Shown piece by piece: positions 1-64,000 of a stretch of DNA of 64,000 bases. Source of the stretch: Cenarchaeum symbiont of Oopsacas minuta (GTDB taxonomy: Archaea; Thermoproteota; Nitrososphaeria; Nitrososphaerales; Nitrosopumilaceae); the NCBI GenBank assembly GCA_029948415.1, contig JAJIZT010000002.1, positions 27,066 to 91,065 on the forward strand, written 5' to 3'. How positions within the stretch are numbered: the stretch's first letter is position 1; every line of letters starts with the position of its first letter. The translations under genes and the position numbers were made by a program. The notes under the pieces were generated by a model, which worked only from the letters and a program-made list of their open reading frames with translations, searched no databases and was not told where the DNA came from.

Positions 1-3000
1 GCATAGGTGGAACCATTTATTTGGGCGGTGGCGATACCATATGCACCATCTAGTACTGGATACTCTACACTGTCTGTTATATTTGCTACTGGAGACGGGT
101 CGAAAGGATTTGTTATATCTATTATTTGAACACCATCATCAAAAAATGCTACCACTAGAGCATAGGTGGAACCGTTTATTTGGGCGATGGCTATATCAAA
201 TGCTCCATCTAATATGGGATACTTTACACTGTCTGTTATACCAACTACTGGGGATACCCCAAATTTGTAATGTATATCCGATAACGCAATCGATAGATGA
301 TCTTGTACGTCGATGATTCTTGTTATGGTAGGACCAACATTGCCAGCGAGGTCATCAGGTGTCTTGTATGATAGAGTATAGATGCCTATTGTACTTGTAT
401 CTATTGTTCCAGTACCTGTAATATTTTGTGTCCTGTATGATGCATCAATAGCTATGGCTCCAGGGTCTATATATGTAGAATTTTGTATTATGACAGTATT
501 ATTTGCACCGTAGAGTGTTATGACAGGATTTGTTGTATCTGTTGTGACAAAGGAATCATCAGTAATATCATCTTGTGTTATGGTAATTTGGTTTCCACTA
601 GAGTTTGTTACAGTTATAGAGAATGTGGCATTGCCATTGTCACCAGATTCAACTAGATTGGTAAATGTAGCAGAGTCACCTGTATTTGCAACTGTTGTAA
701 ATGCTCTGCTGAGTATGGCACCTGTGACATTTCCAAGGTCTGTGCCATCTGTGGTTAATATGACTGTTACATTTTGACCTTCTCTTGCGTGGATGTTGCC
801 GTTGCCATTGCTTGTTATAGTTAGAGCCATAACGTTGATTGGATCAGGTTCATATACAGTAACGGTTCTTGTACGATTTGCAGGTATATTGCCTGCAGAA
901 TCAGCTAGTGCATAATATGTAATGTTATAAACTCCGACTAGTGTAGTATTTACAGTTCCAGATATGTTTGCAACTGTTGTAGCATAATTTGGATCATTAT
1001 CTACTAAATATGATCCATCTTCGGTATATGCACTTTCAACGAGTATTGATATTTCATCCAAACCGAATAGTGTTATGTTTGGTGGACTAGTGTCAACTAT
1101 GATATTTGTCACAGTAAGATTTGACTCTGTCACTGTTATGTTATTTCCTGCAGAATCTGATGCATTCATGATAAATATAGGATTACCACTTGTAGCATTT
1201 TGTAATACGGTTACAGTAGCGGTAATAGTAGTTGCATTGACATTAGAACCTATTGCATCTAGACCAATTATGCTTGCATCCGTATATGATATAGGTTCGT
1301 TTGCAGTTAATGTTACTACAAGTTGATTACCATTTTTTGCAAATCCTGGATCACTGTTACTAGATTCAATAGAGAGTGTAGAAATGGATGGAGGAATGCC
1401 ATCTGTTGCAGTTGTAGAATATGCAGTAAGATTATTGTCTGCAATATCAGTTACTGCACTAGTTAATGATACAACAGGCGTAGAATCTTCTGGTATTGGT
1501 GTACTAGTGGTTAGAATTACATCCAAGACTGAAATCAATGCTCCAGATACACCGAATGGTTGTACGTCAAAATTTTCAGGTAAAACACTACGGACATCAA
1601 GTTTTTCGTTTAATGTGATTATTATTGATGTATCGTTGAATGTTTTTATAGAAGATACATGTGCAGGTGTGACATCGTATATCTGAATTTGTTGTGTTAG
1701 CAACGCAATTCCCACTTTATCATGAATAACCCCATTCATTTCAAGTATTTGAGACCGAGAAAGTGAAGTTTCAAATGTAAGCCTAGTTGTCATACCGTCT
1801 GTTGTTGTGTCTGCAGATGTTATGACTTCACCATCTATTATAAAATCATCCACGTTTATAGTAGATGCATTCATCGTCTTGCTATACTGTACATCCAAAG
1901 TATGTCGATCAATGTAATCTACTGATGTAATTATTGGACGTATACGATCTGATGCAATTATGCTAGTTCCAACTGGGACATATTGTGTTGGAAATGTTGA
2001 AAACTGTGTGTCACCAAATGCTTCAAAGTACTCTGCATTATGCACGCTACCGTTTATAGTAACTGTGGGGGTTTGATTAGTTAGTTGTGTTGATATAGTA
2101 ATAAAAACAACATTTGAATCTACGGCTATGCTTTTTACAGACAACGAGTCGGATAAATTAAAGGCATCTATGGATGGGACTGCCATTCTTTTGTCGAATA
2201 TTAAATGGATTTCATTGGTTTTGGATGTAAATGCGTCTAGTATTTTTGGAGGTATGTTTTGTTCTATAGGTAATGACCAAGCTTGTGGGGCATGATTGCC
2301 AAGAGAATCAATAAGATCTTCTTTTGGATCAAATGTCAAAAAAGAAGTTGAAGAATTCACATTTACCTCCGAAGCATTAAAAATTAGAAAAAAAGTATGA
2401 TTATCAATACCATGCCAGTTTGGTACGAGTGTACGAACTGTGTCGTTTATGAAATAAGGAAAAGGTTGTACAGTGCGATCTATGTCCAAAACCCCTTTAA
2501 AGTTTACACCCACGTATGCAAGATCTAGTACAGGACTCACATCAGACCAATATGCGTTTAAAGGATGAGGGCCAGATCCATCTGATGAATTTGCTCTAGC
2601 ATATTCTATAACATTATCGTTATTGTCTTTAAGTGCAGAATTAAATACTTCAACAAGTGGGGTATCACCATCTGGAAGATTGCTTAGACCAAGCAATATC
2701 GTATCTGTGCCATTTTTTTCAACACTTGTTACAAAAGTAATTCCCGTAGTATTTGATACTTTGAAATTATTTGGCGTAAACAAAATATCCTCTTGTATAG
2801 GTTCTGAAAATGTAACATTCAGGCTAGAGTTTGTAATTGTTACACTGTTTATTAATATTGGAGGTACACGATCTACAACCCTAGTAGACAGGGGTGTTGT
2901 AATTGGATATTTTGTTTGTAATTCTGCTCCATTATCTTTTATTTCAATTATTGGAGTGAGTGTTGTGTCCGTTTCTGAACCACTTGTCTTTACTATTACA

Positions 3001-5237
3001 TGTGGAATATCATCGTGTAGATCTGCAAGAGACAAAATGTGTACGGTACCAATTTGATCAAAGAGACTACCACTACGATATTCATAAGCGCCGACGACAA
3101 TTTCTTCAGAACCGTCAGAATTTACATCTCCTAGAGAATCTGCAGTAAAGCCAAATGAAGATACGGGCGGAATCTCGTAACCTTTTGGTTCAACATTTAT
3201 ATCTCGAATAGAAGGTTCTGTAATACTATAATATCCCTTGATTGTGGTTCCATTTTCTCCGAGAGCTATTATGTGTAAGGCAGAGAGTATCGCATTTGGA
3301 TTTGGAGCAGTTACATCTTGCCAGGATCTATCGGATAACAATACATCTGTAAGACCATCACCATTTACATCATTTAATTTTACTATAGCACGTGTGAGCT
3401 GATTCGGGTCTTGATATGGGGGTAGATCTTCATGATTAAATGGTATTGCAGTAATATTGAGCATTGATTCTCCACCTTTACCAAGGTGTACAATATAAAA
3501 AAAAGGTATAGTAACATTATCCGTTGGATCATCATAGCCACCTATCATTATGTCGGTGTATCCATCTCCGTTTAGATCACCCATGTTTTCAAGACCATAT
3601 CCAATACCATTAAAAAAAGCTATTGGAATATTTGGAAAATTGGCTCCGATTACAGTTTCGTTATAAGCTATTGTTTTTAACGGATATCCATCTTTACCAA
3701 GGTGTATGATAAACACACTTCCAGTTGCATTCTCAGGAGTAGAAGGATGAGCTAGTAAATATGCAGCAACTGCAATATCTGAGATTCCATCATTGTTTAG
3801 ATCCCCCATGTTTGTAATTGTAGAACCAAATGCTGAGTTAGTAGGGTACTCTGGACCGTTTTCAGTTGTAACATCTATCTTTGTATGACCTAGTACAGTA
3901 GTACCATTTACTCCCAAAAAGAGTATGTATACTGCACCACGAATAGTTGGATCAGATAAATTTGGACCAGTTTGTACCCACGGTGCACCAACAGCGATAT
4001 CAGTAAAGCCATCACCATTTACATCTCCAATTCCTTCTATTGAATTTCCAAATAATGGAGAGATTATGGGTTCAAGTCCTCTTAGATTAGGTAGTATTGG
4101 AAAGTTTGGATTATTCTCATCAAGTATAAAAGAATCTAGTATAGCAGTTGCATTTTCATTCATATGTAATATTGCCACTCCACCACTTTGATGTGGAAGT
4201 ATCATTGTAGCTGGTGAATGTGTTCTTACTCCAATTGCAAGGTCTTCATGCCCATCTCCGTTGATATCACCAATCCTAGATACACCAGAACCAAAACGAG
4301 GGTGTTGAGATAGAAAATCTAATTTATCCGTGTCGTTGTCCATTATAAATACAGATTTTACTTGTCCAGGTATGTAGGCAGAAGTTACATTTAGACCATC
4401 TACGGTTATGCTAGATTTCAATAATGGCTCGTCACCACCAAGAATAGGATGCCCCCCCCCAGTAGGGAATCGTAGCTCAATCGTATCAACATCAGTTCGA
4501 TGTGCTGTAAATTCTTGTTCTTGTATTAATGGTTGGACAAACACTTTTCTTGTTTTGGTAAATGGGACATTTCCAGCACCATCTGCAGATGCTGTATATT
4601 CAACTGTGTATGTTCCAACGGTATTCTGAACATTTGAAGAGTCGACAGATACAGTGTGTACATACAAAGGATCATCATCAGTTACAATAGCTCCTAGATC
4701 ATTATACTGTTCATTTTCATATAGGTATATTCCCGGAGAACCGTTGATCGTTATGACTGGCACATGTTTATCCACAAATACTGTAGTATCACCATCCACG
4801 AGGTCAATATCAGATATGTTTGTTAGACCCAATCTACTTGATACTGTAAGAGTAAAATTTGCATATCCATCAGGATCTGTTTCCAGTATGGTTATGCTAG
4901 CAATTGCTGTTTTGTCTGAAATTGAGACGGTTGCAGGTTTGTTATGTATTACTGCAGTAGCATTATAATGCAATATTTCATTTGCTGAGAAATTTATAGT
5001 AATTGTATTGCCAGTATTTGCATACTTTACATTGCCCACATTATCACTTTTAATATTCAAATTTAAAATTTCTAATGATGGTTCAATGTGAGTCTGTGTG
5101 TTTTGTTCCGAATTATCAAAAGTAGGTGGATCGGGAGGATGTGTTTGGGCATGTGCAGATTGTACATCATATGAAAACGGAGATACAAATGGTAGAGGCG
5201 ATAACAACACCAATGCAAATATGGCAACGATGTACAT
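1..5237 (-). CDS. Giant secreted surface protein with FG-GAP, Ig-like and LVIVD-type repeats (3' end outside window)
   Basis: An open frame of at least 1745 residues runs off the left edge. The ATG at 5237 opens a signal peptide (hydrophobic MYIVAIFALVLLSPLPF, then an AHAQ-like cleavage region near residue 31). Approximate order: Ig/DUF5011-like domain at 160-240; FG-GAP-type repeats at 320-720 with calcium-loop motifs such as GDINGDGHEDLAIG, GDLNNDGISDIAV and GDLNGDGYTDIMIG; SbsA-like Ig domains around 790-1300; two more DUF5011-like domains (each ending in a T-R-x-V/I-x-V strand) at 1380-1640; and near-identical LVIVD-type propeller repeats (YPVLDGAYGIATAQINGSTY) from about 1660. It is probably exported and anchored or associated with the S-layer; adhesion or matrix binding is inferred from the architecture only. 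A run of nine G lies inside the gene (4452-4460). There is no other candidate function. Confident about the frame and domain types, not about the role. Confidence 0.88.
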   Translation of the reverse strand, partial: MYIVAIFALVLLSPLPFVSPFSYDVQSAHAQTHPPDPPTFDNSEQNTQTHIEPSLEILNLNIKSDNVGNVKYANTGNTITINFSANEILHYNATAVIHNKPATVSISDKTAIASITILETDPDGYANFTLTVSSRLGLTNISDIDLVDGDTTVFVDKHVPVITINGSPGIYLYENEQYNDLGAIVTDDDPLYVHTVSVDSSNVQNTVGTYTVEYTASADGAGNVPFTKTRKVFVQPLIQEQEFTAHRTDVDTIELRFPTGGGHPILGGDEPLLKSSITVDGLNVTSAYIPGQVKSVFIMDNDTDKLDFLSQHPRFGSGVSRIGDINGDGHEDLAIGVRTHSPATMILPHQSGGVAILHMNENATAILDSFILDENNPNFPILPNLRGLEPIISPLFGNSIEGIGDVNGDGFTDIAVGAPWVQTGPNLSDPTIRGAVYILFLGVNGTTVLGHTKIDVTTENGPEYPTNSAFGSTITNMGDLNNDGISDIAVAAYLLAHPSTPENATGSVFIIHLGKDGYPLKTIAYNETVIGANFPNIPIAFFNGIGYGLENMGDLNGDGYTDIMIGGYDDPTDNVTIPFFYIVHLGKGGESMLNITAIPFNHEDLPPYQDPNQLTRAIVKLNDVNGDGLTDVLLSDRSWQDVTAPNPNAILSALHIIALGENGTTIKGYYSITEPSIRDINVEPKGYEIPPVSSFGFTADSLGDVNSDGSEEIVVGAYEYRSGSLFDQIGTVHILSLADLHDDIPHVIVKTSGSETDTTLTPIIEIKDNGAELQTKYPITTPLSTRVVDRVPPILINSVTITNSSLNVTFSEPIQEDILFTPNNFKVSNTTGITFVTSVEKNGTDTILLGLSNLPDGDTPLVEVFNSALKDNNDNVIEYARANSSDGSGPHPLNAYWSDVSPVLDLAYVGVNFKGVLDIDRTVQPFPYFINDTVRTLVPNWHGIDNHTFFLIFNASEVNVNSSTSFLTFDPKEDLIDSLGNHAPQAWSLPIEQNIPPKILDAFTSKTNEIHLIFDKRMAVPSIDAFNLSDSLSVKSIAVDSNVVFITISTQLTNQTPTVTINGSVHNAEYFEAFGDTQFSTFPTQYVPVGTSIIASDRIRPIITSVDYIDRHTLDVQYSKTMNASTINVDDFIIDGEVITSADTTTDGMTTRLTFETSLSRSQILEMNGVIHDKVGIALLTQQIQIYDVTPAHVSSIKTFNDTSIIITLNEKLDVRSVLPENFDVQPFGVSGALISVLDVILTTSTPIPEDSTPVVSLTSAVTDIADNNLTAYSTTATDGIPPSISTLSIESSNSDPGFAKNGNQLVVTLTANEPISYTDASIIGLDAIGSNVNATTITATVTVLQNATSGNPIFIMNASDSAGNNITVTESNLTVTNIIVDTSPPNITLFGLDEISILVESAYTEDGSYLVDNDPNYATTVANISGTVNTTLVGVYNITYYALADSAGNIPANRTRTVTVYEPDPINVMALTITSNGNGNIHAREGQNVTVILTTDGTDLGNVTGAILSRAFTTVANTGDSATFTNLVESGDNGNATFSITVTNSSGNQITITQDDITDDSFVTTDTTNPVITLYGANNTVIIQNSTYIDPGAIAIDASYRTQNITGTGTIDTSTIGIYTLSYKTPDDLAGNVGPTITRIIDVQDHLSIALSDIHYKFGVSPVVGITDSVKYPILDGAFDIAIAQINGSTYALVVAFFDDGVQIIDITNPFDPSPVANITDSVEYPVLDGAYGIATAQINGSTY

Positions 5238-5258
5238 ATGGATTGGTGTAAATAACAA

Positions 5259-5268
5259 ATATATAAAT
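5259..5268 (-). promoter_or_regulatory. TATA-like box of the surface-protein gene
   Basis: On the minus strand the sequence ATTTATATAT is centred about 26 bases before the ATG at 5237. This is the spacing expected for an archaeal TATA box driving a leaderless transcript. IS66-like copy A begins only 18 bases further upstream. Confidence 0.6.
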
Positions 5269-5285
5269 AGTATACTTTATGGTGC

Positions 5286-6630
5286 GTATGAGGTCAGCTA
5301 TTAAACAATACGGAGTACCTCTTCAAAGACGCGCTTACCGTGTGCTTTCCATGTCAAAACACATGTTAGAAAGTTGGACATTCTTTTCAGACTGCTTATC
5401 TTACGGCAAACCACAACATCACGCTCGGCAGCATTGTTTGTAGGTGGAATGTCTTTATGCTCAATAAATACAGAGTTTCTGTGGCATTTACCAACCGTTT
5501 GATCAACCTCTTCATTTCTGGCATTTCAAAGCTATGATATCCATCCAACATGCAATCAAATGCGTATTCAAACGCATGCATTACAATTGGCATAGTTTTT
5601 GGTATTCTCAAACAGCATATACATCTCTTCATAGAGCTTTCTGTATGCACCACCATGTCTTATCGCCATGTGTTTAGCAGAATGCAGCTCGTGAGCCTAG
5701 GCATCGTTGATGCATTCCTCGCTCTTGTACACAGAATATCCATCAGTTACTGTAACACCATCAAATTTGTCCATAACATATACACTGCGACTCTTGTTCA
5801 TGATTATTGCAATATTTTTCTTGTATGTGATGCACCATGCCCAAACTAATTGTCCATCTCGTGTGTATGATGTCTCATCAATATTGACAAACGGTGATTG
5901 GATAACTGTATTTGTTTTTGTTTTTGCATCTTTTTCCATTAGATCTGAGACATTTGCAATTATGGTAGATTTTACAACAACCAAACCGCATGCTGTTTTG
6001 ACCAGTTTGGGTATTTCATTATATGGAATTTTTGCTGCCCTGTATTGGACAACTAGAGCAATTACATTCTTGCCATATGATCCTGATTTTGGTAGATCAT
6101 TTTCTGCTTCACATACGCGTTTGCAATTGGTACATACGCATACGCTGATTTCATGTCTAGTCTCTTCTACAACTGCTGGTTATAATGTCACGCATTTTTG
6201 TGTATGAATGTTTCATGGTGCCACCACAACTGCATTTGGTATTTTTCATGGTATGAATTATGGTACTAGTGTTTGCATGATGTTCCTTTGTGGCCGACTG
6301 CCGCCTTATTTTTTTGGTGGAGGGGATTCGCCGTTTTCTCTTGCCTTGCGTTTTTCTTTTAGATATTCAAGTGAGCGTGTAGAGAGTTGGGGTTTTCGTA
6401 ATATGTGAGTCGATTCTGGAAAAGTGTGTTTTCCTCACTCTTTACATCCACCTAATGCGCTATTTTTGCTATTGTATCATTTGTCTTTTCTGTAAAAACT
6501 CTTATGCATTCTTCCAATTCATTGTATGTTGGACGTCTACTCTTCATGAAATGGATCAGTTATGGATATACTTGGATCTATATGATCGTGTGTTATTGAC
6601 TAATTTGTTAGTCATGAGGTAACCTCATAC
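5286..6630. mobile_element. IS66-like insertion sequence, copy A
   Basis: The element begins GTATGAGGTCAGCT and ends with a slightly degenerate inverted copy (AGGTAACCTCATAC). Copies B (18464-19841) and C (60572-61956) carry the exact 14-bp inverted repeat at both ends. The transposase reads leftward. Next to the right end is a 16-bp hairpin palindrome, GACTAATTTGTTAGTC, found in every copy. No 8-bp target duplication, usual for IS66, is visible. Instead the bases just outside the two ends are complementary (GC before, GC after). Confidence 0.85.
5301..6547 (-). pseudogene. IS66-like transposase, copy A (broken)
   Basis: Fragments in different frames together give an IS66-type transposase. 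They are an N-terminal piece from the ATG at 6547 (MKSRRPTYNELEEC), a central catalytic piece (NIDETS, VTVTDGYSVYKS) and a C-terminal piece ending near 5301. The central piece shares with copy B the same roughly 10-bp deletion before the conserved CWAHEL motif, plus a stop just after it, so A and B descend from one already damaged parent. Within the C-terminal part the conserved NNAAE region is further disrupted. It is not expected to make active transposase. Confidence 0.8.
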
Positions 6631-6666
6631 GCCCCAATCACCTAAAACAATATGTACTAGAATAAT

Positions 6667-7167
6667 ATGGCTCTTTACATGTATACAGTTCCAAAGAAAC
6701 GTATGGATATGTTTTCAGAGATGGAAACAATGTATGAAAAACGTGATACAAATTACTTTATCAAATTGCTTACGCATGATGATTATGTAATACGAACTCG
6801 TGCCACTTGTATACTAGTGGATTTTGGTGGTTCCGACAAGGTTTCACATATTGCAAAAGTTCTCAAAGACGATCCAAACGAACTAGTAAGACATGAAGCT
6901 GCATTTTCACTTGGACAAATGTGTTTTACTTCAGGAATCGCGCCACTTGCAGAATCAATACGTCATGATTCTAGTATGTTTGTTCGACACGAAGCTGCAA
7001 TCGCCCTTGGTGTAATAGGTTCAAAAGATGCAAAAAACATACTCAAAGAGGCGCTCAACGATCCTGACAAACCTGTGATAGATTCTGCAATAGTTGCATT
7101 ATCAAATATTGAATTTATGACAACTATAGGATCAAACGAAAAATTTGCAAAGCTTACTGGCGGCTAA
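6667..7167 (+). CDS. HEAT-repeat protein
   Basis: A 166-residue protein made almost wholly of HEAT/PBS-lyase-type alpha repeats: DDYVIRTRATCILVDFG, DPNELVRHEAAFSLGQM and DSSMFVRHEAAIALGVIG recur at about 31-33 residue spacing. Such repeats form curved scaffolds for protein-protein contacts; the partner cannot be read from the sequence. There is no signal peptide or membrane helix. The gene is convergent with rad50, with two bases between the stop codons, and IS66-like copy A ends 36 bases upstream of its ATG, so its native promoter may have been displaced. It resembles the eukaryotic deoxyhypusine hydroxylase fold but is too short, and the paired His-Glu metal sites are not evident. Confidence 0.75.
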   Translation: MALYMYTVPKKRMDMFSEMETMYEKRDTNYFIKLLTHDDYVIRTRATCILVDFGGSDKVSHIAKVLKDDPNELVRHEAAFSLGQMCFTSGIAPLAESIRHDSSMFVRHEAAIALGVIGSKDAKNILKEALNDPDKPVIDSAIVALSNIEFMTTIGSNEKFAKLTGG

Positions 7168-7169
7168 TA

Positions 7170-9263
7170 TCAGTTTGATTTTACTATTGTGGATGAATCT
7201 GGTAGCGACCCGCTAGATTCAAACGTGTAAACATCCTCGACTGCGGCATTTTCAAATATCTCCCTGTCATGACTTATTATGACTAACTGAATATGAGATT
7301 CGTTTTGTGAGTCCGATCGTTGTGTGATGGCTTTTACCAACGCAGATTTTTTTTCAGTGTCTAGGTGTGCAGTTGGCTCATCTAGTATTACAAAATTGAG
7401 CCTAGATGCACCAAATATTGCAGCTAGTGCAAGTCGCATTGCAAGGGCAACGCAAACACGTTCTCCACCACTTAGTGACTTTATGTCAAGTTCGGTTGTT
7501 CCAGAATAGCATTTTATTGCAAAATCTTTCTTTTTATCCTCTAGTTCTATACGTTGAACCTTTGTATCAAACATGTCTAGATACATTACAGCTTTTTCAG
7601 ATATGCTTCCTAGTGCCCACGAACGTAGACTCATAGCTACGTGTCCATCTCTTCCATATACAATATCTCGTATACGGTTTAATTCCGATACAAATCCTGC
7701 CACAAATTCAAGCTCAGAGAGCAACTTTGATTTTCTCTCCATTTGTGTACAAGCTTGTTTTAATGCCTCACTGTCTGCACCAAGATCATTTTGAATCAAT
7801 AGCATCTGTTGCTCTGAATCTTCAATTTGTGTACGTATTTTTTGAAATTCTTTTTCATTGAATCCTGCTACTTTTGAGCGTAACCTCTCGATTGTAGTAT
7901 AGATCTGTTTGGTGCGCTCGTCAATAATGACTCTAGTAGTAGGCGTATAATTATTCTGATCAAATTCCAAAAGTGTTTGTATTGTTTGCTTGCACTCATC
8001 TACATCTTGTTGTAGTGAATATATCTGATTCTTGTCTAGTATATTGTATTTTCTAAGCTCTGAGCGGGTATCACGCTCTATATCCAACTCTTTTGTAATC
8101 CGTTTGCACTCTAACTCTAATTCTGTTAGATTTTGCTCCATCGCGTTTATGTGTGATTTTGTCTCCTCGATGGATGCGTTTAGTTGTTTTTCATCATATA
8201 TGGGTTTTAGTGAATCTACCGTAGAATCGCATACAGGACACTTTCCATCGATTAGATGCAACGAGGCAGCAATGTGTAACTTTTCTTCCAATCTTGCAAG
8301 AGAAGATTTCAAATCCTGTATTGATTTTTTACCAATGTGTCCTTGTTGTTCTGTACGTTCTAGATCTAATCTAGTATAATGTATTGTATCTAATACGTTA
8401 AAACATTTTATACATTTGGTAATTTTTTCATCATCAGTTTTTATTTTTTTACGCATTGTGAATATATGATCTTTTAAATATCGTGCAAGCTCTTCTTGGT
8501 GCGCATGTAATTCTGTTGCCGCTTCAAGTTTTTCTCTACCCTCTTCTAGTTGTGATTTTAAACATGTTGTTTGCTCTACTGCAGATTGCATCCTCTCTTT
8601 GTGTTTTTTGACTAGTGGTTCTAGACGTTTTATCTCTATATGATGTGCGTCACATTCATACTTTATCTGGGTTATTGCAGTATCATCATATCCTAATTTA
8701 TCACTCATCGCTGCACGAAAGTTCTTTATCGCATCTCCCATAGATGCTGCAGCTATATCCAATCGGTCTATGCCTATAATGTCGTTTAAAGTCTCTTTGA
8801 ATTTTTTTGGGCCATCTTCTACAATAGATATGAGATCTCCTTGATGTACAATGCCAGCTATGAGAAGTTTGTCATAACTCATTCCAAGAATTTCTTCTAC
8901 TCTGCGCGTCATTGATTCGCCAAACTCTCTGCGTTCTCCAGTTATGAGTACTTGCCATTCTGTACCATCATGCATTTTAAGAGTGGCACTAGTCTCACCT
9001 TTCAGACATATCTTTCTGCTAGCCATATACTTTGTATCATCTATTGTGAAAATTATCTGTACAAAAGCTGTATTTGCTCCACGGCGTACAAGTCCTTTGT
9101 TATTCTTTCTTGTATGTTTACCAAATAATGCAAATGTAATTGCATCAACAACACTTGATTTCCCAGTTCCGTTATTTCCAACAAACACTGATGTGTTACG
9201 ACATAGACATATCTCTGTTTTTTTATGCGAGAGAAAATCCATCATCTTTATAGATTCTATCAT
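7170..9263 (-). CDS. rad50: DNA double-strand break repair ATPase Rad50
   Basis: The 697-residue SMC-like ATPase pairs with Mre11 to tether and process DNA ends. The Walker A motif GNNGTGKS is at residues 29-36. A long coiled coil follows, interrupted by the zinc hook CPVC at 342-345. The second half carries the ABC signature LSGGERVCVALAMR and Walker B FVILDEPTAHLD with a downstream His switch (IISHD). The protein is shorter than many Rad50s (typically 800-900 aa), mostly through shorter coiled-coil arms. A second CxxC (CIKC, 284-287) lies in the first coil. Its ATG overlaps the mre11 stop by 4 bases, so the genes are probably translationally coupled. Last gene of the nurA-herA-mre11-rad50 operon. 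Confidence 0.95.
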   Translation of the reverse strand: MIESIKMMDFLSHKKTEICLCRNTSVFVGNNGTGKSSVVDAITFALFGKHTRKNNKGLVRRGANTAFVQIIFTIDDTKYMASRKICLKGETSATLKMHDGTEWQVLITGERREFGESMTRRVEEILGMSYDKLLIAGIVHQGDLISIVEDGPKKFKETLNDIIGIDRLDIAAASMGDAIKNFRAAMSDKLGYDDTAITQIKYECDAHHIEIKRLEPLVKKHKERMQSAVEQTTCLKSQLEEGREKLEAATELHAHQEELARYLKDHIFTMRKKIKTDDEKITKCIKCFNVLDTIHYTRLDLERTEQQGHIGKKSIQDLKSSLARLEEKLHIAASLHLIDGKCPVCDSTVDSLKPIYDEKQLNASIEETKSHINAMEQNLTELELECKRITKELDIERDTRSELRKYNILDKNQIYSLQQDVDECKQTIQTLLEFDQNNYTPTTRVIIDERTKQIYTTIERLRSKVAGFNEKEFQKIRTQIEDSEQQMLLIQNDLGADSEALKQACTQMERKSKLLSELEFVAGFVSELNRIRDIVYGRDGHVAMSLRSWALGSISEKAVMYLDMFDTKVQRIELEDKKKDFAIKCYSGTTELDIKSLSGGERVCVALAMRLALAAIFGASRLNFVILDEPTAHLDTEKKSALVKAITQRSDSQNESHIQLVIISHDREIFENAAVEDVYTFESSGSLPDSSTIVKSN

Positions 9264-10393
9264 GATTGATGATCCTTTTTATAATTATCATATTCTTTCA
9301 AAATTATGCGTTCAGATTCTTTCATATCTTTTTGTGATAGAGGTTCCAACAGTTCCCGTATGGCAATCTGTGCAAGATTTTCAGAATCAAGTGACTCTAA
9401 AGCCAAACGAAACATCTCCGATTCAGTGTCTGTTGGTCGCGATAAGAATACATCATGACTTGAATCTTTTTTTTGTTCTCTCCACGACGTATGAAATGTT
9501 TTTCCTTCTAATCTAGCAAGATGCGCACGTATAATTTCTGGATTTATGGTTCCACTTATACGCAGATCTACTATTGGCTTTCTTTCGTTTCTAGTATCTT
9601 TAATTACGAGTTTATCAATCTCGGTCTTTAAAGATTCTGCATTAGTGTGTATTACTATTTGTGGTCTTGTGTCTAACTGTGTCCATTTTGGTACTGCTTT
9701 ATCAGATATTATATCTACAATATAGAATCCTTTTTTTGTATTCTTTACTCCCTCACTGCCTATAACTTCGATAGAACCTGGATATGTTAGAGGACCTCCA
9801 AGAAAATTGAAATTCCATTCAGATTTTTCGTGTATATGCCCCATTGCATAATAGTTGAAATTTTTTGGTAGATCTGATGCAACAATCTCTGTTGCAAATT
9901 TGTGTGCCTCTGCAATTCCCTGATGTGCTAGCAATATGCACAAACCATCATGTTGCATAGCTAGTTTATCCAATTTTTCAAGATAATCGCGACGTTCGTC
10001 TACTTCGCCTTTGCGCATTTTGTCTATTCCGGCAATCATGACACCGTTGTAATATGCTGGCACTTTGCCAACATATGTGGCATAGTCTAGCTTGTGATAA
10101 ACGAATGGTACTGGATGTAACATTGCATGACTAATATCATGCTCACCTAGGATGAAGAATACTGGAATCTGGACATTTTGCAATCTTTTTAGTGCATGCG
10201 CCATATTCATTATTGCAGTCCCATCAGGAGTAGGAGTATGGAATATATCTCCAGCAAATATCACAAAATCAACATTTTGTTCTATTGATATGTCTATTGC
10301 TTGCTCAAATGCTTTGTAAATATCTGCAGCTCGTTTTCCAGTTCCAAATTGGGAGAATCCAAGATGTGTATCTGATATATGGGAAAACTTCAA
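9260..10393 (-). CDS. mre11: DNA repair nuclease Mre11
   Basis: The 377-residue calcineurin-like phosphoesterase is the Mn-dependent nuclease of the Mre11-Rad50 complex. Motifs seen: D8-x-H10 (SDTHLG), D49 (FAGDIFH), H85 and D86 in LGEHD, H157 (LLAHQGI), H186 and H188 (MGHIHE). Residue 84, Asn in the canonical GNHD motif and a metal ligand in studied archaeal enzymes, is Glu here. All other ligands are kept. The C-terminal third is the usual capping and Rad50-binding region. It overlaps herA and rad50 by 4 bases each. Identity is certain; the effect of the Asn-to-Glu change is unknown. Confidence 0.95.
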   Translation of the reverse strand: MKFSHISDTHLGFSQFGTGKRAADIYKAFEQAIDISIEQNVDFVIFAGDIFHTPTPDGTAIMNMAHALKRLQNVQIPVFFILGEHDISHAMLHPVPFVYHKLDYATYVGKVPAYYNGVMIAGIDKMRKGEVDERRDYLEKLDKLAMQHDGLCILLAHQGIAEAHKFATEIVASDLPKNFNYYAMGHIHEKSEWNFNFLGGPLTYPGSIEVIGSEGVKNTKKGFYIVDIISDKAVPKWTQLDTRPQIVIHTNAESLKTEIDKLVIKDTRNERKPIVDLRISGTINPEIIRAHLARLEGKTFHTSWREQKKDSSHDVFLSRPTDTESEMFRLALESLDSENLAQIAIRELLEPLSQKDMKESERIILKEYDNYKKDHQS

Positions 10394-11919
10394 TCCATCA
10401 TATCCTGCCGTATGAGATTTTGTGTTGATACACTAGATGTTTTTTCATATTCTTTTGCTATATTCCATTGTGAAACTGCGTCGTGATCGTACCCTGCTAT
10501 CTTTTCAGGGACAGCATCAATGTGAACTGCAGAAGGGAGTCTAACCCATTGACCAACAAGGAGTGCATCTCCAACGTTTAAAGATGCAAGCTGTTTGATC
10601 AACCCTTCACTTATTGATTCAGTAGATGATGCTACTTGTCCTTGATCGTCTTGTTGTACTAGACGCATTACTGCAAGCGAGCCCATTTGTCCGAGGATCA
10701 TTGGATCTATACTGCGAGGTCTTTGCGAAATAACTGCAAGTCCTATGCCAAATTTTCTACCTTCTCTTGCTATACGTGCTGCCCAATATTTTGCCCGTGT
10801 ATCCTCTCCTTTTGGAATAAATACATGTGCTTCTTCCAAGACAACCATGATTGGTAATGAAAACCTTACAGTTGAACTTTCTTTGGATCCTGAATATGCA
10901 GAACGCGTTGATTTTTTTCTATCTGCGAGGATCTCTTGTAAATAATGTGAAACTGCCACGTTTGCTTGTTTTTCTGTAAGACTTGAAACACTGATCACGT
11001 TGATACGTCCTTCACGAATTAGACTTACTGGATCTATTATACCTGGATCAAATATGTCTGAATAATTACGGCGTGCATCTTCTATCTTGTCTCGAACTCG
11101 CCTTCCAGAATGCATGTATTCCCTACGATTCTTTTCTTCTGTATTTGATATGAGATCAACTTGACCATCTAGCGCTACCCAAAAATTCCCACTTTTTCTA
11201 ACCTGTGCTGTAAATGCCATGCGTACTATACGTTGTTGTACGGTTGCATTATCCCGTATCTCTAGCACCTCTGAGAGGGATTCAGGATCAAGCAGTCTTG
11301 GGTTTATCCGTGCTTCTAATGAGTTTACACCTTGCATGCCAAGTGATGCATAATCATCATGATAATCAAATATTACAACAGTTCCATTCAATTGTCCTAT
11401 TCTTTTAGCTAAAAGCGAAACAAGATTACTTTTTCCCATTCCTGTCATTGCTAGTATTCCAAGATGTCTTGAGATGATCTTGTTGACATCAATCTTTACT
11501 ACAGTCTGCGCGTCACGAAGTAGTGACCCTACTCTGATCCACTTTTCTCCATTTGGACCAAATATTCCTTCAAGATCTTTGGATTTTGCCTCATATATGG
11601 CAGTACCAGGTTCTGGTGGAATATCTGGCAGACGTGGCTTTTCCTTTTGAAGAGTATCTAGTGTTCCAAGTAACATTATTTTTGAAGCATATCCTTTATC
11701 ACGTAAATCCATACTAGCTACTTTTGTTGCTTCTTGTGCTGAGTGGTAATCTTTTGCATCATCCATTGCAGAGCTTGAAACTTTGGAATGCTCTACTAGT
11801 CCAAGGAGTTTATCTGTACCAGATCCTATTATGACATATTTTCCTACCGCTAGTGTACTAGATGTGATTGTCATAACTGAAGATGGTGTAGATTCTCCTA
11901 CCACGTATCCGATGTTCAA
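10390..11919 (-). CDS. herA: DNA translocase/helicase HerA
   Basis: The 509-residue HerA-FtsK family ATPase forms a hexameric bipolar translocase that works with NurA in resecting DNA ends. The N-terminal HAS-barrel-like domain (residues 1-130) is followed by the RecA-like core. Walker A is ILAMTGMGKSNL near residue 155, Walker B is IMVVLEEAHVFIP near 360, and a sensor segment GLAVISQRPRSID follows. It sits between nurA and mre11 with 4-base overlaps at both ends, the classic archaeal repair operon. Confidence 0.95.
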   Translation of the reverse strand: MNIGYVVGESTPSSVMTITSSTLAVGKYVIIGSGTDKLLGLVEHSKVSSSAMDDAKDYHSAQEATKVASMDLRDKGYASKIMLLGTLDTLQKEKPRLPDIPPEPGTAIYEAKSKDLEGIFGPNGEKWIRVGSLLRDAQTVVKIDVNKIISRHLGILAMTGMGKSNLVSLLAKRIGQLNGTVVIFDYHDDYASLGMQGVNSLEARINPRLLDPESLSEVLEIRDNATVQQRIVRMAFTAQVRKSGNFWVALDGQVDLISNTEEKNRREYMHSGRRVRDKIEDARRNYSDIFDPGIIDPVSLIREGRINVISVSSLTEKQANVAVSHYLQEILADRKKSTRSAYSGSKESSTVRFSLPIMVVLEEAHVFIPKGEDTRAKYWAARIAREGRKFGIGLAVISQRPRSIDPMILGQMGSLAVMRLVQQDDQGQVASSTESISEGLIKQLASLNVGDALLVGQWVRLPSAVHIDAVPEKIAGYDHDAVSQWNIAKEYEKTSSVSTQNLIRQDMMD

Positions 11920-12758
11920 TTTAAAACCTCACGTGAATTAGTTTCATTCAAGAGTCCATGCAATCTAGCAAATCGTTGCATATCTAGGACACTTATCTTG
12001 CAGTTTTTGTGTGCAAGTCGGAGTGAGTAAGGATATCCCATGACACTATTTTTGTACATGCGATCAACTAGATATTTTATCATCGTATCATCACATTTGT
12101 TACAAAACATTTCTATCTTTAAAAGTGGCTGTGATTCTGAAAGTCTGAGAAAAAATGATATGATTTTGTGATGAACTCCATATTTCTCATCTGTGTATAT
12201 TTTACTATATCCTGCTGTTTTGTTTGCCTTTCCATAATAAAAAATATCTCCTGCCACAGAATCATATTTTTTAAATTCATTTCGTGTATCAGATGTTTTT
12301 GATACAAATATAATGTTAGAGTTTTGTAAAAATAGTTTTGGAATTGTGGGATGATTTTTTTCTTTTATTTCCATTAAAATTTTTGTGTGTATTGAACCAT
12401 CCATGAGGATCAAATTCGTATCACTCAAAGAATTTTCACATGCTTTGGATTCCATAGAGTTTGCCATTGATGATAATTTGTCTTTAACTAGTCCTAATCC
12501 ACTTTTATGTAAATCACATACAATAGAATTATCTGTTCGAACTGCTACTGCAGTTACAACCCATAGATCTAGCCCCTGGTATTTTATACTGTTAAAACTT
12601 GCATCGATGCCTATAATATCAGAGTCTGCATTTGTTGGAGAATATTTTATCCAATTATTTTTAGCTTTTTCTATAATCTCTTTATATGAAGAATCACGCA
12701 ATATGGATAATGTTTTATCTCGATGTAGAATTGCATCATGATATACGCTGTTGAGCAT
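11916..12758 (-). CDS. nurA: 5'-3' nuclease NurA
   Basis: The 280-residue protein has the NurA-domain layout. An early acidic strand, IIGIDASFNSIKYQG (around residues 48-62), carries the first catalytic Asp. A second conserved segment, LILMDGSIHTKIL (around 123-135), and a late basic helix near YPYSLRLAHKNCKIS follow. NurA degrades DNA in the 5'-3' direction inside the HerA complex to prepare 3' overhangs. First gene of the four-gene operon; its stop overlaps the herA start by 4 bases. It is divergent from the secreted-protein gene at 12882. Confidence 0.88.
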   Translation of the reverse strand: MLNSVYHDAILHRDKTLSILRDSSYKEIIEKAKNNWIKYSPTNADSDIIGIDASFNSIKYQGLDLWVVTAVAVRTDNSIVCDLHKSGLGLVKDKLSSMANSMESKACENSLSDTNLILMDGSIHTKILMEIKEKNHPTIPKLFLQNSNIIFVSKTSDTRNEFKKYDSVAGDIFYYGKANKTAGYSKIYTDEKYGVHHKIISFFLRLSESQPLLKIEMFCNKCDDTMIKYLVDRMYKNSVMGYPYSLRLAHKNCKISVLDMQRFARLHGLLNETNSREVLN

Positions 12759-12881
12759 TATATCTGTTAAATCTAGTTCTTGTTATGTGTTCGGTTATCT
12801 AAAAACAATGCATTGGTTTATTCTGATTCAACCTAGTCAAACTCATATTGATTATTATGAGAGTCATTGATCGCAGTGTAT

Positions 12882-13490
12882 ATGCAGATATGTCTGTATC
12901 TTCTTATCTTTATCGCATTATCACCGACGATAATTTACGCCCAGTCTGAGATTCTAGTTGATATAGAGATGGAAGAGTATACTGTTGGAGATTATCTGAA
13001 TTTTACACTTCGAGTTCCCGAGATTATACAAGAGAATGCAACATTTACCCTTGTGCATAAGAGCTATCCAAATATGTCCATAACACTTCCAGTACCAAAT
13101 ACGACATCAATATATCCTGCCATAGACCCAATTGATTCATTTTATCCGTCAGGTATTTGGACGATCCAAATTCAATATGGAGACATGTTTACAAAAGATA
13201 CATTCATGGTTGTAGATTCTGATGAGATTTATCTTCCCATGTGGTTAAAAGATGTATTCCAGTTGTGGACACAGGATGTTATATCTGATATAGACTATGG
13301 TGGTTTTTTATATGTCTTGTATGAGGCCAAAATTATTGATAAATTTATTCCAATACAGATTGAGAGTGCTCAAATACCAGATTGGTTTAAACACAAATCT
13401 ACAACATGGTGGATTCAAGGCAATATTAGTGATTCAGAATATGTTGCTAGCATAAACTATCTAGTACCTGAAATAATAAGACTGAGATAA
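12882..13490 (+). CDS. Secreted thaumarchaeal protein of unknown function
   Basis: The chosen ATG at 12882 gives MQICLYLLIFIALSPTIIYAQ, a clean signal peptide. A TTG five codons upstream would only add a short polar stretch. The mature part has one beta-sandwich-like domain (VDIEMEEYTVGDYLNFTLRV, SGIWTIQIQYGDMF) rich in N-glycosylation sequons (NFT, NAT, NMS, NTT). The C-terminal half carries two related WLKDVFQLWTQDVISDIDY / WFKHKSTTWWIQGNISDSEY segments. From general knowledge, W-F-K...WW...G-x-I-S-D-x-x segments are common at the C-terminus of exported thaumarchaeal proteins. No enzyme motif is seen. Confidence 0.65.
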   Translation: MQICLYLLIFIALSPTIIYAQSEILVDIEMEEYTVGDYLNFTLRVPEIIQENATFTLVHKSYPNMSITLPVPNTTSIYPAIDPIDSFYPSGIWTIQIQYGDMFTKDTFMVVDSDEIYLPMWLKDVFQLWTQDVISDIDYGGFLYVLYEAKIIDKFIPIQIESAQIPDWFKHKSTTWWIQGNISDSEYVASINYLVPEIIRLR

Positions 13491-13587
13491 CATGGCCTAC
13501 ATTTAGATTTTTTCTTATAAAATTCATCATATACTATCTTTTAGATCTGATCTAATTTGTGCTCTTAACATTTGGCAAATAATGTAC

Positions 13588-14328
13588 TTAATTATGTCTA
13601 GTTTTTCTACTAGCTTTAGACATTGCTAAAAATATGATTGCTACAACAAGTGCGATTGATATTGCTCCAACTATGCCATATACTAGATCCTTAAAGCAGG
13701 ATATGATTGGTATGCTTTTATTTTTTGTGCATGATTGATCTTGAACTAGTGTATCTATGGGTTTTATGATGCATCTTTCATCTTTAAATACAGTACCCTC
13801 ACCACATATTGTTTCATCTAGAACGGTATTTTTTTGTACAATACATTGATCATTTACCATTATCATTCCAGATTCACAAACGATTGGTAGTTTATCTATA
13901 CTTCTTTGAGGTTCCTCTATTATCTCTACAATTGTTGTATCAATCTCTGATATTTTACCAAATATCTCAACGCTAGTAACTCCAGCATTAACATCAATAC
14001 TCAATTGTACGATTTGATCATCTTTTGTGTGTTGAGCCTCGATTGGTTCAGCATCTGCTTGAACATAATACATGTCCAAACCAATCGGATATCCAAACAA
14101 GCTTTGATCTAGATTCAATATTATAGAGCCAGATTTTTCATCGGCATTCAATACAAACACCAATGACTCAAAATCTTCATCAAAATATGCATCTAGTACT
14201 ATGATGCCATCTATATCGTATGAAATTTCAACACCTGCAAAATCTATCGGAATGATCCCCGAGTCTGCATACGATGAGAGCGGAATCAGCAAAAATAATA
14301 TGGCCACATATACAAAAAATTCTTGCAT
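13588..14328 (-). CDS. Exported protein with C-terminal membrane anchor
   Basis: The ATG at 14328 (MQEFFVYVAILFLLIPLSSYA) starts directly at a signal peptide; the frame extends 17 codons further up but without a better start. An acidic beta-rich domain follows (residues about 22-140). Next come cysteine pairs in VCESGMIMVNDQCIV, ICGEGTVFKDERCII and SCTKNKSIPIISCF (six Cys, likely disulfides). A final transmembrane helix (GIVGAISIALVVAIIFLAM) ends in a basic tail. The topology is that of a cell-surface protein held by its C-terminus. No family is recognised. Confidence 0.6.
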   Translation of the reverse strand: MQEFFVYVAILFLLIPLSSYADSGIIPIDFAGVEISYDIDGIIVLDAYFDEDFESLVFVLNADEKSGSIILNLDQSLFGYPIGLDMYYVQADAEPIEAQHTKDDQIVQLSIDVNAGVTSVEIFGKISEIDTTIVEIIEEPQRSIDKLPIVCESGMIMVNDQCIVQKNTVLDETICGEGTVFKDERCIIKPIDTLVQDQSCTKNKSIPIISCFKDLVYGIVGAISIALVVAIIFLAMSKASRKTRHN

Positions 14329-14396
14329 ATAATTGACTAGATAAAACCCACATAAAAGCCGATCTGTTGTATGTTTCAATACAGACTAGTCTGCAT

Positions 14397-15356
14397 TTAG
14401 ATAACGCCTCGCAATATTTGGATGATCTTTTCACCAATGATGTTTGCTGCCAAAGACTGTGCTTCCATAGTCATTGCTCCAATGTGTGGGGTGAGAATAA
14501 TATTATCTATTTTTGTTAGTTTGTTCCCAGTGGCAGGTTCAATTTCATAAACGTCAAGAGCTGCTCCCCCAAGACGCCTGGCACTCAATGCATCGTATAG
14601 TGCATCTTCATCAAGTACACCACCACGTGATGTGTTGATTATGGCCGCAGTTGGTTTCATTAGGGCAAGTTTTTCTGCATTTATCATATGTTTTGTCGAT
14701 TTTAATAATGGAACATGTAATGAGATGTAATCTGAACTTTTTAACAAGGTATCAAGATCTGCCTTGAATAATCCGACCTCTTTTGTAAATTTTTCATCTA
14801 TTGGCATCGGATCATATCCTATAATGTTCATATTTAATGCCCGTGCAAGCCGTGCAAGCCGTTTTCCAATGTTTCCAATACCCACTATACCAAGGTATTT
14901 ACCTTTTAATTCAGTTCCTTTCAACTCACCCTTTAACCATTTGCCTGTACGCATTCCTTTATCTGCCATTGGAATTTTCCTAGCCAATGAAAACATCATT
15001 GCGAGAACTAGTTCTGCAACAGCCGTTGTAGCTCCTTCTACTGCATTTATGACTCGAATGTTACGTGCTTTGGCTGCGTCTAGATCAATGTTGTCAAGAC
15101 CTACCCCAACGCGCGCTATGATTTTGCATGTAATAGCTTTGTTTACAAGATCCGATGTAAGTTTTGTACGACTTCTGACTATGATTATCTCATATTTTCC
15201 AATCTCTTCAGCTAGCTCTTTTGGTGTAATTTGTGGCAGATATGAGACGGTTAACCCATTATCCTCTAGTATCTTTTGTAATATGCTATCAGTTGTATCA
15301 CATATGAGCACTTTCTGGTGATGATCTACCACATTTAACAAAAAGTTGTGCAACAT
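14397..15356 (-). CDS. serA: D-3-phosphoglycerate dehydrogenase (short form)
   Basis: A 2-hydroxyacid dehydrogenase that oxidises 3-phosphoglycerate to 3-phosphohydroxypyruvate, the first step of serine synthesis. The Rossmann motif GIVGIGNIGKRLARLA lies near residue 150. Substrate and catalytic residues appear in IIARVGVGLDNID, INTSRGGVLDEDAL (Arg), DVYEIEPA (Glu) and LTPHIGAMT (His). The protein stops after the catalytic domain, so the C-terminal ACT/regulatory domains of longer SerA proteins are absent. The N-terminus is uncertain: the family usually begins at about KVLICD, and a GTG at 15332 would remove eight residues. Another 2-hydroxyacid substrate cannot be excluded. Confidence 0.85.
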   Translation of the reverse strand: MLHNFLLNVVDHHQKVLICDTTDSILQKILEDNGLTVSYLPQITPKELAEEIGKYEIIIVRSRTKLTSDLVNKAITCKIIARVGVGLDNIDLDAAKARNIRVINAVEGATTAVAELVLAMMFSLARKIPMADKGMRTGKWLKGELKGTELKGKYLGIVGIGNIGKRLARLARALNMNIIGYDPMPIDEKFTKEVGLFKADLDTLLKSSDYISLHVPLLKSTKHMINAEKLALMKPTAAIINTSRGGVLDEDALYDALSARRLGGAALDVYEIEPATGNKLTKIDNIILTPHIGAMTMEAQSLAANIIGEKIIQILRGVI

Positions 15357-15397
15357 ATAATCTTATCATGAATACAAAAAAATAAATAAATGTGAAA

Positions 15398-16765
15398 TTA
15401 TATTCCTAATTCGGCTTTGATCTGCGCTGCGCGCTCATCCGTATACAAACCATGAAGGTTTATCATTGGATGTTTTACACTTTGTGCACCCATTGGTGGA
15501 ATAGAATCGCTTGGATTACCAAGCAAGTATGCATATGATGCTACAGGTGGATCTACATTTAGTTTTTCGTTTAATCCAAACGGATCACCAGCTACAATTA
15601 CAGTAGCAGCACCGCTAAATATTGCCGCATAATCGTGGTTTACAGCAACATAGACGCCAGGCTCGTCAAAGACGATATCAGCTATCATGTTCTGTGAACC
15701 TCCAAGTAACCATGTCTCCGTGGCACCTGATTGAACTCTATTGCCTTGTGTTACTCTGTCTATGATTTCACCTACAACGTGCCAATATACTGGTTCATTA
15801 CCTTGATTTTCAACGAAAAACCTTACAGGTTTACCTGTTTCTACAAAGAGTGGTTGGGATTGATATTGTGCAAGATCAGCTGCGTTCCATGGTTGAGCCA
15901 CAAAGATGTTTTTATTTTTATCTCCATTGATCAGTTCATTATGACCTTCGTTTGGCACGTAACCAAATTGTAATCCGTTTACGACTGAGCCTGTGTTTTG
16001 ATGTTTCATCATGGCTACTGAATCATACAGACCATTCTCTGTCAAATAATGTTGTGAATATTGGAGTTGAAACTCTAGAGCGTCACTATCATAAAATATT
16101 CTATCGATATCGCCTGCGGGTGTAGTTTTTTCTACCATTAGTTTTTTGTAGCCGTTTACTGGATCTACGATGGCAATTCCATACATTCCAGAGAGAACAT
16201 GTTGATCCATGCCAACCAAATGTACGCCAGAGCAGTGATATTTGAACACTCCTGCAGACTGGGCAATATAGCAAAATTGTGTACTTTCACCTGGGTTTAC
16301 AGAATCAAAGTTTACAGCACTTGTCTGTGATGCGTGCATATCGTTTCCATGTCCTGTTGATTCATCATCAGGTATTGTAAGAGTCATTACAACCACATCG
16401 CCTTGTTGAACTCGTAGTGTTGGACCTGGAACTTGTTGATTGAATGCCATTCCATAATATTCTTTTGGATCTTCTGCTGTATGTCCCATGATCGGAAGTT
16501 TTACGCTTTCACCTGTAAGATCAAAGTTTACAACATTGCGTCCTGAATTTTCCAAAGCGTCACAATCTGTTTCAGAAAATGCCTTTGGCATTACTAGTTG
16601 CAATCCTCCCATGTCGTGAATTTGTTGTAAAACATCTACATCCATCTTTGATAGATCTAGAGATTGTGTGTCTAGTTGTGTTTGAGTATATGTGCTACCA
16701 AGTAGCGTAGAGCCTAGAATTGTTATTGCAGCAATAGTTAGTATCATATTGTATTTCTTATTCAT
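15398..16765 (-). CDS. nirK: NirK-like multicopper oxidase (copper nitrite reductase family)
   Basis: The 455-residue exported cupredoxin protein has an N-terminal signal segment (MILTIAAITILGSTLLGS). The first cupredoxin domain holds a complete type 1 copper site, H-C-S-G-V-H-L-V-G-M within FKYHCSGVHLVGMDQH. Likely type 2 copper histidines are in NDMHASQTSA, PVYWHVVGE and AVNHDYAAIFSGAATV of the second domain. The length and pattern fit the thaumarchaeal NirK proteins that accompany ammonia oxidation. Chemically it would reduce nitrite to NO, but archaeal in vivo roles are debated. A strong TATA-like box precedes it. IS66-like element D lies about 100 bases upstream. Confidence 0.85.
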   Translation of the reverse strand: MNKKYNMILTIAAITILGSTLLGSTYTQTQLDTQSLDLSKMDVDVLQQIHDMGGLQLVMPKAFSETDCDALENSGRNVVNFDLTGESVKLPIMGHTAEDPKEYYGMAFNQQVPGPTLRVQQGDVVVMTLTIPDDESTGHGNDMHASQTSAVNFDSVNPGESTQFCYIAQSAGVFKYHCSGVHLVGMDQHVLSGMYGIAIVDPVNGYKKLMVEKTTPAGDIDRIFYDSDALEFQLQYSQHYLTENGLYDSVAMMKHQNTGSVVNGLQFGYVPNEGHNELINGDKNKNIFVAQPWNAADLAQYQSQPLFVETGKPVRFFVENQGNEPVYWHVVGEIIDRVTQGNRVQSGATETWLLGGSQNMIADIVFDEPGVYVAVNHDYAAIFSGAATVIVAGDPFGLNEKLNVDPPVASYAYLLGNPSDSIPPMGAQSVKHPMINLHGLYTDERAAQIKAELGI

Positions 16766-16787
16766 TAAATTGACGACTAGTTTTACG

Positions 16788-16796
16788 TATATAAAT
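16788..16796 (-). promoter_or_regulatory. TATA-like box of nirK
   Basis: On the minus strand ATTTATATA is centred about 27 bases before the nirK ATG (16765). This implies a transcription start at or just before the ATG, i.e. a leaderless mRNA. Confidence 0.6.
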
Positions 16797-16862
16797 CAAG
16801 ATGATTTTATCTCCATATTATATTCACTGTCAAGTTTGTTGTTTTATCATACAAAAAAAAAT

Positions 16863-18254
16863 GTAACTATCTAGAGTTTTGAAGTAATCTGACCATCTGA
16901 TCTAATATTTTTCATCATCACATTTTTGGATCAGGTGCATAATACAAAAAATCGTTCATTAATAATGAAAAAATAGAACACAATTATCCTAGGTCTGAGA
17001 ATCTAGAGAAAGAACTTGCATTATTACGCAAGGAAGACAAACAAAAGGGGAAACAATACAACAGACAAAAAATGAGAATAAAGAATTAAAAATCACGATA
17101 AATGCTCTTGCAGCAAGGAATATTCGTGCAAAACCCAACAAACCAGATTCAGTTATAAAACTTAACATGCAAGAACCAGCAGAAAAAGACCAGTTCACAT
17201 TGATAACAAAACCAAGGTGGATCAAAAATCATGTCATATCTGCGGAAACAAACTATCCAAAATTGTGCACAAATACACAAGGGCTAGTAGAAGATATTAT
17301 TCCCGCACGAGCATGTAATACTATATCTAGAAGATATTGTAAATGTTGCAAAAAACAATTACACCAAAAATCCATACTGCATTACCAAATGAAAGATTTG
17401 GAATCAGACTAGCTGCATTTCTAGTTGTGCTCAAAACACTTGGATTATCATATCAAAAAATATCCAAACTATTAGAAATGATATACGGCATACACATGAA
17501 TGAATCTATCATAAATCATACAGTAAAAAAACTGCTACAGCATTTGGTTCATTATGACTAGATGGTAGAGGATCTAAAAACCGAGTTGAATATACATGGG
17601 AATGAGACTAGCTGGCGCATCAACGGGAAGAATCATTGGTTGTGGGCATTTGTTGGAAAATGGACGACCATATATGAGATTGACAAATCACGTGGTAGAA
17701 TAGCTCCAATGAGAGTGTTAGAAGGATACACTGACAAGTGATTCATGGTCTGCGTGGAATTATGTTGGAAACAGTCATCAAAGATGCCATGTTCATTATA
17801 TGAGAGAAATTCATGAGACTCTACAGTATAAAAATCCCAAAAAAGAGTTTATCGTTTTTGGAAAATGTTTGAAAAAGATCCTAAATGACTCACATGATGC
17901 TGTAAACATTTGTGATAAATCAAATGTCATAAAAAAACTCGAGCGTCGTTTATCGTCTCTTTTATCCAAAAAATATACAGAAAAGAATTGTATCAGATTT
18001 GTCAAACGTCTAAAGCGTGAACAAGACATGCTTTTCACGTTCTTGAAGACTGGAACTGATTCACATAATAATACTGCCGAGAAGCCAAACGTGGTAATAC
18101 GAAAGATTACAAACGGTCATCGAACAGATGATGGCGCTACATCACACAAGATATTGATGAGTGTAAAGGAGACATGTAGGCAACGAAATCTAAACTTTCA
18201 TGACTATATGATGCAATATCTTGTGGATGGTACTTCAAAACTCTAGACAGTTAC
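16863..18254. mobile_element. IS66-like insertion sequence D
   Basis: Bounded by a 24-bp terminal inverted repeat with one mismatch, GTAACT(A/G)TCTAGAGTTTTGAAGTA. The GTAA start is typical of the IS66 family. It is distinct from copies A-C in ends and transposase. The left roughly 135 bp recur as a relic at 47409-49930. No target duplication is evident. Confidence 0.8.
16970..18246 (+). pseudogene. IS66-like transposase of element D (multiple frameshifts and stops)
   Basis: Read across frames, the product is a full-length IS66-type transposase. It has an N-terminal coiled coil (ENLEKELALLRKE), a helical region (GIRLAAFLVVLKTLGLSYQKIS) and a catalytic start NETSWRINGKNHWLWAFVG. The segment matching the second Asp (GYTDK then SDSWSAWNYVG in another frame) and the C-terminal NNTAEKPNVVIRKITNGHRTDDGATSH block with the catalytic Glu follow. 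Stops and frame changes occur near 17300, 17560 and 17740, so it is dead as it stands. Confidence 0.8.
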
Positions 18255-18334
18255 GAATAATTGTATTTTATGATGTCAAATCAGATGAACTTGAATTTAT
18301 AGACGGATGTAAGAATTTTGAACGTGTTGCCTAA
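18255..18334 (+). pseudogene. Possible 3' remnant of a gene cut by element D
   Basis: Directly after the right end of element D, a frame that continues from the element reads RIIVFYDVKSDELEF and ends in a stop 14 residues later. It looks protein-like, but no matching 5' part is visible on the other side of the element. This is either an orphan gene tail or chance. From 18335 to 18463 I see nothing beyond AT-rich spacer. Confidence 0.22.
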
Positions 18335-18463
18335 TTTTAATTAAAAGTATACAATCTTGAATTTTGTATCAAAATTTGCCATTTGTTTAATCAATCAACT
18401 TTAATGTTTGAATCTTCAGCAGGAGTTTTACCATCAAGACCTATATTTTTTCATATAATTGTA

Positions 18464-19841
18464 GTATGAGGTCAGCTATTAAACAATACGGAGTACCTCT
18501 TCAAAGACGCTCTTACCGTGTGTCTTCCATGTTAAAATGCACGTTAAAAAGTTGGACATTCTTTTCATAGATCCCAATCCTCTGATCTGACCGCTTATCT
18601 TACGGCAAGCCACAACATCCCGTAATGCACGCTCGGCAGCATTGTTTGTAGGTGGAATGTCTTTATGCTCAATAAATAGAGTTTCTGTGGCATTTACCAA
18701 CCGTTTGATCAACCTCTTCATTTCTGGCATTTCAAAGCTATGATATCCATCCAACATGCAATCAAATGCGTATTCAAACGCATGCATTACAATTGGCATA
18801 GTTTTTGGTATTCTCAAACAGCATATACATCTCTTCATAGAGCTTTCTGTATGCACCACCATGTCTTATCGCCATGTGTTTAGCAGAATGCAGCTCGTGA
18901 GCCTAGGCATCGTTGATGCATTCCTCGCTCTTGTACACAGAATATCCATCAGTTACTGTAACACCATCAAATTTGTCCATAACATATGCACTGCGACTCT
19001 TGTTCATGATTATTGCAATATTTTTCTTGTATGTGATGCACCATGCCCAAACTAATTGTCCATCTCGTGTGTATGATGTCTCATCAATATTGACAAACGG
19101 TGATTGGATAACTGTATTTGTTTTTGTTTTTGCATCTTTTTCCATTTGATCTGAGGCGTTTACAATTATGGTGGATTTTGCAACAACCAAACCACACGCT
19201 GTTTTGACCAGTTTGGGTATTTGATTATATGGAATTCTTGTTGCCCTGTATTCGGTAACAAGGGCAATTATATTCTTGCCATATGATCCTGATTTTGGTA
19301 GATCATTTTCTGCTTCACATACGCGTTTGCAGTTTGTACATACACACATGCTGATTTCATGTCTAGTCTCTTCTACAACTGCTGGTTATAATGTCACGCA
19401 TTTTTGTGTGTGAATATTTCATGGTGCCGCCACAATTACATTTGGTATTTTTCATAGTATGAGTTACGGTACTAGTGTTTGCGTGATGTTCCTTTGTGGC
19501 CTAGACTGCCGCCTGATTTTTTTGGTGGATGGTAATTCGCCGTTTTCTCTTGCCTTGCGTTTTTCACGTTTTTCTTTTAGATATAAGTGAGCGTGTAGAG
19601 AGTTGGGGTTTTCGTAATATGCGAGTCGATTCTGGAGAAGTGTAATTTTTTATTCAATACATCATTCTGATCTGTCAATTTTGCTATTGTTTCATTTGTC
19701 TTTTTTGTAAAAACTCTCAGGTATTCTTTCAATTCGCTGTTTGTCTGATGTCTACTCATGGAATGGATGGGTTATTGATAATACTTATCTATATGATCGT
19801 GCATTATTGACTAATTTGTTAGTCATGAGCTGACCTCATAC
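18464..19841. mobile_element. IS66-like insertion sequence, copy B
   Basis: A complete element with perfect 14-bp ends, GTATGAGGTCAGCT and AGCTGACCTCATAC. It is about 1378 bp and nearly identical over long stretches to copy A. The flanks just outside (GTA before, TAC after) are inverted complements, and no direct duplication is visible. It lies about 50 bases upstream of the fumarase gene. Confidence 0.88.
18479..19759 (-). pseudogene. IS66-like transposase, copy B (broken)
   Basis: Three frame-separated pieces. The N-terminus is at 19759-19577 (MSRHQTNSELKEYLRVF). The central catalytic part is at 19349-18903, with a CxxC near its start, the DETS and TDGYSVY motifs, and an end at EECINDA. 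The C-terminus is at 18862-18479, with NNAAERALRDVVACRKISGQ carrying the catalytic Glu. Compared with copy C, a roughly 10-bp deletion removes RFDPGG-like residues before CWAHEL and a base is gained just after. The C-terminal Glu block is intact, unlike in copy A. Confidence 0.82.
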
Positions 19842-19894
19842 TACTGTATAGTGTATTGTAAAGGGAAAAGAAAATTAACACCCACATACAGACT

Positions 19895-21262
19895 ATGACT
19901 ATGAAGTATCGTATCGATGAGGATTCTCTTGGAAAGATAAACGTACCATACGATGCTTACTATGGCCCTTTTACAGCTAGAGCCATAAAACAATACCACG
20001 TTACAGGTCATGGACCACATCCAAAGCTTGTAGATGCATTTGTTATGATAAAACGGTCTGCTGCCATTGCCAATACCAAAACAAAAGCTCTAGATGGCAA
20101 ATTAAGTAAGATGATTGTTCGTGCATGCGATCGAATACTTGATGGTGAGTTTAGGGAATGGTTTGTAGTCGAGATGATAAATTCTGGTGCAGGTACTGCG
20201 TTTAATATGAACACAAACGAAGTTGTCGCAAATATTGCTCTTACCATATCCAAAAGAAAAAAAGGTGCGTATGAATACATTCATCCAAATGACCACGTGA
20301 ATATGTCACAATCTAGTAATGATACATATCCAACTGCCATGCATGTAAGTCTCTCATCAAACATAAAAAATGTGATTTTAGCATCTGAAACATTGAAAAA
20401 ATCTTTATCTAAAAAAGCCACAGAATTTTCATCATACAAAAAGATTGGTAGAACGCATTTGATGGATGCGCTTCCAGTGACACTTGGTAGTGAGTTTGCA
20501 GCATATGCAGTAGCAATTTCAAAATCAAACGAAATGTTAAAGAGAGTATCTACAGGTCTTCATATGATAGCTCTTGGTGGAACTGCGGTAGGTTCTGGAG
20601 CAAACACGCCAAAAGGATACAGAAATGTAGTCATTGCAGAACTAGCAAAAATCTCAAAGATTCCTCTAAAACCAGAACCCAATATGCAGCACGGACTGCA
20701 GAGTAGATTTGCAATAACTGCAGTATCATCGGCACTAAAAAATATGGCAATAGAGATTACAAAGATTGCAAACGATATACGCCTTATGGCTTCAGGACCG
20801 GTGGCAGGTTTGGCAGAGATTGGCATACCTGCAGTACATGCAGGATCATCCATAATGCCCGGCAAGGTAAATCCATCTCTTGCCGAGTGTATGAATATGA
20901 TATGCAACAACGTCATAGGTAATGATACGGCAGTATCATTAGGTTCTCAAGGCGGACAGTTTGAACTAAATGTCATGTTACCTGGGATGTTAAAATGTGT
21001 CCTTGAATCATCAGATATGTTGAGCAATTTTGTACCCATCTTTGCAGCAAATCTCATAGACGGCCTAACAGCCAATCCAAAGAGACTGCAGGAGAATATA
21101 GAAAATAGCCCAGTTATAGTGACACTTCTTACACCACGTATAGGCTATCAAACTTCTGCAGACATATTCAAGGAATCTCTAAAGACAGGTAAAACTGTTC
21201 GTAGTATTGCATTATCTAGGAAACTTTTGACAAAGACGCAGATAGATGCGCTTTTGGGATAA
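19895..21262 (+). CDS. fumC: Class II fumarase / aspartate ammonia-lyase family enzyme
   Basis: A 455-residue member of the fumarase/aspartase superfamily. The signature GSSIMPGKVNPSLAECM, with the catalytic Ser loop, is at about residue 315. Conserved substrate segments SGAGTAFNMNTNEVVAN, HVNMSQSSNDTYPTAMH and IGRTHLMDALPVTLG come before it. In autotrophic thaumarchaea, fumarate hydration is needed for the hydroxypropionate/hydroxybutyrate cycle and TCA reactions, so fumarase is the likelier role. Aspartase cannot be excluded from the motifs alone. The ATG at 19895 or the one two codons later (MKYRIDEDSLG) could start the protein. The next gene begins 4 bases after its stop. Confidence 0.87.
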   Translation: MTMKYRIDEDSLGKINVPYDAYYGPFTARAIKQYHVTGHGPHPKLVDAFVMIKRSAAIANTKTKALDGKLSKMIVRACDRILDGEFREWFVVEMINSGAGTAFNMNTNEVVANIALTISKRKKGAYEYIHPNDHVNMSQSSNDTYPTAMHVSLSSNIKNVILASETLKKSLSKKATEFSSYKKIGRTHLMDALPVTLGSEFAAYAVAISKSNEMLKRVSTGLHMIALGGTAVGSGANTPKGYRNVVIAELAKISKIPLKPEPNMQHGLQSRFAITAVSSALKNMAIEITKIANDIRLMASGPVAGLAEIGIPAVHAGSSIMPGKVNPSLAECMNMICNNVIGNDTAVSLGSQGGQFELNVMLPGMLKCVLESSDMLSNFVPIFAANLIDGLTANPKRLQENIENSPVIVTLLTPRIGYQTSADIFKESLKTGKTVRSIALSRKLLTKTQIDALLG

Positions 21263-21265
21263 GAT

Positions 21266-22531
21266 ATGGCAAAGGTTTGGGTAGAAGCATATGGCTGTTC
21301 GGCAAGTTTTGCAGATTCCGAGATGATATCGGGCATTGTGACAAATGGTGGACACGTACTTGCAGAATCCGAAGATGATGCAGATGCAAGCATACTTGTT
21401 ACATGTTCTGTGAAAGATTCAACTGCTGGCAGGATGGCATACAGAATAAAAAAACTTGGTGGAAAACCACTACTAGTTGCAGGCTGCCTTGCAAAGGCAG
21501 AACCGTACACGGTTTCAAAGCTTGCCCCAAAAGCTAGCCTCATGGGTCCCTCTTCAATAGGAGGAACACTGCATCTATTAGATGGAGCATTACGTGGACA
21601 AAAAAATATCGAGCTAGGCGATAATACAAGAAAAGTTGGACTACCAAAAGTAAGATTAAACCCTGCTGTAGGAATAGTAGAGATTGCAAGTGGGTGCATG
21701 AGTGAATGTACGTTTTGCCAAACAAAATTTGCAAAAGGCAAAATAACTAGCTATAGAGTGGGCGAGATTGTAAGACAAATAAAAGAAGAGATATCTTCAG
21801 GGTGTTCTGAAATTTGGCTTAGTTCTACAGATAATGGTTGTTATGGTTTTGACATCGGCTCTGACCTACCCGAATTGATTAATGCAGTCACCACAATACG
21901 TGGAAACTTTATGATACGTGTTGGTATGATGAATCCAATGTATATTCCAAAAATTCACAAAGATCTTTTACACTCATACCAGAGTTCAAAAGTGTACAAG
22001 TTTATGCACATACCAGTACAGAGTGGTAGCAATTCAGTTCTTGCAGATATGAAACGTGGGCATACTGCAACTACATTTACAAACACAGTTTGTATGGCAA
22101 GGGAGAATTTTGAAAAATTCACCATATCTACAGACATTATTGTTGGGTTTCCAACAGAAAGTGATGATGATTTTGAGGATACGGTATCACTTTTAAAGAA
22201 TACAAAACCCGAGATTGTAAATATTTCAAAGTATAGTGCTAGACCTGGAACAGATGCAGCCAATATGAAGCAGATTGATGCTAGTATTATCAAACGTCGA
22301 AGCAAAAAAATTACTGATATTGTATCAAAGATTACTTTGGAATCTAATAAAAAATGGATAGGCTGGTCTGGTAAAGTTCTCTTTACAGAAGATACTGGGA
22401 ATGGAATACGTGGTAGAAACTATGCATACAAGCCAATATATGTTTCAGAGGGGGCAAAGATTGGCCTTTCATGTATGGTCAAAATAACTGGATCTACTAC
22501 AAATAGTCTTTTAGGCAAGATAGAGGGTTAA
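21266..22531 (+). CDS. MiaB-like radical SAM tRNA methylthiotransferase (archaeal e-MtaB type)
   Basis: The 421-residue protein has the three-part layout of the methylthiotransferase family. An N-terminal UPF0004 domain carries the auxiliary Fe-S cysteines (YGCSASFADSE, LVTCSVKDST, VAGCLAKAE). The radical-SAM core has the CxxxCxxC motif ASGCMSECTFCQTK near residue 145. A C-terminal TRAM-like segment follows (GKVLFTEDTGNGIRGRNYAYKPI). Archaeal and eukaryotic members convert t6A37 to ms2t6A37 in ANN-decoding tRNAs. It is probably co-transcribed with fumC (4-base gap) and followed by the FtsZ-like gene after 72 bases. Confidence 0.88.
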   Translation: MAKVWVEAYGCSASFADSEMISGIVTNGGHVLAESEDDADASILVTCSVKDSTAGRMAYRIKKLGGKPLLVAGCLAKAEPYTVSKLAPKASLMGPSSIGGTLHLLDGALRGQKNIELGDNTRKVGLPKVRLNPAVGIVEIASGCMSECTFCQTKFAKGKITSYRVGEIVRQIKEEISSGCSEIWLSSTDNGCYGFDIGSDLPELINAVTTIRGNFMIRVGMMNPMYIPKIHKDLLHSYQSSKVYKFMHIPVQSGSNSVLADMKRGHTATTFTNTVCMARENFEKFTISTDIIVGFPTESDDDFEDTVSLLKNTKPEIVNISKYSARPGTDAANMKQIDASIIKRRSKKITDIVSKITLESNKKWIGWSGKVLFTEDTGNGIRGRNYAYKPIYVSEGAKIGLSCMVKITGSTTNSLLGKIEG

Positions 22532-22603
22532 ATCTTTTAGATCGCATATTCGAGAAAAATTACGTAAGAAGGTTTTTTATCCAATGCGTTATTTTGTCTC
22601 ATA

Positions 22604-23530
22604 TTGGAGTGCAAACTTGAAGGTAAAATACTGTTAATCGGCATAGGCAACATCGGTTCTAAAATGGCTAGTTTGGCCTCAAAATCAACTGGTTGGAATT
22701 GTGTTCAAATAGGCACCAAAAGATTCTGTTCAGATTATGATCATATCGATATATCCAACTATAGAGTTCTAAATCCATCCATGCGTCTACTACGAGCTAG
22801 CGCACTAAATTCCATAAAAATGGTTACAGAACGTATACGCAAATATGATTCTGTCATAATTTTTGCTGCCCTTGGCGAGAAAGAAGGTGCTGCTCTTGCA
22901 CCTATGGTGTTACATGCATGCAAAAATATGCCTACTGCATCATTTGTAACAATGCCTTTTGCATATGAAAAAGAAAGAATATTTGAATCAGGTGTAGCTC
23001 TCAAAAGAGTTATGGCAGAATCTGGATTTACGTCGATTGTAGACAATGAAGCAATACATGAGAGTAATCCTGATTTGAGTATTGTCGAATGTCATACTAT
23101 AGCATGTGATGCTGTTTTGTATGTTTTAAATTCACTTGGAGATTACAATGTGCCAGGTAAGACAAGCATAATTTCCTCTACACGTACTGGTCAGAATGTA
23201 GAAGAATCATTGCGTGATTCATTAAAGATGCTTTATAATTCAACATCTGGACGCACAGGTCATTCAATATTATACATATCTGGTTCCAATATCCCAGTTG
23301 GTGTAATAGATGCTGCATCAAAACTTTTGCATGATGCATGTGGTAGTTCAAACATTGCGACAGACTCTACAGATGGATCGGTAAAAATGGTAATGACATC
23401 TGCGGTTGTAGGAAAAACACGTTTTGATCTATATGATCCACTTGGTACAATACCCATAGATTCAACATTGGATTGGGATGAACTAGAATGCGGATTAAAT
23501 GTAAAACTTGACATAAAACAGTTAGAATAA
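22604..23530 (+). CDS. Divergent FtsZ/tubulin-like protein lacking the GTP signature
   Basis: The 308-residue protein has the start of a tubulin-fold nucleotide domain (KILLIGIGNIGSKMASLASK). A helix-loop then matches the FtsZ T4-to-T5 order (FAALGEKEGAALAPMVLHACK, SFVTMPFAYEKERIFESGVALKRV, SIVDNEAI), and the second half resembles an FtsZ C-domain. The canonical GGGTGTG loop is replaced by LGEKEGAALAP, so ordinary GTP binding or hydrolysis is doubtful. Thaumarchaea are known to carry unusual FtsZ homologues alongside the Cdv system. The start is a TTG (22604) because no in-frame ATG fits upstream. It could be a distant tubulin-like family with another ligand. Confidence 0.6.
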   Translation: MECKLEGKILLIGIGNIGSKMASLASKSTGWNCVQIGTKRFCSDYDHIDISNYRVLNPSMRLLRASALNSIKMVTERIRKYDSVIIFAALGEKEGAALAPMVLHACKNMPTASFVTMPFAYEKERIFESGVALKRVMAESGFTSIVDNEAIHESNPDLSIVECHTIACDAVLYVLNSLGDYNVPGKTSIISSTRTGQNVEESLRDSLKMLYNSTSGRTGHSILYISGSNIPVGVIDAASKLLHDACGSSNIATDSTDGSVKMVMTSAVVGKTRFDLYDPLGTIPIDSTLDWDELECGLNVKLDIKQLE

Positions 23531-23578
23531 ACAATACAACATTTCAGATTATATCTAAAACAATACACATATTCAGAA

Positions 23579-24163
23579 TTAATATTCTGACTTGGGTTTT
23601 GAGATTGATTCTTGTTTTGTGTCTGTTGTATCATCTGCAGGTGTAGGAGTATTTTCAGAATCTACAGTGTCGCTAGTTGAAGGTTTGGTCTCATTTGTTG
23701 TATCATCTGCAGGTGTAGGAGTATTTTCAGAATCTACAGTGTCGCTAGTTGAAGGTTTGGTCTCGTTTGTTGTATCATCTGCAGGTGTAGGAGTATTTTC
23801 AGAATCTACAGTGTCGCTAGTTGAAGGTTTGGTCTCATTTGTTGTTATTTCAGGTACATCTTTTTCTACATCTGATTCGTGTGCCTCTATCTGTTGTTGT
23901 ATTTCATCATCATATTTTGAAATTAAAACATGTCCATCATCTGTTTTGTGCATTCGAACTTGAATTTTTCTTGGAGGATGTCGTATTCCTTTTTTCCATA
24001 TGTATTGTGAAACATCTGTGTCTATTTTTACATCAAATACTCCCATATGATGACGTGCAAACTCACGTATCATGTTTATGGCGCGTGTTGCTCTACGATT
24101 ATCTGGTGCAAGTAAAACTTTGCCCAAATTTATCGTATAAATTCTGTCGGTTTTGGCAGACAA
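23579..24163 (-). CDS. rpl31e: Ribosomal protein L31e with a repetitive acidic C-terminal extension
   Basis: Residues 1-85 are a normal L31e (RIYTINLGKVLLAPDNRRA, WKKGIRHPPRKIQVRMHK), a protein near the exit tunnel of the large subunit. Beyond it, about 110 extra residues contain three near-identical 24-residue units of the type TTNETKPSTSDTVDSENTPT, then a Lys-rich end. Archaeal L31e is usually 80-100 aa. The start is a TTG at 24163, two bases after the L39e stop; no ATG is available, and coupling with L39e makes this start likely. Convergent with the FtsZ-like gene. Confidence 0.88.
   Translation of the reverse strand: MSAKTDRIYTINLGKVLLAPDNRRATRAINMIREFARHHMGVFDVKIDTDVSQYIWKKGIRHPPRKIQVRMHKTDDGHVLISKYDDEIQQQIEAHESDVEKDVPEITTNETKPSTSDTVDSENTPTPADDTTNETKPSTSDTVDSENTPTPADDTTNETKPSTSDTVDSENTPTPADDTTDTKQESISKPKSEY
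23630..23845. repeat. Three tandem 72-bp repeats inside rpl31e
   Basis: Three consecutive 72-bp units, nearly identical at the nucleotide level (only a base or two differs), encode 24-residue Thr/Ser/Glu/Pro-rich blocks. The period is a multiple of three, so gain or loss of a unit keeps the frame. Recent slippage-driven expansion is inferred from the lack of synonymous drift. Confidence 0.92.
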
Positions 24164-24164
24164 T

Positions 24165-24323
24165 CTAACCTAACCTCGCGTCTGCATGTCGCCAGTCTCT
24201 GCGTTTTGGATTTGTTCTAACTGATCTGCGCGTACGTGCAATTACCCACGCGGGAACTGAAGATGCTTGTTTGGTTTTTTTCAATATACGTATCTTTCGA
24301 GATGATGTTTTACGTGCTCCCAT
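24165..24323 (-). CDS. rpl39e: Ribosomal protein L39e
   Basis: The minus strand encodes a 52-residue, very basic protein beginning MGARKTSSRKIRILKK and ending RRDWRHADARLG. This is the full L39e pattern (ARKT...K..LAKKTKQ..PVP.WV..RT..R...N..RR.WR...L). L39e lines the polypeptide exit tunnel in archaea and eukaryotes. It is followed at once by L31e, the usual archaeal pair. Confidence 0.93.
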   Translation of the reverse strand: MGARKTSSRKIRILKKTKQASSVPAWVIARTRRSVRTNPKRRDWRHADARLG

Positions 24324-24347
24324 ATTTACACATAATTTTCCAAGCTC

Positions 24348-24357
24348 CTTTTAAACC
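24348..24357 (-). promoter_or_regulatory. TATA-like box of rpl39e-rpl31e
   Basis: On the minus strand GGTTTAAAAG lies about 25-34 bases before the L39e ATG. It is a weaker match than the boxes of nirK or the surface-protein gene. Confidence 0.4.
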
Positions 24358-24444
24358 AATTGTCATAGATGGCTTTCTACAAACGCATATGCCATCTCAA
24401 TCATATTTTGACCTACAAATATTCATGTTTTATTATCTATAATA

Positions 24445-24672
24445 ACCATATGTGCCCAAGAGATCAAAGAATTCAGATGATTGTCTAAATGACAAATCCA
24501 AAAGAAAACCACAAAATGTAAACAAAAACACGGGCTGTTGGGAGAAAGTCCATGTTCGTTGGAGTTGCACATAAGAAATTTCTCCAGATAGTAATGGTTA
24601 ACAAAAGGCATTAAACGTACGAGTTGAAAACCGACAAGCAGACATTAGAAAATTTTTCCAAACAAGTATGCG
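24445..24672 (+). pseudogene. 5' fragment of an IS110-type transposase
   Basis: The stretch is about 85% similar by eye to the first ~230 bases of the IS110 element at 49931. It begins with the same end sequence, ACCATATGTGCCCAAGAGAT, and includes the remains of VGVDVHK (here VGVAHKK-like after a deletion). It has lost several bases and stops abruptly where the GC-rich segment starts. Confidence 0.75.
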
Positions 24673-24722
24673 GGTCTAGCCGATCTTCCTTAGAATCTCG
24701 GCATACCGGGATTCAATATCCA

Positions 24723-25562
24723 CTATACGCTCACGTCGGGCGATATGTACAGCGATTCATAAGTGTTGGTTGCTCTGCCCAGCAGGGTTGACTGCGTGGA
24801 GCGACCCACATGTATGGTGACGCGCCTCAGTCTGAGTTTTCGTGGCAGTGCCTTTCCGTACTTTTTGTCACCGTTCCTACCGTCATACGACAGTATGAAC
24901 GGTATGCCCCTTGACTCCAGATACTCTAGACTCTCGCAAAAGGAGTCGTGCTCAAACTCCCCGTGATACCGCTTGTTGTGCGGGCCACACGTGCCTTGAT
25001 AGGGGGGATCCATATACACCAAGTCTTTGTCCGTGCACCCGTCTATGACCTTCCTGTAATCCCCAGAGGTAAGCGTCACCCTTCCGGCCAGTATGGTATG
25101 GGTCGTCATTATGCGGCGGCGCATTTCCTCTGGCCTGGCTCCTTTCCGGCGGTGGTCTGGGGAGTTGTTGAACTCCCCGTTGCGGTTGAACCTGACTGCG
25201 GCCTTTACGCACCGCGCAAGCAGGTAAAGAAAGTCGTCGGGGCGGTGCGTCTGGTTGAAGCGGTCGCGCACCGTAAAGAAGAACCCGTACTCGTTGCCGC
25301 GCTGCTCGTTTCACAGCCTCGCATAGTTGTCCGCAAGCCTTTCAGGGCCGTACAGTATCTCGTCCCACAGTTTCATAAGCGGCTCGTGTGCGTCGTTGAG
25401 CCACGCGTTGGTGGCGGCCTGGTTCAACAGAGCGTGTACTGCGACCGCGGCCGATCCTGCAAAGGGTTCTACGACCCTGCCAGTGTTGCCTGGAAAATGT
25501 GACAGGATCGTCTGTGCGATCTTTCTCTTGCTTCCCTGATAAGGCATTGCGGGGGTGACCAT
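24723..25562 (-). pseudogene. dam: D12-class (Dam-type) adenine methyltransferase with one in-frame stop
   Basis: The ATG at 25562 opens MPYQGSKRKIAQTILSHFPG with VEPFAGSAAVAVHAL, the AdoMet-binding motif I of Dam/DpnM enzymes. The catalytic motif LVYMDPPYQGTCG follows in the second part, and FILSYDGRNGDKKYG sits in the later motif position. The two parts are in the same frame, separated only by one TGA (25311-25313), so a single nonsense change breaks a roughly 279-codon gene, the normal family length. Base composition is far richer in G+C than the surroundings, which marks recent transfer, possibly from a virus or a GC-rich archaeon. It methylates adenine in DNA if read through. Confidence 0.8.
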
Positions 25563-25639
25563 CCTGAACTTGTGGTACTATGTGGTATGTATATTCTTGT
25601 TGGGCACGAATACCGCAAAGGTGACCGACATGTTCACGC

Positions 25640-26329
25640 CCCCTTCTTGTCCAGCCTGACCTTGATGATTCGACCATACGCAGATGGGTTGAACGCTACT
25701 CTAGGATTGCCAGACTGTTCACGGACAGCCTCACGCCCGACGTGGGCAAGTGGTTCCGCGGCGACGAAGTGTGGGTAAAGATAAAGGGCAAGAAGCACTA
25801 TCTGTTCGCCACTATGGACGACGACGCCCGCTACTAGCTGGCAGGCGAGCTTGCAGACAGCAAAGACAAGTACGACGCCGAGAACATATTTGCCATGACC
25901 AAGCGCATAGCGGGCGGCAAGAATCCCACCGTACTGATAAGCGACAAGATCCCCGCCTACCAGAAGGCGGCTCGCAAGATATTCGGAAAAGGCACGTACC
26001 GCAAGTCCGATGCGGGCATTTGAAGCAAGCGTGTCGGCTCCAACGGCGGCTCAAGCGGCAACTACCACCCGTCAAACAACAAGATGGAACGCTTGAACGA
26101 TACAATCAGGGACATGGAAAAGACGTTCCGCGGCCTCGGCTGTTATGACACCGCCGCCTTTGAAGACATGAAAGTCCATTACAACCACGTCCGCAGGTAT
26201 GACGCAATCTGCAAGACCCCGGCAGAAGCTGCAGGCATCACGACGGAAGGACGTAACAAGTGGAAAACGATAATTCAGAACTCCAGCCTGTACCTGATCG
26301 CAATCAATCAGATGGTGCGGGTGCGATAA
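25640..26329 (+). pseudogene. DDE transposase remnant, GC-rich (IS6/IS240-like)
   Basis: The frame reads TIRRWVERYSRIARLFTDSL, then WFRGDEVWVKIKGKKHYLFATMDDDARY (first Asp region), NPTVLISDKIPAYQKAARKIFG (second Asp) and NNKMERLNDTIRDMEKTFRG (Glu). This D-D-E spacing is like IS6/IS240-type integrases. TAG at about 25837 and TGA at about 26030 interrupt it, and the N-terminus is missing. It shares the high G+C of the neighbouring dam gene, so both probably arrived together. Family assignment is tentative. Confidence 0.65.
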
Positions 26330-26386
26330 GCCATTTCAAAGAGGATCATGCCCCCATGCCTAGAATCTATATCACGAACTTGCACC

Positions 26387-26640
26387 AGTACTCGCCGTTT
26401 TCTCTTGCCTTGTGTTTTTCTTTGATATTCAAGTGAGCGTGTAGAGAGTTGGGGTTTTCATAATATGTGAGTCGATTCTAGAAAAAGTGTAATCTCCTTA
26501 CTCATTATATCCATCTGATGCGCCATTTTTTGTTATTGTATCATTCGCCTTTTCTGTAAAAACTCAAGCATTCTTCCCATTCACTGTTTGTCAGACGTCT
26601 ACTCTTCATGAAATGGATCAGTTATTGATATACTCGGATA
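26387..26640. mobile_element. Truncated relic of an IS66-like (A/B/C type) element
   Basis: About 250 bases match the right-hand part of copy A (transposase N-terminal region, from GCCGTTTTCTCTTGCCTTG to the CGTCTACTCTTCATGAAATG start region). They stop before the hairpin palindrome and the terminal inverted repeat. The rest of the element is gone, replaced by the GC-rich segment. Confidence 0.75.
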
Positions 26641-26663
26641 CATCTTTAACGGTTATATACAAA

Positions 26664-26762
26664 AGACCTTATTCATATTGAATTAATTTTCAAAATTGAT
26701 GGTGTAATTTATGCCTAAAAATTTAACATTTTCAATTTAAAATTTGATTGTGCACAAGGTCT
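26664..26762. mobile_element. 99-bp MITE-like inverted-repeat element
   Basis: Bounded by AGACCTT and AAGGTCT. The inside is AT-rich and partly self-complementary (TTCAAAATTGATGG against CATTTTCAATTTAAAATTTG). An almost identical stretch occurs at 53753-53838, lacking the left end. Its right terminus (AAGGTCTA) supplies the stop codon of the NUDIX gene. Confidence 0.6.
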
Positions 26763-27309
26763 AATCATGTAAGTTTAATTTAAACAGCAAACGTATTTGT
26801 TCCAATATTCGTGCAGAAGCTCCCCAAACAATTTCATCACCTATAAGAAATTCTACTGAATCTGGTATTTTATGAACAGTTTTTTCAGTTCTAGTCTTTA
26901 ACAACTCTAAGAGTTTTGGCGTGTATATATGATCAACTTCATCATTTGCTTTTAATTTTCTACATTCATTTAAAATACACACATATGGTGTAATCACGTA
27001 TCCTGTACCAAGTGTTTTCACATCATCAAGATGTGTAAGTATATGCTCACGTTTTACTTGTAATCCTAGTTCTTCTTGTGACTCACGTATGGCAGTATCT
27101 ATTAGGTCAATATCTTTTTTCTCAGGCTTGCCTCCAGGAAAAGATATTTGACCTGCATGGATTCTGAGTTTGGTGGATTTTTTTGTCATCACTATACGCA
27201 CATCTGATCCGTATATTGTAACCAAAACAGATGCAGGTATACCATCATTCTTTTTTACTCCAAAGGTTGTATTTTCAAATGCAAGACGAATCTCAGATAT
27301 ATTCAACAT
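26761..27309 (-). CDS. NUDIX hydrolase, CoA-pyrophosphatase type
   Basis: The 182-residue NUDIX protein has the Nudix box GGKPEKKDIDLIDTAIRESQ followed by EELGL. The preceding TKKSTKLRIHAGQISFPGGK matches the UPF0035 motif that distinguishes CoA pyrophosphatases. Such enzymes split CoA or acyl-CoA into phosphopantetheine and 3',5'-ADP. Its stop codon lies at the edge of a small mobile element, so the original C-terminus may have been altered. It is divergent from the MetF-like gene, about 70 bases apart. Confidence 0.8.
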   Translation of the reverse strand: MLNISEIRLAFENTTFGVKKNDGIPASVLVTIYGSDVRIVMTKKSTKLRIHAGQISFPGGKPEKKDIDLIDTAIRESQEELGLQVKREHILTHLDDVKTLGTGYVITPYVCILNECRKLKANDEVDHIYTPKLLELLKTRTEKTVHKIPDSVEFLIGDEIVWGASARILEQIRLLFKLNLHD

Positions 27310-27380
27310 GCTAGTTTACATACATGACAGATATTGGCGTTTCGTCAAGGTTTTAACCATAGGGGATATTTCTTGAAAGC

Positions 27381-28106
27381 ATGAGCATTCTATTTGAGAT
27401 AAACCCTCCCAAAGTGATAGAAGATGAATCCGATTCTGAATCATCAGAGAGGATGCATCATCTAACACATAGACTTGGAACGATATTAGATATGTGTGAT
27501 GGGACGTTGATAACTGATTCTGTATTGGGTAAACCTCGTTTCGATCCAATAGATATGGCCAAAATGATCAAAGAGTCACATCCCAATCTTGAAACGATCG
27601 TAAGTATGCGCACCATCGATAAAACCGCAGTAGAGACATCCTTATTTGCAACAAGAGTCAAAACTGCAAAAATCAGTGGCATTCTTGTAGTAAAGGGGGA
27701 TCCTAGCAATGATAACGATTCAAGACTAGTTCCAAGTACAATAGCAAAAATGTTGAACAGTACGGTAAATACATATCTGTCAATTCCAAGCAAGCCTAAT
27801 TTTGTAAAGATTCAAAAAAAAATAAATGTTCAACCTGCTGGATTTTTCACTCAGATAGTTAAAAATATAGATGATGTTGGATATATTTGCAAAAAACTTA
27901 CCCCGATGGGATTTCGTATTATACCATGCATACTTGTACCATCACAAAAAAATTTAACATCTGCAAAATTTCTTAATCTTGACTGGTCATCGTATTCTGA
28001 TGATGTGGCAGGATTTATCAAATCTGTGCATAAAATTGCAGGAGATGTATTATTGACATCACCGAGTGATATCCAAACAGCATCAAACATATTAAAAACT
28101 ATCTAG
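27381..28106 (+). CDS. MetF-like methylenetetrahydrofolate reductase family protein
   Basis: The 241-residue TIM-barrel protein has family landmarks in order: FEINPPK at the N-terminus, IVSMRTIDKTAVETSLFAT, ISGILVVKGDPS, PAGFFTQIV (flavin and substrate loop) and IPCILVPSQKN. MetF reduces methylene-pterin to methyl-pterin, the methyl donor of MetH. Its tail overlaps the 3' end of the metH gene on the other strand by 4 bases, which supports a joint role. It is shorter than bacterial MetF (about 290 aa), and an acidic patch at residues 12-24 is unusual. The pterin used (folate or methanopterin type) cannot be told. Confidence 0.72.
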   Translation: MSILFEINPPKVIEDESDSESSERMHHLTHRLGTILDMCDGTLITDSVLGKPRFDPIDMAKMIKESHPNLETIVSMRTIDKTAVETSLFATRVKTAKISGILVVKGDPSNDNDSRLVPSTIAKMLNSTVNTYLSIPSKPNFVKIQKKINVQPAGFFTQIVKNIDDVGYICKKLTPMGFRIIPCILVPSQKNLTSAKFLNLDWSSYSDDVAGFIKSVHKIAGDVLLTSPSDIQTASNILKTI

Positions 28107-30568
28107 ATCGTAAAATATGCAGCATTTGGATGATGTACAACAATGGCTGCAGTAGATTGTTCGGGTACAATCTGCCCTTCATTTGTTATATGCATAATAT
28201 CATTTACAGGTTGTAACAAATCCCATACTAGATGATGTTGTCCGATATCCGGACAGCTTGGAAATCCCCAGCTATATCTCAAACCTCTATCATCTATTTT
28301 AAGTTCAGAGCGTATTCTACGATGTGTCCACTCTGCTAAAGCTTCAGCAGTCTCAACGGCAAGACCGTGAAGATAATATGCGTCAGTATACAGGTTATCC
28401 TTGTTCAACGCTTCAATGAGATTTGCCGCCTTTTTGCCCACAGTTACAGCTTGGAATGCGACTGTATCATTATTGCCAAAATAATCTGCTATGCATAAAT
28501 GACGTTCATGTTCAGAGCGAGGAAAGTCAAAAGTAATCATTTTACCATCATGTCTGTACACTTGCAATTGTGTGTCATTACCATTGCATGTGTAATATCC
28601 ATATACGATATGAGGTTCAAAAAGACGATCATTTTTTACTTTCTTTTTCCATTCTTGCAAGAGTTTTTCAGGATCTATGCCTGTTTTTTTTACAGATGTG
28701 CCCCTCATTCCCCAAGATAATTTAAAAAGGGAATTTTTATCAAGTAGATCCCATACTTGTTCAAGAGGGATATCTTTTTCATCTAGATTAACTATGTCTT
28801 TTCTACTAGTCGGGATCATCGGTGGATTTACGGGTTTTATATTACTGCGTTGCATTGTAGTATGTTTTTTTGGAGCATTTTCAGTCCATTTGTCAATCTT
28901 TTCTCGCCATTGGTACAACATATCTTCTCGTTGGTCAGAGACGAGTTTATCCATGATCTTTAATCCATCAAACATTGTATTGCAATAAAAGATTCCTGGA
29001 GTGTATATGGAATCCTTTTTGGCAATTCGGTTTATAAAATTGCTATTCACTGCTGCTCCACCACAAAGAATCGGAAGATTCATTCCAGTTTTTCTCGCAT
29101 GATCTACAAACAAACCCATATGTTTTGAAGTTGCCACTAGGAGTGCAGAAAGTCCTACTGCATCTGCATTTGTTTGTTTTATTTTTTCAAGAAATTTTTG
29201 TAGTGGTACCTGTTTTCCAAGATCGTGTACAGTGTATCCGTTGTTTTCAAATATTGTTTTTACTAGATTTTTTCCAATGTCATGAACGTCTCCTTGTACA
29301 GTACCTAGTACAAAAACTCCTTTTGCTGTACCTTCTTTTTGTATTAGATATTTTTCAAGCTCCAATACTGCAGCTTTCATACATTCGGCCGATTTTAATA
29401 CAAACGGTAGTATCAATTCTCCTGATCCAAACTTGTCTCCAACCTCTTTCATCGCTGGAAGTAGGTTTTCATTTAGTGTCTTTACGGCAGCATTGTGTAC
29501 ATCTTTTGCTGTAGATTTTGAGATCATTTTACTATGGAGTTTTTCAGATATTGCACGAATAACATCTTTTTCAATTTCGTCTTTTAACCTGTGCACTATG
29601 CGGTGGTTACATCGTTGTCCATAACTCCACGATTCATCGATACTATCTTGTTTTTTGATGTTTGTTGTAGATTTTGCTCCCTCAAAATGGGATATGAGGT
29701 CAGATAATGCATCTTCTGATCTGTTAAATATCAGATCTTCTGCAAGACGTATGTTTTTTTTATCAATTTCACCATATGGAATAATTTCCTTTGCATTTAT
29801 TATTGCACAGTCAAGTCCAACCTTGACTGCATGGTATAGAAATACTGAATTTATTACCATTCTGACTTGCTTTTCTAGACCAAAGCTGATATTGCTTAGT
29901 CCAAGAACTGTGTATGATTCTGGTATGTTTTCATGCACTAGTCGTATTCCTTCTAGGGTATTTTTACCTGCATCACGAAATTCTTCTTCGCCTGTTGCTA
30001 GTGTAAATGTCAAAACGTCAAAAACAAACTGCTGTTTTTTTAGTCCATATTTTTCACCTTTTTGTATCATCGTCTGCGCAACATCTAGTTTCTCTTTTGG
30101 GGTTTTTGCCATACCACTAGCTCCTATACACATTGCAATGGCAGGAGATCCATATTTTGCCATTAGGGGGGCAATCTGTTCAAAACGTGAACCATCACCT
30201 TCTAGATTTATAGAATTTATTAGGGGTAATGCAGGAATTTGTTCTAGTGTGGCTTTTATGACGTTTGGATCTGTAGAGTCAATCACTAGTGGTGCATCTA
30301 CAGCAAGGCAAAGATGTTTTATGAGATTGCACATGAATTCTTTTTCATTATCCATCTCTGTAGTAGCCACACAGACGTCAAGACAATGTGCTCCATCATC
30401 AACTTGCTCTCTAGCCAAATTGATTAAACCTTCATAGTCATTTTGCATGACAAGTCTTTTTGCCATTTTAGAACCCTGCGTGTTGAGCCTCTCACCAATT
30501 ATCAGTGGTGCTGGGATTTGTCGTAACTTTGTAGAACCCAATGCAGAGCTTATTCTTTGTTCATTCAT
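28103..30568 (-). CDS. metH: Methionine synthase, pterin-, cobalamin- and AdoMet-binding part
   Basis: 821 residues correspond to MetH without its homocysteine module. The pterin-binding barrel is at residues about 15-290 (PLIIGERLNTQGS, LDVCVATTE, PLVIDSTDPNVIKATLEQIP). A cobalamin cap follows, then the B12 domain with the lower-ligand motif DVHDIG in GTVQGDVHDIGKNLVKTIFE (about residue 425). The reactivation domain ends the protein (FKLSWGMRG, RYSWGFPSCPDIGQHHLVWD). It transfers methyl from methyl-pterin through cob(I)alamin to homocysteine, held by the separate protein encoded 31 bases upstream. Two-piece MetH is known in some archaea and bacteria. Confidence 0.92.
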   Translation of the reverse strand: MNEQRISSALGSTKLRQIPAPLIIGERLNTQGSKMAKRLVMQNDYEGLINLAREQVDDGAHCLDVCVATTEMDNEKEFMCNLIKHLCLAVDAPLVIDSTDPNVIKATLEQIPALPLINSINLEGDGSRFEQIAPLMAKYGSPAIAMCIGASGMAKTPKEKLDVAQTMIQKGEKYGLKKQQFVFDVLTFTLATGEEEFRDAGKNTLEGIRLVHENIPESYTVLGLSNISFGLEKQVRMVINSVFLYHAVKVGLDCAIINAKEIIPYGEIDKKNIRLAEDLIFNRSEDALSDLISHFEGAKSTTNIKKQDSIDESWSYGQRCNHRIVHRLKDEIEKDVIRAISEKLHSKMISKSTAKDVHNAAVKTLNENLLPAMKEVGDKFGSGELILPFVLKSAECMKAAVLELEKYLIQKEGTAKGVFVLGTVQGDVHDIGKNLVKTIFENNGYTVHDLGKQVPLQKFLEKIKQTNADAVGLSALLVATSKHMGLFVDHARKTGMNLPILCGGAAVNSNFINRIAKKDSIYTPGIFYCNTMFDGLKIMDKLVSDQREDMLYQWREKIDKWTENAPKKHTTMQRSNIKPVNPPMIPTSRKDIVNLDEKDIPLEQVWDLLDKNSLFKLSWGMRGTSVKKTGIDPEKLLQEWKKKVKNDRLFEPHIVYGYYTCNGNDTQLQVYRHDGKMITFDFPRSEHERHLCIADYFGNNDTVAFQAVTVGKKAANLIEALNKDNLYTDAYYLHGLAVETAEALAEWTHRRIRSELKIDDRGLRYSWGFPSCPDIGQHHLVWDLLQPVNDIMHITNEGQIVPEQSTAAIVVHHPNAAYFTI

Positions 30569-30599
30569 GTCATTACCGCATCATATGTTTTGCAAATAC

Positions 30600-31571
30600 T
30601 TAAACGATTTTATCATTCTCAACATTTGTCTCATGTGAATCTACTATAGTTCTAAGTGCATCAATATGTTCTGGCGTGGTTCCACAACATCCTCCGATCA
30701 TGCGAATAGATGGATACTCTTTGATAAATCTGCCCAAAGATGTGGACATATCCTTTGGACTCATCTCATATTTTGCCATTCCGCCTTCATTTATTGGCAT
30801 TCCAGCGTTTGGTACTATAATTATTGGATGTACTGATGCATTATTAAGCCATCGAATACTCTCTTCCATCTCTTCAGGACCAGTAGAACAGTTTAGACCG
30901 AATACATCTATTCCCATAGGTGATATTGTTGTATATGCAGCATCTATCTTTGTTCCAAGAAGCATCTTGCCATACTGATCTAATGTGATGTTTGAAATTA
31001 TTGGAATTTTTTTATCTGCTTTTTGCATTGCAATATGTGAACCTTGTACTGCAAGTTTTACTTCTAGTATGTCTTGACTTGTTTCAATTAATAATGCATC
31101 AACACCGCCTGATATGAGACCTTTTGCTTGTATTTCATATGACTTGCGTATATTATCTATCGGCATTTGACCCAAATCGGGATCATCAGAGCTTGGAAGA
31201 TATCCGCTAGGACCCATTGAGCCTATAACGTAACAATGTTTTTGTACATTTTTTATCGCATCTAGTGCCAATAAGACTGCTTTTTCGTTAATCTCAACTG
31301 TACGGTCTCCAAACCCATATTCATCTAGTTTTATTTTGTTAGAACCAAACGTGTTTGTCTCTATACAATCGGCGCCAGCTCTGATATATTTTTCATGTAT
31401 TTTTACAATCCATTCTGGATGTGTTAAAACTAATCCATCATTAAAACCATCTTTATTATTTGGGAAATCTTTTGGTGTGGGATCTAATTTTTGGATTTCT
31501 GTCCCCATTGCACCATCAAATACTAGTATTCGTTTCCTAGATGCTTCTAAAAATGTAGGTTTTGATTCCAT
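30600..31571 (-). CDS. metH: Homocysteine S-methyltransferase domain of split methionine synthase
   Basis: The 323-residue TIM-barrel protein begins LVFDGAMGTEIQ, the MetH N-terminal motif. The zinc cysteines are in FGLNCSTGPEEM and MIGGCCGTTPEHI. It binds homocysteine and activates the thiol. The cobalamin-binding partner lies immediately downstream on the same strand, so together they replace one ~1200-residue MetH. It could in principle act alone as an S-methylmethionine-dependent enzyme, but the neighbour makes the MetH role far likelier. Confidence 0.9.
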   Translation of the reverse strand: MESKPTFLEASRKRILVFDGAMGTEIQKLDPTPKDFPNNKDGFNDGLVLTHPEWIVKIHEKYIRAGADCIETNTFGSNKIKLDEYGFGDRTVEINEKAVLLALDAIKNVQKHCYVIGSMGPSGYLPSSDDPDLGQMPIDNIRKSYEIQAKGLISGGVDALLIETSQDILEVKLAVQGSHIAMQKADKKIPIISNITLDQYGKMLLGTKIDAAYTTISPMGIDVFGLNCSTGPEEMEESIRWLNNASVHPIIIVPNAGMPINEGGMAKYEMSPKDMSTSLGRFIKEYPSIRMIGGCCGTTPEHIDALRTIVDSHETNVENDKIV

Positions 31572-31612
31572 GGTTGTTTATGCATATAGGCCGTTTAATT
31601 CTTTTCCCATGA

Positions 31613-31915
31613 TCAATTAGGATTGAATTTTGAAAAAAAATCCCTAATTTGTGTAGCATGCACTTCAATTATGTCAACGATCTCGCCGTGTTCTTGAGTC
31701 GTAGGCTCACGTCCATGAAATGTTTGAAATGCACTGAGTGCAGAACCTATCATTTCACCTACAAAAAACCCACACAAAAAATCTCCCTCTCTTTGTGCAT
31801 GCCAAACATCTGATATACGTTGAGATGCACCTGCGCTTTTGTACAATTCTAAAGATTGCACCACTAAATCATTTGTACGTTTTTTGTATTCTGGATCAAT
31901 GACCATGAACGACAA
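31613..31915 (-). CDS. Conserved-looking small protein downstream of L6
   Basis: A 100-residue soluble, mostly helical protein (DPEYKKRTNDLVVQSLELYK, DFLCGFFVGEMIGSALSAFQ, EHGEIVDIIEVHATQIRDFF). No family is recognised. It starts 6 bases after the L6 stop and is probably the last gene of the ribosomal transcript. Either the first Met or the one three codons later may start it. Confidence 0.6.
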   Translation of the reverse strand: MSFMVIDPEYKKRTNDLVVQSLELYKSAGASQRISDVWHAQREGDFLCGFFVGEMIGSALSAFQTFHGREPTTQEHGEIVDIIEVHATQIRDFFSKFNPN

Positions 31916-31921
31916 ACTCTT

Positions 31922-32482
31922 TTATTTTTCAATGCCAGAACTTTTCTCTTCAATATAAATACCATCCAAAAATACGCGATGATCTTTATTTTTTACTTTT
32001 GTTTTCTGCGCTATATTTGCCGCAGTCTGTGTTACATCTGTGAGAACTGCGCCAGTAATTGTAATATTATCACCTTTTGGTACAATCTTTGTTTTGCCAA
32101 CAATGCTTGCCAAACGTGCAGAGCGTTCACCCTGAAAGTTTTCAATGTGTACTGTATTATTTTTTACCGATACTGTGACTGGAAAGTGTGCATATACGAT
32201 CTTCATTTTTATCGTATAACCAGTAACGATACCTTCAAAGAGAACACGCACAAGTGAACGAGCAGTATTCATTATAGAATAGTCGCGCTTACGTGTACCA
32301 CGGGATTTCACTGTAACAGATTTTTCGCCTATTTCAATATCCACAGGTATTTTCTTAAAATTCTTAAACGTTTCACCAAGCGGTCCTTTTACATGCATCA
32401 TTCTTCCCTTTATGTTCACACTAACACCATCTGGTATCAAAACATCTTGTGATTTTTTTTGATATTGTGTATTAGAAGACAT
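31922..32482 (-). CDS. rpl6: Ribosomal protein L6 (uL6)
   Basis: The 186-residue large-subunit protein has the two-domain L6 pattern. The archaeal opening IPDGVSVNIKGRMMHVKGPLGE is followed by RSLVRVLFEGIVTGYTIKMK, and the second domain carries TKIVPKGDNITITGAVLTDV. It sits near the factor-binding site. The gene overlaps S8 by 11 bases. In most archaea L32e, L19e, L18, S5, L30 and L15 follow; here they do not. Confidence 0.96.
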   Translation of the reverse strand: MSSNTQYQKKSQDVLIPDGVSVNIKGRMMHVKGPLGETFKNFKKIPVDIEIGEKSVTVKSRGTRKRDYSIMNTARSLVRVLFEGIVTGYTIKMKIVYAHFPVTVSVKNNTVHIENFQGERSARLASIVGKTKIVPKGDNITITGAVLTDVTQTAANIAQKTKVKNKDHRVFLDGIYIEEKSSGIEK

Positions 32483-32864
32483 AACCTATCAAAAATCCCC
32501 CGATTCCTTTTTCAGCTGCAGTATGATGTGACATTACACCTTGATTTGTTGTAACAAGCAACATGCCACGATTGTATGCAGGAAGATACTGCCTCTCCCA
32601 AAAAGTATATTCGTCATTTGAGACTCTAAAACGTGGTGATATGGATCCACATTTTGTAATCTTTGCTCCAAGTGAGATCTTAAACTTGCCACCTCTTTTA
32701 TCTTCGATTCGTTCGTAATCTTCGATGTATCCGTTCTTTTTTAATGTCTTTAAAACCTCAACGCCAAGACCCGATGTCGGATATATTGTGCATTCACGCC
32801 TTCTACGGGATCCAGTATTGTATAAAGTCACAAATAGATTTGCTAGAATATTAGTTGCCGGCAC
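32472..32864 (-). CDS. rps8: Ribosomal protein S8 (uS8)
   Basis: The 130-residue small-subunit protein shows NILANLFVTLYNTGSRRRREC at the N-terminus and the C-terminal RNA-binding segment RGMLLVTTNQGVMSHHTAAE. It binds helix 21 of 16S rRNA and is often a translational autoregulator. It starts 6 bases after the S14 stop and overlaps L6. Confidence 0.96.
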   Translation of the reverse strand: MPATNILANLFVTLYNTGSRRRRECTIYPTSGLGVEVLKTLKKNGYIEDYERIEDKRGGKFKISLGAKITKCGSISPRFRVSNDEYTFWERQYLPAYNRGMLLVTTNQGVMSHHTAAEKGIGGFLIGYVF

Positions 32865-32870
32865 TACATA

Positions 32871-33050
32871 TCACCTGTTTTTTTCAAATCCCAAGTCGTT
32901 TGCGACTTCTCTGAAACAACGTCTACATAACATAAGATCATATTTTTGAATTACAGCAGTATAATCGCCACATCTTTTACACCATCTAGAACCACGACCA
33001 AAGTTGTGTTTTTTTCTTCCTGTACTCTCATATGTTCTATCTTTTGCCAT
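32871..33050 (-). CDS. rps14: Ribosomal protein S14 (uS14), zinc-ribbon type
   Basis: The 59-residue protein begins MAKDRTYESTGRKKHNFGRG and contains the four zinc cysteines in WCKRCGDY and LMLCRRCFREV, ending LGFEKNR. It lies between L5 and S8, overlapping the L5 stop region by sharing ATG/TAA bases closely. This matches the archaeal order L5-S14-S8. Confidence 0.95.
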   Translation of the reverse strand: MAKDRTYESTGRKKHNFGRGSRWCKRCGDYTAVIQKYDLMLCRRCFREVANDLGFEKNR

Positions 33051-33051
33051 T

Positions 33052-33576
33052 TTATGCTATCTCCGTCCCAAACTCCTTTGATATGAAGCCTTGTGCTTCA
33101 AAAGATGTAATACGGTGTTTTTTACCCACACTTGTTTTATGTCGACTACGAGATCGTATACCGTATCCAGGTCTAGTCAATGCTACTGCAACGTCAAGAC
33201 CTAGTATGCCAATATGTGGGTCATATTTGACACCAGGTATGTCTATGTGTTCTTTGATCCCAAAGGATACATTACCAAAATCATCAAAGGATCTACCACG
33301 TAATGTATTTCCTTTTGCATCTAGTAGCCGTTTTAATAAAGACATTGCGTCTTTACCACGTATTGTAACTGCAACACCGATTGGTTCGCCTTTACGTACA
33401 CCAAAATCCCTCTGACTTTCTTTTGCATTTCTTGCACACGATTTTTTACCAGATATATAATCAAGGGCTTTTTTTGAAGTTTCGATTGCTTCACCCGACT
33501 TGCCAACTCCCATGTTTAAAACGATCTTTGATAGTGATATGTTTTTCATGATGTTTACAGTTGTTTGCTCTGACAT
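33052..33576 (-). CDS. rpl5: Ribosomal protein L5 (uL5)
   Basis: The 174-residue protein binds 5S rRNA and contacts the P-site tRNA. Family segments include LSKIVLNMGVGKSGEAIETSK, RNAKESQRDFGVRKGEPIGV and SFGIKEHIDIPGVKYDPHIG. It starts three bases after the S4e stop. Confidence 0.96.
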   Translation of the reverse strand: MSEQTTVNIMKNISLSKIVLNMGVGKSGEAIETSKKALDYISGKKSCARNAKESQRDFGVRKGEPIGVAVTIRGKDAMSLLKRLLDAKGNTLRGRSFDDFGNVSFGIKEHIDIPGVKYDPHIGILGLDVAVALTRPGYGIRSRSRHKTSVGKKHRITSFEAQGFISKEFGTEIA

Positions 33577-33579
33577 TTT

Positions 33580-34299
33580 TTATCTACCTATCCCCAAAAT
33601 TGGTTTGCCACTACCTACAGGTATTATTATTCCAGTTGGTATCTCTATCTGTCTTTTGTCAAGCTCCAAAGAGACCATCTTTGGGAGTGTAAACGTGCCA
33701 TTTTTTATTGCTTTTATTGTTCCTAGTTGTCCAACGTTTACGCCACGTGTAACTATTGCAACAGTCCCAGGTTCCATCTTTATGATCTCTAGAATCTTTT
33801 GTTTTGGAATCTCCAATACGCATGAATCTCCAACGGAAACATCGGCGTCTGTAATAATACTTCTTCCATCATGAAGTCCAACCTGCATCTTGCCTCCATT
33901 TAGTGTGGTCTTGCTAGTAACTCGACATATTTTTTTCGATTTTTCAGATGAGTCTATTTTAACTGGTTTTAATATTGCGCCATCATGTGGAACCATTCGA
34001 TACACTTCTTTTATTCCATTTAATTCAATTACATCCATGAGGCCGAGGCCATGATGCAATGACTTTCGTACGACACCGTCTACTTTTAGTTTGTTTCCAT
34101 AAATACTAGCTTTTGCTTCACGTAATGTTTTTACAATCTTTAGTGTATCTCGCAGAAAAACTGCCAAAGGTATTGCAAATTCTTTTTGATGTGCACCAGG
34201 TTTTACTGTAACAACGAATCGCTTGTCCTTGCGTGTTATTCCCCAAAATTGTGGAGCCATTTGACGCTTTAGCTTTTTGCTACCAGCTATGCTAACCAT
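33580..34299 (-). CDS. rps4e: Ribosomal protein S4e
   Basis: The 239-residue archaeal/eukaryotic protein has an S4-type RNA-binding segment (KIVKTLREAKASIYGNKLKVDG), the central S4e domain (VVRKSLHHGLGLMDVIELNG, YRMVPHDGAILKPVKI) and a C-terminal KOW-like domain (EPGTVAIVTRGVNVGQLGTI). The stop of L24 and its ATG share bases (1-base overlap), as usual between L24 and L5 in archaea. Confidence 0.95.
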   Translation of the reverse strand: MVSIAGSKKLKRQMAPQFWGITRKDKRFVVTVKPGAHQKEFAIPLAVFLRDTLKIVKTLREAKASIYGNKLKVDGVVRKSLHHGLGLMDVIELNGIKEVYRMVPHDGAILKPVKIDSSEKSKKICRVTSKTTLNGGKMQVGLHDGRSIITDADVSVGDSCVLEIPKQKILEIIKMEPGTVAIVTRGVNVGQLGTIKAIKNGTFTLPKMVSLELDKRQIEIPTGIIIPVGSGKPILGIGR

Positions 34300-34913
34300 T
34301 ATGGTTTATCCTCCTCTGTTTTTGTATCTTGTGTGGTTTTAGACTCTTTTGTTATGGGTTCAGACTCTGTTGACATGGGCTCGGGCTCTGAAATTTCAGG
34401 TTCTTTTGTCATAGGTTCAGACTCTGTTGTTATTGGTTCAGGTTCTGTTGAAGGTTCAGACTCTGTTGACATGGGCTCGGGTTCTGGTAAAGTTTCAGGT
34501 TCTGTTGCTGTAGTTTCTTTTGATACATCTTTTACGGTTGGTTTTTCTATAGGCATATCTTTTACATTTTTGCCCTCTAGATTAGCCCTTCTCCATTTAT
34601 CTGATACATCTAGTGTAGTAATTGTAACATTTGATGCATGGATCATGACATCTATCTTGTCGCCCTTGCCTTTGACTTTTTTAACACCCTCTACGGCTAT
34701 GGTGCCATCTGCAACGTTTGATTTTGTTACCTTGCCAGATATTTCCTTGTACTCGCCACGCATGATAAATACTGTATCACCTTCTATTACACGTGCACTG
34801 CGTTTTCCGTATTTTTTACGTAGATCTTTTGAAAGAGGACTTGCAAGCTGACGACTACGGAATCCAATAGTGGCTTGATATATCTGTAGATTTCGCATCT
34901 TTGTTGGCTTCAT
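34299..34913 (-). CDS. rpl24: Ribosomal protein L24 (uL24) with an acidic repetitive tail
   Basis: The chosen ATG at 34913 ([20 protein letters not shown]) gives the family N-terminus directly after L14; the frame is open further up but that part overlaps L14. The core has the KOW motif ([21 protein letters not shown]). After residue about 120 comes a tail of roughly 75 residues made of E-P-E/S-E-P repeats ([20 protein letters not shown]). Normal archaeal L24 is about 120 residues, so the tail is an addition, comparable with that of L31e in this window. Confidence 0.92.
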
Positions 34914-34914
34914 A

Positions 34915-35349
34915 TCATACCACCGTTGATGCCAAGTTTGCAACTCTTGGCCATTTCTCTGATGCTTCAGCTGCAACTGGGCCTTTAATGTCAGTGCCTT
35001 TTAGCTCACCTTCTGTAGTCATAAGTACTGCTGCATTATCTTCAAATGATACTCTCACGCCATTGAGACGGCGAATTGCATATTTTTGTCTGACGATTAC
35101 TGCACCATGTACCTGTTTACGTAACTCTGCGGGTCCTTTTTTGACCACAACGTTTACAAAATCACCCACGGCTGCGGCAGGAAGACGTGAAACACGTGTC
35201 TTTATCTTGTGAACTGTGATAATCTCTAGTATCTTTGCTCCGCTATTGTCTGCACACGTTATTTGAGCACCTACAGGTAGTGCTCGCGTCACATATGGAC
35301 GGAACTCTTCAACGCCCTTTGCCTTGCCACGACTTCTACCTTGTGACAT
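34915..35349 (-). CDS. rpl14: Ribosomal protein L14 (uL14)
   Basis: The 144-residue protein shows the L14 signature [20 protein letters not shown] and the basic loop [20 protein letters not shown]. It forms the bridge B8 region of the large subunit. Its ATG overlaps the S17 stop by one base. Confidence 0.96.
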
Positions 35350-35678
35350 TATTTGAGCACCTCTATTATGACAAATGAGACAGATTTTGCCACTGGTCTA
35401 CATTCTGCTGCCATTACCTTGTCACCATAGTTGACCTCGATGTTGGATGGAACGTGAGCATGAATGCTACTTTTACCTCTAGCATATCTTTTAAACTTTG
35501 AAAATCTCACTGGGGATTCTTTCTCAATTACTACTGTATTTTTTACATTTATGCTAGATACTCTGCCTTCGAATATCTTGCCACGTATAGGAAGTGTGCC
35601 GTTGAAAGGGTTTTTCTCATCTCCATCTTTGATTGCATTCTTTGTCTCTGATACTTTAATGCCAATATTTCTTGTCAT
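35349..35678 (-). CDS. rps17: Ribosomal protein S17 (uS17)
   Basis: The start at 35678 (MTRNIGIKV) overlaps the Rnp1 stop by 4 bases, whereas the longer open frame would run through Rnp1. The protein is 109 residues with RGKIFEGRVSSINVKNTVVI, the OB-fold core, and SSIHAHVPSNIEVNYGDKVM. It is an early-binding 30S protein. Confidence 0.95.
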   Translation of the reverse strand: MTRNIGIKVSETKNAIKDGDEKNPFNGTLPIRGKIFEGRVSSINVKNTVVIEKESPVRFSKFKRYARGKSSIHAHVPSNIEVNYGDKVMAAECRPVAKSVSFVIIEVLK

Positions 35679-35935
35679 TTTGTAATCCTCTCGTGTGATC
35701 TGTGCATAATCTGCATACCATTTATGGTATACTTTGAGTCGTGTACCGTAAATTCCCATGTGGAACCTGATTTTGGATACATTTTAGAGTCAGCACCTGT
35801 ACGAATATGTAGCATGTGTTTGCTTTCATGTAATACGGTGCCAGAGATTCCAATCATTTGAGGATTGCATGAACTAGAGACACTAGCATATAGTCCAACA
35901 AGTTCATGCATATGCAAGTTTTCTGCTGTGATCAT
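35675..35935 (-). CDS. rnp1: RNase P protein component 1 (Rpp29/Pop4)
   Basis: The 86-residue Sm-like barrel protein has HELVGLYASVSSSCNPQMIG, ISGTVLHESKHMLHI and MHRSHERITK. Its place between L29 and S17 is diagnostic of archaeal Rnp1, the RNase P subunit that pairs with Rpp21 for tRNA 5' maturation. It overlaps both neighbours by 4 bases. Confidence 0.92.
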   Translation of the reverse strand: MITAENLHMHELVGLYASVSSSCNPQMIGISGTVLHESKHMLHIRTGADSKMYPKSGSTWEFTVHDSKYTINGMQIMHRSHERITK

Positions 35936-36135
35936 TTCTTTTCAATCTCTCCAAGTCTTGTGAGTAGACGTGCAATATTGTGACGTAGTGGGCGCATTTT
36001 ACCACTCTCTTTGCGCAATGTACCGTTTTTTGAGCTCATACGCATCTTTGTCATATCCGCTCTTAAATGCTGTACTTTATCTTTTATATCTTCAGCACTC
36101 ATGGCTCTTATTGCTTTTGTACGTAGTTTTGCCAT
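35932..36135 (-). CDS. rpl29: Ribosomal protein L29 (uL29)
   Basis: The 67-residue two-helix protein begins MAKLRTKAIRAMSAEDIKDK and ends with RHNIARLLTRLGEIEKK. It lies at the tunnel exit. It follows S3 by 2 bases. Confidence 0.94.
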   Translation of the reverse strand: MAKLRTKAIRAMSAEDIKDKVQHLRADMTKMRMSSKNGTLRKESGKMRPLRHNIARLLTRLGEIEKK

Positions 36136-36137
36136 AT

Positions 36138-36878
36138 CTATAATCCGTCCTCACTCTCTATCATCTTTGCGTCCTTTTTTACTTGTTCTTCTTCTGTCAT
36201 GTGGGCCTTTTTATCGGATATCTGAGAGAGTTCAGTGATCTCTTTTAGATCTACTTGCGGTTTGTTCACTTTGGTTTTTTCTGTAGACTTTTTTTTCATC
36301 TCAAATTCTGGAACTAGTTTCTCTTTTTTGGCTATTCGAATACGTATGCCGATAAGACCCATGGGCGTCTTTACATGGGCAATATCCTCATCAACTATGA
36401 CGTTTGCATGATGGCCTGCCCTTGGAAGTATGCCTGCAGTATGTTTTTCAAATGCAGATCTGTCACCTCTGAGTTTGCCAGATATTGTGATCTGTACTCC
36501 CATAGCTCCTCCATCCATTATCTGTTGCATTGTCCACATTGTAGCTCTACGAAAAGCTGTACCACGTTCTAAATGGGATGCCATACGATTACACATAACA
36601 CTTGGAGACAAGTCTGGTTTTGTTATCTCTACTACTGTAATCTGTGGGTTTTTGAATTCAAAATCATTTGCTACCTTTTCAGTTAATTCACGTATTCCAG
36701 TGCCTTTTCTTCCTATAACGATACCTGGTCTTGTAACATGCAAGGCGACTTTTGTTCCAGTGGGTGTCTTTGAGATGTCAGCATGTGAGAATCCTGCGTT
36801 TTTTATGGCTTCACGTAGATAATCACGTAATAACATTGTTTGATAATTATTTTTTATGACATTTTTCATTGCAGACAT
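36138..36878 (-). CDS. rps3: Ribosomal protein S3 (uS3)
   Basis: The 246-residue protein carries the KH domain with [20 protein letters not shown] and the S3 C-domain ([20 protein letters not shown]). A Lys/Glu-rich tail of about 50 residues ends it. It forms the mRNA entry site. Gene order L22-S3-L29 is canonical. Confidence 0.96.
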
Positions 36879-36881
36879 TTT

Positions 36882-37340
36882 CTATCTCTCCACTGCCACC
36901 ATTTCCACATGTGTGAGCACGTTGTTTTTTGCAGATGTTCTCCCCATGGCTCTTGGCGTAAATCTGTTTATCACCATACCTTTATGCACTGTCACATTTA
37001 TTATGCGAAGTCTGTCTGGGTCAAGTCCTTTGTATTCTGCGTTTGCTTCTAGATTGTCAAGTAGTTTTGAAAATTCGGTGGCAGATTTTTCTGGATATCT
37101 TCCAGCCATCATTCCAGGATCTGATCTGTGCCCTACCTGTATCTTGTATCTACGGAATGGTATGGCACGTTTTTTTGCAATTACATCGTTTAGATAATCT
37201 CTTGCTTTTTCAACGCTAAGACCTTTTATGCTCTTTGCAACTTCGCGTGCATGTTTATGGGATATTTGTTTCTCTCTAAGAGATGCACGTACATGACGCG
37301 TTGGATCATAATTTTGAAAAGCATAGTTGTAGTTTGGCAT
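36882..37340 (-). CDS. rpl22: Ribosomal protein L22 (uL22)
   Basis: The ATG at 37340 (MPNYNYAFQNYDPTRHVRAS) is the family start; a Met three codons upstream overlaps S19. The 152-residue protein has KAREVAKSIKGLSVEKARDY-like helices (here HAREVAKSIKG) and the conserved PRAMGRTSAKNNVLTHVEMV end. It lines the exit tunnel. Confidence 0.95.
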   Translation of the reverse strand: MPNYNYAFQNYDPTRHVRASLREKQISHKHAREVAKSIKGLSVEKARDYLNDVIAKKRAIPFRRYKIQVGHRSDPGMMAGRYPEKSATEFSKLLDNLEANAEYKGLDPDRLRIINVTVHKGMVINRFTPRAMGRTSAKNNVLTHVEMVAVER

Positions 37341-37345
37341 AAAAA

Positions 37346-37741
37346 TCACTTTAATGGCACATACAGGCTCGACCTTGATGCACCTACGCCAGGTGCTCCA
37401 TGGGAGACTTTTTTGTTTGTGATCACATACTCGCCTATGTAATGACCAATCATAGGGGGCGTAATGCTAACCGTTTTGAATTCTTTACCTGAAAATACGT
37501 TCACGTCAACACCGACCATGTGTGGTAAAATAATAAGGTCACGCAAGTGGGTCTTTATCTGATTTTTAGTCTCGCCAGATTTTAATGCTTTAATGTCTTT
37601 TATGAGCTTGCGTTTTCCATCGGTAATACCACGTTTTAGTGAACGTCGTTGTCTAGAATTTAAGAGTTCAAATACATCTTCATTTGGCATTGATTGAAGT
37701 TGTTCCAATTCTTTTCCCCTATAATTAAATATTTTAACCAT
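37346..37741 (-). CDS. rps19: Ribosomal protein S19 (uS19)
   Basis: The 131-residue protein shows the S19 core (KTHLRDLIILPHMVGVDVNV, FNYRGKELEQL near the start, HYIGEYVITNKKVSHGAPGV). Directly upstream, where archaea normally have L2, only 42 bases separate it from L23. Confidence 0.96.
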   Translation of the reverse strand: MVKIFNYRGKELEQLQSMPNEDVFELLNSRQRRSLKRGITDGKRKLIKDIKALKSGETKNQIKTHLRDLIILPHMVGVDVNVFSGKEFKTVSITPPMIGHYIGEYVITNKKVSHGAPGVGASRSSLYVPLK

Positions 37742-37783
37742 TATACTAGATCACCTATTGTATTAACGTATTTGGAGGACATA

Positions 37784-38050
37784 TTATAGCATTCCTATTT
37801 TTGTGGCCAAATCTCTTGCCTTTTCAGTGCTAGCAAATTTTACAAATGCCTTTTTACCGTATATAGTTCGAGCAGTATTGACGTTGACAGGTCGTGTTCC
37901 GTATAAAACCTCAATTGCATCTATTATTACTGGCTTTGAGGCAGATCTATTAACCAAAAAGCAGATCTTGCCCTCACTTTCCACCATTGCGAATGTTTTT
38001 TCAGTATTGTATGGCATTTGTACGATCTCGGTGGCTTCTTCTATATTCAT
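37784..38050 (-). CDS. rpl23: Ribosomal protein L23 (uL23)
   Basis: The 88-residue protein has the L23 pattern: MPYNTEKTFAMVESEGKICF, VIIDAIEVLYGTRPVNVNTA and YGKKAFVKFASTEKARDLA. It is the tunnel-exit docking site for SRP. It overlaps L4 by 4 bases. Confidence 0.95.
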   Translation of the reverse strand: MNIEEATEIVQMPYNTEKTFAMVESEGKICFLVNRSASKPVIIDAIEVLYGTRPVNVNTARTIYGKKAFVKFASTEKARDLATKIGML

Positions 38051-38859
38051 TTTATTCTCGCCATGACCTCAATATGTGTAGAATGTATTTTGCCAAGATC
38101 GGCAATTGCAGACTCTGAATATATGGTAAATCTTGCCGGCTCGCCTCCAGGAGCAAGATCTAGTACACTAAGATTTGCAACATCTCTTGCTTCTATGCCT
38201 CGTATGCTACTAGATGCATGAGAAAGGTTTTTTGAATTTTTTGCAACAAATAATATACTAGCACCAGTTTTTTTTGTCCTACCACGAAGTGCAGCTTTAC
38301 CGGTTCTAGTTTTACGGTGCTGGAGACGATCTATGTCTTTTGAGATTCCAAATGATTTTAACAGTGCAACAAGATCACTTGTTTTTGATATGGACTCTAT
38401 TTCATCTTGTACGATGATTGGGAATTGAGAGATATCTCCAACAAAATGGTTACGGTGTATTATTCTCTCTTTTGATGCAGTTGCAGCAATTGCAGAACGT
38501 AGAGCTAGTGCCCGTTCCTTTTTGTTTGATTTTTTATGTATGACTTTTTCCACGTTTGGTGGGTGTGCCTGTCTCCCACCTCTTGTTGAGGCAACTTCGC
38601 CCCCTTGTCCGCCACGACCTCCAGCTCCTCCAGCATTAATTCTAGCAACTCTAGACTGACCGTGACCAGTAGGTGGGTCTAGTGAATCTGCAGATACATC
38701 CATGCCTGCTGTCGGATGTGTTCCTTTTGGTTGAAACGTGTGTGTGTTTTGTATCGTGTATATTTTATGTATAAGATCATATCTGAATGGTGTATTGAAC
38801 ACAGGTGGAAGATCCACATTACTATTTTTTTCACCGTTGATGGAATAGACCTCGGTCAT
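38047..38859 (-). CDS. rpl4: Ribosomal protein L4 (uL4)
   Basis: The 270-residue archaeal-type L4 has the tunnel loop region rich in Gly/Arg (INAGGAGGRGGQGGEVASTR) and RKTRTGKAALRGRTKKTG. The C-terminus has LSVLDLAPGGEPARFTIYSE. It overlaps L3 and L23 by 4 bases. Confidence 0.95.
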   Translation of the reverse strand: MTEVYSINGEKNSNVDLPPVFNTPFRYDLIHKIYTIQNTHTFQPKGTHPTAGMDVSADSLDPPTGHGQSRVARINAGGAGGRGGQGGEVASTRGGRQAHPPNVEKVIHKKSNKKERALALRSAIAATASKERIIHRNHFVGDISQFPIIVQDEIESISKTSDLVALLKSFGISKDIDRLQHRKTRTGKAALRGRTKKTGASILFVAKNSKNLSHASSSIRGIEARDVANLSVLDLAPGGEPARFTIYSESAIADLGKIHSTHIEVMARIK

Positions 38860-39847
38860 ACCACAATCTCCAGTATATTCGGTTTTTGCACCACAGATGG
38901 AGCACTTCGTATCTGGGAGCGTAGTTTTATCATACGTCTGTATGTACCTGGTACAGATCCCTTTAATATAATATAGTCACCCTTTACCAATCCAAAGTGT
39001 TTGTATCCACCCATGGGATTTATCTTTGAACTCTCGCCATTTGAGTTATCAATTGCAAGTATACGTTTGTTGTATTCTATTCTCTGATGGAATCCCATTT
39101 GACCTGCCCTTGGAACTGTATACATGACATATTGTGGTGATATTGGTCCCAAGCTACCAATCTCTCTAACAGTTTTTCTAGATTTATGTTGTTTTCTTTT
39201 TGTACCGTATCGAGTTATGACGCTTTGCCAACCTTTACCTTTTGTTATGGCCGCTGCATCAACTGTTTGGCCGATCTCAAATACATCTCCTATACGAATC
39301 TGATTCCCAAGCATTTTGTAAACATAATCAAATTGATTTTTAATATCGCCTCCGATGATAGGTGTCTCGAATATATACGGGGTTTTTTGTTCGAGTCCTG
39401 CATCACGTGGAGAGATTGCAATAATTGCAAATATGCTATGTATTGCACCGAGTATCTTTTTTGCAGATTCAGTAGCATCGTCATTGTTTTTCAGTGAAAT
39501 ATGTTTTGCAATATTTTTTGGTATGTCTTTTGCATACACATCAAATCTTGCATGCAACCCATAGTATTCTTTGAATACCCCCTCAATCCGACCACGGTAA
39601 TTGGTGGAGTTGCTAAAACTGTTCCAAGACTGACAAGTTGTTTTCCGTGGTTTGGGGTTTTTTTCCGATCGTCTATACTGACTACTTGTATGCATCCTGC
39701 TTTGAATCCAACGTGAGCCATCATACGTGGTTCTTTTGATGTTATATTTGGCCATGCTCTAATGCGTGCTTCCATGCTCTTTGCACGTCCTCTAGGCAGA
39801 TATGCAAGACTGCCTCTGCGTGGTTGACTATGTCTACGATGACCCAT
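38856..39847 (-). CDS. rpl3: Ribosomal protein L3 (uL3) with an apparent frameshift
   Basis: The start at 39847 (MGHRRHSQPRRGSLAYLPRG) opens a normal archaeal L3 N-terminus up to about residue 85 (LATPPITVVGLRGY, around 39590). The rest of L3 (VFKEYYGLHARFDVYAKDIP onward, including PRAGQMGFHQRIEYNKRILA) is in another frame from there to 38856. Adding one G to the run of five G/C at about 39578-39582 restores one continuous protein of about 330 residues. L3 is essential, so a sequencing or assembly deletion is the simplest reading; recoding is possible. First gene of the ribosomal cluster. Confidence 0.88.
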
Positions 39848-40031
39848 ATCTCTTACTATTTTCTCAACGTTGTTAACCCCGTTATAACCCTTGAGAGAGG
39901 GTCGATCAAGCCCACTATATCCAACATTGATGCATTTATCAAAGAAATTGTTCACAATTATGCCAAAGATAGAGTTATACACAAAATTGAGTTATGCGGT
40001 ATAACAAAGTATTTTTCCATGTACGATTAGA

Positions 40032-40142
40032 TCAAGGGAAGATATTATCTACTAGCCAATATATGGTAATAGATCCCATACAGATTCCAAATGCTCCAAG
40101 TCCGATAGCAAGCAGTAAAAATGATCTATTGTTGGTAGTCAA
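40032..40142 (-). CDS. Tiny single-helix membrane protein candidate
   Basis: A TTG three bases after the stop of the SPOUT gene opens a 36-residue frame with one strong transmembrane helix (FLLLAIGLGAFGICMGSITI) and the end VDNIFP. Its tight spacing and single clean helix suggest a real gene of the same transcript. No family is known to me. Confidence 0.42.
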   Translation of the reverse strand: MTTNNRSFLLLAIGLGAFGICMGSITIYWLVDNIFP

Positions 40143-40144
40143 GA

Positions 40145-40939
40145 TTATGCACCAGAATGTAATATAGAGAGACATCCAAATACAGCCTCTTCAAGGCGTA
40201 CGGTCTTTGTATTTTGTTTCGGAAAAAAGTTGAGCGTCTTTGTATTTTGCATTCTCTTTGCATGACTGCCAAGAATTTCACCCACACCTCTCTCTGTACT
40301 TCCAAATGCGAGTAGTATCTCATCTTTAGAGTTTGCATATGAATGGATATCACTAGTCGTAATAGCTCGTCCAAGTCTAGATGTAAGTATGATTTGACCC
40401 GTCCACGATTTTATTATATTTGCAAGTGAGTTACGCTCCCGTGTTTTATATCCAAAGTAATCACTCTCCTCCACTTCCACATAGTTCAATTCAGGATATC
40501 CCATTTTGAATTTTATGGCAATACGTTTTCCAGATTCAGTTCTGCCTCGGTATGGGAATGGTTCTGGAGTTCCGATATCAATGTATTTTTTTCCTTTTTG
40601 TGATACTACAAGGCCAGAACGAATATCACCGGAGGATATTTTTTTGGGGTTTGGTGGACTAGAATGACTAGATATATTGAGTGGGGCAAGGATTCCAGCA
40701 TATTTTAGTTCGGAGATTTTAGGAAAAAGTCTTTTTCGTAAAAAAGGCGGAGTCTCCATATAACGTAAAATAACCACCAAGAGATCTAGATCGCTGTTAG
40801 AGCCACCATCTTTGTATACATAGATTGTATCTACACCAAATATCGCACACGCTCTTGCAAATTGTGATATCTTTCTAGACTTGTCTATTTGCGTACGCTC
40901 ATCAACAAGACATGAATCCGGTATTGCTATTGTAGTCAT
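40145..40939 (-). CDS. SPOUT-fold RNA methyltransferase (COG2106 type)
   Basis: The 264-residue protein has the COG2106/SPOUT1 pattern: IAIPDSCLVDERTQIDKSRK, ARACAIFGVDTIYVYKDGG, LRKRLFPKISELKYAGILAP, and the AdoMet knot region LLAFGSTERGVGEILGSHAK. In archaea this gene commonly sits just upstream of rpl3, as here. rRNA methylation is the presumed role; no archaeal substrate is established to my knowledge. It follows psmA by 5 bases. Confidence 0.82.
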   Translation of the reverse strand: MTTIAIPDSCLVDERTQIDKSRKISQFARACAIFGVDTIYVYKDGGSNSDLDLLVVILRYMETPPFLRKRLFPKISELKYAGILAPLNISSHSSPPNPKKISSGDIRSGLVVSQKGKKYIDIGTPEPFPYRGRTESGKRIAIKFKMGYPELNYVEVEESDYFGYKTRERNSLANIIKSWTGQIILTSRLGRAITTSDIHSYANSKDEILLAFGSTERGVGEILGSHAKRMQNTKTLNFFPKQNTKTVRLEEAVFGCLSILHSGA

Positions 40940-40944
40940 TGTGC

Positions 40945-41682
40945 TTAGCTTTCTGGTTTAAATTTTTCACGAGCTGTTTTTGCAAATTCTGCCACTTTGG
41001 ATTCTGGTATAATTTCAAATTTACCACTCTCCACATTAATTTGAGCCATACGAATGTGCTTGGATTCTTGTTTGTCTTCGCTAGATATGTAGATTGCAGC
41101 AACTGCCATAACACATGCATCATTTGATGTAATCTCTGAATTATATTTGTCCTCTAAGAATTTTGTAACTTGACCTGAATCAGAACCAATTGCGATTGCA
41201 TCATATTCTATATACGTGCCACTTGGATCAGTTAGATATAATTTTGCATCACCATTGCCATCAATTCCACCGATAATTAATGAAACACCAAAGGGACGCA
41301 CGCCAGCATATTGAGTAAACTGTTGACATTGATCTGCTAGATGTCGTGCAACTGTCTCAACTTGTACTGATTCATCGTAGATTAGTCTGTTACTTTGAGA
41401 GAAGAATCTAGCATTATCCACTTGACTTCGCGCATCTGGAATATAACCTGCAGCTGCCACTCCTATATGATCATCCACTTGGAATATTTTCTGGGCATTT
41501 TCAGATATCTGCAATTTGCGTGATTTTTCCTCGACTGCAATTATTACACCATTTTTTGATTTTATGCCCACGGCTATTGTTCCACGCCGTACAGTCTCTA
41601 TAGCATATTCCACCTGATAAAGTCGACCATCAGGTGAAAATACCGTAATAGCTCTATCGTAACCTTGTTGTGCTGGAAGCAA
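40945..41682 (-). CDS. psmA: Proteasome subunit alpha
   Basis: 245 residues. The N-terminal YDRAITVFSPDGRLYQVEYA is the alpha-subunit signature that gates the 20S core, and TIAVGIKSKNGVIIAVEEK follows. No N-terminal catalytic Thr propeptide is present, as expected for alpha. The start is TTG (41682), supported by a TATA-like box at the right distance. It is divergent from the DUF371 gene. Confidence 0.95.
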   Translation of the reverse strand: MLPAQQGYDRAITVFSPDGRLYQVEYAIETVRRGTIAVGIKSKNGVIIAVEEKSRKLQISENAQKIFQVDDHIGVAAAGYIPDARSQVDNARFFSQSNRLIYDESVQVETVARHLADQCQQFTQYAGVRPFGVSLIIGGIDGNGDAKLYLTDPSGTYIEYDAIAIGSDSGQVTKFLEDKYNSEITSNDACVMAVAAIYISSEDKQESKHIRMAQINVESGKFEIIPESKVAEFAKTAREKFKPES

Positions 41683-41702
41683 ATCGCATTTACCAATGAA
41701 AC

Positions 41703-41714
41703 GTATAATTTAAG
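41703..41714 (-). promoter_or_regulatory. TATA-like box of psmA
   Basis: CTTAAATTATAC on the minus strand is centred about 26 bases before the TTG start of psmA, a leaderless arrangement. The same AT-rich spacer must also serve the divergent DUF371 gene. Confidence 0.5.
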
Positions 41715-41724
41715 CCTAGCTGAA

Positions 41725-42150
41725 TTGCATATATTGGAATTTACCATAAATTTTTTTGGGCATGAAAATATTCGATCACTGCACAGCAACACAATAGAGA
41801 TCACATGTGAGAGGGATCTTACGATCTCTGGAGATTGTATACTAGGTGTAAGGGCAGAATGTGGTTGCCATGGACTTCCAAATGAACTAAAGACAGCTCT
41901 GCGTAGATCAGATTCCATCGTGCGTATTATATTAAGTGCTGGTGGAGAGGATTTCACGGTTAATGCTCAGGGGAGTTCTGATCTTATTTTAGAACATGCA
42001 ACTGACATCGTAATAAGAAAAAGTAGTTTTATTTGTCCTAGAACGCTTGCAATAAAAAGTGACGTTGCCTCAGATTCGCTTCCACGCAGTATGCTTTTTG
42101 CACTACAAAATCCATCTTGCGCAGGTACAATGAATATACGTATAGATTGA
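41725..42150 (+). CDS. DUF371 family protein
   Basis: The protein matches the archaeal DUF371/COG2090 pattern: FFGHENIRSLHSNTIEITCE, LTISGDCILGVRAECG, DIVIRKSSFICPRTLAIKSD and SLPRSMLFALQNP. The function is unknown. The frame is open upstream into psmA, so I place the start at the TTG at 41725 (one at 41734 is equally possible); the family begins just before the E-F-x-x-x-x-F-x-G-H segment. It lies head to head with psmA. Confidence 0.75.
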   Translation: MHILEFTINFFGHENIRSLHSNTIEITCERDLTISGDCILGVRAECGCHGLPNELKTALRRSDSIVRIILSAGGEDFTVNAQGSSDLILEHATDIVIRKSSFICPRTLAIKSDVASDSLPRSMLFALQNPSCAGTMNIRID

Positions 42151-42184
42151 ATGTGTTATAAGGATCCCACTTGTTTTACACGGC

Positions 42185-42307
42185 ATGGGTATATACACAA
42201 AAGTGTTGGTTATAATACCACTAGTTGTATTTGCCACAATAATATTTGGATTTGGCATATACAACACTATATGTAAAAACTCACTTGTGGCAATATTTGA
42301 CTGTTAG
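42185..42307 (+). CDS. Tiny membrane protein candidate
   Basis: An ATG opens a 40-residue frame with one long hydrophobic helix (VLVIIPLVVFATIIFGFGIY) and a short polar tail with two Cys (CKNSLVAIFDC). It lies 34 bases after DUF371 on the same strand. Plausible but not supported by homology I can recall. Confidence 0.38.
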   Translation: MGIYTKVLVIIPLVVFATIIFGFGIYNTICKNSLVAIFDC

Positions 42308-42361
42308 ATCTCAAATCATTTACAGATCATTTTTAAGATATGGATTATGATCATATCATAT

Positions 42362-42694
42362 ATGGAATGGTCTGAGATAACTATACGAGTTAAAGAAAAA
42401 CCAACAACAAAAGAAGTTGCAAGTTTAAAAGAATGCTTTGAGTCAATGCCACTAGTGGAAATTCTAGCAGGATTGAAATTTGCTAAAAATCGTTGGGATG
42501 CAAAGGATTCAGGAACGCTTCGACCTGGTAGAAAGAGCATTGTCAAAAAAGAAGTTCATTCTGTGACAAAAGAGCAAGCCGCATGGAGACTGCGCAATTG
42601 GAAGTTAATGATTGCAAACTATCGAAGGCGTGGATATAGTTATCCGACCATAATGAGGATAAAAAATATGCTAAAAACTACATCGTCTGACTAG
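42362..42694 (+). CDS. Small basic protein of unknown function
   Basis: From the ATG at 42362 (MEWSEITIRVKEKPTTKEVA) it is about 110 residues, soluble and basic in the second half (RPGRKSIVKKEVHS, RLRNWKLMIANYRRRGYSYP). The arrangement could suit nucleic-acid binding, but no fold is recognised. It is convergent with the PPOX-like gene, 3 bases apart. Confidence 0.6.
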   Translation: MEWSEITIRVKEKPTTKEVASLKECFESMPLVEILAGLKFAKNRWDAKDSGTLRPGRKSIVKKEVHSVTKEQAAWRLRNWKLMIANYRRRGYSYPTIMRIKNMLKTTSSD

Positions 42695-42697
42695 TAT

Positions 42698-43177
42698 CTA
42701 AACTGTAGAATGATCCCATGTCGAATAATATGATGGCGATATCTCCACTAGTACAGAGCCACCGTCATTGACTCCATCTAGAATAAATTTTGCAATTTTG
42801 TTATCAGTTCCACCTGTATACTTTGTTACTATTCGTATTGTCATTGGACGTATGATGTCAATATCCTCTATGATATGTGTAGTGGCTTTACCTCTAACAC
42901 CTACATAGGGTTTTGTTGGATCATCATCATCTATGCAATAATATGCGCTAGAGTTTGAACGCATGTTTCTTACCTTTAACGATTCCTTGCCTGTTTCCAC
43001 ATACATGCGATAATTATCGTAAACATACCATACTGGATGCATGTTTACATGTCCCAATACATCAACTGTTCCTAGTACAAGTGTACGGCAGGATTTGGTC
43101 AGAAAATCAATTGTCTGTTCTTCACTTAATGCACCACCAAACCCTGGACTTGCATGCAGAATCCTCAATGTATGCAA
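42698..43177 (-). CDS. Pyridoxamine 5'-phosphate oxidase-like flavoprotein
   Basis: The 159-residue split-barrel protein has the family order LTKSCRTLVLGTVDVLGHVN, MHPVWYVYDNYRMYVETGKE, SLKVRNMRSNSSAYYCIDDD and PYVGVRGKATTHIIED. These proteins bind FMN, F420 or heme; the cofactor cannot be told. The true N-terminus may be nearer LSEEQTIDFL (residue 17). Confidence 0.72.
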   Translation of the reverse strand: MHTLRILHASPGFGGALSEEQTIDFLTKSCRTLVLGTVDVLGHVNMHPVWYVYDNYRMYVETGKESLKVRNMRSNSSAYYCIDDDDPTKPYVGVRGKATTHIIEDIDIIRPMTIRIVTKYTGGTDNKIAKFILDGVNDGGSVLVEISPSYYSTWDHSTV

Positions 43178-43193
43178 ATTGTCTGCCTAAAAA

Positions 43194-43838
43194 TTAAATG
43201 TATGCCTCTCTTTTTTGTAAAATATCACTTTTTAATTCTGCATGTTCTGGCGGATTTGGAAGGCTGTACTTTGCCTGTCCTTCAAGTGTTGCTTGTGCTT
43301 CGTTTAATATCGCAGCAGCTTCAGTTCCAATAGATTGATCTTGCATCATATTTGTACTAGGCATTGATGCATCACCAAGTATATCATTTAATGTTCCAGC
43401 TAAATCTTGCATAGAATTACCCATATGTGGCATGATAGAACCCACAGATGAATTTATATTTTTGATCATTGCCATGCATGGGCTAAGTGTAACAACAATA
43501 TCTCCCAAATCAGACATAGTGTCAAGACGCATTTGTATCTGCTCCATTGCAAGCTTTGCATCTCCAACCATGCCACTGGTTTTTCTCAAATGGTGTAATT
43601 CTATAGCATAAGCTTGAGCATATGCACGATCGTTTCTTTTCTGAGCATCAACTATTTTATCAAATAATGCTGTCTCCTTTTTCTTAAACTCACAATGAAC
43701 CTTTTCAAGTCTAGATATCTGACCCCCTAGTTTAGAGTGTGCCATATTTAGGCGATTCTTTAGAGACGTCTGAGGTTTTACAATTCCTGCCACCCTCTGG
43801 GCAATGCTGGGACTTTGAGGTAATTTCCACCTAGGCAT
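43194..43838 (-). CDS. cdvB: CdvB-type ESCRT-III (Snf7) protein
   Basis: The 214-residue protein has the Snf7 helical core: a basic N-terminal helix (SLKNRLNMAHSKLGGQISRLEK), the long helical hairpin up to LAMEQIQMRLDTMSDLGDIV, then a Met/Ser-rich linker. A proline motif near the C-terminus (YSLPNPPEHAEL) recalls the MIM2-type site that recruits the CdvC ATPase. There is no obvious winged-helix tail, so it may be one of several CdvB paralogues. It acts at the division or membrane-remodelling site. A TTAAATT box is about 30 bases upstream. The 230 bases between it and the next gene hold nothing I recognise. Confidence 0.78.
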   Translation of the reverse strand: MPRWKLPQSPSIAQRVAGIVKPQTSLKNRLNMAHSKLGGQISRLEKVHCEFKKKETALFDKIVDAQKRNDRAYAQAYAIELHHLRKTSGMVGDAKLAMEQIQMRLDTMSDLGDIVVTLSPCMAMIKNINSSVGSIMPHMGNSMQDLAGTLNDILGDASMPSTNMMQDQSIGTEAAAILNEAQATLEGQAKYSLPNPPEHAELKSDILQKREAYI

Positions 43839-44068
43839 ACTCTATTTGTATGGCAAAATTTGAATTTAAGCAACACGTCAATATATTCGTGAAAAAATAG
43901 TCTACATTTTATATTCGTGAGGAATGCAAGGTTATTCATTAGATCTCAAAAAGATCTAGCACAAAAGATGCCATGAATCATCAAAAAATAGTAATTTTCT
44001 ATTGAATGTTTTGCAATAGTATATGATTAGATAAATTTAGTCTAGATTTATTTTGTAAAAATATCTGA

Positions 44069-45217
44069 TTAACCAAATGTAAATGTGAATATTTCAAAAC
44101 CTGGACTAGAAGTGCTGATTTTCAGTATATGTTCATCTGCATTTGGAGAGCTTATAATATTGTACAATCTTGCATCACTTACATCAACTAGGCCATCCAT
44201 GACATCCATACCAGCATGTATTTCAGGTATTACATTACCGTCCAACGTAATAGATAGACTTGCGTTACCAGAAGCAACTATGTTTACTTCTTTGGCATAA
44301 AATGGCAAAACTATATCTCCACTCTCAGATATTAATGACATTCCATCTTTACCATTATGCCAATCACCACCCATATGAAATGAGTTTGGAGTAAGTGTGG
44401 TGGGTAGAACATAGGATACTATGTTATTTGGACTAAATCCATTGGAATTTGCTAGATAGTTTCTATTTGGTAGTGCAAGTTTGTATCCAAAGTAAATCTC
44501 AGGCGTAGGTCCATTAGTATGCACAAATTCATCAATGTCCACGGTGCTATTCATTTGTTCAAATTCCATTCCAAATGCAATAGATCGTTCTAACAACAGT
44601 TCTTGTATTTTGCGTTCACTCTCTTTGTATCCTCCTTCGCCGATATGATCATATCGTATGTAACCTTCATGATCTGCAATGTATTTTCTTGGCCAATATC
44701 TATTCTCAAATGCAGACCATGTCTCCATGTCATTATCAAGTACAACAGGGTAATTAATGTCATATTTTGCCACTGCACGTTTTACATTTTCGGTTTCTTT
44801 CTCAAATTCAAACTCTGGTGAGTGTATGCCGATTATCAATAGACCTTGATCAGAATATTTTTCATCCCATGCTGTAATGTAGGGCAATGTACGTATACAA
44901 TTTACACATGAATATGTCCAAATATCATACAAGATGACTTTGTCTTTCATTGCATTTTGTAGATCTTCTGGAGATGTGTTGATATAGTCTGCAATTCCCA
45001 CGAGTTTAGGCGTAATTTTAAATCTAGATTTATCAATACTTGCTTGTTGTGGTTGTATGTTATTTTCTGATTCTGTTGAATCTATACGAGGAGTATCAGA
45101 TGTACTTGTATCTGACACTTGCATATCAAGTGTCCCAAGTCCTATACTGATAGCCGCTACACCAATTACTATAGCTAATCCAAGTATTATTGCAGTTTTT
45201 GCACCAGATATATTCAT
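44069..45217 (-). CDS. Membrane-anchored thioredoxin-like protein (DipZ/TlpA-type)
   Basis: 382 residues. An N-terminal membrane anchor (AIILGLAIVIGVAAISIGLG) is followed by a Ser/Thr-rich linker. The redoxin domain has TYSCVNCIRTLPYITAWDEK (CxxC) and the YPVVLDNDMETWSAFENRYW and KYIADHEGYIRYDHIGEGGY blocks of DipZ C-terminal domains. A C-terminal jelly-roll-like domain (VNIVASGNASLSITLDGNVI) follows. It reduces or oxidises exported thiols using electrons from CcdA, whose gene overlaps its start by 4 bases. Confidence 0.82.
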   Translation of the reverse strand: MNISGAKTAIILGLAIVIGVAAISIGLGTLDMQVSDTSTSDTPRIDSTESENNIQPQQASIDKSRFKITPKLVGIADYINTSPEDLQNAMKDKVILYDIWTYSCVNCIRTLPYITAWDEKYSDQGLLIIGIHSPEFEFEKETENVKRAVAKYDINYPVVLDNDMETWSAFENRYWPRKYIADHEGYIRYDHIGEGGYKESERKIQELLLERSIAFGMEFEQMNSTVDIDEFVHTNGPTPEIYFGYKLALPNRNYLANSNGFSPNNIVSYVLPTTLTPNSFHMGGDWHNGKDGMSLISESGDIVLPFYAKEVNIVASGNASLSITLDGNVIPEIHAGMDVMDGLVDVSDARLYNIISSPNADEHILKISTSSPGFEIFTFTFG

Positions 45218-45939
45218 CCCAACAACACCAAATCATTCAAAAACCCAAAGCTCGCTATGGATGCTAGCTGGTTTGTAAATACCAATATTCCCAACACAAT
45301 GATAAATCCTCCAAGCAGTATATTATAATATTTTAGGTGCTTTGAGAGCTTGTGTACTATGCCAGTAGCACGAGAAATGAATATTCCCATCAATATGAAA
45401 GGAATTCCAAGTCCCGCAGAATATGCCAAAAGTAGATGAAATGCAGTAGATGGTGTAGTGGCTGCAAGTGTAAGGATTGTGCCAAGAACAGGTCCAACAC
45501 ATGGCGTCCATCCGGCTGCAAATGCTAGTCCAAAAAGAAATGATGTGGGATAGCTAGCTTTTGACATCTTTGGTATGAATTTTTTTTCCATGTTTAACTT
45601 TGCAATTTTAATTGACAAGATCATATATACACCAAAAGATATTATTATTATTCCTCCAATCTGATTGAGGGTTCCTATCAGGTCTCCAGCAATGTCTGAA
45701 AGAACTGTATTTATTACAACACCAAGAATAGAAAATACAACAGAAAATCCAATGACAAAAAACACAGTATTGAGTATAACTGATGAACGATTTATCTGAA
45801 CAGTAGTTTTTTCAGACAAGCTAGAGATAGTTGTGCCCGATATATATGCAAGAAATGCAGGGATTACAGGTAAAATACATGGTGCAACAAACGAGGCAAG
45901 ACCCGCTACAACTGCAACTGCAATACTCACTTCTGCCAT
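45214..45939 (-). CDS. ccdA: CcdA/DsbD-like thiol-electron transporter
   Basis: The 241-residue protein has six hydrophobic helices. It carries the two CcdA cysteines in GLASFVAPCILPVIPAFLAYI (first helix) and AFAAGWTPCVGPVLGTILTL (fourth). It passes electrons from cytoplasmic thioredoxin to the extracytoplasmic redoxin encoded next. A TTTTAAAT box is 28 bases before the ATG. Confidence 0.9.
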   Translation of the reverse strand: MAEVSIAVAVVAGLASFVAPCILPVIPAFLAYISGTTISSLSEKTTVQINRSSVILNTVFFVIGFSVVFSILGVVINTVLSDIAGDLIGTLNQIGGIIIISFGVYMILSIKIAKLNMEKKFIPKMSKASYPTSFLFGLAFAAGWTPCVGPVLGTILTLAATTPSTAFHLLLAYSAGLGIPFILMGIFISRATGIVHKLSKHLKYYNILLGGFIIVLGILVFTNQLASIASFGFLNDLVLLG

Positions 45940-45962
45940 TATGTATGGTAGATAAAAATATG

Positions 45963-45972
45963 ATTTAAAAGG
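45963..45972 (-). promoter_or_regulatory. TATA-like box of ccdA operon
   Basis: CTTTTAAATC on the minus strand is centred about 29 bases upstream of the ccdA ATG. Confidence 0.4.
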
Positions 45973-45991
45973 ATATGTATATGCTCTTTTA

Positions 45992-46281
45992 GTATAAGGT
46001 CACTTCATGACTAACAAATTAGTCAATAACACAATCATGTAGATCAAGGATTATCAATAAACAATCCATTTCATGAGTAGACGTCCGACATACAATGAAT
46101 TGAAAGAATGCATGAGAGTTTATACAGAAAAGACATGAAACAATATCAAAAATGATACATCAGATTGATGTACTGGATAAAAAAATACACTTTTCTAGAA
46201 TCGGCTTGCATATTACGAAAATCCCACGGTAAGAACGTCTTTGGAGAGGTGTTTCGTATTGTTTAATATCTTACCTCATAC
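45992..46281. mobile_element. 290-bp non-autonomous derivative of the IS66-like A/B/C element
   Basis: The left ~235 bp match the transposase 5' end region in reverse orientation to copies A-C. They include GACTAACAAATTAGTC, the hairpin palindrome, and the start MSRRPTYNELKECMRVYTEK. The last ~55 bp match the other end (GTAAGAACGTCTTTGGAGAG ... ACCTCATAC). About 1.1 kb of interior is deleted, leaving both ends: a MITE-like element that an active relative could mobilise. The left terminus is somewhat degenerate (GTATAAGGTCAC). Confidence 0.8.
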
Positions 46282-46292
46282 AGTGATTAAAT

Positions 46293-46388
46293 ATGAAAAA
46301 ATGTCCATATTGTTCTAGCACGAATATAAGAAATCGTAAGGATGATCCTTTGTTATGGGATTGTTTTGATTGTCATATTACATGGTAG
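46293..46388 (+). CDS. 31-residue zinc-ribbon mini-protein
   Basis: An ATG 12 bases beyond the MITE end opens MKKCPYCSSTNIRNRKDDPL followed by LWDCFDCHITW and a stop. Two CxxC knuckles spaced by about 18 residues form a minimal zinc ribbon. It could be a stand-alone gene or the leftover start of a longer one. It precedes two Lrp-like genes on the same strand. Confidence 0.5.
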   Translation: MKKCPYCSSTNIRNRKDDPLLWDCFDCHITW

Positions 46389-46477
46389 ATGGTTTGATAC
46401 AAGATCACTATTCATGTACCGATAAGTTGAGCCAAAATGAGCAAGAGTTTTTATTTATCGTCGTGTTATAGATTATC

Positions 46478-46717
46478 GTGAGGGCAATATGTCTTATTAC
46501 AACAAAACCAGGTAAAATTGATTCAACTATCGAATTGATAAAAAAGAAACGAAAGATAAAGAAAGATATTGCTATTGTAACAGGTAGGGCAGATATTTGT
46601 GTATTTCTCAAAGGAACTCTAGATGAAATAAATTCCACAGTTATCAACTATAAACAAATCAAAGATATTTCATCTACAGAAACTCTTGTAGAAATAGAGG
46701 TTGATTTAGGATGGTAA
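46478..46717 (+). CDS. Lrp/AsnC ligand-binding (RAM) domain protein, first copy
   Basis: 79 residues from a GTG start, with the stand-alone RAM pattern: AICLITTKPGKIDSTIELIK, DIAIVTGRADICVFLKGTLD and a final STETLVEIEV. Such proteins bind amino acids or act as accessory subunits of Lrp-type regulators; no helix-turn-helix is present. A TTTTTATTTATC box is about 25 bases before the GTG, pointing to a leaderless transcript. It overlaps the next gene by 7 bases. Confidence 0.75.
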   Translation: MRAICLITTKPGKIDSTIELIKKKRKIKKDIAIVTGRADICVFLKGTLDEINSTVINYKQIKDISSTETLVEIEVDLGW

Positions 46718-46935
46718 AGGCAATAATTTTAGTAAAATCATCAAAAAAATTAATTGCTGCCAAACTAGGCAAAATTGATCAAATATTTGAGTCATTTCCA
46801 GTTAGTGGTCAATTTGATGCAGTAGTTAGAGTAGATGTTGAAGATCTGATCAAAATAAAAGAAATTGCCACAGAGATACAAAAGATGGTTGGCGTCGAAC
46901 GTACAGAAACAATGATCGAGGTTAATTCTAATTGA
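46711..46935 (+). CDS. Lrp/AsnC ligand-binding (RAM) domain protein, second copy
   Basis: 74 residues, same fold: KAIILVKSSKKLIAAKLGKI, VSGQFDAVVRVDVEDLIKIK and VGVERTETMIEV. It overlaps the previous gene, so the two probably form a heteromeric pair that arose by duplication. No DNA-binding domain. Confidence 0.72.
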   Translation: MVKAIILVKSSKKLIAAKLGKIDQIFESFPVSGQFDAVVRVDVEDLIKIKEIATEIQKMVGVERTETMIEVNSN

Positions 46936-46978
46936 AATTATTAGTTACACTTAATTTTACGCGTGTGATGTTATAATC

Positions 46979-47395
46979 ATGCATATAACACGTCTTGGTA
47001 ATGTAATACTAGCTGTTAAAGATTTAGACAAAGCCGTAGAATTTTATCATGATGTAATAGGTTTACCAATAAAAAATCAACGTAGGACTTGGGTAGATTT
47101 AGGAACGACAGGTGCACTCATTAGTTTACATCCTGCATCACTTACAGCAGAACATGTTGGAAGTTCTATCGATAATGGTATTACCATTGGATTTACTGTT
47201 GGAGATGTGACATCTGCTGTTGAAGAAATACGATCAAAAAACATACCCATACTTCGAGATGTAATAGAACGTGATGCAGGAAAAAACGCAATAATACAAG
47301 ATCCAGATGGTTATCTAGTATCACTTTTTGAACCAACGTTCAAAGATGCCGCACAACAAGCAGCAGGCGGATATCATGGATTTACTCCAAGTTAA
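46979..47395 (+). CDS. Glyoxalase/VOC-superfamily protein
   Basis: The 138-residue protein has two beta-alpha-beta-beta-beta modules: ITRLGNVILAVKDLDKAVEF...YHDVIG and ITIGFTVGDVTSAVEEI with DPDGYLVSLFEP at the end (the Glu is a likely metal ligand, with the early His at position 2). It may be a lyase, dioxygenase or isomerase; the substrate is unknown. Last gene before the IS-rich block. Confidence 0.78.
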   Translation: MHITRLGNVILAVKDLDKAVEFYHDVIGLPIKNQRRTWVDLGTTGALISLHPASLTAEHVGSSIDNGITIGFTVGDVTSAVEEIRSKNIPILRDVIERDAGKNAIIQDPDGYLVSLFEPTFKDAAQQAAGGYHGFTPS

Positions 47396-47601
47396 CAATA
47401 ACAAATGTCATAACTATTTAGAGTTTTGAGGTAATCGGCTCTGTCCATGAATAGGAGAATTCACCAATAATTCCAACACATTTACCTACAATCACATCCA
47501 AATTAGCGATATCAAAATCACTCAAACCATCAAAATGCACAAATCTAGATTTTTGAGAATAACCAAGGCTAGAGATGAATCCAACATCTGTTACATCAGA
47601 G

Positions 47602-48486
47602 TTAGTTCGTTGCCAATACGTGAAGATTATGACACAAGACGAAAAAGCCCAATTCAATTCTCTGTGTATCAAGCTTGCGTGCACTCAAGGTACCAGATAG
47701 TCTTCTTTTCATAGATGAAAACGTAGATTCTACATTACTACGTTTGCGATATATTTTCAAGAATCCTTGTAAATCATCACGATGCCATCGGAGCATCCTG
47801 CCCATTGCATCAAATCCTTTTACACGAACACCTTTTTTTGGCATTATTACAGGAATATATCCACCATCTTCAATGAGTGTGCATATAGTATGTGAAAGAT
47901 ATGCTGCATCAAGTATTACATATCCTGAACCTTGTGGTATCTTTTTACACATTTGTTCAAATACAGGTACATCATGACGTCTTCCATCAGTAACCATATG
48001 TGATACAATTATCCCATTTTTTGCTCTCACAATGTGTAGTTTACGATAATCACGCCTAGAACTAAGACCATTTTTTGCATCCAACCATGTACGTTGACCG
48101 TTTATTGCAACTCCAGTAGAATCACCATACAAAGCACCTTTCATACCAGGTCTACTGATGGAATTTATCATCCATGTGATAAATTCTTCTCGAATTTTAC
48201 AAAAAGATGCATGTAATGCAGATCTTGAAGGTACTTTTTTTAAGTAGAGGGATTCTAGTAATTGTGGTGAGTCTTTTAGATAATCTACAAGCTTATCGAA
48301 TGACATCTGATTCATTGTCTTAAAGACAAGACAGGTTGCCGTTCCGATGGGGTCAAAGCCATGTTGTCCTAACGGACTTTGGGTCCATGGCTTTATCCCT
48401 TGTTTTCTTGCTTTCATAGATACTCTGATCAACATCTCTCGTGATCTATCGAATTCTCCTTTTCGTCTGTGCTTTGATAATTTCAT
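47602..48486 (-). CDS. DDE transposase of IS-1 (IS4/IS5-type)
   Basis: 294 residues, apparently intact. The three catalytic positions are visible: GALYGDSTGVAING (Asp), GSGYVILDAAYLSH (Asp) and YRKRSNVESTFSSMKRRLSG (Glu in the Y-x(2)-R-x(3)-E type motif). An N-terminal helical region comes before them (GFDPIGTATCLVFKTMNQMS). About 150 non-coding bases lie between its stop and the left end. The element's right end is now 1.3 kb away because of IS-2, though both ends remain intact. Confidence 0.85.
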   Translation of the reverse strand: MKLSKHRRKGEFDRSREMLIRVSMKARKQGIKPWTQSPLGQHGFDPIGTATCLVFKTMNQMSFDKLVDYLKDSPQLLESLYLKKVPSRSALHASFCKIREEFITWMINSISRPGMKGALYGDSTGVAINGQRTWLDAKNGLSSRRDYRKLHIVRAKNGIIVSHMVTDGRRHDVPVFEQMCKKIPQGSGYVILDAAYLSHTICTLIEDGGYIPVIMPKKGVRVKGFDAMGRMLRWHRDDLQGFLKIYRKRSNVESTFSSMKRRLSGTLSARKLDTQRIELGFFVLCHNLHVLATN

Positions 48487-48563
48487 TAAAATTGATTTGA
48501 TCTACTGATCAAAAGCTTTTTCGGTCGTATGAAGCCATGATCTAAAAGTGTTATGGCGAATTT

Positions 48564-49787
48564 TACTTAGTTGCATAACCTGCCTAAATACCATATAGAC
48601 AGAATTCAAACCTAAACAAATAGATCACACCATGATTATGGGTTATTGATGAAAATAACCCACATCAGGAATGATCCACGTTGAATACGATGGTATTGTT
48701 TACTGTACGGATTTTATCTGACATGTGTGTAATCAGGAGGTTCTGCATACATGGCTGATAGCAAATACGTCAAATGGGGCACGCATCTAACCATTCAAAA
48801 ATCCAAATCTTGGAAAAAACAAGTAAATAAAGGAAAGAATGGAAGGCGATTTGAGTATTCTGATAAACTATTTGAGAGTCTTGCAATAATCAAAACATAC
48901 ACGGGTATCTCATATAGAGCGTGTCAAGGAATTGTACAGACTGCTCTAGGTTCAAATGCTCCAGATCATACCACAATATGTCGCAGAATAAATGCACTAA
49001 AAATAAATACACCTGAAAGTCCATCTGATCAGTTAAAAGATATCTATCTTGCAATAGATGGTAGTGGCATAAAACTAAATGAGCGTGGTGAATGGATACG
49101 TGACAAATGGAAGATACGGCGTGGATTTATCAAGATACATTTTCTCATAAATGTTAAAACTCGTAAAATTGTCTCTTTTACAGTTACCACAGAGGAGAAA
49201 ACAGACAGCTCGCAATTCTCTATCTTGTTAAAGGCAGCATCCAAGATAGCTGCGAACAAATGCAATATCGTATTGTATGGAGATGGTGCGTATGATACAA
49301 ACGCCAATTTTAACCGCTGCCAAAAGCTTGGCATTAAACCTGCGATAAAGGTTCGATCAAATTCTGCACTTCATGCTGGTCGTTATGCACGTAACGATGC
49401 GGTCCGTGAGCAGCTTGGAGGAGATAAAGCATCTTGCATTTACTCCAAATGATGCAATGTTAAAAAACCAAGCAGAGTGGAAAAAACGTGTTAAATATGG
49501 TCAACGTTGGATAATTGAGGTAGTGTTTTCTGCATTTAAGAGAGTATTTGGGGATTCTGTCATGTCAAGAAAATGGGATCACATTGTGCAAGAGCTTCGA
49601 TTAAAGGTATGGGTTTACAACATGTTTTGTGATGCGGGTTTGAGTACACCTTGATGAGAAAACGCGTATCTATCTAACTATTATTCTTATTTTGTACCGT
49701 ATTGTTTATTTTCATTGTATTATTGTACTTTGGTGACACATTTTTGCTGGTATGAGTTAAGGCGATCAAAAGTTGTGCAACTAAGTA
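48564..49787. mobile_element. IS5-like insertion sequence (IS-2) nested in IS-1
   Basis: 1224 bp with 16-bp inverted ends (TACTTAGTTGCATAAC and, inverted, TACTTAGTTGCACAAC). It is flanked by the 9-bp duplication GGCGAATTT (48555-48563 and 49788-49796). Removing it with one duplicate restores IS-1 exactly. Confidence 0.88.
48751..49654 (+). pseudogene. DDE transposase of IS-2 with one +1 frame change
   Basis: The first frame runs from 48751 to about 49430, with LAIDGSGIKLNERGEW (Asp) and CNIVLYGDGAYDTNANF (Asp). The second continues from about 49432 to 49654 with HLAFTPNDAMLKNQAEWKKR and RWIIEVVFSAFKRVFGDSV (Glu). One base change near GGAGATAAAG separates them. It is either a disabling indel or a +1 programmed shift of the kind some IS families use. 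A truncated relative lies at 50853-51428. Confidence 0.8.
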
Positions 49788-49938
49788 GGCGAATTTTTGG
49801 TGCTATTCATGGACAGAGCCGAGGTAATCTGACCATCTGATCCAATATTTTTCATCATCACATTTTTGGATCAGGTGCATAATACAAAAAATCGTTCATG
49901 AATAATGAAAAGATAGAACACATTTGTCCTAACCATAT

Positions 49939-50836
49939 GTGCCCAAGAGATCAAAGAATTCAGATGGTTGTCTAAATGACAAATCCAAGTCTAAAAGAAA
50001 GACCCAAAATGCAAACAAAAACACTAGGGCTGTTAGGAGCAAGTCCATGTTCGTTGGAGTTGACGTGCACAAGGTATTTCTTCATATAGCAATGGTTGAT
50101 AACAAAGGCAAAGTAATCTTAAATGTGCGAATTGTAAACCAACACGCAGACATTAAGAAATTTTTCCAAACAAGCGTACAAAAGAATGCAAAGATCGTGA
50201 TGGAATCATCATCTGTTTGGTATGGGTTATTTCGATACATGACCGACAGATTGGATCTGGACGTCATTCTTTCAAATCCATACCAGACAAAAGCTATTGC
50301 TGCATCCACTAAAAAGACAGACAAGGTTGATGCACAAATCCTAGCAAACTTGTTGCGTGGAGGACATATCAACAAATGTTACGTGCCAAACAAAAAGATC
50401 GTTGCGCAAAGGCAGCTGATCTGATACAGGCACAAGCTGGTTCAAGCAAGAACGTCCATGATACATGGAATATTGCTCCAAAAAGGAATCAAGATTCCTG
50501 GACGTACATTTTCCTACAAATATGTAGCAAGCCTCAAGACCATAAAGGACTATAGGGTAAACGGCTTTCTTGCATCCATACACCTTTACGATCAGAAAAT
50601 AACAGATGCCAACATGCTGATCTACAAGTGCACGTACAAGCAGATATGCTGAGATACTCAAGACGATTCCTGGAATTGTCGATTTTACAGCTTTGACGAT
50701 TGCATCAGAGATTGATAGTATTGAAAGATTTTCAGATCCTGAAAAACTCAAATCATACGCAGGACTTGTTCCATCAGTCTGCAGACGTGGTACATCATGG
50801 CCACATAACATAGTAGGATGTTACGATGGGTTTTAG
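49939..50836 (+). pseudogene. IS110-type (DEDD) transposase, broken and C-terminally short
   Basis: A GTG start gives MPKRSKNSDGCLNDKSKSKR. The DEDD domain follows: FVGVDVHKVFLHIAMVD (Asp), KIVMESSSVWYGLF (Glu) and KTDKVDAQILANLLRGG (Asp pair). After about 50420 the frame is lost, and the remaining Transposase_20-like part (ILKTIPGIVDFTALTIASEI, KSYAGLVPSVCRRGT) appears in other frames until about 50836. The element end is ACCATATGTGC, as at 24445 and, inverted, 53744. Confidence 0.8.
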
Positions 50837-50852
50837 TAGAATCAATCCGCTC

Positions 50853-51428
50853 TCATGTGTTGCATGCACCAAAAAATAATATTTTATAAAAGACTTGCAA
50901 TAGTTTTGGAAATTGTGAGAGCTCTCCAGTGTGTTCATCAGTGATGGTCATTGCTATGATTTTTTTATCATCTGCGTTTACTGCCAGAGTTATTCTGATA
51001 AATCCAAGACGGATATTCCATTTTACGCGTCTCCAGTCTCCACCTTTACCACCTTTGAACCCACTGCCATCAAATGCTACGTTTATTTTTTCTACATTAC
51101 CTGTTAATGAGTTTGAAAATGTAAATACACCATCGTCTTCATTATATCCTACATTAATGACAGATATTCTTCTCCATAGTTGAACAAAACCTATAGAAAA
51201 TTCTTCCTGTATTGATTTTGCTAGCAGGCCATCCATTTGTCTGTATCCAAGACCAAATAATGATCTTAGGAATACCATCTGAAGTATCAAAGATTGTGGG
51301 CATGTGAAAGGTTTGCCATTTTTGTTTTTATTCATGTTTTTAATCTCTGCATACAATTCATCGTGGTTTGAATCTAGAACTAGCTGTTTGCCTTGATTAA
51401 TGTATTTTCTGTCTTTGATGTATGCCAA
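50853..51428 (-). pseudogene. Truncated IS5-like transposase, relative of IS-2
   Basis: 191 residues covering only the N-terminal half: FTCPQSLILQMVFLRSLFGL, VEKINVAFDGSGFKGGKGGD (first Asp) and LGFIRITLAVNADDKKIIAM. The second Asp and the Glu are missing because the frame ends against the IS110 remnant. The open frame continues a few codons above 51428, so the true start may be farther up. Confidence 0.75.
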
Positions 51429-51557
51429 TAACTGTGATGAGTTATTACTGATCTTTTTGTCTTTCGGTAGTCTAAGTATTCTAGGCGGGGTTATGAAACA
51501 AAGTCAACTATACCAAAGAATAATATACTTTATTAATAAAAAAACATCAAGTTCAAA

Positions 51558-52412
51558 ATGAACAATGTATATAAAATTAAAATTGGAATTATTCTTGTAT
51601 TTTCTGGATTTATTACTTCAATAGTTGTAGATGGATATGTTTCAGGAATCTCATATTTAGGGGAACTTCTATTTTTAATTTGGATTATGTCATTATTGAT
51701 AATATTTGTGGGTTATAAAAAAAATAATGCAGACAAAAAAGATATGAGGTCAGATATTAAACAATACGGATCACCTCTCAAAAAAGTTAACAACAATTTT
51801 TCAGATATGAAATTTATTGCAATTATGATAATTTTGGTTATATTAATGACGATCTCACTTTTTTATATGTTTAACGAAATTAAATTTCAACTTGGTTTGA
51901 CCGATGAACAAAAACTATCTAGGGAAAAATCATATCAGGCAGAAATATCAAAGAAAGCTGAACATGTCAGGCAAATAAAAAATGAACGTATTAGTTTTCC
52001 TATCACTAGTGAGGTTTACAAAATATTATCTGATGATGAACTCAAAGATAAATTAGCTAATCATTTAGCATGGTACCGTGGTACTGATAGTGTTGGAGAT
52101 GGATTAAATGATGTTATAAAGAATGTATTAAAAAGAAGTTGCGGAATATCAAATGCAGGTATGGAACGAGTGAATGGTCATATCAAGTCCTATTATACTA
52201 TTAAAATTAAAGAGATACAGGGAGTAAAATATGCAGAAATAGTGGTATTCCCAGAGTTTGAGAGGAATAATGATGAATTTCAAGAATTTAGTATTGAAAG
52301 CTTGTGTGTGGCATTAACACAGTTTACATTTATGACTAATCTAGAAACTGGCGAAATTAATCGTAAATATGGGGATAAAAACGCCAAAATAGTTTTAGAT
52401 AGATTGATGTAG
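51558..52412 (+). CDS. Two-helix membrane protein of unknown function with an embedded IS end
   Basis: 284 residues. Two transmembrane segments open it (GIILVFSGFITSIVV and LGELLFLIWIMSLLIIFVG). A cytoplasmic-type loop, KKDMRSDIKQYGSPLKK (about residues 62-78), is encoded by DNA that matches the IS66-like A/B/C left end. A third helix follows (FIAIMIILVILMTISLFYM), then a soluble domain of about 175 residues with a helical linker (EKSYQAEISKKAEHVRQIKN). No family is recognised. TTATTAATA lies about 24 bases before the ATG. Very AT-rich, like the defence genes further on. Confidence 0.6.
   Translation: MNNVYKIKIGIILVFSGFITSIVVDGYVSGISYLGELLFLIWIMSLLIIFVGYKKNNADKKDMRSDIKQYGSPLKKVNNNFSDMKFIAIMIILVILMTISLFYMFNEIKFQLGLTDEQKLSREKSYQAEISKKAEHVRQIKNERISFPITSEVYKILSDDELKDKLANHLAWYRGTDSVGDGLNDVIKNVLKRSCGISNAGMERVNGHIKSYYTIKIKEIQGVKYAEIVVFPEFERNNDEFQEFSIESLCVALTQFTFMTNLETGEINRKYGDKNAKIVLDRLM
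51742..51785 (+). repeat. IS66-like A/B/C left-end sequence inside a coding gene
   Basis: TATGAGGTCAG followed by TATTAAACAATACGGA and ACCTCT matches the first ~44 bases of copies A-C with about five differences. It is in frame with the membrane-protein gene and contains no stop. Confidence 0.75.
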
Positions 52413-52629
52413 ATAGGCATACAAATATTTCCAAAATTGTAGATTATGGTATATTTGATAGACTTTTGACCTCATTAGACCTTTATGCATATCCATGTGC
52501 TATCTTTATAAACAATTCTAGCATTTTTCGTTAATCCCGCATAGCTTTCGCTAGGTGTGTACTTTCCGTTTCTAAAGAATTATCCATACGAGGTTTACCC
52601 TCACAACCTTTCTTCATCCAATCGTTAGA

Positions 52630-53744
52630 TCATGCCGCAGTTATTAATCGGAGTTTAATCTCCAATGCATAAGACGCGGTTGCGAATCTAACTGTAATAG
52701 CTTTCAAACTTATCTTTAACATCCAGTATATGACACGTAACATCTTTGATGCAGTGGCTACTGTGGCCTTGCCCGTGCCTTTTTTTCTTGCGAGTCTTTT
52801 GTAAAACCGTGTGACATTGCTTTTTGGTGCACACCTTACATGTGTGCGGACCGCTTCACTCAAAACCCACCTCATCATTCTGCTGCCTCTTTTTGTTATA
52901 CTGCCATGCTTTACCATATCTGCAGAATTGCGTACACTTAACCAAACCTGCATACGAGTACAAACGGTGAGAATCTCCTCACATCATCAATCTCTACCAA
53001 AGCACTGTAATCACCAATTCCTGGAATTGTCTTTAGCAATTGGATCTGTTTATTAGATCTTGTAATTTGGTATATCCTTTTGTTTGTTTTTGCAATGAGT
53101 CTATCATACGAGCAGATGGTCATCAATTCTGTAATCACCTATGAAATGAAGCGATTCGTTGTACTTGAGTAAATGTTGTACCTGCAATCTTTATCCCCTC
53201 TTGTATCCATGTATGGCATTTTTTTCACTCGTTCTCATCTGTACACTCCAATGTCTATGTCGTACAAGGTGGCCTCCATTCCACTACAATTTTTGTTGGA
53301 ACATGGCACAATGCAATATATCCGCCACGGTAAAGGTCTGCAAGTATCATTGCGTCAACCTTGTCAGTTTTTTTCTTGGATGATGCAATTGCCTTTGTCT
53401 GGTATGGGTTCGAGAGAGATACATCCAGCTTTAGATCTTTTGTCATGAACATAAACAAGCCATACCAAACAGATGATGATACATTTTGCACTCTTTGGGA
53501 CATTTTTTAAGAAAAACTTTTTCACCTCATCGTTGTCTCTATCGACTCTCTCGTTAAAGACAATTTTACCTTTTTTGTCCATCATTGCAACCTGAAGAAA
53601 CTCCTTGTGGACGTCAATACCAACGTACATGTAGGATCTGTCAAAATACGGTAATGATTTTGTTTGTTTTTTAGTTTTGTAATGACCAGATCTCTTTTTG
53701 TTCTTATTCTTACAACCTTCTAAAGTCCTAGTTTTTCTGTGCAC
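52630..53744 (-). pseudogene. IS110-type transposase, second lineage, frameshifted
   Basis: It starts at 53744 (MHRKTRTLEGCKNKNKKRSG). The DEDD part has YVGIDVHKEFLQVAMMD (Asp) and, after a frame change, SSSVWYGLFMFM and KKTDKVDAMILADLYRGGY. The Transposase_20 part follows in further frames (LLKTIPGIGDYSALVEIDDV; then KHGSITKRGSRMMRWVLSEA to 52630). At least three frame breaks. It is only moderately similar to the copy at 49939, so a different IS110 species. The 217 bases from 52413 to 52629 between its end and the membrane-protein gene are probably the non-coding end of this IS. Confidence 0.8.
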
Positions 53745-53752
53745 ATATGGTT

Positions 53753-53838
53753 ATTGAATTAATTTTCAAAATTGATGGTGTAATTCACGCCTAAAAATTT
53801 AACATTTTCAATTTAAAATTTGATTGTGCATAAGGTCT
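53753..53838. repeat. Second copy of the 26664-26762 MITE-like sequence
   Basis: 86 bases, nearly identical to the right 86 bases of the element at 26664 and in the same orientation. It ends AAGGTCTA and lacks the left end where the IS110 element begins. Confidence 0.75.
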
Positions 53839-53888
53839 ACTATTTGAGATTAACTAACATCAGATCATCGGCATAATGACATATAAAA

Positions 53889-56800
53889 TCATATTATTGG
53901 AATATGTGACGTAGATTTTTGGATTAATTTAATTTCGTCATTGGTTATATCATATAACGAATAAACTATTAGATCAACTCGATTTTTCAAATCTTGAATA
54001 CAATGCATGAGTTTCACCAATTTATTTTTCTCATTATTATAACATTCATTTAATATTATTTGTTCGTCAAAATTTATTGTCTTTTTCGATGATTTTTTGA
54101 TTTTATAAAGCAGATCCTCATAATTAATGTCGACCCATCCTTTAAATTGCACCGAATTCTTTATTTTGAAATTTTCAATTAACATTTTAATAAATTTATT
54201 ATTGATTTCATAGTATTCTTTGTATGATTTTAATATATCATCAGATATTTTTGTAATTGATTGTTGTCCCTTATTATCAATTTTGTATATGGGTATTTTT
54301 TTTAATGAACTGATAAAATATTCATATTGCTCGCCTTTTTTTCTACCAATAAAAGGATAATAAAAATTCATTAATTTAGAATTTAATATTGGTAGCAAAT
54401 ATTTTAAATCATATTGTGTATTTTTAATCAATATTGAATATACATCGCCAGCGCTACCGCAACGCATTTGATCATCATATCCAAATTTATTATATTTTGC
54501 ACGATATGGAACCAATAATTTCTCTTCAGCGTTAAACAATTTTTTAGATCTAGGTCTGTGAAATCTATACCAAGGATATTTTCCATCCCGGGCATCCGCA
54601 CGATCAAGTAATTGGTTTTTGAATTGTGACAAATATTTTAAAATATTAAAAGAGTTTTCTTCACTTGTAGAATCTGACGTATATATAATATGATTAATAT
54701 TATTATGAATATAATAATTATGAATATCTCCATTTTTTACTAGTGGTCTTACATAGTTAGATTCTAATGAATGATTATTGATCAATACATCATTTACAAT
54801 AAATGCATCGTTTATTCCACATTGTTGTACCATGCTAATGTCAGCAATATGTTCCAATCGTACGGCATTATCGGATGTATCGATTTTGTTAAATAAATTC
54901 AATAATTTTTCATTACCAAAAATCCAATGTTCACTGTTTAAATTAGATTGTAATGAAATGTTTTTGGCATTTTTGTAGAGATCATGCTTATCATGTATTT
55001 CCACATATTCAATTTTATTATTAATGTCAAATTCTTTTTTTAATGTTAATATTGCTGTATGTATACTAATATTTTTAAAAACATTTAGATTGCTCATGTC
55101 GATAATTTTTTTAATTGATGTGTTATTTAAAATGAAATGACGTAAATTTTTCGCGAATGTCGCTTCCATAAAATATCTGGATGTTATAAAACTCATCATA
55201 CCATTTCTTTTCAACAAGTTAATTCCTTGATTGTAAAAATAATACAGAACATCTGTTTTTGGAGAATAACATTCAAATTTTCTAAGTTCTTGTTTTATGA
55301 TATTTGGTAATGTGTCAATGTGTATGTACGGAGGATTTCCAATAATTGCATCAAATCCTGGATTTTTTTTACGTTTTCCATTTTGATCATAAAATATATC
55401 TGAAAATACTAATTCCCAATGGAAAAAAGAATATTTTGTTGCTGTATTATCAACTTCTTTAAATTGATTATTTTCCATATAGTAATCAATACCATTCTTG
55501 CCAACTTTTTGTATAAAATCTTTTATTGGAGGTACATTAACTCCAAATTGTTTTGCTAATTTAACATTTAAAAAAGATTTTAGATCATAATACCCTGTGC
55601 CTCTCGAACGCATATTATCATATTTTGTGATCTTTGTTTTGACAGCTGATGCGGTATCATCCTCTAAATTTTCAAGTAAGATCGAGTCTCGTATTATTTT
55701 TTTAAAACGTGTTCGACCTTCACTAGACTCTGTTAATGTCAATTGCGCTTCAAGCATATCTTCTATGTTGGAACCAATTAATGAATTACCAGATTTTAAA
55801 TGTGCACTTAAAAAAGATAAAGGTTTTTCAGAGGATAGAGTTTCAAGCCATAAAGAAACACTAGCAAGATCAACTGCGAGTGGATTTAGATCTACACCAT
55901 AAATACATTTTCTTGCAACGTCTCTCTTTCGTTCTGTCAACATCTGTTCATCAATATATTCATCATAACATTCTATTTTACAAATTCTTTTAGCAATATA
56001 ATTTACAACGCCCACTAGAAAATGGCCGGATCCCATTGCAGGATCTAATATATTTAAAGTGAGTATGTTATCGATCTGTTCACTAGGATCATTTGTCTGG
56101 TCGATTATATCATCAATTAATGGCCCTATTGTATTTTCAACAATGTAATCTACAATATATTTTGGAGTGTAATAACTACCAGTTGATCTCCTATCTCTTG
56201 TATTTGTCAGATCCACTATCTTATTCTTTTTCACATGTAGATGAAATTCCAAAAGACGTTCATAAATAGCACCAAGATGTCGAGTTTCTAGTGCAGCATA
56301 ATCCAAAAAAAAGTAATTCCCTTTTCCGTCTTTTGTTCTTGTCAATAAGCTTATTGCATTAAGGAGGTTTTTGTTTGGAATATTCCATTTTTCAAGAGTA
56401 GCATGTATTTTTCTATCAAATAATTTACCATAGTATGAACGCATGATAAATTCATTTGGATCATAATCGAGATCTTCACTACCCATCTCGATTAATCTAA
56501 ACAACTTTCGTAGTCGTTTGTTAACATCATATTCTGCAATAGTATGAGGTGGATTTAATACCCAGTTAATTTTTATCCATTTTATACTAAAATTATCATG
56601 ATAAAAATCATTATCGGGAAAAACTCCACGGTCTTCTGCATAAAGAATAAACATTATTCTATAAAGTAGAATAAATATTGGCTCTCTAATTTTTTCTATG
56701 GTCTGAGCGTTTAAAGTTAGATTATTTGTCGTATCTGAAATAATTCCCTCAGATAATGTTTTTAACGCTTCAAACATATTTCCAGTTAGTTCTCCTCCAA

Positions 56801-57302
56801 TTTGAATTGCAAAACAATCAAAAGCTTCAGAAATTTTATCCATGATTGAAGAAGCAGAAAAATTCTCAGTTATACGAACATTTTCAAGAAAATCGATGAA
56901 AGTTTTCGAAACTCCAGCATTTGGTTTGATGTCTATTGGAACATGTCGCGTTTCTGAGAATTTTTTTGAAAATTCTTTTGCGAGACTTGAAAATATCCAT
57001 TTAAATCCACTTGGATTATGAGAGCATACCATACAGAATCCATTATTATTTTTTATTATCTTGGTAGCAATACCTTTCCACTGTTTTAAAGAATCAGTAT
57101 TTGTTTGTATATAGTAGATCTGATAATCCCCTTTATTTGCGATAATTCTCGATTCATATACTAGATCTTTTTCCTCTTCACTCCAACTATCTTTATTTAC
57201 TGGTTTATCGGAGAAATCGTAATTAAGTTCTGAAAATAAATTTCTTAATGAATCTAGATCTTTTAACCGATATGCTAAATTTTCTATTTTTATATTATTC
57301 AT
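53889..57302 (-). CDS. Eco57I-type DNA adenine methyltransferase with C-terminal specificity domain
   Basis: 1137 residues. A ~365-residue N-terminal region of unclear fold (no clear PD-(D/E)xK motif) is followed by an N6-adenine gamma-type methyltransferase core. In it, STGSYYTPKYIVDYIV at about 373-388 is motif X, LDPAMGSGHF at 419-428 is AdoMet motif I, YGVDLNPLAVDLA is at about 468-480, and IIGNPPYIHID with catalytic NPPY is at 656-659. A TaqI-like target-recognition region then follows (SLESNYVRPLVKNGDIHNYY, YLLPILNSKLMNFYYPFIGR). It modifies adenine in a specific DNA site. It overlaps the upstream PLD-SNF2 gene by 8 bases, so the pair is one operon. Base composition is markedly AT-richer than in core genes. 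It could be a PglX-like or type IIG-like enzyme, but no nuclease motif is seen in it. Confidence 0.85.
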   Translation of the reverse strand: MNNIKIENLAYRLKDLDSLRNLFSELNYDFSDKPVNKDSWSEEEKDLVYESRIIANKGDYQIYYIQTNTDSLKQWKGIATKIIKNNNGFCMVCSHNPSGFKWIFSSLAKEFSKKFSETRHVPIDIKPNAGVSKTFIDFLENVRITENFSASSIMDKISEAFDCFAIQIGGELTGNMFEALKTLSEGIISDTTNNLTLNAQTIEKIREPIFILLYRIMFILYAEDRGVFPDNDFYHDNFSIKWIKINWVLNPPHTIAEYDVNKRLRKLFRLIEMGSEDLDYDPNEFIMRSYYGKLFDRKIHATLEKWNIPNKNLLNAISLLTRTKDGKGNYFFLDYAALETRHLGAIYERLLEFHLHVKKNKIVDLTNTRDRRSTGSYYTPKYIVDYIVENTIGPLIDDIIDQTNDPSEQIDNILTLNILDPAMGSGHFLVGVVNYIAKRICKIECYDEYIDEQMLTERKRDVARKCIYGVDLNPLAVDLASVSLWLETLSSEKPLSFLSAHLKSGNSLIGSNIEDMLEAQLTLTESSEGRTRFKKIIRDSILLENLEDDTASAVKTKITKYDNMRSRGTGYYDLKSFLNVKLAKQFGVNVPPIKDFIQKVGKNGIDYYMENNQFKEVDNTATKYSFFHWELVFSDIFYDQNGKRKKNPGFDAIIGNPPYIHIDTLPNIIKQELRKFECYSPKTDVLYYFYNQGINLLKRNGMMSFITSRYFMEATFAKNLRHFILNNTSIKKIIDMSNLNVFKNISIHTAILTLKKEFDINNKIEYVEIHDKHDLYKNAKNISLQSNLNSEHWIFGNEKLLNLFNKIDTSDNAVRLEHIADISMVQQCGINDAFIVNDVLINNHSLESNYVRPLVKNGDIHNYYIHNNINHIIYTSDSTSEENSFNILKYLSQFKNQLLDRADARDGKYPWYRFHRPRSKKLFNAEEKLLVPYRAKYNKFGYDDQMRCGSAGDVYSILIKNTQYDLKYLLPILNSKLMNFYYPFIGRKKGEQYEYFISSLKKIPIYKIDNKGQQSITKISDDILKSYKEYYEINNKFIKMLIENFKIKNSVQFKGWVDINYEDLLYKIKKSSKKTINFDEQIILNECYNNEKNKLVKLMHCIQDLKNRVDLIVYSLYDITNDEIKLIQKSTSHIPII

Positions 57303-60300
57303 TTTGATTTTCTACATATTTGCTATATAAAATTCTAGGTGATTTACTTTCTTCTTCATCTCGTGTTACACGATTTTGTAGATTATAGTGTATGTATAAT
57401 TGACTTAGACGTTCTAACAGCTCGGAATCCGTCATTTCACTTTTTTTGATCTTGTTCAATTCTTTATTTAATTTTCCTTTTAAAATTGAGATAGAATATG
57501 CCTTTCGTAATGTATCTATCATTATTTTTCTATCTGAAAATTTTTCCGTTTTATTCATTTTTACCAATCTTTCTATTATCCATTTTTGTGATGAATTTAA
57601 TCTAATACTAAATGTCCTAGCCTTTATCTGTTCTACATCTTCAATAAATTTACTCCAACCAATGGATAACAATTTATCATAATTTGAAGGCAATGAATGA
57701 ATTATTTTATCATTTGATTCTAAAATTTCTAATGCACTTTGTATTCTGATCTCTTTAATCTCTTTACATGCGTTGATTAAATAATATTTTTTTATTTTAT
57801 TACTTTGATTAGTTCCACTTTCACACGCCAAAAGCAATTGCCCATCCGATTTTATATTGTTCGAGCTACGAATTCCATTAGGAATCGTCTTAAATTCTTT
57901 CCAAAACTTAGGATCATTTACTTGAATATCTCTTAGAATTTTCTCAAATTTGGAGGGCTCCAAAGGGTTTTTTCCTTCTCTATCTAGTATTGAATCATCA
58001 CCTTTGTAAATTGCATAAAGATCTTTTGTGTTGATCTGTTCATTTGGCTTGAGTATCTTATAATCTTCACCAATTATCTGTTGTATATTATTGATTTTGC
58101 TATCGACATAATCCTCAAGTTTAAAATCTGCTTTCATTTCTTGAGCTAATAAAAAATTATGTACCATGATATTTTCATTTTCACTTCCAATTCTGTCAAT
58201 TCTTCCTGCTCTTTGAATCAATCGGGTTGGATTCCAATGAAAGTCATAATTGATTATAATTTCTCCTGCTTGAAGATTTACACCTTCTGACAAGACATCT
58301 GTAGTGATCAATAAAGAAATTTGCTCGGATTTTTTAGTTTTTGTCTTACTGCCTGGATTATTGTCCGGATCAAATCTTCTCGCATACTCTATAGAATTCT
58401 TAGAAGAATCAATTTGTTCTTTAATCCCATTCCAATGTAGATAATCATTCAAGTATTTAGTCGTAGTGGCAAATTCTGAAAATACGATGATTTTCTTTCC
58501 AGAATATTCATTTTCAAGTAAATTTTGCAATTTGTGTAACTTGTCATCTGTTTTCCATGTTAGTCGATGAATTAATCCATCAATCGTTTCAAATATTTCA
58601 ATATCATTTTGTATATCTAATGTTAATTTTTTAATGTCAAATGCCTCAAATTTATATTTTGTTTCTCCTGCTGCATGAATTTTTTCTTTAAATTTTTCAA
58701 TTGTTTCAGGATCATTTATAGAGTCAGAGTCAGATTGTGCAATGTTATACATTTCCTTATAAGATACATCGCCGATAGGAATAATTCCTTTATCTAATAA
58801 TGTTTGAAAAATTTTGTGTGTGTTAATATAGTGTTTAATACTTTGTTTGAATGCTTCAATACTACTCTCCATTCTTTTTAACAACAAAGTTCTGATCAAT
58901 CCCATAAGTTTTGTGCCGGCAGCTCCTAGTTCTTTATATAATTCCATATCCTTATATTCATCTTTCACATACGAACCTAAACTATATCTTGCAAGTGTGA
59001 GATTTTTAGTGTTGTTATTAGATGAAGGTTTGGCAAGATAATCTACAATAGTTTGGTATTTTCTTTGATATACCTTATTAATATCATATTTTTCTGTTTT
59101 CATTTCACGTGTAGGAAAATATTTATTTTCATTACCAACTCGTAAATATTTTCTACCGTTTTTATCATTTATTCCATATTGTTTCAGAACATATCGTCTA
59201 GTACGTCTGACCATGATATTTCTTAACAAGTCAACTAAACTAACATTACCATTTTCAACTTGTCTAAAATATTTATCAAGATCAGTTTCGTTTGCAGGTG
59301 GAATAAATGTTTTTGGAGTTTGATGAAATAACATTATTTGATTTTTAATATCTAAAGCGCTATTAGAATATGGTGTTGCAGTTAGTAATATAGCTTTTGC
59401 ATCTTGTGCCTGCATAAATTGATGTATATTTTCGTATCGTCTAGAATCATTGTTTCTAAAATGATGACTCTCATCAATTAATACCAAATCCCTACTTTTA
59501 TATCTGTAATCTTGATACAATTCAAAATTATCTTGAGATAACACACCTTGTGATAAAATTTTTACATCAACTTCATATTCTTCACATATTTCTTCCCACA
59601 TGGGAATTAGCAATGGTGGGCAAATGATCAAAGGTCGATATCCATGCAGTTGTAAATATTTTAACAATGTTGTGCCAACATATGTTTTACCTAACCCAAC
59701 AACATCTCCAATTATCACGCCGCCATATGATTCAAACATTGTAAGTCCTTTATCAAATGCGTCTCTTTGAAATTTAAATAATTTTGGAAATTTTAATTCC
59801 CAGACCGGATCAATTTTGTGTTGCTCTTCTAATTTTCCTTTATATTCTAAATATATTGCTTTTAAAAACAAATCTCTAGGAGAATATACTTTTCCAGCCC
59901 ATGATTTTGTTAGTATTAAATTAAAATCTTCAGTAAACAACAACCCTTCTTCCCATAATTCATTAAACCAGGTCAATAATTGATTTACGTCAGGAGAATT
60001 ATACGTTTTGAGATTTAATTCACTATTGTGAGAAATTCCTGCAATAGACAAATTACTAGAACCTACAATTCCCATACCTTGCGTGAAATCTGTATTTTTT
60101 GGTTGAAAAATATAAGCTTTAGCATGAAGTTTTTCTTTTGGGTACACTCTGACTTCTAGTTGTTTAGTTTTCATCATTTCAATAAGCAACTCTACAACAG
60201 TTTTATCTTCAATAGATTGATTCATGTATTCTAAAGATTCTGTTATATTAGTTTTAGAATCTGAAATCACTTTGATTTTTCTATCCCTGTTTACAAAATT

Positions 60301-60561
60301 GGTTTCATTAATCTTACTGTGTACTTCTTTGATGTTATGAAATCCTTCAATTAGAGCTTCGGTGGTAGCTTTGTCAGTAGTATTAGAAATTAATAAACGA
60401 ATTTTATCTACGTCTTTTAATGATGAAATTATCACTGAAAGTCCAGAAATAAAGAAATAGCCTACGGCAATACTAGCATTTCCAGTTTTCGGTAAAATTT
60501 TTAATAATTCATCTCTCAAAATTACATTTCTGTTATCAATCACATTATCTGCTTGAATCAT
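57295..60561 (-). CDS. PLD-nuclease/SNF2-helicase fusion protein
   Basis: 1088 residues. A PLD-type domain (1-215) has H146-x-K148 (EKLHAKAYIF), S169-N170 (VGSSNLSIAG) and E181 (NSELNL), the H-K-S-N-E set found in single-HKD nucleases such as Nuc and BfiI. It is followed by a SNF2/SF2 translocase: Walker A GDVVGLGKTYVG (285-296), motif II LIDESHHF (361-368), motif III TATPYSN (394-400), then IIVFSEFATTTKYLNDYL, LSEGVNLQAGEIII and motif VI QRAGRIDRIGSENEN. A helical C-terminal region of ~250 residues ends it. It probably translocates on DNA and may cut unmodified DNA with the PLD domain. The start ATG is only 10 bases from IS66-like copy C, so its promoter may lie within or have been supplied by that element. 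Confidence 0.85.
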   Translation of the reverse strand: MIQADNVIDNRNVILRDELLKILPKTGNASIAVGYFFISGLSVIISSLKDVDKIRLLISNTTDKATTEALIEGFHNIKEVHSKINETNFVNRDRKIKVISDSKTNITESLEYMNQSIEDKTVVELLIEMMKTKQLEVRVYPKEKLHAKAYIFQPKNTDFTQGMGIVGSSNLSIAGISHNSELNLKTYNSPDVNQLLTWFNELWEEGLLFTEDFNLILTKSWAGKVYSPRDLFLKAIYLEYKGKLEEQHKIDPVWELKFPKLFKFQRDAFDKGLTMFESYGGVIIGDVVGLGKTYVGTTLLKYLQLHGYRPLIICPPLLIPMWEEICEEYEVDVKILSQGVLSQDNFELYQDYRYKSRDLVLIDESHHFRNNDSRRYENIHQFMQAQDAKAILLTATPYSNSALDIKNQIMLFHQTPKTFIPPANETDLDKYFRQVENGNVSLVDLLRNIMVRRTRRYVLKQYGINDKNGRKYLRVGNENKYFPTREMKTEKYDINKVYQRKYQTIVDYLAKPSSNNNTKNLTLARYSLGSYVKDEYKDMELYKELGAAGTKLMGLIRTLLLKRMESSIEAFKQSIKHYINTHKIFQTLLDKGIIPIGDVSYKEMYNIAQSDSDSINDPETIEKFKEKIHAAGETKYKFEAFDIKKLTLDIQNDIEIFETIDGLIHRLTWKTDDKLHKLQNLLENEYSGKKIIVFSEFATTTKYLNDYLHWNGIKEQIDSSKNSIEYARRFDPDNNPGSKTKTKKSEQISLLITTDVLSEGVNLQAGEIIINYDFHWNPTRLIQRAGRIDRIGSENENIMVHNFLLAQEMKADFKLEDYVDSKINNIQQIIGEDYKILKPNEQINTKDLYAIYKGDDSILDREGKNPLEPSKFEKILRDIQVNDPKFWKEFKTIPNGIRSSNNIKSDGQLLLACESGTNQSNKIKKYYLINACKEIKEIRIQSALEILESNDKIIHSLPSNYDKLLSIGWSKFIEDVEQIKARTFSIRLNSSQKWIIERLVKMNKTEKFSDRKIMIDTLRKAYSISILKGKLNKELNKIKKSEMTDSELLERLSQLYIHYNLQNRVTRDEEESKSPRILYSKYVENQNE

Positions 60562-60571
60562 GATATAATTG

Positions 60572-61956
60572 GTATGAGGTCAGCTATTAAACAATACGGA
60601 GCACCTCTTCAAAGATGTTCTTACCGTGCGCTTTCCATGTCAAAATGCACGTTAGAAAGTTTGACATTCTTTTCATAGATCCTGATCTGACCACTTATCT
60701 TACGGCGAACCACGACATCCCTCAATGCATGCTCGGCAGCATTGTTTGTAGGCGGAATGTTTTCATGTTCAATAAATGCAAACAGAGCTTCAGTTGAATT
60801 CTCAAACCGTTTTACAAGACTCTGATATTTCAAAACTACGATATCCATCCAACATGCGATCAAATGCGTATTCAAATTCATGCCTGGCTCTTGCATCACA
60901 ATTGGCATTGTTTTTGGCATTCTCAAACAGCATGCACATCTTTTCGTAGAGTTTCCTGTATGCACCGCCGTGTCTTATCTCCATGTGTTTAACTGTACGC
61001 AGCTCGTGAGCCCAGCATCGTTGGCGCATTCCTCCAGGATCAAATCTCTTGTAAACTGGATATCCATCAGTTACTGCAACACCATTAAATTTATCCATAT
61101 ATGCGTCCATGACATATGCACCGCGACTCTTGTTTGCGATTATTGCAATGTTTTTCTCGTATGTGATGACCCATGTCCAAATTAACAATCCGTTTGATGT
61201 CTCATCAATATTAACAAACGGCGACTGTACAACCGTGTTTGTTATTGTTTTTGCATCTTTTTCCATTAGATCTGAGACATTTGAAATTATAGTGGATGTT
61301 GCAACAACCAAACCGCATACTGTTTTGACCAGATTGGTTATTTCATTATATGGAATTCTTGCCGCCCTGTATTGGACAACCAGAGCAAGTACATTCTTGC
61401 CATATGATCCTGATTTTGGTAGATCATTTTCTGCTTCACAGGTACGTTTGCAGTCTGCATACGCTGATTTGATGTCTAATCTCTTCTGCAACTGCTGGTT
61501 ATAATATCACGCGTCTTTGTGTACGAATATTTCATGATGCCGCCACAACTGCATTTGGTATTTTTCATTGTATGATTAACGGTACTGGAAGGATTGTGTT
61601 TGCATGATGTTCCTTTGTGGCCTAGACTGCCGCCTGATTTTTTTGATGAAGGTAATTCACCGTTTTCTCTTGCCTTGCGTTTTTCACGTTTTTCTTTCAG
61701 ATATTCAAGGGATCGTGTAGAGAGTTGGGGTTTTTGTAATACGCAAATTTATTCTGGAGAAATATGATTTCCTTATTCTGTGCATCCGCCTGATGTGTCA
61801 ATTTTGCTGTCTTTTCTGTAAAAACTCTCACGCATTCTTCCAATTCACTGTATGTCGGACGTCTATCCCTCATGAAATGGATTGGTTATTGATATACTTG
61901 GATCGATATGATCGTGTATTATTGACTAATTTGTTAGTCATGAGCTGACCTCATAC
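60572..61956. mobile_element. IS66-like insertion sequence, copy C
   Basis: 1385 bp with perfect 14-bp ends (GTATGAGGTCAGCT / AGCTGACCTCATAC). It is the most diverged and least damaged of the three copies. The outside flanks TG and CA are inverted complements. It ends 10 bases upstream of the PLD-SNF2 start codon. Confidence 0.88.
60587..61873 (-). pseudogene. IS66-like transposase, copy C (frameshifted)
   Basis: The N-terminus near 61873 reads MRDRRPTYSELEECVRVFTE. A 229-residue central frame (61491-60802) keeps what A and B lost: VNIDETSNG, GVAVTDGYPVYKRFDPGGMR and QRCWAHELRTVKHMEIR. The C-terminus is in another frame (60965-60621) with NNAAEHALRDVVVRRKISGQ. At least two frame changes remain, so it is probably inactive, but it is the best template for the family consensus. 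Confidence 0.82.
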
Positions 61957-62107
61957 CATTTTTTTATTGGTATTTTAAATTTTAAGATAAAAGTCAAACA
62001 CAAACAACAAGATCCAAATATGTTATAACACATATCTTTGTATGGATTATAAATTACAATTATTTTTGTGTACTAGTATGCATCAAAAAAATCATAATTA
62101 TAACAAC

Positions 62108-62368
62108 TTACTCCATTGCGTCTTGTGAGCGATGTTCTTCAAGATATGCCTTACGCATTTCATTATCTTGTTTTTTATCGAATACAATATCATCGTCTAC
62201 TATTATAATCCCGCCATCCGATGGTAGATCATCTTTAGATTTCTTTGGTTTTTTCTTTGATCTCTTTACACTAGATTTTTTTACTTGGGTTTTTATCGGT
62301 TTTTTTACCCGCTTTTTCGTTATGGGGGATTTTTTCTTTGCTGGTTTCTTTTTTGCTTTGACAGCCAT
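62108..62368 (-). CDS. Lysine-rich small protein
   Basis: 86 residues. The N-terminal half is almost pure Lys with Pro and Ser (VKAKKKPAKKKSPITKKRVK), like histone H1 tails. The C-terminal half is acidic (GGIIIVDDDIVFDKKQ) and ends REEHRSQ-like. A nucleic-acid-binding or chromatin-associated role is a guess from composition. The 150 bases to its left hold no gene. Confidence 0.55.
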   Translation of the reverse strand: MAVKAKKKPAKKKSPITKKRVKKPIKTQVKKSSVKRSKKKPKKSKDDLPSDGGIIIVDDDIVFDKKQDNEMRKAYLEEHRSQDAME

Positions 62369-62417
62369 GAATTGCTAAATCACACAAAACCATGTAAATA
62401 AAGATTTTGTACGCGCA

Positions 62418-62690
62418 CCTATTGTCCACGAATAAGAAAAATCATCAATAATTATAGCATATTTCTCTACAATTACGTCCAAATTGACAATATCAGGTTT
62501 AGGCATTTAGGCCATCAAAATGTTTAGATCTAGATTTTTGAGGATAGTTCGTGGTTAAGCGATGAATTGGTATCTGATATATCATAGTTATCGTTCTCAA
62601 AATGTGCAGATTATCGCATAAAGCCTAGTTCAATTCTTTGTATGGTAAACTTTGTCAATGGTCTTCTCTTTATATAATAAAGAGAGAAAG
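62418..62690. mobile_element. Decayed relic of IS-1
   Basis: TTGTCCACGAATAAG resembles the IS-1 end, and the following 250 bases track IS-1 from 47437 with many changes (AATTACGTCCAAATTGACAA, TCTAGATTTTTGAGGATA, AAAGCCTAGTTCAATTCTTT). No reading frame survives. The rest of the gap up to 62807 shows nothing else. Confidence 0.65.
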
Positions 62691-62807
62691 TCGCTCCTGA
62701 TAGTTTGGCACATTTTACTAGAAAAGCCGATATGACTCAAAAAAGCCCATTATTTCACACTATCGAATTTAGCACAAGTCAAATATGACATGATCTGCGT
62801 CTAGTAT

Positions 62808-64000
62808 ATGGATCTGACTTTTGAGGATATAGTAAAAGCACAAAAGATCTTGTTGAATAGTGCAGATATCAGAAAAACCCCACTTGTGTTTTCTCCCACG
62901 TTTAGTAAACTTACTGGCTCTGATGTTTATCTAAAACAAGAGTTTCAACAGAAAACTGGTTCGTTTAAAATTAGAGGTGCATATTACAAAATAAGATCAT
63001 TATCTGATGATGAGAAGAGAAAAGGAGTTGTTGCTGCATCTGCGGGAAACCATGCACAAGGTGTAGCATTTGCTGCATCCATTGAAGACATATCATGTAC
63101 TATCATAATGCCCAAATCTGCATCTCCTGCAAAAGTTCTAGCTACAAAAGGATATGGTGCAACTGTGATATTAGATGGAGATAATTATGATGAAGCATCA
63201 AACATTGCAAAAAAAATGGCAATAGATACTGGAGCCACCATAATACATGCATTTGATGATCCACAAATTATGGCGGCGCAAGGAGTAGTAGGGTTGGAAA
63301 TTTTACACGACTTGCCTGACGTGCAAGAAATTTATGTTCCAATCGGTGGTGGCGGATTGGCAGCTGGCATATTGGTTGCTGTAAAAGAAAAAAATCCCAA
63401 CGTTCGTATAATTGGCGTACAATCAGAATCATACCATGCAATGAAGACATCTGTTGAGTCATCTATGTTGCAGGTGCAGAGTGGAAAAAGAACTATAGCA
63501 GACGGTGTAGCAGTAAGCAGACCTGGTGAAAAAACATTCTCTATTATTATGCAATTGATCGATGAAATAGTTACAGTAAGTGACGAACAAATCGTAAAGA
63601 CAATGTTTATTCTTATGGAAAGAGCAAAGTCCGTTGTAGAACCTGCAGGGGCAATAAGTCTAGCATATCCACTTGCTGTTAAACCATCACCAGGAAAAAA
63701 AATTGCTTGTGTACTTGCAGGCGGTAACGTGGATATGTATCTGCTTGGACAGATAGTTGACAAGGGACTAGTTCACATGGGACGCTTGTTGAGAATAACT
63801 GTGCTGCTACCAGATAGGCCTGGTGCGTTCAAAGATGTCGTAGATGCCATTACCGCATCGGATGCAAATATAGTTGAAGTAGTTCACGATCGGTTTAGCT
63901 CAAAGATAAACGCAGGCTCTGCTGGAGTGACATTAAGTCTTGAAATGCAAGGAAGACACGATGCAAAAAAACTACTTGAACGGCTTCAAGTTAAAGGAAT
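62808..64000 (+). CDS. ilvA: Threonine ammonia-lyase (dehydratase) with ACT-like domain, 3' end outside window
   Basis: At least 397 residues. PLP lysine in FQQKTGSFKIRGAYYKIRSL, ASAGNHAQGVAFAAS, the phosphate loop VPIGGGGLAAGILVA and VVEPAGAISLAYPL give the serine/threonine dehydratase fold. From about residue 325 an ACT-type domain begins (LLRITVLLPDRPGAFKDVVD). It deaminates threonine to 2-oxobutyrate for isoleucine synthesis; a catabolic or serine-directed role is possible. The frame runs off the right edge a few residues before the expected end. Confidence 0.9.
   Translation, partial: MDLTFEDIVKAQKILLNSADIRKTPLVFSPTFSKLTGSDVYLKQEFQQKTGSFKIRGAYYKIRSLSDDEKRKGVVAASAGNHAQGVAFAASIEDISCTIIMPKSASPAKVLATKGYGATVILDGDNYDEASNIAKKMAIDTGATIIHAFDDPQIMAAQGVVGLEILHDLPDVQEIYVPIGGGGLAAGILVAVKEKNPNVRIIGVQSESYHAMKTSVESSMLQVQSGKRTIADGVAVSRPGEKTFSIIMQLIDEIVTVSDEQIVKTMFILMERAKSVVEPAGAISLAYPLAVKPSPGKKIACVLAGGNVDMYLLGQIVDKGLVHMGRLLRITVLLPDRPGAFKDVVDAITASDANIVEVVHDRFSSKINAGSAGVTLSLEMQGRHDAKKLLERLQVKG

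Follow-up and report, generated by a model that had tools for sequence, protein, structure and literature searches.

In Type I restriction-modification (R-M), specificity is swappable and the motor-nuclease subunit is conserved. The DrmD/DrmMI/DrmC system, which we take to be class 1 DISARM, uses an SNF2 motor, an adenine methyltransferase (MTase) and a PLD protein. Type ISP enzymes such as LlaGI and LlaBIII unite a nuclease, an SF2 motor, a gamma-type N6-MTase and a recognition domain (PMC3874165 and PMC7049714). The Type IV, ATP-dependent enzyme SauUSI joins an N-terminal PLD nuclease to an SF2 motor and has an SRA domain with which it recognises methylated DNA (PMC7913695). CglI and NgoAVII are R-M systems that use a PLD nuclease with an SF2 ATPase; according to the same source, their PLD nuclease is fused to a B3 reader and the ATPase is separate. 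The BREX-related Type-2 systems comprise an HKD-SNF2 protein and an N6-MTase and are built around DUF499, nearly always with DUF3780 (PMC12839542).

The pair of genes analysed here is intermediate between Type I, Type ISP, SauUSI and the HKD-SNF2 systems related to BREX. Like Type ISP enzymes it has a nuclease, an SF2 motor, an N6-MTase and a recognition domain in one system, but on two polypeptides instead of one, with a PLD domain in place of the Mrr nuclease, an SNF2-type motor and a TaqI_C domain. It shares the PLD-motor fusion of SauUSI, but has an MTase partner where SauUSI has an SRA reader. Given that near relatives have been described (BREX-related Type-2, SauUSI, Type ISP and class 1 DISARM), the pair is a variant of ATP-dependent R-M with precedent; a paper describing exactly this two-gene unit of a PLD-SNF2 protein and an Eco57I-type MTase was not found in the open-access literature. 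We think it reasonably likely that these two genes amount to a complete ATP-dependent R-M system, in which the MTase would set the specificity and the PLD-SNF2 protein would dock, translocate and cleave. In terms of known types, it is probably Type I/ISP-like with a SauUSI-like nuclease.

The locus and its two proteins

The window is the whole stretch of 64,000 nucleotides that was analysed; its host is an ammonia-oxidising archaeon (amoA present) of a family resembling Nitrosopumilaceae. Positions 53889-60561 hold two intact genes on the minus strand, as are all features below. The upstream gene (57295..60561, 1088 residues) encodes a PLD-nuclease/SNF2-translocase protein, the putative restriction subunit, and the downstream gene (53889..57302, 1137 residues) an Eco57I-type N6-adenine MTase with its own recognition domain. 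The two reading frames are uninterrupted and full-length, and they have bases 57295-57302 in common, which is the 8-base overlap claimed in a sequence-only reading of this DNA. That reading also described the pair as AT-richer than its surroundings and bracketed by insertion sequences, and both points hold. The GC content is 28.5% vs 37.4% in the remainder of the window, and the lowest value among 237 other 6.7-kb windows, all of them left of the pair, is 34.8%. IS66-type transposase fragments in two frames (60621..61491) lie 59 bp upstream of the pair, and IS110-type fragments (52630..53744) lie 144 bp downstream; both elements are remnants.

The PLD-SNF2 protein matches PLDc_2, SNF2-rel_dom and Helicase_C in Pfam, all above the curated cut-offs. 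The N-terminal nuclease region (residues 1-216; 59914..60561) has its best solved-structure match in SauUSI (7clg, E 5.7e-13). Its H-K-N-E set consists of His146, Lys148, Asn170 and Glu181, which are invariant in all 23 aligned sequences, that of the window among them. An H-K-N-E set is also found in BfiI. The motor spans residues 260-840 approximately (58042..59784) and contains the motifs GDVVGLGKT, DESH, TATP and QRAGRIDRIG. The PLD domain and complete SNF2 motor proposed earlier are thus borne out. Pfam detected no SRA-like reader at E 0.001 and no Mrr nuclease domain, PLDc_2 being found instead. The NCBIfam model NF042964 (phospholipase D-like anti-phage protein) gives 135.5 bits against a curated cut-off of 1100, and 120-168 bits for six PLD-SNF2 relatives. 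Relatives also exist on viral contigs, three of which are rows of alignment A3.

The MTase has matches above the curated cut-offs to Eco57I, N6_Mtase and TaqI_C. Its catalytic core (residues 340-770 approximately; 54993..56285) contains DPAMGSGHF and NPPY, and is followed by a target-recognition region (residues 780-1030 approximately; 54213..54965) with TaqI_C at residues 858-1005; the equivalent region is hypervariable in relatives. The complete adenine-MTase core and the recognition region read from the sequence are therefore both present. Residues 1-165 (56808..57302) form an N-terminal domain that we propose as a docking domain. In 4 of 250 family genomes it recurs in an MTase that differs in its other parts and adjoins a related PLD-SNF2 gene. 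A hidden Markov model of this domain built on three seeds found three matches, all beside PLD-SNF2 genes (control MTases, n=2). Since this three-seed model did not reach the bacterial MTases, the docking idea draws on the archaeal set. An alignment of the MTase N-terminal regions has no invariant columns. ISP_coupler and Type_ISP_C are absent from the window's MTase and from the other 23 MTases of alignment A4. We take 7lni to be CamA and 8c45 to be PglX.

Pairing across genomes

We examined the neighbourhoods of the 80 best relatives of the PLD-SNF2 protein in named genomes. An MTase of the Eco57I kind lies within the fetched flanks in 71 of them and is on the same strand in all 71, on which ground a chance neighbourhood was rejected. 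Gene order and spacing vary: the MTase is directly downstream (gap <300 bp) in 41 loci, further downstream in 15 and further upstream in 11. Three of the 71 matches score under 40 bits (L050, L058 and L119), and in one counted locus, L059, the MTase is 6.4 kb from the PLD-SNF2 gene. No MTase was detected in nine loci, four of which have at most 147 bp after the PLD-SNF2 gene; another of the nine, L094, has none although 5.4 kb of sequence lies on one side and 9.3 kb on the other. At L277, too, none was found in 14.8 kb. Within the host phylum, 22 archaeal loci were examined and 18 show the pairing, counting remnants, as do 5/5 plasmid loci with a PLD-SNF2 gene (L035, a 4.5-kb contig, was left out). 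Neighbour clustering revealed no fixed third gene, the next commonest family occurring in 10 of the 80 loci. The PLD-SNF2/MTase pair is a conserved unit that is widespread in bacteria and archaea. The suspicion that similar MTase/helicase pairs exist elsewhere was thus correct, the two-gene neighbourhood being conserved and not rare, and its homologues are not tied to extra subunits.

Co-transfer could in principle have joined an ordinary MTase to an unrelated helicase-nuclease with a repair or Type IV-like function. The resemblance of the PLD domain to that of the Type IV enzyme SauUSI, the few loci without an MTase and the exchange of partners would fit such a history. We consider it unlikely, given the uniform strand of the 71 MTases, the 41 directly downstream, the failure of Pfam to find an SRA-like reader in the PLD-SNF2 protein and the correlation between PLD-SNF2 and MTase identities (r 0.70, reached in 0 of 2000 permutations).

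Several unusual loci bear on how closely the partners are tied. In G028 an intact PLD-SNF2 protein (56% identical) stands beside an MTase cut to about its first 165 residues, which would fit a restriction subunit that does no harm when its partner is missing. In G399 (L272) the gene for a 43%-identical PLD-SNF2 protein precedes one for an MTase that carries ISP_coupler, and a gene of its own encodes Type_ISP_C, a further likeness to Type ISP. MTase and nuclease are not strictly tied, as at L041 a relative of the window's MTase adjoins an SNF2 protein without a detected PLD domain. We tentatively entertain the wider idea of an undescribed, widespread class of ATP-dependent R-M systems, in which a generic PLD-SNF2 protein might take its specificity from exchangeable MTases of the TaqI_C and Type ISP types, recruited by way of a conserved N-terminal docking domain; we put this at somewhat below an even chance.

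Relation to BREX-related and DISARM systems

The pair could be a BREX-related Type-2 (Hma-like) system reduced by loss of the DUF499 ATPase and of DUF3780, as both consist of an HKD-SNF2 effector and an N6-MTase. HmaA is among the PADLOC matches of the pair, and a PLDc_2-SNF2 protein occurs in three (L298, L300 and L302) of the 20 DUF499 loci examined in the host phylum. The PLDc_2 matches in these three proteins are weak (27.5, 23.4 and 22.6 bits; Pfam cut-off, 27), and profile A5 has no match to the DUF499-linked SNF2 proteins of this phylum. Against this reading, a tree built from 120 SNF2 regions separates the 16 DUF499-linked sequences, including these three, and the PLD-less L041, which we assigned to the DUF499 side by choice, from all 103 pair-type PLD-SNF2 sequences in one split with a support of 0.996. 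DUF499-linked SNF2 proteins score 122-201 bits, compared with 410-1181 bits for 20 unsplit archaeal pair-type genes, and the MTase at L298 is of the DUF1156/N6_N4 type and not Eco57I. Searches of the host genome (96% complete) returned no match to DUF499, and neighbour clustering revealed no recurrent DUF499-sized neighbour at the 80 loci. We regard a reduced Hma-like system as highly improbable. Filing under BREX was also rejected: PglZ likewise has no match in the host genome, and the PglX models score far below their cut-offs. With DUF499 and PglZ missing from the host searches and the DUF499-linked SNF2 proteins split off, both filings fail.

A minimal DISARM system, composed of DrmMI and a DrmC-DrmD fusion without DrmA and DrmB, has in its favour that DrmMI is the top PADLOC match for the MTase (E 3.2e-67, partial) and that DrmD profiles match the motor. 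The DrmD model, however, gives 129.7 bits against an NCBIfam cut-off of 610. Class 1 DISARM also differs in that neither DrmA nor DrmB is present at our locus and that the PLD domain is fused to the motor here. The host genome has a single MZB/DUF1998 match, which lies on a different contig. Judged by clustering and not by DrmA/B profiles, the surroundings of the 80 loci contain no recurrent large helicase or family of DUF1998 size. DISARM can restrict phage without methylation sites, according to PMC9142583, and thus is a poor fit to the recognition swapping described below. We judge this assignment very unlikely. The only HsdS gene found in the host is on another contig too, in agreement with the earlier remark that no PglZ (brxZ), DISARM DUF1998 or HsdS partner is nearby. 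In profile searches the pair does not fall cleanly into any described system.

Recognition-region variation and proposed mechanism

We compared 38 pairs of loci, drawn from 22 loci, whose PLD-SNF2 proteins are 65-90% identical; four truncated loci had been dropped. At these loci the PLD-SNF2 protein shares about 25-35% identity with that of the window, whose own close relatives are too few or broken. Their MTases are similar up to the catalytic motif, and then fall to about 25% identity in the target-recognition region. The least conserved 200-residue window has a median identity of 0.56 in the PLD-SNF2 protein vs 0.23 in the MTase, where it lies 0-350 residues after NPPY in 36 of the 38 pairs. 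Eight of nine non-overlapping pairs show the drop, the exception being L060/L070, in which the recognition region is conserved. At L110/L120 the PLD-SNF2 proteins are 90% identical and the MTase N-termini 79%, but the recognition regions only 27%.

The combination of similar PLD-SNF2 proteins and diverged recognition regions suggests that the MTase probably carries the specificity, with the PLD-SNF2 protein serving as a generic restriction subunit. As the recognition domain of any MTase varies, the swap would not by itself point to a shared specificity subunit; it does so in combination with the conserved PLD-SNF2 protein. This evolutionary pattern is what is new here. It resembles the exchange of specificity with a conserved R subunit in Type I systems (HsdR/M/S), in these relatives (8/9 non-overlapping pairs) and not in the window's own pair; HsdS is separate in Type I, whereas here the specificity would reside inside the MTase, G399 excepted. 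An exchange of recognition regions that leaves the nuclease little changed is the pattern of sequence-specific restriction, and counts against an abortive system that kills or halts the infected cell and uses the MTase merely as antidote or sensor. The related HKD-SF2 system Pbe/CxC has been discussed as possibly acting on self DNA (PMC10853773), which is a point in its favour, but we give it very little credence, the least of the alternatives.

From intact domains and catalytic residues, conserved pairing, the lack of a fixed third subunit and recognition-region variation in relatives, we infer complex formation, translocation, cleavage and defence. Most likely, one protein marks the cell's own DNA and the other cuts unmarked invading DNA. 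The MTase would combine the roles of modification and specificity subunit: its recognition domain, at the C-terminus, would read a short asymmetric motif, and its core would methylate an adenine within it. The PLD-SNF2 protein, having no sequence specificity of its own, would dock on the MTase, perhaps via the MTase N-terminal domain, and become active once the MTase encounters a site that is unmethylated. It would then translocate along the DNA and make its cut some way off, by means of a dimeric PLD active site. The sequence-only reading had modification, specificity, motor and possible nuclease in two polypeptides, and the pairing in 71/80 loci, the lack of a fixed third gene and the MTase-centred variation all point the same way. 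If this is true, the known types of ATP-dependent restriction would gain a plug-in form made of two proteins, and a change of one domain in one protein should re-target methylation and cleavage alike. The recognition-region swaps open the shared-specificity claim to direct test with bacterial relatives.

For the second copy of the system, whose PLD-SNF2 frame is broken within one and the same linker in L037 and L038, a programmed frameshift was considered and rejected; independent breakage is likelier, because the two frames are shifted in opposite senses. The host also encodes a Type ISP enzyme with the single-polypeptide layout, its gene being truncated where a contig ends. With this gene, the HsdS gene and two PLD-SNF2 loci, restriction appears to be layered in a small ammonia-oxidiser genome.

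The gene pair and its predicted activities

The host is an ammonia-oxidising archaeon with a 1.63 Mb genome in 11 contigs (96% complete), in which an archaeal AmoA gene was found; the window covers bases 27066-91065 of its contig C2. The PLD-SNF2 gene (57295-60561, minus strand) encodes 1088 residues, with an N-terminal PLD nuclease domain and an SNF2 motor; the methyltransferase (MTase) gene (53889-57302, minus strand) encodes an Eco57I-type N6-adenine MTase of 1137 residues with a TaqI-like recognition domain. The catalytic motifs of the pair are unbroken and conserved. These coordinates bear out the 8-bp overlap of the two frames described in the sequence-only reading, which was also right that the pair is AT-richer than its surroundings (28.5% vs 37.4% GC); the insertion sequences it had placed on either side are there as remnants only, of IS66 on one side and IS110 on the other.

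The best match of the PLD profile among solved structures is SauUSI (7clg, E 5.7e-13), described in PMC7913695 as a dimer through its nuclease domains with ATP-driven translocation. The phospholipase 7e0m follows (E 4.5e-4), then R.NgoVII (4rct, 0.047) and BfiI (2c1l, 0.074), neither of which would reach significance alone. The profile of the motor hits RapA and SNF2 remodellers, and that of the MTase hits 7lni/8cxz, BseCI and BrxX. We consider the pair to be, probably, a two-gene ATP-dependent restriction-modification system, in which the MTase and PLD-SNF2 proteins would form a complex, translocate, cleave and so serve in defence. No published account of this exact unit was found in open-access text.

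Elsewhere in the window, several different transposase genes and fragments cluster next to the pair (47602-53744), and Rad50-like (SMC_N), calcineurin-like phosphoesterase and HerA-like genes follow one another at 7170-11919. The segment 24000-27000 has 48-49% GC, compared with 36% for the window, and contains no open frame longer than 200 residues and no Rfam match.

Pairing across genomes

An 11-member alignment was scanned against named bacterial and archaeal genomes, and the best 80 of at least 587 relatives were kept. The conserved two-gene neighbourhood that the earlier reading had named as supporting evidence is present: in 71 of these 80 loci, an MTase of the window's type (profile A2, E 1e-5) is encoded nearby on the same strand, directly downstream in 41, further downstream in 15, directly upstream in four and further upstream in 11, with three weak matches of <40 bits each (L050, L058, L119). 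Nine loci lack the MTase, and in four of these the contig ends ≤147 bp past the gene. Clustering of 875 neighbouring proteins placed the MTase family in 69/80 loci, followed by DprA-like (10/80) and Schlafen/AlbA_2 (6/80) families, each named from one member; no third subunit is fixed in the unit. One locus, L036, has an extra PLDc_2 gene (10720-11835) between the two genes.

Within the host's phylum, the MTase or its remnant occurs in 18 of the 22 archaeal loci examined, the remaining four being L277 and three loci on contigs 3.4-5.4 kb long. Six plasmid loci were examined, hand-picked from 80 listed matches. Five contain the PLD-SNF2 gene, and in each of these the MTase is encoded in the stretch examined, at a distance of 4.2 kb in a Thermococcus plasmid. 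In the sixth, from Halolamina (L041), the MTase is paired with an SNF2 protein without a detected PLD domain, which argues that the partners are exchangeable. This haloarchaeal MTase (L041 7392-14517) is related to the window's, and the N-terminus of its SNF2 partner looks PD-(D/E)XK-like by eye.

Relation to described systems

Neither DUF499 nor PglZ has a match in the 96%-complete host genome. We sampled 20 DUF499 loci from the matches listed for 40 of the 200 genomes of the host's phylum. In 16 of them, the DUF499-linked SNF2 proteins score 122-201 bits on the profile of the window's kind, compared with 410-1181 bits for a set of 20 unsplit PLD-SNF2 genes from archaea that includes the window's. 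One of the 20 DUF499 loci is hit by the MTase profile (L291, 119 bits). A weak PLDc_2 domain is present in the SNF2 protein of three DUF499 loci (L298, L300, L302), and PMC12839542 likewise describes a PLDc_2-type domain in the SNF2 protein of BREX-related Type-2 systems. These three proteins fall on the DUF499 side of a tree of 120 SNF2 regions, in which the 16 DUF499-linked proteins and L041 are split from all 103 of the window's kind with a support of 0.996. The partner MTase in L298 is of the DUF1156/N6_N4 type, whereas the window's is of the Eco57I type. Each of the three loci (L298 4461-14632, L300 4049-14260, L302 4131-15116) also contains a gene of MTase size plus two small ones; DUF7680 is weakly matched by two of these small genes.

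The PADLOC model C3a139, 'HKD+Snf2', matches all 30 members tested, as do PLD_Helicase, DrmD, HmaA and other PADLOC models, more weakly. As a label C3a139 fits best; what it designates is a protein rather than the pair. The labels DrmD, PglX and PLD anti-phage protein were rejected, their NCBIfam models scoring far under the cut-offs.

Specificity and partner exchange

Across 56 complete pairs (55 loci and the window), PLD-SNF2 identities correlate with MTase-core identities (r 0.70; none of 2000 permutations as high). We then compared 38 locus pairs from 22 loci with PLD-SNF2 proteins ≥65% identical, leaving out the window and four incomplete loci (L068, L071, L087, L107); an earlier version including incomplete loci had 42 pairs. 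In these relatives, variation is concentrated in the recognition region of the MTase. The least conserved 200-residue stretch has a median identity of 0.56 in PLD-SNF2 vs 0.23 in the MTase, and MTase identity is 0.62 before the catalytic NPPY motif vs 0.25 at 60 to 300 residues past it. The MTase minimum is below that of PLD-SNF2 in 38/38 pairs and lies 0-350 residues past NPPY in 36/38. Because the 38 pairs share loci, the fair count is nine non-overlapping pairs, eight of which show the swap pattern (the exception is L060/L070). If the nuclease read sequence by itself, 90% identity would be unlikely to persist under changing protective methylation. The simplest reading is that PLD-SNF2 would get its specificity from the MTase.

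The N-terminal domain of the MTase occurs in four of 250 genomes of the host's family (G000, the host; G028; G441; G399), in each case adjoining the PLD-SNF2 gene or its remnant, and we propose that it may dock the MTase on the motor. Sequence-based tracing of this domain into bacteria was unsuccessful. In G399, three genes stand in this order: PLD-SNF2 (43% identity to that of the window), a 638-residue MTase that contains a Type ISP coupler domain, and a separate Type ISP specificity gene of 407 residues. The first ~145 residues of this MTase are related to the N-terminus of the window's MTase, with 23% identity and E values of 2e-7 when the two were compared singly and 8e-7 in the genome search. 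The locus is a natural partner exchange within the host's family. In G028, PLD-SNF2 is intact (56% identical to the window's) and the MTase stops after ~165 residues; its remainder was not found in this 84%-complete genome, bar one weak match on another contig (E 4.5e-5). A large gene directly upstream of this PLD-SNF2 gene (L031 1563-3383) is DUF262/GmrSD-like by eye. In G441, a degraded PLD-SNF2 gene lies beside a kept MTase N-terminal domain (L309 2615-4715; 40% identical), which now continues into another frame.

The host has other predicted restriction loci. A second, diverged MTase/PLD/SNF2 locus on contig C1 (L037 4095-11433, numbered from contig base 438000) has its PLD and SNF2 parts in two overlapping reading frames, among what appear by eye to be ribosomal-protein genes. 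In the relative G006, a locus of the same diverged type (L038 8103-14624) has MTase and motor genes that are disrupted into several frames. At the start of host contig C4, a Type ISP single-polypeptide enzyme (L212 2-4402; Mrr, helicase, coupler, MTase and Type_ISP_C domains) is cut by the contig end, and an HsdS gene lies at C1:350681-351742.
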